Assembly: GCA_027335965.1 (NCBI GenBank)
Contig: DAHWGZ010000008.1
Coordinates: 1 to 25,825 of the forward strand
DNA from: Acidiferrobacter sp.
GTDB taxonomy: Bacteria; Pseudomonadota; Gammaproteobacteria; Acidiferrobacterales; Acidiferrobacteraceae
Direction: 5' to 3'
Length of the DNA: 25,825 nucleotides
This document shows, piece by piece, positions 1 to 25,825 of the stretch (position 1 is its first letter; every line of letters begins with the position of its first letter). Both the position numbers and the translations under genes were made by a program. The notes beneath the pieces are model-generated. The model saw only the letters and a program-made list of their open reading frames with translations. It ran no database searches and had not been told where the DNA came from.

Positions 1-1868
1 CCCGCCGTAAGCCCGGCTCCCGCCTGCCACAGCCCCCAACGGACCTCCCAGGGACCAAGCCGCCCCCCGCCCGCCCTCGCGCGCGTCTCGTAGAGGGTGA
101 GGGGCGCGGGACCCGGGCGATCCGGCATGACGACCTCCTCGTCCCCCAGGTTCGCCGCCAGTTGCAGCCGCGCGCCATCGGCAAAGCGCCAGCCGACGGC
201 GAGGCCGCGCGCCCCGAAGCGCTCGAAGCCCCAGGCGCGCACCGGGCCCGCGACAAGGCGCGGGGCAATCTCGCGCGCGCGGGTTGCGAGCAGCTCGCGA
301 TGGAACGCGAGCCAATCCCGGCCCGGCGGGCGCGAGGCCTCCGTCCAGTCGAGCCGGCTCCTGGCCCACGTCGCGGGGCTGTTGGGATCGGGGATATGCG
401 CGCGGCGCGATTCGTCGGCAAACTGCGGGAAGCGCGCGAATTCCCGGCGCCGCCCCTCGGTCACGGCGCGCGCGAGTTCGAGCCCGAAGTCACAAAAAAA
501 CAAAAACGGCCGGCCGCAGGCGAATTCCTCGCCCATGAACAGCAGGGGCGGCGAGGGCGCGAGCAGCAGCACCGCGGTCGCCGCGCGCACCGCCGCGGCC
601 GAGGCCAGCGCCGTAATGCGCTCCCCCATGGCGCGGTTGCCGATCTGATCATGGTTTTGCAGAAATCCCACGAACGCCGTCGGCGCGAGCCCCTGCGTGG
701 ATTCGCCGCGCGGCCCCTGGTGGACCGCCGACCACTCCCCCTGGTAGGCGAAGCCCTCGGTCAGGCAGCGGCCCAGCCATCGCGCCGGGTCCTCCGCGTA
801 GTCCGCGTAATAGCCATCGCGCTCGCCTGTCACAAGCACATGCAAGACGTGATGGATGTCATCGTTCCATTGCGCGGTGAACCCCTGGGGCCCGTCGCTG
901 CCGTTCAAGTGGCGGGCCTCGTTCTTCTCGTTTTCCAGCACCAGGTGGATGTGGCGATCGCGCCCACGCAGCGGCGCCACGGCCTCGGCGATGGCGGTCA
1001 ATATCGATTGGGGCGAATCGTCGATGATGGCGTGCACGGCATCGAAACGCAGGCCGTCGCAATGGTACTCCTGAAGCCAGTAGCGCGCGTTTGCCATGAA
1101 GTAGGCGCGCACCGCGGCGCTGCTTGGTCCGTCGAAGTTTATGGCATCGCCCCACGGCGTATGGTGGCGCGAGGTGAAGAACTCGGGGGCATAGACGCCG
1201 AGATAGTTGCCATCCGGCCCAAAGTGGTTATAGACGACGTCGATGAACACCATGAGCCCCAGACCATGGGCGGCGACGATCAGGGCCTTCAAGTCCTCCG
1301 GGCGGCCATAACGGCTGTCCGGGGCGAACGGCAACACGCCGTCATAGCCCCAGTTGGCGCGCCCCGGAAAATCGGCGAGCGGCATGAGCTCTATGGCCGT
1401 CACCCCAAGCGACGCGAGCCGCGGCAAAAGCGCCATGGCGCCGGCGAAGGTCCCCTCGGGGCTGAAAGTGCCGACATGAAGCTCATAGATCACGGCCTCG
1501 CCCCACGGGCGGCCGCGCCACCCGCCGTCGGCCCACGCGAACGCCCGCGCGTCCACGACCTCGCTTGGTCCATGCACGTCCTGCGGCTGAAAGCGCGAGG
1601 CCGGATCCGGGACCGCGAGGCCGCCGTCGATGCGGTAACGATACCGGCTGCCCGGACGCGCCTGCGGGCTCGTGACCTGGAACCAGCCCTCCTCCAGGGC
1701 CTCCATGGGGAGCACGCCCCCGCCCTCCTCCAGCACCACGTCGACTTCGCGCGCCGCCGGCGCCCAAAGCCGAAAGCACACCCCGCCCTCGACGCACTCG
1801 GCCCCGAAACCCAAGGGTTCGTGACGCCTGGCCGCCTGCGCGGCGCGCGTGTCCTTGTGAGCCGTCAT
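1..1868 (-). CDS. treZ: malto-oligosyltrehalose trehalohydrolase TreZ (3' end outside window)
   Basis: Hydrolyses the terminal maltooligosyl-trehalose bond and releases free trehalose; in the cytoplasm it works after TreY, which is not in this window. The reading frame stays open from ATG 1868 to the left edge (622 codons), so only the extreme C-terminus is missing; family members are about 600 residues. GH13 motifs are in order: DVVYNH, then GLRFDAVHAI with nucleophile D276, LVLENEKNE with acid/base E312, the TreZ-like stretch WNDDIHH, and FLQNHDQIGNRA with D407. An N-terminal beta-sandwich (about residues 14-100) precedes the barrel. The start is set by GGGAGG six bases upstream of the ATG, 36 nt after the glgX stop. 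It is the last visible gene of the glgB operon. The identification is firm; whether treY follows cannot be seen. Confidence 0.95.
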   Translation of the reverse strand, partial: MTAHKDTRAAQAARRHEPLGFGAECVEGGVCFRLWAPAAREVDVVLEEGGGVLPMEALEEGWFQVTSPQARPGSRYRYRIDGGLAVPDPASRFQPQDVHGPSEVVDARAFAWADGGWRGRPWGEAVIYELHVGTFSPEGTFAGAMALLPRLASLGVTAIELMPLADFPGRANWGYDGVLPFAPDSRYGRPEDLKALIVAAHGLGLMVFIDVVYNHFGPDGNYLGVYAPEFFTSRHHTPWGDAINFDGPSSAAVRAYFMANARYWLQEYHCDGLRFDAVHAIIDDSPQSILTAIAEAVAPLRGRDRHIHLVLENEKNEARHLNGSDGPQGFTAQWNDDIHHVLHVLVTGERDGYYADYAEDPARWLGRCLTEGFAYQGEWSAVHQGPRGESTQGLAPTAFVGFLQNHDQIGNRAMGERITALASAAAVRAATAVLLLAPSPPLLFMGEEFACGRPFLFFCDFGLELARAVTEGRRREFARFPQFADESRRAHIPDPNSPATWARSRLDWTEASRPPGRDWLAFHRELLATRAREIAPRLVAGPVRAWGFERFGARGLAVGWRFADGARLQLAANLGDEEVVMPDRPGPAPLTLYETRARAGGGRLGPWEVRWGLWQAGAGLTA

Positions 1869-1904
1869 GGCGCCTCCCGCGCGAATGTCGCGATCATCAT
1901 CGAT

Positions 1905-4079
<2,175 letters not shown>

Positions 4080-4089
4080 CGCGGCGCCC

Positions 4090-4791
4090 TCACCGTCGAC
4101 CCGTCCCTTCGCCGATGCCCTGCGGATGCTCGCGCGGCCAATCGCGCTCCAGGACATGCGCCGCCCAGCGCCGGCCGCCGAGGCCGAAGGCCAAGGCCGC
4201 CGCCAGCGTCACCCCGCCGAGAATGATGAGAAAGGAGTCGCGTATGAGCCCCTGGCCTATATGGAGCTCATCGAGCGCCATGAGCACCACGAACGCGATC
4301 ACGACCGAGCGCATCAGCCGCCCGAGCAGCGGGGCGTCGGCGAGTCCCAGGCCGTTTCCGTACATCGTCACCGATTGCGCCACGAAGCGCGCGAAGTACA
4401 AGCCGGCCGTGAGTATCAGGAGCGCCATCATGAGACGCGGGATATAGAGGGCGATGCGCATGCCCACGGCGGCGCCCGCCGACAGGCCGGCGATGTCGAG
4501 GGCCCAGATGATCGCGATCAGCATGACGAGCGCGGCCACGAGCATCCCCATGAGGCCGGTGGTGTCGGTCCCGGCGCCGCCCGCGCTCAACAATCCATCG
4601 AGCCCGGCGCGTTCCGTCACGATATGAAAATTCATGGCGCGCAGGGTCTTTATGGCGACGAACCGCAGAAAGCGGGCCGCCAGCCACCCGCCGCCCAGAA
4701 TGCCAAGCGCCACAAGAATGGGTGGCAACCACCGCTGCCACTGCCAGACGATCGCCGGCAGGGGCGCGAGCGCCTCGTGTAGGATAGTCAT
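4090..4791 (-). CDS. small MscS-like multi-pass membrane protein (conserved TM-helix family), no cytoplasmic beta-domain
   Basis: A 233-residue integral inner-membrane protein with about five hydrophobic segments (roughly residues 21-45, 78-100, 109-135, 155-170 and 180-200). The last one ends in a glycine/alanine-rich stretch (GGVTLAAALAFGLGG) like the pore helix of MscS-type channels and the 'conserved TM helix' proteins (PF05552). The chain stops about 20 residues later, so the MscS cytoplasmic beta-domain is absent. ATG 4791 is chosen because a strong AAGGAGG lies 8 nt upstream; the in-frame ATG at 4821 would translate the Shine-Dalgarno itself. It sits between treS-mak (89-nt gap) and glgX (10-nt gap) in one operon, which suggests a link to osmolyte release or sensing. 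Function is inferred; it could also be a plain membrane scaffold. Confidence 0.75.
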   Translation of the reverse strand: MTILHEALAPLPAIVWQWQRWLPPILVALGILGGGWLAARFLRFVAIKTLRAMNFHIVTERAGLDGLLSAGGAGTDTTGLMGMLVAALVMLIAIIWALDIAGLSAGAAVGMRIALYIPRLMMALLILTAGLYFARFVAQSVTMYGNGLGLADAPLLGRLMRSVVIAFVVLMALDELHIGQGLIRDSFLIILGGVTLAAALAFGLGGRRWAAHVLERDWPREHPQGIGEGTGRR

Positions 4792-4880
4792 GATGTCAGC
4801 CTCCTTCTCCTTATGAATCACCCAACGCCCCGATCCCGGACCCTCCCCAGGGGGCGTCGGCCTCGGGCGTCTTTGTGAAT

Positions 4881-7800
4881 CTATGCGCCTGACGAGTCCT
4901 GCGCCACGGTCTCGCGATCAAGGCCCTGCAAAAGCCCTTGCAGGGGGATCGCGAGCGCCTGAGGACGGTTGTTCATCTCGTAACGCAATTCATAAAAGGC
5001 CTTCTCCAGGATGAAGAGCTGCAACCAATCCGCGGCCTCGGCAAAGCGGCTCCAGAGGCTCGTGGTCTCCATGGCCGCGGCATAGGAGGCGACGAATGCC
5101 GCGGACGTGGCCTGCTCCCAGGCCCGGGCGTGCGGCAGCAACGTCGCCCTGTGCTCGGCCTGCCCGGCGGTGACGCGGTCAAGCACGGTATACAGGGCAT
5201 AACTGAACGATCGCAGCATGCCCGCCACGTCGCGCAACGGCGTGTGCTTGCGCCGGCGCTCGGAGAACGGGCGCCCGGGCTCGCCCTCGAAATCGGTGAT
5301 CGCGAAATCGTTTTTCTGAAGCAGCACCTGCCCCAGGTGGAAGTCTCCATGGTAGCGGATCTTCTGTCCCACGGTCGGCGCGGATAGCGCGGCGCGCGCG
5401 AGGAACGTCTCGCGGGCGCCGAGCACGGCCCTGGCGTCCCTTTCGACCTCGGGGGAGAGGCCCTCAAGCCGCGCCGCCAACATGTCGAAGGTCTCCTCCA
5501 TCTCGGCGCGCACCCCCGCCGCCCACAGCGCCCCCTCGTCTTGGGCGAGCGGTTCGGGATCGAAGGCCGGATCGCCGTAGGGCGTGGCCAAGGCCTGATG
5601 CATCTGCGCGGTGCGCAGGGCGAGCGTGCGCACGAGCGCGAGATAGCCGCCATGCACCTCCTCGCTATCTCCGGTCGGACCCGCGCCATGCAGGCACAGC
5701 TCGAGATGGTTGTCGAGATAGTTCAGGGTATAGTCCCAGCCGTCCCCCTGGTTCTCGACATAGGCCTGCAGCAGCGCCAGCGTGATGACGCCGCCCGCGG
5801 CCGGCCGGTACTCGAGGGTCCCGAGCACCGGCACGCTATGGCGAAAACCCGCCACGTCGTACAGGAACCGGCCCATCTCGGCCTCCGGGTTGATACCCTC
5901 CTGCAATCGCCGATAACCCTTCAGGAACAAGCGCTCGCCGATCGCCACCGCCGTGTTGCTGCTGTGTGTGTTGGGATGGCGGACCGGCTCGTCGGCCGCC
6001 ACCGGCGTCTCGAGCGTGCCCACCGCCACCCCGTGCACGGCCCCGCCATCGCCCACGAAGGCCAGCCCCTGGCGCATCACCCCGACGAGCCCGCGGCAGA
6101 AGGCGTCGTCGGCAAAGGCGTCGCCCAAGATGCCAAGCGTCGCCTGTTGGCGCACGCGCGCCACGGAAAGCGGCAGGACCGCGCGCATGCGCGCCTCGTT
6201 GTCGTGCTCCCACAACAGCGATAGCGGCACGAAATAGCGGCCCCCGGATGCCCCTTCCCCGGGCTCCCCCACATCCGCGATCATGAAGAAAAACTGCCCG
6301 TCGGATCCCACCCATTCGGCGGTCTCGCTCATGACGACCCGTCTCGGCACCACGCCCTTCTCGGCAAACCAGCGCTGCGCGATCAGAAAGCGCGGCAAGG
6401 CATCCCGCTCCCATTGCTCGCGCACGCGGTCGGCCATGGCCATGCGCCACGGCACCACGCGCTCGCGAAACAGGCTGCGCCATCCATCGAACAGCACGAG
6501 CAGCGGCAACTCCTCGGGGGGCAGGCGCTCCTCGTGCCAGGCCGGGACCTCGCCGCCCGCGGCGAGCCGAAACCAATAGAAGCCATGGCCGTGGAGCGTC
6601 AAAAGATAGGGGAGGTCGCCGATCGGCGGGAATGGGGTGCGCCCCAAAAGCTCGATCGGCACGCGCCCCTTGTAGGCCGACAGATCGAGCTCCACGGGCT
6701 GCGCGGAGCGCGACAGATTGGCGACGCACAGGATCGTCTCGTCGCCATAGGCGCGCACATAGGCGAGGATCTTGCGGTTGCCGGGCTCCAGGAACACGAG
6801 CGCGCCACGCCCGAACACCTTCGTGCTCTTTCTGATCGTGAGCATGCGCCGCGTCCAGTTCAACAAAGACGAGGGATCGCGCGCCTGCGCCTCGACATTC
6901 ACCGCGCCATAGCCATAAATGGGATCCATGATCGGCGGCAGGAACAGGCGCTGCGGATCGGCGCGCGAGAAGCCGGCGTTGCGGTCCGGGCTCCACTGCA
7001 TGGGGGTGCGCACGCCATTGCGGTCGCCCAGGTAAATGTTGTCGCCCATGCCGATCTCGTCGCCATAGTAGATGATCGGCGATCCGGGCATGGAAAACAG
7101 CAGGCTGTTCATGAGCCGGATCTTGTCGAAGTCATTGTCCATGAGCGGCGCGAGCCGGCGGCGTATCCCGAGGTTCAAGCGCGCCTTCTGGTCGGCGGCG
7201 TACATCTGGTACATGTAGTCACGCTCGTTGTTCGTGACCATCTCGAGGGTGAGTTCGTCGTGGTTGCGCAGGAAGATCGCCCACTGGCAGGTCTCGGGGA
7301 TGTCCGGCGTCTGCTTCATGATCTCGACGATCGGGTGCCGATCCTCCTGGGCTATGGCCATGTACATCCGCGGCATGAGCGGAAAGTGATAGGCCATATG
7401 GCACTCGTCGCCCCCGCCGAAGTAGTCGCGCACGTCCTCCGGCCACTGATTGGCCTCGGCGAGCAGCATGCGATTCTCGTAGCGCTGGTCGATGACCGAG
7501 CGCATGTAGCGCACGACCGCGTGGGTCTCCGGCAGATTCTCGTTGCTCGTCCCCTCGCGCACGCAGAGATAAGGAATGGCGTCGAGGCGCAGGCCGTCGA
7601 CGCCAAGACCTAGCCAAAACTCCATGACCCGCACCACCGCCTTCACCACGTGCGGGTTGTTGTGGTTGAGATCCGGCTGGTGAAAGAAGAAGCGATGCCA
7701 ATAGTACGCGTGAGCGGCATCATCCCACGCCCAGTTCGACTTCTCGCTGTCGGTGAATATGATGCGCGTATCCTCGAACTTCTTCGCGGTATCGCTCCAC

Positions 7801-8222
7801 ACGTAGAAGTCGCGCTTGGGCGAGCCCGCGGGGGCATGGCGCGCCGCCTGAAACCAGGGGTGCTGGTCGGAGGTGTGGTTTATGACGAGCTCGGTGATGA
7901 CCCGCAGCCCCCGCTCATGGGCGGCGCGCACGAATTGCAGGAAATCGCGGCGCGTCCCATAGTCGGGATGGACGTTGCGGTAATCGGCGATGTCATAGCC
8001 GTCGTCGCGCATGGGGGACGGGTAGAAAGGCAGGACCCACAGGGTGTCGACGCCCAGGTCCTGCAGATAATCGAGCTTCTCGGTGAGCCCCGCGAAATCG
8101 CCGATGCCATCGCCATTGCCGTCGAAGAAGGCGCGCACATGCAATTCGTAGATGACCGCGTCCTTGTACCAAAGCGGATCATCCGCTATCTGAGATTCCC
8201 CGCTTTTTGCTCTTCTCTGCAT
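4881..8222 (-). CDS. treS: trehalose synthase-maltokinase fusion (TreS-Mak)
   Basis: A bifunctional enzyme of 1113 residues. The N-terminal part (about 1-560) is a GH13 trehalose synthase that interconverts trehalose and maltose: [20 protein letters not shown] (nucleophile D214), [11 protein letters not shown] (E256), [13 protein letters not shown] (D322) and [12 protein letters not shown]. The C-terminal part (about 650-1113) is a maltokinase of the aminoglycoside-phosphotransferase fold: an N-cap containing [12 protein letters not shown], then [12 protein letters not shown] (catalytic D960) and ITDFEGEP (metal-binding D977). It phosphorylates maltose with ATP and hands maltose-1-phosphate to GlgE. 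The full open frame extends upstream to 8354 inside glgE, but the first TreS-like residues follow ATG 8222, seven nt after the glgE stop. No clear Shine-Dalgarno precedes it, so translational coupling to glgE is likely. This fusion is known in proteobacterial GlgE pathways. Confidence 0.96.
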
Positions 8223-8229
8223 GAATGCC

Positions 8230-10242
8230 CTAGGAGTAGTAATCGAAATCGTGCTCGGTGCCGACATAGCCGCGCGGGCGGAATATGTGCGCCGGCATCT
8301 GCTCAGGCGCGAGTTCCACGTAATGGCGGCCACCGCTCCACAGGTAGCGCGCATCCGACAGCAGGTCGTGCATCTGCACCGCCCGATCGGCGCGCGCGCC
8401 CGGGACCTGCGCCGGCCACTCGATCCATCCGGACTGGCGGTGATGGGGATCGAGATTCACCACCACCAGAATGACCGAGGCGCCATCCTCGGAGGTCTTG
8501 CTGTAGGCGATCAGGTTGTCGTTATCGATGGCGTGGAACACGAGATGGCAATCGGTCTTGAGCGCCGGATGCGCGCGGCGTATGGCGTTGACGCGCGCGA
8601 TGATCGGCTGCAGGCCGTCGGGTCGGGCGACATCCCAGGTACGCCGCTCGTACTTCTCGGAGTCCCGGTACTCCTCGCTGCCCGGCTCGCGCGGCACCGA
8701 CTCCATGAGCTCGAAGGCCGGCCCATAGAGGCCATAGTTGGCGCTCAGGGTCGCGGCCAGCACCAGGCGGGCGATGAACGCCGCGCGCGGCGCATGCTGC
8801 AGATAGGGGGGCAGGATGTCGGGGGTGTTCGGCCAGACGTGGGGCCTAAAATACTCGCGGCCCGGTCCTTGGGTCAGTTCGGTGAAATACGCGATCAGTT
8901 CGTGCTTGCTGTTGCGCCACGTGAAATAGGTATAGGAGTGCGTGAACCCGAGCTTGGCGAGCCTGTGCATCACCTTGGGACGCGTGAAGGCCTCGGCCAG
9001 AAACAGCACATCGGGGTATTCGGCGCGGACCGCGCCTATGAGCCATTCCCAGAAGGCGAAGGTCTTGGTGTGGGGGTTGTCGACCCGGAAGATGCGCACC
9101 CCGGCGTCGATCCAGAACAGCACGATGCCCTTCAGTTCCCGCCAGAGGGCCTGCCAGTCCTCGGTCTCGAAGTCCAGCGGATAGATGTCCTGGTATTTCT
9201 TCGGGGGGTTCTCGGCAAACTGGATGCTGCCGTCCGGGCGATGGCGGAACCACTGCGGATGCTCGCTCACGTACGGATGGTCGGGGGCGCACTGAAAGGC
9301 GATGTCGAGCGCCACGGCAAGCCCGAGCCGCCCGGCCTCGGCGCAGAACGCGCGGAAATCCGCGAACGTGCCCAGGGCTTGGGCGACGGTCTTGTGGCCG
9401 CCCTCGGCGCTGCCGATCGCCCACGGGCTGCCGACATCGGCGGGATCATTGCTTGCGGTATTGTTCGGACCCTTGCGGCGCACGGCCCCGATCGGCGATA
9501 TCGGCGGCAGGTACACGACATCGAATCCCATGGCCGCCACGCGCCCCAGGATCGGGCCGGCATCGCGCAACCGTCCGCCGGCGGCCCCCCAGCGCGAGCG
9601 CGGAAAGAATTCATACCAGGCCGCGGCGCGCGCGCCCTCGGGGTCCACGCGCGCGGGAAGCTCGGGCGCCCACACCGTCTCGTGCGCGGGCTCTGAAAAC
9701 CGGTAAACCCGCTCGGCGAGCGCCTCGTCCAGCAGCGCGGCGCGCTTGTCGGCGACGGACGCCTCGCTCTCGAGCAGCGACCGGATCACGCGCAGCGGGC
9801 GCGCCTCGCGCGCCGGGGCGCGGTCCGCGGCGGCCACGATCAGAAGCACCGCCTGCTGAAAGACCAGGGCGAGGTCCGGGTCGTCGATGGGGCGACGCGC
9901 GAGCTCCTGGGCGAGCGAACCGAACCGGTCGATATGGGCGCGCACCGTGTAGTGATAGACGCCGAGCTCCGCGACCACGAAGCGTCCCTGATAGCGGTCG
10001 TTGCCAAGCGCGGTCATGCGCGTCGCGCTCACCGCGCGGCCGCCGGGCTTGCGCACGCATAACACGCAGGCCACGGCGTCGTGACCGTCGGCAAACACGT
10101 CGGCCTCCACGACCACGGTGTCGCCGATCACGCGCTTGATCGCAAAGCGCCCGCCGTCGACCGCCGGGGTCACGGCCTCGATCACCACCCGGGCCCGGCC
10201 GTCGGCCGGCGGGGGTGGCTCCTTGTTCGGACGCCGCGCCAT
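8230..10242 (-). CDS. glgE: alpha-1,4-glucan:maltose-1-phosphate maltosyltransferase GlgE
   Basis: Transfers maltosyl units from maltose-1-phosphate to the non-reducing ends of alpha-1,4-glucan, the polymerising step of the GlgE pathway (GH13 subfamily 3). The 670-residue product has an N-terminal beta-sandwich and helical region (about 1-190), then [24 protein letters not shown], the diagnostic FRVDNPHTK with nucleophile D388, [10 protein letters not shown] with acid/base E417, and NTPDIL. These match GlgE, where the VDNPHTK motif separates it from amylases. The open frame continues 53 codons upstream, but that part overlaps glgB; ATG 10242 lies one nt after the glgB stop (TAG-C-ATG), so coupling with glgB is expected. 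The following gene, treS-mak, makes its substrate. The call is firm. Confidence 0.97.
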
Positions 10243-10243
10243 G

Positions 10244-12190
10244 CTAGCCGTCCGATCCCGGCCGCGCCGGGGCCTTGAGCACGAGCACCGAAAGGGGCGG
10301 CAGCACGAGATTGAGCGACTGCAGCGCGCCATGCGCCGCCACCGGGGCCGTGGCGAGCCCGCCCAAGTTGCCCTGCCCGCTGCCGCCGTAGATCGTGGCA
10401 TCGGTGTTCAGGACCTCGCGCCAGAGGCCCGGCCGCATCACCCCGAGGCGATAGTTGTGGCGCGGCAGGGGCGTGAAATTGGCGACCACCAGCAAGGGCT
10501 CGCCCGCGGGTTCGGCGAGGCGGTAGAAGCTGATGACGCTCTGCTCCCAATCCCCGGTGTCCACCCAGCAAAAGCCCGCCGGCTCGGCGTCGGCCCGGTG
10601 CAGCGCGGGCTCCCCGCGGTACAGGGCGTTCAGCTCGCGCACCAGCCGCTGGATGCCGCGGTGCGGCTCATGATCGAGAAGATGCCAGTCGAGGCTGTCT
10701 TCGTGGGCCCACTCCCGCCACTGGGCGAACTCCGAGCCCATGAACAGGAGCTTCTTGCCGGGATGACAAAACATGTAGGCGAACAGCACGCGCAGATTGG
10801 CGAACCGCTGCCAGTCGTCGCCCGGCATCTTGGCGATCAGCGAGCGCTTGCCGTACACCACCTCGTCGTGCGAGAGCGGCAGCACGAAGTTTTCCTGAAA
10901 GGCGTACCACAGGCTGAACGTAAGCTGCCCCTGATGGTACTTGCGGTGGATGGGGTCCTTTTCCATGTAATCGAGCGTGTCATGCATCCAGCCCATATTC
11001 CATTTATAGCCGAACCCGAGCCCCCCGGCATAGACCGGCCGCGACACCTGCGGCCAGGCCGTGGACTCCTCGGCTATGGTCTGTGTGTCGGGATAATGCC
11101 GGTACACGGACTCGTTTAGCTCCTGCAGAAACTGGATCGCCTCGTCATTCTCCCGGCCGCCGTGGGCGTTCGGGATCCACTCCCCCGGCCCGCGCGCGTA
11201 ATCGCGGTAGAGCATCGATGCCACGCCATCGACGCGCAGGCCGTCGATGTGAAACCGATCGAGCCAATAAAGCGCGCTCGAGACCAATATCGAGCGCACC
11301 TCGTGACGACTATAGTTGAACAGGCTCGAGTGCCATTCCGGATGATAGCCGCGCCGCGGATCGGAATGCTCAAAAAGATGCGTGCCGTCGAAAAATCCAA
11401 GGCCATGAACATCCGTCGGAAAGTGCGAGGGGACCCAGTCCAGGATCACGCCGATGCCATGGCGATGGAGGGCATCTATCAGGTACATGAGATCATCGGG
11501 CGCGCCGAAACGCGCGGTGGGCGCGAAATACCCCGTGGTCTGATAGCCCCACGAGCCATAGAAGGGGTGTTCGGTGAGCGGCATGAATTCGACGTGAGTG
11601 AAGCCCATGTCGGCGACATACGATGGCAATTGCGCGGCGAGCTCGCGATAGCTCAGCCACCGCCCGCCGTGCTCGGGGACGCGACGCCAGGACCCGGCGT
11701 GGATCTCGTAGATGCTGACCGGCGCGTTCAGCGCGATGCGCTCGCCGCGGCTTGCCATCCACGCCTCGTCCTGCCAGGCATAAGCGCCATCGCACACCAC
11801 GGAGGCCGTGCGCGGTGGCAGCTCGCCGCGAAACGCGAACGGGTCGGCCTTTTCGACTTCATAGCCGCCATCGCGCGCGACGATGTGATATTTATAGAGC
11901 GCCCCGCGACCGATCCCGGGGATGAACCCCGCCCACAGGCCCGACCCGTCGTCGCGGACTTTGAGCGGATGGGCATCCTTTCGCCATCCGTTAAAATCGC
12001 CGATGACCGACACCGAGCGCGCGTTGGGCGCCCAGACCGCGAAATGCACGCCGGTCTCCGCCGCCACGCGCAACGGATGCGCGCCGAGCTTCTCGTAGAG
12101 CCGCACATGCCGTCCCTCGCGGAAGAGAAAGATGTCCTCCGGGCTGAACCACGCGTCCACACTGCCGCTCGCCCCCCTGCCGCCTGGCAT
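10244..12190 (-). CDS. glgB: 1,4-alpha-glucan branching enzyme GlgB
   Basis: Introduces alpha-1,6 branches into linear glucan made by GlgE or GlgA. The 648-residue product has a CBM48 domain (about 35-130: [23 protein letters not shown]) and a GH13 barrel with [23 protein letters not shown] (nucleophile D321), [15 protein letters not shown] (acid/base E374) and [12 protein letters not shown] (D442). It lacks the roughly 100-residue N1 module of the long GlgB form (E. coli type, about 730 residues), so it is the short form. ATG 12190 has GGGAGG seven nt upstream. It is the first gene of the six-gene minus-strand operon; a promoter lies at 12257-12285. N1 length in other GlgBs affects branch-chain length, so glycogen of this organism may differ in structure (inference). 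Confidence 0.97.
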
Positions 12191-12256
12191 GCACTGCCCT
12201 CCCTTGCCGATTGCCGCGCGCCGGAAACGCGCGGGGTCGCGCTCATTTCTCGAGTC

Positions 12257-12285
12257 ATGTTACGGACCATGTCCGCCCATGACAA
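12257..12285 (-). promoter_or_regulatory. sigma-70-type promoter of the glgB-glgE-treS/mak operon with spacer palindrome
   Basis: On the minus strand, TTGTCA (12285-12280) is followed after exactly 17 nt by TAACAT (12262-12257). These match the -35 consensus at 5 of 6 and the -10 consensus at 4 of 6 positions. Transcription would start near 12250, about 60 nt before the glgB ATG. The spacer contains a perfect inverted repeat, CGGAC-CAT-GTCCG (12263-12275 on the plus strand), a plausible operator. The promoter is predicted from sequence only. Confidence 0.55.
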
Positions 12286-12429
12286 GTAGCGAAACGTCCG
12301 CCGCTCGCCGCGCGCCACGCGGGCCTCTTGCCCCATCGTTCGATGTCCGTAGGATGGTGCACGAGCCCCAATACGGGTCGGCGGCCCCACGCGACCCTTG
12401 AAGCCGCGCGAGGCCCGCCAGGATGGGGC

Positions 12430-12465
12430 GCGCCTTTCGGGCGGCGCTCCGTCCGCCGAAAGCGC
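12430..12465. repeat. bulged inverted repeat upstream of glgP
   Basis: The left arm reads GCGC-c-TTTCGG-g-CGG (12430-12444) and the right arm CCG-CCGAAA-GCGC (12453-12465). This gives 13 complementary pairs with two single-base bulges around an 8-nt centre. It lies 53-88 bp before the candidate glgP promoter, a position suited to an activator or repressor site. It is not an intrinsic terminator, because no gene reads into it with a following T-tract. Confidence 0.4.
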
Positions 12466-12517
12466 CTGCCATTTCCGGCGGTTGTATGATACGAGTTTAA
12501 GGGCGACGCGGTGCTTG

Positions 12518-12533
12518 TGGCATAATAGCTGCA
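12518..12533 (+). promoter_or_regulatory. candidate glgP promoter: extended -10 and/or sigma-54 -24/-12 element
   Basis: The sequence TGGCATAATAGCTGCA can be read in two ways. TGG followed by CATAAT is an extended -10 hexamer with no good -35 upstream. As a sigma-54 promoter, TGGCAT has its GG exactly ten bases from the GC of CTGCA; one base departs from TTGCA in the -12 block. Transcription would start near 12532-12545, leaving a leader of about 45-58 nt before the GTG at 12590. Which reading is right cannot be settled from sequence. Confidence 0.4.
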
Positions 12534-12589
12534 CGCCAGTCCAAGCGAATCAGGTTCACAACGCCAACGATCACATAAAAGGTCATCAC

Positions 12590-15145
12590 GTGCCCGGTAC
12601 CCGCTACCCTCTGGAAGTCCAGCCGCTCATTCCGCAAAGATTGGCGCGCCTCACGGAGCTCGCAGCCGACCTTCTCTACAGCTGGAACCGATCCATCCGC
12701 GCGCTGTTCGTGCGGCTCGATCCCAAGCTCTGGGAACAGTGCGGGCGCAACCCCAAACTCATGCTGCGCCGCGTCTCGCAGGCGCGGCTCGACGAGGCCG
12801 CGGCGGATCCGCTGTTTTTGGAGGAGTACCAGCGCGCCCTATCCATATACGATACCTATCACGCCGTGCGCCTGTCCTCCAAGCGCACGGAGATCGATCG
12901 CGGGACCGATCTCGTCGCCTACTTTTGCGCCGAATTCGGTCTCCATGAGAGCCTGCAGATCTACTCCGGCGGCCTTGGCATACTGGCCGGCGACCACTGC
13001 AAGGCGGCAAGCGACCTCGGCCTTCCGTTCGTGGCCATGGGCCTGCTCTACCGGCAGGGGTACTTCAACCAGACCATCGACGCGCAGGGCAACCAGATCG
13101 TCGGCACGGCACCGGCCTTGCTCGCCGATCTGCCGGTGAGCCCGGTGTACGACGACAAGGGGCAAGAGCTGCGGGTGCAGGTCACCTTTCCCGGGCGCGC
13201 CGTGGCGCTCAAGGTGTGGCGCGTGGCGGCCGGGCGCATCTGTCTTTATCTGCTAGACAGCGATGTCGCGGAGAACAGCAACGCCGACCGCAGCATCACC
13301 TGCCAACTCTATGGCGGCGACCGTGAAACCAGGCTGCGCCAGGAGATCGTCCTTGGCATAGGCGGCGTGCGCGCGCTGCGCGCGCTGGGCCTTGCGCCCA
13401 CCGTCTGGCACATCAATGAAGGCCACCCGGCCTTCCAGATCGTGGAGCGGACCCGCGAACTCACGGCCCAAGGCCTCGATTTCGATAGCGCCCTGGAGGT
13501 GGTGGCGGCCGGCACGGTGTTCACGACCCACACGCCCGTGCCCGCCGGCCATGACATCTTCGATCAGGAGCTGTTCGGGCGCTACCTCGAGCCCTATGTC
13601 GCCGATCTCGGGATCACCCTCGATGAACTGAAGTCCCTGGGATCGAGCCCCATCAGCCAGGGCGGATTCAACATGACCGCGCTGGCGCTGCGCGGATCGC
13701 GCCTGCACAACGGCGTAAGCCGCATTCATGGCGGGGTCGCCTCGCGCATGGAGGCCTACATCTGGCCGCAGATCCCGTGGATGGAAAATCCCGTCGGGTA
13801 TGTGACCAATGGCGTGCATGTGGCGACCTTTCTCGCCCACGAATGGAGCAGCCTGTTCGACGTGCGCTTTGGCAGCGAGTGGCGCAACAAGCTCACCGAG
13901 ACCGACTACTGGGCGCGCATCGACGCCATTCCCGACCACAGCTACTGGAGCGTCCACCAATCCCTGAAGGGCGCGATGCTGGAGACCGTGCACAAGCGCG
14001 TCGCCCGCCAACACCGGCGCAACGGGGCGGGCGAGGGCCTGATCCGGCGGCTCACGCGGCTCCTGGAGCCCGACGCCAAGACGCCGCTCGCCATCGGCTT
14101 TGCGCGGCGCTTCGCGACCTACAAGCGCGCGGGCCTCCTGTTCGAGGACCCCAAGCGCCTTGCGCGGTTGCTGAACGACCCGGATCGGCCGGTGCTGCTG
14201 CTGTTTGCCGGCAAGGCCCACCCGCATGACCATCCGGGCCAAAACCTGATCCGCCTGATCCAGGAGTTCTCGCGCAGCCCGGAATTCGAGGGCAAGGTCA
14301 TCCTCATCGAAGGCTACGATCTGGCGCTCGCCCGCCGGCTCGTGACCGGCGTGGATGTCTGGCTCAATACCCCGGAGTACCCCCTGGAGGCGAGCGGTAC
14401 GTCGGGGCAAAAGGCCGCCATCAACGGCGTCGTGAACCTGAGCGTCCTGGATGGCTGGTGGGGCGAGGGCTACGCCGGCGACAACGGCTGGGGCATCTGT
14501 CCGCACAAGGGCGCGATCGACAACGACCAGCGCACCAGCGAGGAGAGCGCGGAGGTCCTCGATATCCTGGAGCAACAGGTCGTGCCCCTCTACTTCAATG
14601 CCGCGGAGCATGGCTACTCGCGATCCTGGATCTCCATGTCCAAGGCCGCGATGCGGCGCGCCATGCCGGTGTTCAACGCCGAACGCATGGTGCTCGAGTA
14701 CGCGCGCGACTATTACCGCAAGGCCGCCGACCATGCCCGGCGACTCGCCTCCGACGCCGCCGCGGGAGGACGCGCGCTGGCCCGCTGGAAACAGCAGGTG
14801 AGCAGCGCCTGGCCCGGGGTGCGCATCGAACCCGACCACGACATCCCCGAGGCCCTCAAGGTCGGCGAGCCCCTGCGTCTCACCGTGCTCGTCCACGGCA
14901 ACGGTCTGCGCCCGGACGACCTCGTCGTCGAATGCCTGTTCGAGTCCTGCGACGATGCGGGCGAGACCCTGCTGCGCGATCAGGCGCCGTTTGCCGCAGA
15001 CGGCGTCGACGAGAAGGGGCGCCTGATCTTTCGTCTCGATCATGAGCCCCGCACGCCGGGATTCCAGACGCTGCGCATCCGCGCCTACCCCACTCACGCC
15101 CTGCTCGCCCATCGTTTCGAACTCGGCTGCATGGCGTGGTTATGA
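12590..15145 (+). CDS. glgP: alpha-glucan (glycogen) phosphorylase
   Basis: A pyridoxal-phosphate enzyme that removes glucose units from glycogen or maltodextrin ends as glucose-1-phosphate. The 851-residue product matches the length of the shorter alpha-glucan phosphorylase family (TIGR02094 type). Visible motifs include FCAEFGLHESLQIYSGGLG and GDHCKAASDLGLP (about 120-145), WHINEGHPAFQ, VFTTHTPVPAGHD, GYVTNGVHVATF, GFARRFATYKRA, and EASGTSGQKAAINGV with the PLP-binding K608. The usual residue before this lysine is Met; here it is Gln. The chosen start is GTG 12590, preceded by AAAAGGT at a spacing of about 7 nt; the upstream ATG 12398 would add 64 residues unlike the family and read through the promoter. 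It is divergent from glgB and followed by a terminator-like hairpin. Confidence 0.95.
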   Translation: MPGTRYPLEVQPLIPQRLARLTELAADLLYSWNRSIRALFVRLDPKLWEQCGRNPKLMLRRVSQARLDEAAADPLFLEEYQRALSIYDTYHAVRLSSKRTEIDRGTDLVAYFCAEFGLHESLQIYSGGLGILAGDHCKAASDLGLPFVAMGLLYRQGYFNQTIDAQGNQIVGTAPALLADLPVSPVYDDKGQELRVQVTFPGRAVALKVWRVAAGRICLYLLDSDVAENSNADRSITCQLYGGDRETRLRQEIVLGIGGVRALRALGLAPTVWHINEGHPAFQIVERTRELTAQGLDFDSALEVVAAGTVFTTHTPVPAGHDIFDQELFGRYLEPYVADLGITLDELKSLGSSPISQGGFNMTALALRGSRLHNGVSRIHGGVASRMEAYIWPQIPWMENPVGYVTNGVHVATFLAHEWSSLFDVRFGSEWRNKLTETDYWARIDAIPDHSYWSVHQSLKGAMLETVHKRVARQHRRNGAGEGLIRRLTRLLEPDAKTPLAIGFARRFATYKRAGLLFEDPKRLARLLNDPDRPVLLLFAGKAHPHDHPGQNLIRLIQEFSRSPEFEGKVILIEGYDLALARRLVTGVDVWLNTPEYPLEASGTSGQKAAINGVVNLSVLDGWWGEGYAGDNGWGICPHKGAIDNDQRTSEESAEVLDILEQQVVPLYFNAAEHGYSRSWISMSKAAMRRAMPVFNAERMVLEYARDYYRKAADHARRLASDAAAGGRALARWKQQVSSAWPGVRIEPDHDIPEALKVGEPLRLTVLVHGNGLRPDDLVVECLFESCDDAGETLLRDQAPFAADGVDEKGRLIFRLDHEPRTPGFQTLRIRAYPTHALLAHRFELGCMAWL

Positions 15146-15168
15146 GCGCGGGTCCACAGGGCCCGCGC
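15146..15168. terminator. hairpin between convergent glgP and the sigma-54 activator gene
   Basis: A 10-bp stem (GCGCGGGTCC / GGGCCCGCGC, including one T-G wobble) encloses the 3-nt loop ACA and begins right after the glgP stop. No run of T follows on either strand, so it is either a weak bidirectional terminator or a 3'-end stabilising hairpin. Confidence 0.5.
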
Positions 15169-15175
15169 CTTACGG

Positions 15176-16534
15176 TCAGGAGGACGTGAGCCAGCGATAG
15201 AGCGTGCGCCGCTCGATCCCGAGGATGCGCGCCGCCGCCCGTTTATTGCCGCGCACGCGCCGCAGGACCTCGCGCACATAGGCGTTCTTGCATTCCTCCA
15301 AGGTCACGAGGTCGCCGGTGCCCATCGGCTCGGGTAATGCCGCGCGCCCCGCTGGACCACGCCCCCGGCCGCCGGACCGGCCCACGCGCTCGGGCAGATC
15401 CAGGGCGCCGATGCGCGGGCCGCGCGCAAACGCCGCCGCCGATTGGACGATATTGCGTAGCTCGCGGACGTTCCCCGGAAAGGCATAGCCGTGGAGCAGA
15501 CCCAGGGCCTCGGTCTCGAAGCCATCCGCGACCCCACCCCTCTCGGCGCGGCACTCGCGCAGGAAGTGCCGCGCCAGGACCGTGATGTCGTCGCAGCGGC
15601 CGGCGAGACCCGGCAGGCTCACGGCCAACACGTCGAGACGGTACAAAAGGTCGTCGCGAAAACGCCCCTGCTCGACCGCGAGCGCGAGGTTTCTATGGGT
15701 GGCGGCGACGATCCGGACATCGACCTGGTGCTCGCGCACCGCCCCCACCGGCCGCATCCACCCGCCCTCCAGGACGCGCAGGAGCTTGGCCTGGGCGCCC
15801 AGGGGCATCTCCCCGATCTCGTCCAAGAACAGGGTCCCGCCGTGGGCGGCGGCAAACAGCCCCTCCCGGCTGCGATTCGCGCCGCTGAAGGCCCCGGCGG
15901 TGTAGCCGAAGAATTCACTCTCCCACAATGACTCGGGTATGCCCCCGCAATTGACGGCCACGAACGGGCCATTGCGGCGCGCGCTCTCGCCATGGATCGC
16001 CCGCGCCGCGAGTTCCTTGCCCGTGCCGCTCGGCCCGCTCAGAAGCACCGGCACCTCGACGCGCGCGGCGCGCACCAGACGCTCGACCAGCACGCGCATG
16101 TCCGCGCCGCAGCCGAGCATGCCGTGAAACCGCAGGATATCCGGCACGGGAAGCCGCGCTTGGGGCGCTCGCGCGCAAGGCGATCCCAGCGCCTCGTGGG
16201 CCTGGACCACGGCCACCGACAAGGCCGCGCCCTCGGCCTGGCGCGGCGCGCAACCCTCCTGATCGCCGAGGGCCGGCGCCTCGAGCCGCGGCGAGAGCAT
16301 CATGAACGCCGGCGGCCGTTTTGCGGCGCGTATCCCCGCGCACAGGGCCATGCTGCCGACCTCCCACCTAAGGCCGCTCACCACCAGGTCCGCGGGCCAG
16401 CGCGGCAAGAGCGCCAAGGCATCATGGGCGCTCGCCACCGCCTGCACCACGGCCCCGGCGCCGGACAGGTCCTCCTTCAGCCGCGTGCGCGCGACATCGC
16501 TATCGTCCACTATCAAGATCTTCGATCCTTGCAT
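15176..16534 (-). CDS. NtrC-family sigma-54-dependent activator with degenerate receiver domain
   Basis: A bacterial enhancer-binding protein of 452 residues. Residues 1-115 resemble a response-regulator receiver: the acidic pair D10-D11 and the switch-position S81 are present, but the phospho-acceptor position holds Gly54 (context DLVVSGL) and no conserved C-terminal Lys is seen. The AAA+ domain (about 135-365) has Walker A GPSGTGKE (167-174), a sigma-54 contact loop GAFSGA (214-219, usually GAFTGA), Walker B GGTLFLDEIGEM, an arginine-finger region FRDDLLYRLD and FPGNVRELRN. The C-terminus is a Fis-type helix-turn-helix (GNKRAAARILGIERRTLYRWL region). ATG 16534 has GGAGGGAGGAGG just upstream. 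No histidine kinase gene is adjacent. The likely target is the divergent sigma-54 promoter at 16715, although glgP could also be one. Confidence 0.92.
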   Translation of the reverse strand: MQGSKILIVDDSDVARTRLKEDLSGAGAVVQAVASAHDALALLPRWPADLVVSGLRWEVGSMALCAGIRAAKRPPAFMMLSPRLEAPALGDQEGCAPRQAEGAALSVAVVQAHEALGSPCARAPQARLPVPDILRFHGMLGCGADMRVLVERLVRAARVEVPVLLSGPSGTGKELAARAIHGESARRNGPFVAVNCGGIPESLWESEFFGYTAGAFSGANRSREGLFAAAHGGTLFLDEIGEMPLGAQAKLLRVLEGGWMRPVGAVREHQVDVRIVAATHRNLALAVEQGRFRDDLLYRLDVLAVSLPGLAGRCDDITVLARHFLRECRAERGGVADGFETEALGLLHGYAFPGNVRELRNIVQSAAAFARGPRIGALDLPERVGRSGGRGRGPAGRAALPEPMGTGDLVTLEECKNAYVREVLRRVRGNKRAAARILGIERRTLYRWLTSS

Positions 16535-16593
16535 GCCTCCTCCCTCCTGATGTCACGAGCATGAGTTGTGGCGCATCGCCTCGGCATTTCCGC

Positions 16594-16618
16594 CGCATGT
16601 GTCGGTTCGACACATGCG
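16594..16618. promoter_or_regulatory. palindromic enhancer (UAS) candidate for the sigma-54 activator
   Basis: Perfect inverted repeat with arms CGCATGTGTCG and CGACACATGCG separated by GTT. Its centre is about 135 bp upstream of the transcription start predicted from the -24/-12 promoter, a typical position for enhancer-binding-protein sites. It is also only about 70 bp upstream of the activator's own start codon, so it could serve autoregulation as well. Confidence 0.65.
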
Positions 16619-16714
16619 CGCCGGAAGGCGCCGTGTCGGGCGCCGCTTGCGCCACCCGCCCCATGACGCGCCCTTGCGCGCTTTTGTCTTTCCACCGGCC
16701 ACCGGCGGGGCGGC

Positions 16715-16730
16715 TGGCACGGGCATTGCA
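16715..16730 (+). promoter_or_regulatory. sigma-54 (-24/-12) promoter of the DUF4168 gene
   Basis: TGGCACGGGCATTGCA matches the consensus TGGCACG-N4-TTGCA at every fixed position, with exactly ten bases between the -24 GG (16716-16717) and the -12 GC (16728-16729). The predicted start near 16741 leaves a leader of about 29 nt before ATG 16770. The divergent NtrC-type gene and the upstream palindrome strongly support the assignment. Confidence 0.85.
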
Positions 16731-16769
16731 TTTTCTGAGCGAACCAATCAATCGAGGAAACACATCACG

Positions 16770-17168
16770 ATGGAGTCATCCCGAACCGCCCTGCGACTCG
16801 CCCTCACGACCGCGATTACGCTGATCTCCGTAAGCGCCTATGCCGCCACCCAGGCCCCAGGCGCGGCAGCCGCACAGATGCCGCCCCCGCCGGCCGCCAC
16901 GGCCATGCCGCGCATCGGCCACGCGACCCTGAAACACTTCGTCACGGCCATTCGTCGGGTATCGCAGATCCGCGCCACATACGCGAAGAAGCTGCAGGCG
17001 ATGAAGGCGAAGCCGGGCGCGGCCCGCGGGATCCAGGTACGCGCGCAGAAGTCCATGATCGCCGCCATCAAGGGCCAGCACCTCACCCTGCCGCAATACA
17101 ACAACCTCGTCCGGCAGGTCGACGCGAGCCCGGCATTGCGCGCGCGCGTCCTGCACATGCTGCACTAG
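16770..17168 (+). CDS. small secreted DUF4168-like protein
   Basis: A 132-residue product with a clear signal peptide: charged N-terminus (R5, R9), hydrophobic core about 10-22 and a likely cleavage after A25 (SAYA before ATQ). A low-complexity Ala/Pro linker (about 26-48) follows, then a helical domain. Its pattern (HFVTAIRRVSQIRATYAKKLQA, then MIAAIKGQHLTLPQYNNLVRQV and a closing ALRARV) resembles DUF4168 (PF13767), whose biochemical role is not established. The mature protein is rich in Lys and Arg. A GAGG lies 12 nt before the ATG, a little far; the open frame continues upstream to 16566, but that part contains the promoter. The gene is monocistronic between a sigma-54 promoter and a strong terminator. 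Family assignment is by eye, so moderate. Confidence 0.8.
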   Translation: MESSRTALRLALTTAITLISVSAYAATQAPGAAAAQMPPPPAATAMPRIGHATLKHFVTAIRRVSQIRATYAKKLQAMKAKPGAARGIQVRAQKSMIAAIKGQHLTLPQYNNLVRQVDASPALRARVLHMLH

Positions 17169-17181
17169 CGGAGTAGAGTCG

Positions 17182-17220
17182 CCCGCCGCGGCGCCCCCCC
17201 GGGCGCCGCGGCGGGTCTTT
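17182..17220 (+). terminator. strong intrinsic terminator after the DUF4168 gene
   Basis: A perfect 15-bp GC-rich stem (CCCGCCGCGGCGCCC and its complement) with a 4-nt C loop, followed by TCTTT, begins 13 nt after the stop codon. It isolates this gene from the convergent acyltransferase gene. Confidence 0.88.
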
Positions 17221-17307
17221 CCTCCCGACCGTCCCGCCTCCGAGAATCGCCGCCCCATCGCGGCGCCCCCGCATCCCGGCCGCGCCCTCCACGCCCCTTT
17301 TCGGGCA

Positions 17308-18564
17308 TCAATCCGATGACGCGGACACCTCGCCCCCAGGGGCCGTCACCCTCTCTCCCAAGGCCCGCGCCATGCGCGCGGCCGGTCGCTCCAGCCCGCG
17401 ATAGGCGATGTCCGCCGTTAACAGCGTGGCCACGAAGGTGCCGGCCAGCAAGGGCGCGAGACTGATCCGTCCATAAAACAGGTGGAGCGCCGCCAACAGC
17501 ACGAGCGGGTGAAAGAGATACAGGCTGTAGGATATGCGCCCCAGATACTGGAACACGCGACGCTCGAGGAACGTCTTGATGGCGGGCTCGTAGGCGATCA
17601 CCACGAGCCCGAGGGCCGCCCCCATCATGGTGGGCCAGTCGTGGACCAGCATGCGGTGATCGCCCAGGGCGGCGAGGGCGCGCGAACCGTAAAAGTAGAG
17701 CGCGAAGGCCAGCACCCCCAGGGTGAATCGCCACCACGGCGACAGCGCGATATAGCGCCTCTTCACCGTGCCCCTGTGACAGGCCAGCAGGGCGCCCAAG
17801 GCAAAGGGCGCGAGATAGTAGACAGTGTCGCTGTAGGCGGTCAGCCCCCCGCCCATGACCGCAGCCGCCCACGACCCGCCCGAGGCCGACGCCACGCTGC
17901 GCACGAAGATGACGGCGGCGGCCAGCACCGCAAAAGGCAGCCATGCCACCATCCATGAGGAGCGGCGCACCCACAGGACGATCAGCGGAAAGATGAGCGA
18001 GATGCGCATCTCCTGCACGAGCGTCCAGATCGTGAAGTCATAGCGATCCGAATTGAAGGCGTCCACGAAACCGGCGTGCTCCCAGAGCGAGCTCGTACTC
18101 GGCGACCAGGACCAGAACTTGTTGATCCACGGACCGAGTCCGCGCATGGGCCCGGCATACAGGAAGGCGGCGCCCAGGATGCCGAGGATCACCGCCCCGG
18201 CATAAGGCAGATAAAGGCGCACCACGCGTTTTTTGAGGTAGGCGCCGTAGCTCAAGCCGCCGCGCTCCCACATGACATAGAGCACATAGCCGCTCAACAC
18301 GAAGAAGAAGACCACGGCCGCGCGGCCCGCCCACGCCAAGCCAAGCGGGGTATAGGACAGCCATCGCAGGGTATGGTAGGCATGCGCGTAGCGGCGGCGG
18401 CCGGCATCGGCCAGAACCAGGACATAGTGCGACAAGACCACCGAGACGGCCGCGAGACCGCGCGTGGCATCCAGTGACCTCACCCGTCCATCCGCCACAC
18501 GAAATCCCCCCGCGTCGTGCCACGCCCGCCCCTTGCCGACGCCAACCCGTATGTAGATACCCAT
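17308..18564 (-). CDS. acyltransferase-3 family membrane protein (OafA/YrhL-like)
   Basis: An integral inner-membrane O-acyltransferase-like protein of about 418 residues with roughly ten hydrophobic segments. The family N-terminus is clear: RVRSLDATRGLAAVSVVLSHY (with the conserved His about 50 residues in), followed by FFFVLSGYVLY and a C-terminal YLGRISYSLYLFHPLVL segment. Such proteins acetylate or otherwise acylate cell-surface sugars (O-antigen, exopolysaccharide, peptidoglycan); the substrate here cannot be told. The start is uncertain: ATG 18564 has GAGG only 3 nt away, while GTG 18498 has a GGGGGG run 6-7 nt upstream and would begin directly at the domain. The longer open frame to 18810 is not coding-like. 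No adjacent surface-polysaccharide genes are present, so it looks like a single-gene unit. Confidence 0.85.
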   Translation of the reverse strand: MGIYIRVGVGKGRAWHDAGGFRVADGRVRSLDATRGLAAVSVVLSHYVLVLADAGRRRYAHAYHTLRWLSYTPLGLAWAGRAAVVFFFVLSGYVLYVMWERGGLSYGAYLKKRVVRLYLPYAGAVILGILGAAFLYAGPMRGLGPWINKFWSWSPSTSSLWEHAGFVDAFNSDRYDFTIWTLVQEMRISLIFPLIVLWVRRSSWMVAWLPFAVLAAAVIFVRSVASASGGSWAAAVMGGGLTAYSDTVYYLAPFALGALLACHRGTVKRRYIALSPWWRFTLGVLAFALYFYGSRALAALGDHRMLVHDWPTMMGAALGLVVIAYEPAIKTFLERRVFQYLGRISYSLYLFHPLVLLAALHLFYGRISLAPLLAGTFVATLLTADIAYRGLERPAARMARALGERVTAPGGEVSASSD

Positions 18565-18836
18565 GCGCCTCAACGGTTCCCGACATCGGCCCGGACCATG
18601 CCGGGGGCGGGATTCCGGAAAACGCGCTCGATACGGCCGGCATGCCCCAAGGCCCTCCGCGGCCGGAGGCTCACGGTAAGTGGGCGCTTCCCCACGGCCC
18701 TGGAATCCGGCGAGGCCATGTCCGCGGCGTCGCGCGCGACGTTGACGGCCCGGGCCGCCTGCGTCTACGCTTGATAAAAACCAAAAAAGCGGCCGCAAGG
18801 GTGCACGCACACGATGCCGGGGGGATGTAAACGGTC
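18565..18836. other. 272-nt divergent intergenic region
   Basis: Separates the acyltransferase gene (minus) from the pseudo-peptidase gene (plus). A weak plus-strand promoter candidate is TTGACG (18742-18747) with TACGCT (18766-18771) at 18-nt spacing. An A-rich stretch (18773-18788) stands out from the GC-rich surroundings. Nothing stronger was found. Confidence 0.3.
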
Positions 18837-20234
18837 ATGGCTGCCGGAGCGAGCGCGTACGACCGTCTTCTAAGCACCATCGAGACCCTGGGCGCGATCC
18901 CTGAAGACGCCGATGGGGACGCCCTCGGGGATCGCGCATCGACCGCCGGATCGCCATCCGGCATCCCGGACGATGTCCGCACGGCCCCGCAAGTCGCGGC
19001 CTTTCTGGCGGGCCAGGACAGCGCGCCGGCAGACGTGGCGGTGGCGGTCGCCCTGCTATCACGCTTCGCGCCACACAAGGGAATCGATGCGGTGCGGCGC
19101 GCGTACGCGGCGCACTACCGCTTGACCGACAAGCAGATCCATTACATCGCCTCGTGCTTCAAGCCGGGGCTCGCGGCCTACACGCTGGCCGCGGCGCCGG
19201 CGCTTGCCGCGCGCCACCGCGACCCCATCCACCGGCTGGCCGCGCGCGTGCACGTTCGTCTCTCCCTCGACGCGGAGCACGCCTACCGGGTCGCGCCCGA
19301 GGCGACCGACTCCTTGCGTCATCCGGAGGAAATCGCCGCCTACGGCCGCATCACGTCCTTTCCCGGCATCGAGAAGATCATCGCGTCATTCGCCGACATG
19401 AAGATCGGCAAGACCCAGGAGATCCGATCGCGGACCCAGCGCATCCGGGTCTCCCCGCGGCAGTTGCCGGAGATTCATGAAATCTGGGACGAGTGCCTCG
19501 TGCGCGGCCAACCGCCCCAAAAACCCGTGCTTTATATCGGGAGCGCGGGCATGGAAAGCTTCAGCTACATCGCAGACGAGCCCCATGTGGTGCTGACGGG
19601 CATGCTGGCCTCCGTGCTATCGCCCCAGGAAATGCTCTTTGTCATGGCCCGGGAGATCGGCCGAATCCGCATGGGGCTCGTCCCGCACTCCATGCTGGCC
19701 ATGTCCTCGGATACGATCGCCAGGACCATCAGTTCATTTACCGCGGGGTTCGGCACGCTCGTCACGCATGGGCTGCGGGCCGTGCTCATGGACTGGTACC
19801 GGAAGCTCGACCTGAGCCTCGACCGCTTCGCCTACCGCCTCTGTCGAAACGACAAGGCCGCGTTCGAGGCCATGATGAAGATGTGCAGCGCGCCGGTGAA
19901 GTACTACGGCTCCTTGAACTGGGAGGAATTCGTGGCCCAGGGACAGGCCTTTTTCGACGAGGCGAGCGCGCAAGACAAGGCCATGGGAAAGCTCATGAAC
20001 CTGGCCGACATCCACCAATGGCCGACGGCAAGGGCGGCGGCGCTCGACAAGTGGATCAAGGAGGGCGCCCAGGAAGGCCGCGAGGAGCGGCCGGCACGGC
20101 CATTGCCCGAGAAGCCGCCCGCGGTGAGCGACGCCTTGCTGTGCCGCTGCGGCACGGCATGCCTGCCAGGGGATGCGTTCTGCACCCACTGCGGCGCGCC
20201 GATGGCGGCCGCTCTCTCGAGAGCGGCCACGTGA
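18837..20234 (+). CDS. M48-like pseudo-peptidase with C-terminal zinc ribbon
   Basis: A 465-residue protein. Residues 1-170 are helical and unrecognised. Residues about 200-370 follow the layout of M48 metallopeptidases: a conserved strand (YIADEPHVVLTGML), the active-site helix, and a downstream helix RKLDLSLDRF resembling the family's RKSELSADRA. The zinc-binding HEXXH is REIGR (272-276), so both His are Arg, and the third ligand Glu is D325; only the catalytic Glu (E273) remains. It is therefore probably not a zinc peptidase but a binding or regulatory homologue. Near the C-terminus, C436, C438, C442, C449 and C452 form a zinc-ribbon-like module (FCTHCG). No signal peptide is evident. No good Shine-Dalgarno precedes ATG 18837. 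The next gene starts 17 nt later and also carries a zinc ribbon, so the two are probably co-expressed. Confidence 0.75.
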   Translation: MAAGASAYDRLLSTIETLGAIPEDADGDALGDRASTAGSPSGIPDDVRTAPQVAAFLAGQDSAPADVAVAVALLSRFAPHKGIDAVRRAYAAHYRLTDKQIHYIASCFKPGLAAYTLAAAPALAARHRDPIHRLAARVHVRLSLDAEHAYRVAPEATDSLRHPEEIAAYGRITSFPGIEKIIASFADMKIGKTQEIRSRTQRIRVSPRQLPEIHEIWDECLVRGQPPQKPVLYIGSAGMESFSYIADEPHVVLTGMLASVLSPQEMLFVMAREIGRIRMGLVPHSMLAMSSDTIARTISSFTAGFGTLVTHGLRAVLMDWYRKLDLSLDRFAYRLCRNDKAAFEAMMKMCSAPVKYYGSLNWEEFVAQGQAFFDEASAQDKAMGKLMNLADIHQWPTARAAALDKWIKEGAQEGREERPARPLPEKPPAVSDALLCRCGTACLPGDAFCTHCGAPMAAALSRAAT

Positions 20235-20251
20235 AACGAGAGGAACCCCCC

Positions 20252-20752
20252 ATGCAATGCCTCCATTGTGGCGCGACGAATCCGACGACAGCCAATTTCT
20301 GCCGGGCATGCGGGAAACCCGCGGGCGCGCCCCCATCCGCCGCCCGGAACGACCCGTCGCCCGATGGCGTGGCGGCACACAACCGCCTCGAGGCGACGGC
20401 CTTCCTGTCTCGGCGATACGCCGTATATAGCCACCCCACCCTCGGCACGCAGGCCATCAAGGTGGGCTTCTCCTGGCCCGCCCTTTTCTTTGGCGTGGTC
20501 TGGATGCTGGTCCATAAAATGTGGGCGCTGGCGGGCTGGTGGTTTTTGCTGGGTTTCCTCGTGGCCCTGCTGGTGCCCCCCATACTGGGGCCGGTCGCCT
20601 TCGCGATGTCCGTGGTGGCGGGGATCAAGGGGAATCGGTGGCGAGCCCAGCATTTGCGGGAATTGGGCTATACCGAGAAGGGGGTCGTGGCGGCGCGCAC
20701 CGCCGACGCGGCCACGGCGCTATCGCAAGCCGCGCCGGCCGCCCAGGCGTAG
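20252..20752 (+). CDS. zinc-ribbon / DUF2628 membrane protein
   Basis: A 166-residue protein with an N-terminal zinc ribbon (CLHCG and FCRACG, residues 3-23), a short Pro/Ala linker, and a domain like DUF2628. The segment FSWPALFFGVVWMLVHKMW is followed by two or three membrane helices and a C-terminal WRAQHLRELGY motif typical of that family. DUF2628 proteins are small membrane proteins of unknown function. The GAGAGGA Shine-Dalgarno about 8 nt before ATG 20252 fixes the start. It follows the pseudo-peptidase gene by 17 nt, which indicates an operon. A plausible arrangement is that the membrane-anchored ribbon recruits the soluble neighbour, but this is inferred only from the shared module. 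Confidence 0.85.
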   Translation: MQCLHCGATNPTTANFCRACGKPAGAPPSAARNDPSPDGVAAHNRLEATAFLSRRYAVYSHPTLGTQAIKVGFSWPALFFGVVWMLVHKMWALAGWWFLLGFLVALLVPPILGPVAFAMSVVAGIKGNRWRAQHLRELGYTEKGVVAARTADAATALSQAAPAAQA

Positions 20753-20803
20753 GATGGGGGATCCGGCGGACAACGGCCACGCCGCCCACCCAGGAGACAC
20801 GCC

Positions 20804-21217
20804 ATGAACCCGATGGATCATGCCGGAATCACGCCTATTTACGGCGCGGACGGACACCTCCTCGGATCCGCCCAGGACAATATCTTCGGCGGCCGCGACA
20901 TCCATGCCGCCGACGGCCATCTGCTCGCATCGACCCGCGCCAACCTCTTTGGCGGACAAGACATCCAGGGCGCGAATGGCCACATGCTGGGATCGACCCA
21001 CGCGAACCTCTTCGGAGGGCAGGACGTGCATGCCGCCAATGGACATGAGATCGCCTCGACTCGGGCCAATATATTCGGCGGTCAGGACATCCAGGGCGCG
21101 AATGGCCACATGCTGGGATCGACCCACGCCAACCTCTTCGGGGGACAGGATCTGCGGGCCGCCGACGGGCATGAGATCGCGTCGAGCCATGGCAATGTCT
21201 TCGGCGGCCAGGATTAG
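20804..21217 (+). CDS. tandem 21-residue repeat protein
   Basis: A 137-residue protein that I do not recognise. After about 12 residues the whole chain is repeats: a shorter first copy (IYGADGHLLGSAQDNIFGG) and five exact 21-residue units, each starting with D and ending with FGGQ. The unit core is NGHMLGSTHANLFGGQ, with variants such as ADGHLLASTRANLFGGQ. Gly-turns separate two short apolar strands per unit, which suggests an all-beta repeat fold (solenoid or propeller-like; the beta-flower repeat proteins are a possible analogy). There is no signal peptide, Cys or membrane segment. His occurs once or twice in each unit, and metal or ligand binding is conceivable. AGGAG seven nt before ATG supports the start. 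It lies 51 nt after the DUF2628 gene, possibly in the same operon. Confidence 0.85.
   Translation: MNPMDHAGITPIYGADGHLLGSAQDNIFGGRDIHAADGHLLASTRANLFGGQDIQGANGHMLGSTHANLFGGQDVHAANGHEIASTRANIFGGQDIQGANGHMLGSTHANLFGGQDLRAADGHEIASSHGNVFGGQD
20867..21217 (+). repeat. 63-bp coding tandem repeats with 126-bp higher-order copy
   Basis: The five full units begin near 20897, 20960, 21023, 21086 and 21149. The second and fourth are identical over 44 bases (20960-21003 against 21086-21129), while neighbouring units differ more. This gives an alternating A-B pattern with a 126-bp period. Confidence 0.85.
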
Positions 21218-21373
21218 ACCCGCGCCGGTCCCTTCCATGGCGGTCGCAGCGGATCGGCCCGCGGCCCCGGAACGCGAGGGGGCGAGCGCCGGGCCGCACA
21301 CCAGGCGCCAGACGGCGCGCCTCGGCCTAAGGGCCATGCGTGTCATGGAGAGCCGTCATTTCCTGGAGGAGAG

Positions 21374-21631
21374 ATGGCCCGCTACACCGTCAGTTCCGCC
21401 TTGCGCGCGCTTTTCCTGTTCGCCGCCTGCGCACCATGGACCGGCATCGCGCTCACCGGTTTTCGCGTCGTGAGCCAAGTGCTCTATGTGCCGGCCGCGT
21501 TCTTCTCGTTCGCGGCGATCACAGTCCCCTGTCCGGGCCTCATCCTGACGCGCCGGCTCTTTCCGGAAAAGCGCTACAACACGGCCTGCACCGGGGCGCG
21601 ACGCCCCGCTCTTGCGCGCGGGAGGCCTTAA
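21374..21631 (+). CDS. small hypothetical membrane protein
   Basis: An 85-residue product, not recognised. It has two probable membrane segments (about 7-30 and 36-60), then a basic, Arg-rich tail (LTRRLFPEKRYN and beyond). GGAGGAG lies directly before ATG 21374, and third codon positions are strongly G/C like the neighbours, so it is probably translated. Its TAA (21629-21631) overlaps the TAA of the convergent malQ gene within a shared TTAA. It is separated from the repeat-protein gene by 156 nt without a clear promoter or terminator. Confidence 0.6.
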   Translation: MARYTVSSALRALFLFAACAPWTGIALTGFRVVSQVLYVPAAFFSFAAITVPCPGLILTRRLFPEKRYNTACTGARRPALARGRP

Positions 21632-23118
21632 CGGGGCAACACCGCGCGGCCGTACAGGAAGGCGAGCCGCGCCAGGCGCGCGGGCACGGCCTCCGCGACA
21701 TCCTCCCAACGAAACCGGAATCCCCAATTGCCGGCCGACTTCCCTGGGGTGTTCATGCGCGCGCCACTGCCAAGATTCAGCACATCCTGCCAGGGGACCA
21801 CGGCAAGACCGGCCACCGAGGAGATGACCGCGCGCATCATGGCCCACGCAGGCTCCGCCTCGACCTCCGGCAGATAGTCGCGCACGAGGGCGCGCTCGGA
21901 CGCCGACAGCGCCGCGTGCCAGCCGGTGGTGGTGTCGTTGTCGTGCGTGCCGGTGTAGGCCACGCCATTGGCGACGTAATTGTGCGGGAGATGCGGATTG
22001 CCCGGATCGCCGTCGAAGCCAAATTGCAGGACGCGCATGCCCGGCAGGTCGTAGCGGTCGCGCAAGGCATGGACATCGTCTGTGATGACGCCGAGGTCCT
22101 CGGCGATCAAGGGGAGATCCCCGAAGGCCTCCTGCAGCGCGCCGAGCAGGGCGTCTCCGGGCACCGCCATCCATTCCCCGCCGGCCGCGGTCGGCGCCGA
22201 GGCCGGGATCGCCCACGAGGCGACGAAGCCGCGGAAATGGTCTATTCGCAACCAATCGAAGAGTTCGCGCTGGGCGCGCACCCGCTCGCGCCACCACGCA
22301 AAGCCGTCGGCGGCCATGCGCTCCCACCGGTAATGCGGGTTCCCCCAGCGCTGGCCCTGCGCCGAGAAATAATCGGGCGGCACGCCGGTGACGATCTCCG
22401 GACGCCCATCGGCATCCAGCACGAAGAGATCGCGATGCGCCCACACATCGGCGCTGTCCTCGGCCACGAAGATCGGCATGTCCCCAAAAAACCGCAGGCC
22501 GCGCGGGGCGGCATAGCGGCGCAACGCGTGCCACTGCCGAAAAAACAGGAACTGCGCGAACGCCGCCGCCTCGAACGGCGCGGATCCCGGATAGGCCGCC
22601 AGCGCCTGCGGGTCGCGATCCTTGAGGGCCGCCGGCCACTGCCACCAGGGCGCGCCGCCGCATTCGGCCTTGATGCATTCGTAGGCGCAGTAATCGGCGA
22701 GCCAAGCCGCGTGCCGCGCGCGGAATTCCTGGAACTCGGCCCGCTCGGCGGCCGACGCCCGCGCGACGAACCCTTGATGGGCGGCGCCCAGCACCGCCCT
22801 TTGCGCGGCCTCGTCGCTCAAAGCCGCGTGCGCATCGGCCATGCCGATCCAGCCGCACGAGGCGAGATCCTCGAGGTCTATGAGCCCGGCATCGCCGGCA
22901 TGCGACGACGGGCTATTGTAGGGCGAGCCTCCGCCCGGCGGACCGAGGGGCAGGACCTGCCAGACGCTCACCCCGGCCGCCACCAGGACGTCCACGAAAC
23001 GCCGCGCATGCGCGCCCATCGTGCCCTTGAGCCCGTCCCCAGGGAGGGAACTCGGATGCAGCAAGACGCCCAGGCGGCGGCGATCGAGGACCGGCGCGTG
23101 ACGCCGCTTGCCCGTCAT
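21628..23118 (-). CDS. malQ: 4-alpha-glucanotransferase (amylomaltase) MalQ
   Basis: Transfers alpha-1,4-glucan segments between malto-oligosaccharides, recycling short chains (GH77). The 496-residue product has the family start LGVLLHPSSLPG, then WQVLPLGPPGGGSPYNSPS, FFGDMPIFVAEDSADVW, WLRIDHFRGF (nucleophile D293), PLIAEDLGV (acid/base E340) and GTHDNDTTTGWH (D393), ending with the WQDVLNLG and MNTPG motifs. The open frame extends to 23325 inside the upstream gene; ATG 23118 is preferred because it overlaps that gene's stop as ATGA, a standard coupling junction. It is the last gene of the glgC-GH57-malQ operon. Confidence 0.96.
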   Translation of the reverse strand: MTGKRRHAPVLDRRRLGVLLHPSSLPGDGLKGTMGAHARRFVDVLVAAGVSVWQVLPLGPPGGGSPYNSPSSHAGDAGLIDLEDLASCGWIGMADAHAALSDEAAQRAVLGAAHQGFVARASAAERAEFQEFRARHAAWLADYCAYECIKAECGGAPWWQWPAALKDRDPQALAAYPGSAPFEAAAFAQFLFFRQWHALRRYAAPRGLRFFGDMPIFVAEDSADVWAHRDLFVLDADGRPEIVTGVPPDYFSAQGQRWGNPHYRWERMAADGFAWWRERVRAQRELFDWLRIDHFRGFVASWAIPASAPTAAGGEWMAVPGDALLGALQEAFGDLPLIAEDLGVITDDVHALRDRYDLPGMRVLQFGFDGDPGNPHLPHNYVANGVAYTGTHDNDTTTGWHAALSASERALVRDYLPEVEAEPAWAMMRAVISSVAGLAVVPWQDVLNLGSGARMNTPGKSAGNWGFRFRWEDVAEAVPARLARLAFLYGRAVLPR

Positions 23119-24815
23119 AGCGCCCCGGACGAGCGCATCGCGCCCCCGCGCTCGGAGCGGTCCGTGCCCTGTTGGGTGAACCCCTCGGCCACGAGCGGCG
23201 AAGGCGGCTCGCCTAGGATGTGGTAGAGGTCGGTGACATGACGGCGGTAGAGTCGCTCGAATCCCTCCACCGCATCGCGCGGGTTGTAGTCGCCGAACCA
23301 CCAGCACCAGTCGGAGCCTTCGCATGCCGCCAGCGCCTCGCTTGCGCGCTCGGCATCCTCGCGCGACAGCCGGCCCTGGGCCATGACGCGGTCATAGTCG
23401 ACCTTCGCCTGGGCGAGGATGTCCCAGGCGCGATTCTTGTCGACGCTGCCGATCCAGGTCGCGAAGGTGCCGTTCACCCAGCTGCCGGCGACGAGCGGCG
23501 GGAGCGTGGCCGGGGCATGGCCTTCATCGATATAGCGAGAGAAGGTCGTGAGCTGGATCTGCGGGTGGCTTGCCAATCGCTCGTAGAGCGCGCGCAGGAA
23601 GTAATACCCGTTCTCGGGGTAATACTCCCAGGCGTTCTCCCCATCCATGATGATGGCGACCAGCGGCACATGACCGGGCTGCGCGGCACGGGCGATGGTC
23701 TCCAGGTGCGAGATCAGGTTGCCGACCGCATCATCGGCATGCCAGTCGGCGTAGGAAAAGCCGATCAGGTCCGACAGCCCGTCGTCGCGGAAGATGCACC
23801 GCACGCTCCGCCCCGGCTCCTCGTAGATCCTGTGACACTGGCCGTGGCTTCCATCCTTGCCGCTCGCCTGCAGGCTATGGCGCAGGACGCGCTCGCCCGA
23901 CGCCGTCCACTTGATGCCGGCGTCGTCAAGCAATGCCAGCATGCGCGCGCTAAGCCCCCCCTCGGCCGGCCAGCAGCCGGCCGCGTTGAATCCGAAATGC
24001 CGCGTGAAGGCCTCCTGGCCCGCCTGGATCTGCCAGCGCGCGCGCTCCTCGCCGCCCGGATAGTGCGGGGCGGCCGGCAGGCGCACGTCCGGCTGCGCCT
24101 CGCGCGCCGCCGCGAAATCGAGCAAAAGCGGCACGATCGGATGTGTATGGGGAGTGAACGACAACTCCACCTGCCCGCTCTCGGCGAGCCTGCGGTAGCG
24201 CGGCACAAGCCCGCTCAGGATCTCGCCCGCCACCTCCAGCACGGTGATCGCCGACCCTTCGTCGAAATCCTCGCCCTTTTGCAAAAGCGCGCCTATGCGC
24301 GCATCGGTGCGGCGCACCGTCTCGCCGAACCACCCCAGGTGGTACCAAATGACGAGATCGCGCAGATAACGATCGCCGAGGTAATGGGAAAGCCCCGGAT
24401 CGGCGACCACCGGCTCGGCGAGCGCCACCAGCCGCTTGAACTCCGGGAACCGATCGATCACGCGCGTCTTGTTGGCCTTGAGGCAGGCCTCGATGAGCGA
24501 TGCGCGCTCGGGGCCGGGCGGCGGCCAGTGGCCGGCAAGCGCCGCGAGCAGCGGGTCGCGCAGGGGCGTGCGCTCGCGGAGATAGGCCTGCACCTGCTCG
24601 CCATAGTCAGCGATCTGATCGAGCAGGACGGGCGAGAAATTGACCACCGCGCGCGATGCCGGGACCGACTCGATGTGCGCCGCCATATCCACATAGTCCT
24701 TGATGGCATGCAGATACACCCATGGCTGCTGGTACTGGCCGTCGGACAGGCGCCGGTATTGCGGCTGATGCATGTGCCAGCACAACACCAGGTTCAAGCG
24801 GCCCTCATCGGACAT
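23115..24815 (-). CDS. glycoside hydrolase family 57 protein (alpha-glucan active)
   Basis: A 566-residue GH57 protein, acting on alpha-glucan as amylase, glucanotransferase or branching enzyme; the exact activity cannot be told from sequence. It begins with the family signature LVLCWHMHQPQYR. The catalytic nucleophile is E285 in CWPAEGGLS, and the acid/base is D391 in IIMDGENAWEYYPENG. A FTPHTHPIVPLL motif (about 215-230) and a C-terminal helical region with WCWWFGDYN complete the family pattern. It starts inside the end of glgC (11-nt overlap; AGGAA 8 nt upstream) and overlaps malQ by 4 nt, so the three genes are translationally coupled. The final 30 or so residues are low-complexity. Confidence 0.92.
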   Translation of the reverse strand: MSDEGRLNLVLCWHMHQPQYRRLSDGQYQQPWVYLHAIKDYVDMAAHIESVPASRAVVNFSPVLLDQIADYGEQVQAYLRERTPLRDPLLAALAGHWPPPGPERASLIEACLKANKTRVIDRFPEFKRLVALAEPVVADPGLSHYLGDRYLRDLVIWYHLGWFGETVRRTDARIGALLQKGEDFDEGSAITVLEVAGEILSGLVPRYRRLAESGQVELSFTPHTHPIVPLLLDFAAAREAQPDVRLPAAPHYPGGEERARWQIQAGQEAFTRHFGFNAAGCWPAEGGLSARMLALLDDAGIKWTASGERVLRHSLQASGKDGSHGQCHRIYEEPGRSVRCIFRDDGLSDLIGFSYADWHADDAVGNLISHLETIARAAQPGHVPLVAIIMDGENAWEYYPENGYYFLRALYERLASHPQIQLTTFSRYIDEGHAPATLPPLVAGSWVNGTFATWIGSVDKNRAWDILAQAKVDYDRVMAQGRLSREDAERASEALAACEGSDWCWWFGDYNPRDAVEGFERLYRRHVTDLYHILGEPPSPLVAEGFTQQGTDRSERGGAMRSSGAL

Positions 24816-25825
24816 GATGCAGTTCCTGGCCGAGCATCTCGGGCGTCACCACGACGACCCCCTCGGGCGTCACATGATAACGGCGCGCGTCGTCCTCGGG
24901 ATCCCACCCTATGATGCTGCCCTCGGGTATGCGGCACCCCTTATCGATGATCGCGCGACGGATGCGGCTATGCCGGCCGATGTCGACGCTGCCCATGACC
25001 ACCGAGTCTACGACCTCCGAATAGGAATGCGCATGCACCGCCGAAAACAACAGCGAATGGCGGATCTGGGCCCCGGAGATCACGCAGCCGCCGGACACCA
25101 TGGAGTCCACGGCCATGCCGCGGCGGCCCTCGTCCTCGTCGAAGATGAACTTGGCCGGCGGATACTGCTCCTGATAGGTCCAGATCGGCCAGGAGGTGTC
25201 ATAGAGGTTGAGCTCCGGGGTCACGCCGATCAGCTCCATGTTGGCCTCCCAATAGGCATCCAGCGTGCCGACATCGCGCCAGTAGGCCGATTGCCCGCTG
25301 CCATCGCCCGAAAAGGCATAGGCCATGACCCGGTACCGATCTATGGCCCCGGGGATCACGTTGTGCCCGAAATCGTGCCGCGAGGCCTTGGTGTCGGCAT
25401 CCTTGACGAGCTGCTCATAGAGGAAGCGCGCGCTAAACACATAAATGCCCATGGAAGCGAGCGCGGTGTTCCCGCCCGCCACCGCTGGCGCCGGCTCGGC
25501 CGGCTTTTCATCGAAGCGCACGATGCGCCCCATCTCATCCGTGGCCATGACCCCAAAGTCGCTTGCGCGATCGAGGGGAACATGCACGCAACCGACCGTG
25601 AGGTCCGCGCCCTTGCGCACATGATGGGCGATCATCGGCCCGTAATCCATCTTGTAGACATGGTCGCCGGCCAGGATCAGGACGTAATCCGGGTCATGAT
25701 TGCGCACGATATCGAGGTTCTGGTAGACCGCGTCGGCGGTCCCCGCGTACCACGAGGACTCGATGCGCTGCTGTGCCGGCAGGAGTTCCACGAACTCCCC
25801 GAAATCCCCGCGCAAGGTCCCCCAG
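24805..25825 (-). CDS. glgC: glucose-1-phosphate adenylyltransferase GlgC (5' end outside window)
   Basis: Makes ADP-glucose from glucose-1-phosphate and ATP, the committed step of classical glycogen synthesis. The frame is open to the right edge; the visible part begins with WGTLRGDFGEFV and lacks roughly the first 80 residues (the nucleotide-binding start). Family motifs are clear: LLPAQQR, WYAGTADAVYQNLDI, LAGDHVYKMDY, FDEKPAEP, ASMGIYVF, YWRDVGTLDAYWEANM, and the left-handed beta-helix region with VSGGCVISGAQI and IPEGSIIGWDPEDDARRY. It is the first visible gene of the glgC-GH57-malQ operon. No glgA is in the window, so the glycogen synthase partner must be elsewhere, possibly upstream. 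The TTG at 25815 is internal, not the start. Confidence 0.97.
   Translation of the reverse strand, partial: WGTLRGDFGEFVELLPAQQRIESSWYAGTADAVYQNLDIVRNHDPDYVLILAGDHVYKMDYGPMIAHHVRKGADLTVGCVHVPLDRASDFGVMATDEMGRIVRFDEKPAEPAPAVAGGNTALASMGIYVFSARFLYEQLVKDADTKASRHDFGHNVIPGAIDRYRVMAYAFSGDGSGQSAYWRDVGTLDAYWEANMELIGVTPELNLYDTSWPIWTYQEQYPPAKFIFDEDEGRRGMAVDSMVSGGCVISGAQIRHSLLFSAVHAHSYSEVVDSVVMGSVDIGRHSRIRRAIIDKGCRIPEGSIIGWDPEDDARRYHVTPEGVVVVTPEMLGQELHHVR

What the first reader, a model, noticed from the sequence alone, without database searches (positions are those of the whole stretch)
16594..16770. Complete sigma-54 control unit: enhancer palindrome, -24/-12 promoter and divergent activator driving one small secreted protein
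An 11-bp-arm perfect palindrome, a consensus-perfect TGGCACG-N4-TTGCA promoter about 110 bp further on, the activator gene in divergent orientation, and a single target gene closed by a strong terminator form a compact regulatory module. I know of no described system linking sigma-54 to a DUF4168 exported protein.
Basis: partly seen in the sequence, partly recalled or inferred. Interest (0 to 1): 0.75.

Follow-up and report, generated by a model that had tools for sequence, protein, structure and literature searches.

The report
Sigma-54 switch for secreted protein DUF4168
A perfect DNA palindrome, a textbook sigma-54 promoter and a neighbouring activator gene form a switch for a small exported protein of unknown function, and the same switch, usually with a sensor kinase, recurs in distantly related bacteria, so it looks like a real and apparently undescribed control system for the cell envelope.

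Summary
The window (Acidiferrobacter-like) holds a perfect 11-bp-arm palindrome, a zero-mismatch -24/-12 promoter 109 bp from its centre, a divergent NtrC-family activator and a DUF4168 gene. It is a local form of a conserved module. In 369 Gammaproteobacteria genomes I found 53 DUF4168 genes in 34 genomes. Related activators occur in 14 of the 34, within about 4 kb of DUF4168 in 11. Counting the window, 11 of 13 DUF4168 genes near an activator have a -24/-12 site by automatic scan, against 6 of 41 others (Fisher 8e-6); 13 of 13 after two hand corrections. A shared operator, CnCATGTGTCAnnnTGACACATGnG, precedes 11 of those 13; the window's palindrome is a near-perfect copy. In 10 of the 11 genomes a kinase adjoins an activator with intact acceptor Asp. 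The window's lineage, and separately G026, lost that Asp; neither locus shows a kinase. The closest analogue is ZraSR/ZraP; membership fails. Binding, sigma-54 dependence and the protein's function are inferred.

The parts
15176..16534 (-). NtrC-family sigma-54 activator (452 aa): degenerate receiver, AAA+ with GAFSGA loop, Fis-type HTH
   Evidence: Pfam Sigma54_activat 1e-62, AAA_lid_14, HTH_8 above cut-off; Response_reg below cut-off; motifs
16373..16375 (-). codon of Gly54 in VVSGL, where relatives carry the phospho-acceptor Asp
   Evidence: alignments; codon position counted
16594..16618 (.). operator (enhancer palindrome), matches the conserved consensus CnCATGTGTCAnnnTGACACATGnG
   Evidence: perfect arms; rank 1 of 25801 positions with a matrix built without it; consensus
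16715..16730 (+). -24/-12 sigma-54 promoter TGGCACGGGCATTGCA
   Evidence: 0 mismatches; 0 of 4000 random stretches of related loci score as high
16754..16759 (+). likely ribosome-binding site GAGGAA
   Evidence: read from the sequence, 10 nt before the ATG
16770..17168 (+). DUF4168 exported protein (132 aa, signal peptide read by eye)
   Evidence: translation; Pfam PF13767 1.3e-13
17182..17215 (+). G+C-rich hairpin, probable terminator with weak T tract
   Evidence: not listed by the scan

Best explanation
The palindrome 16594-16618 is the enhancer (operator) of the divergently encoded NtrC-type activator. A dimer binds it through the Fis-type HTH, hexamers form, DNA loops over about 110 bp, and the AAA+ ring remodels sigma-54 RNA polymerase at 16715-16730 to transcribe the exported, helical DUF4168 protein. 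The same site, centred 72 bp before the activator's start codon, may also control the activator itself, since in five relatives a copy of the operator sits at the front of the kinase gene. The module descends from a histidine kinase - response regulator - envelope protein system of Gammaproteobacteria. In the window no kinase lies in the locus, and in its lineage the receiver cannot take phosphate in the usual way, so the activator probably works as a one-component or constitutive activator. DUF4168 probably serves as a small periplasmic accessory or stress protein, in the manner of ZraP. Shown: anatomy, conservation, association, operator and promoter motifs, receiver degeneration. Inferred: binding, sigma-54 dependence, autoregulation, loss of phospho-control, protein function.
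For: Activator group in 14 of 34 DUF4168 genomes with a clear score gap (294 bits or more against 257.5 or fewer), within about 4 kb in 11. -24/-12 site in 11 of 13 near against 6 of 41 away. Unbiased dyad search gives TGTG-N9-CACA as best, 0 of 300 random sets as good. Leave-one-out matrices rank the operator first in its locus in 7 of 8 loci used (second in L103) and first in held-out L109. Best site 18.5-24.4 in four loci not used (L163, L171, L252, L106); best 15.0 in 80 control loci of 788,971 bp, none with a DUF4168 gene. Operator copy at the start of the kinase gene in L102, L103, L104, L165, L106. Nine kinases 32-50% identical to each other; none in the window or L107; kinase relatives also beside the regulator in L163 and L171. 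Gly at the acceptor-Asp position in 14 of 16 Acidiferrobacter-type regulators. DUF4168 and regulator relatives share four longest-contig lengths, so probably contigs.
Against: No binding or expression data. No DNA of close relatives was available. For L106, L117, L164, L170 and the second gene of L109 the DUF4168 promoter has no convincing operator. In the Halomonas-type genomes G001 and G372 DUF4168 lies about 10 kb from the regulator without a promoter. L173, L175 and L149 have promoter-like sites although their genomes lack the activator group. The operator model alone is not significant genome-wide, inside or outside the module (best E 0.05, with matches in genomes without DUF4168). The fold model of DUF4168 is weak (pLDDT 65).
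Confidence: 0.82

Rival explanations
1. The palindrome serves mainly to repress the activator's own gene, or is bound by another regulator, and the -24/-12 site is used by a different enhancer-binding protein.
For: Operator copies at kinase genes have no convincing sigma-54 promoter downstream, which fits repression there; in L102 a promoter-like site lies 176 bp upstream of the copy. In the window the operator centre is 72 bp from the activator's start codon and 109 bp from the promoter.
Against: The operator also lies upstream of DUF4168 promoters in loci where the activator gene is on the same strand (L102, L103, L104, L105, L165), and upstream of an acyltransferase promoter in L252.
Confidence: 0.1
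2. The activator still answers to a kinase encoded elsewhere, using another phospho-site or a phosphate-independent contact.
For: Relatives have a cognate membrane kinase with HisKA and HATPase domains (7 of 7 scanned); the window's genome is not held, so a distant kinase cannot be excluded. The two leading Asp residues of the receiver remain.
Against: The acceptor Asp is Gly and the Thr-Lys-Pro motif is absent in the window and its close relatives; one relative lacks the receiver in its listed sequence (P0026, 335 aa).
Confidence: 0.2
3. Chance palindrome and chance promoter beside an unrelated regulator.
For: A G+C-rich window yields some palindromes (3 with arms of 11 or more) and weak promoter-like sites.
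Against: Association and motif tests.
Confidence: 0.02

Closest known systems
ZraSR / ZraP (zinc and envelope stress, enterobacteria)
   Same: NtrC-type response regulator, sigma-54 promoters, divergent small periplasmic protein, kinase-regulator genes under the same regulator (PMC4987338, passages seen; PMC7657598, passages seen).
   Different: Regulator far below the ZraR equivalog cut-off (248 of 760 bits); target is DUF4168, a different Pfam family; the window's receiver lacks the acceptor Asp and no kinase lies in the locus.
GlrR / glmY-glmZ
   Same: NtrC-type regulator with a palindromic site containing TGTC and GACA.
   Different: GlrR site is TGTC-N10-GACA (PMC4987338, passages); here it is TGTC-N5-GACA. 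GlrR equivalog 276 of 763 bits. GlrR targets listed there are small RNAs.
Asp-less or receiver-less enhancer-binding proteins (FleQ, VpsR, PspF; recalled from memory)
   Same: AAA+ activator without standard phospho-control.
   Different: Different lineages and targets; here relatives with intact receiver and kinase exist in the same family.
Small enhancer-binding-protein regulons of Desulfovibrio
   Same: [quoted passage not shown] a GAFSGA variant listed as compatible with activation (PMC4641369, passages seen).
   Different: Other regulators and another group of bacteria; their target list was not compared.

Membership tests
sigma-54 enhancer-binding proteins (NtrC family) | AAA+ sigma-54 interaction domain with Walker A, Walker B and GAFTGA-type loop | tested here: met
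   Pfam 1e-62; GPSGTGKE, LFLDE, GAFSGA; GAFSGA listed as a functional variant in PMC4641369 (passages)
sigma-54 enhancer-binding proteins (NtrC family) | C-terminal Fis-type HTH | tested here: met
   HTH_8 33.9 bits against a cut-off of 22
phospho-regulated response regulator | conserved phospho-acceptor Asp in the receiver | tested here: not met
   Gly in place of Asp
phospho-regulated response regulator | cognate histidine kinase in the genome | tested here: inconclusive
   no kinase match in the window with nine relatives' kinases; the rest of the genome is not held
PF13767 (DUF4168) | score above the gathering cut-off | tested here: met
   52.2 against 25.8 bits
sigma-54 promoter | -24/-12 consensus with correct spacing | tested here: met
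   0 mismatches
sigma-54 promoter | transcription depends on rpoN | not testable with these tools
   no expression data at hand
ZraSR-ZraP | regulator meets the ZraR equivalog cut-off | tested here: not met
   248.2 of 760 bits
ZraSR-ZraP | target is a Spy/CpxP/ZraP-type periplasmic chaperone | tested here: inconclusive
   only DUF4168 matched at E 0.1 in Pfam; helical model without significant fold match
GlrR regulon | TGTC-N10-GACA site and GlrR equivalog | tested here: not met
   spacing N5; 276.4 of 763 bits

The most novel reading that the evidence does not exclude
A previously undescribed sigma-54 two-component regulon of Gammaproteobacteria, marked by the CATGTGTCA-N3-TGACACATG operator and devoted to exported or envelope proteins: DUF4168 in most genomes, with a Gly-rich exported protein in G243, a 94-aa exported protein in G167, an acyltransferase in G279, and perhaps a lipoprotein in Halomonadaceae. 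It became kinase-independent at least twice, in Acidiferrobacter and in G026, each time with receiver decay and a divergent gene order.
Probability: 0.6. Interest if true: 0.62.

Novelty: new variant of a known kind. Interest (0 to 1): 0.52.

Why it matters
DUF4168 genes were found in 34 of 369 sampled Gammaproteobacteria genomes, and I found no paper naming the family in the open library (the control term DUF4142 gave 10 papers). A conserved operator, promoter, activator and kinase give a handle on when such a protein is made, and place it on the envelope side of sigma-54 biology. The comparison of kinase-linked and kinase-less forms of one regulator makes the change from two-component to apparently one-component control directly testable.

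Tried and rejected

Caveats on my own counts. The eight operator sites were first picked by eye among 18 promoter-upstream regions before the leave-one-out test, so the loci not used (L109, L163, L171, L252, L106) are the cleaner evidence; in L106 the site precedes the kinase gene, not DUF4168. The promoter score uses weights I set from a recalled consensus; p values are against 4000 random stretches of the same loci. Two of the 13 'near' genes passed only after hand correction: in L163 the start had been misplaced, in L171 the promoter lies before an upstream gene. 'Away' includes Halomonas L100 (9.6 kb), L116 (a weak partial regulator at 6.6 kb) and loci cut short by contig ends (for example L175, 3554 bases), where an activator could be out of view. 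The class searches scored at most 11 or 21 candidates per genome, so counts of DUF4168 genes are lower bounds. The 80 control loci are the best regulator matches and include at least four Halomonadaceae loci (L001, L002, L004, L005), of which L001 and L002 hold activators of this same group. Genomes are unnamed and of unknown completeness.

Full report
What is in the window. The activator gene (15176-16534, minus strand) encodes 452 aa with a sigma-54 interaction domain (E 1e-62), AAA lid and Fis-type HTH. The target gene (16770-17168) encodes a 132-aa DUF4168 protein (52.2 bits, cut-off 25.8) whose start looks like a Sec signal peptide ending in AYA-A (read by eye). Between them lie a perfect palindrome with 11-bp arms and a 3-bp spacer (16594-16618) and a zero-mismatch -24/-12 site (16715-16730). 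The palindrome centre is 109 bp before the start of the -24 element, which is 55 bp before the ATG. A hairpin of 15 pairs follows the gene (region -49.4 kcal/mol, z -6.5), with a weak T tract; the terminator scan did not list it, and no sigma-70-like site was found in 16450-17330. The closest protein relatives are Acidiferrobacter-like (88% to A. thiooxydans). DUF4168 and regulator relatives share four longest-contig lengths (99646, 16016, 4099, 106328), from which I infer, but did not see, that the pair stays together across that genus.

Relatives elsewhere. No genome is held for the window. A sample of 369 Gammaproteobacteria genomes, unnamed, was searched with the window protein (28 genomes with a match) and with a 17-sequence profile (53 genes in 34 genomes at E 1e-6 or better; at most 11 candidates per genome were scored, so this is a lower bound). 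I fetched the surroundings of all 53. Searching the 34 genomes with the activator gave a group at 294 bits or more in 14 genomes, well apart from the rest at 257.5 or fewer. In 11 of the 14 the activator lies within about 4 kb of a DUF4168 gene; in G001 and G372, of Halomonas type, it is about 10 kb away; in G279 it is not near. As a control, none of the 80 best regulator loci has a DUF4168 gene in its fetched flanks of up to 5 kb; at least four of these are Halomonadaceae loci, two of them (L001, L002) with activators of the same group.

Promoter. With an automatic scan of the 160 bases before each start, 11 of 13 DUF4168 genes near the activator (window included) and 6 of 41 others had a -24/-12 site at p 0.0105 or better against 4000 random stretches of the same loci (Fisher p 8e-6). 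The two misses were resolved by hand (13 of 13, p 2e-8): L163 had a misplaced start (promoter TGGCACGATGCCTGCT at 7678), and in L171 the promoter (TGGCATGCCCGTTGCT at 8960) precedes a Gly-rich exported ORF in front of DUF4168. Of the six sites away from the activator, three (L117, L164, L170) are further DUF4168 copies in genomes that do hold the activator (G131, G295), and three (L173, L175, L149) are in genomes without a member of the group, so they are chance or belong to other activators.

Operator. An enumeration of 4-mer dyads in the 260 bases before 18 such promoters put TGTG-N9-CACA first (5 of 18, p 3.5e-8); 0 of 300 sets of random stretches did as well. Sites picked by eye from eight loci gave a matrix. 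With each locus left out in turn (L102 and L103 together), the held-out site ranked first in its locus in 7 of 8 (the window's first of 25,801 positions) and second in L103; L109, not used, also ranked first. Centres lie 72-109 bp before the -24 element, 183 in L104. Loci not used for the matrix had their best site at 18.5 (L163), 23.7 (L171), 20.3 (L252) and 24.4 (L106, before the kinase gene), while the best of the 80 control loci (788,971 bp) was 15.0. So 11 of the 13 DUF4168 genes near an activator have the operator upstream; L106 and the second gene of L109 do not convincingly. Of 35 DUF4168 loci examined without an activator nearby, one (L150, in G167) exceeded 15. The consensus is CnCATGTGTCAnnnTGACACATGnG; the window's palindrome is a near-perfect example. 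Also against: no convincing operator was seen at the DUF4168 promoters of L117, L164 and L170; the Halomonadaceae loci L100, L101 and L254 have none above control level; and the model alone is not significant genome-wide.

Gene order and control. A histidine kinase gene adjoins the regulator in 10 of the 11 genomes with activator and DUF4168 together (L102-L106, L109, L112, L165; L163 and L171; L107 of G026 has none), and also in L252 and the Halomonadaceae loci. Seven kinases scanned all have HisKA and HATPase domains, six of them HAMP, with differing sensor matches. Nine kinases are 32-50% identical to each other. A copy of the operator lies at the very start of the kinase gene in L102, L103, L104, L165 and L106 without a convincing sigma-54 promoter downstream, though L102 has a promoter-like site 176 bp upstream of it; this suggests control of the system's own expression. 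In the window and in L107 there is no kinase match, the gene order is divergent (as it also is in L109, L112 and L171, which have kinases), and the receiver has lost its acceptor Asp: SGL in 14 of 16 Acidiferrobacter-type sequences, the others being P0026 without receiver and P0024 with an intact NtrC-like receiver, possibly a chimeric assembly; NGL in L107. The 14 other loci regulators with a receiver in the tree all keep Asp (outgroups not counted). The tree puts the Acidiferrobacter group (support 100/99) apart from G026, so the loss happened at least twice if the tree is right; several forks are open and the root is a midpoint. The activator loop is GAFSGA in 15 of 16 Acidiferrobacter-type sequences, listed as an activation-compatible variant in PMC4641369 (passages).

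Other targets. In G167 an operator plus TGGCATGGCTTTCGCT precedes a 94-aa ORF that looks exported and has no Pfam match. In G279 three adjoining operators and TGGCATGTTAGTTGCT precede an acyltransferase-3 gene beside the kinase-regulator pair. In Halomonadaceae operator-like half sites are followed about 90-100 bp on by -24/-12-like sites, good in L005 (TGGCACAGCCTGTGCT, 0.90), weak in L002/L101 (one genome), L004 and L254 (0.75-0.80), not seen in L001 at a guessed position; in L254 the gene behind encodes an acidic lipoprotein. Except for the acyltransferase these are small proteins that look exported.

What is known. ZraSR/ZraP is the nearest analogue: a sigma-54 response regulator controlling divergent promoters for its own genes and for a periplasmic chaperone (PMC4987338, passages; PMC7657598, passages). 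Membership fails: ZraR equivalog 248 of 760 bits. GlrR's site is TGTC-N10-GACA, here N5. That sigma-54 serves the bacterial exterior is the title claim of PMC3162934 (passages). Searches for DUF4168 and PF13767 in the open library gave no paper (control DUF4142 gave 10); Acidiferrobacter with sigma-54 gave one paper on nucleoid proteins (listing only); Acidiferrobacter thiooxydans with genome and two-component gave two (listing only); CACATGTG does not occur in the six papers listed of 275; a word search of a 2025 sigma-54 regulon survey (PMC12316311) found no 'DUF' and no Acidiferrobacter in its main text. Most subscription papers are not covered.

Verdict. The system is a new variant of a known kind: a sigma-54 regulon with its own operator and envelope targets, in a kinase-less form in this window. 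Binding, sigma-54 dependence, signal and protein function remain to be shown.

Noticed in passing
window 4881-15145 and 21628-25815: The module is embedded in a glycogen/maltosyl-transfer gene region (GlgE-type domains, branching enzyme type, phosphorylase, GH77, GH57, GlgC-like); no functional link to the switch was looked for.
   Followed up: no
window 17308-18810: An acyltransferase-3 gene lies convergent to DUF4168; in G279 (L252:7317-8351) an acyltransferase-3 gene is itself behind operator and promoter of the same system.
   Followed up: partly
L175, L148, L149: Three DUF4168 genes in genomes without the activator group share nearly the same promoter-like site TGGCAYGATCGATGCN about 85-95 bp before the start used, perhaps under another activator.
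   Followed up: no
L220:3999-4449: In G128 an operator-like site and TGGCCCGGTTCTTGCT precede a small Lys/Ala-rich ORF without a visible signal peptide, between genes that look like fructose-bisphosphate aldolase and ribulose-phosphate epimerase.
   Followed up: partly
L253:7989-9026: G167 carries a second, receiver-less copy of the activator (345 aa), grouped with its full-length paralogue in the tree.
   Followed up: partly
P0024: An Acidiferrobacter-type regulator with an intact NtrC-like receiver on a 4368-base contig; possibly a chimeric assembly, otherwise an early-branching form.
   Followed up: no
L102, L103, L105, L107, L112, L163: A further, weaker match to the operator lies 17 bp from the main one, suggesting a three-half-site array.
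   Followed up: no
L109, L164, L170, L152 (G295): One genome holds five DUF4168 genes, four of them with -24/-12-like sites at p 0.0105 or better.
   Followed up: partly
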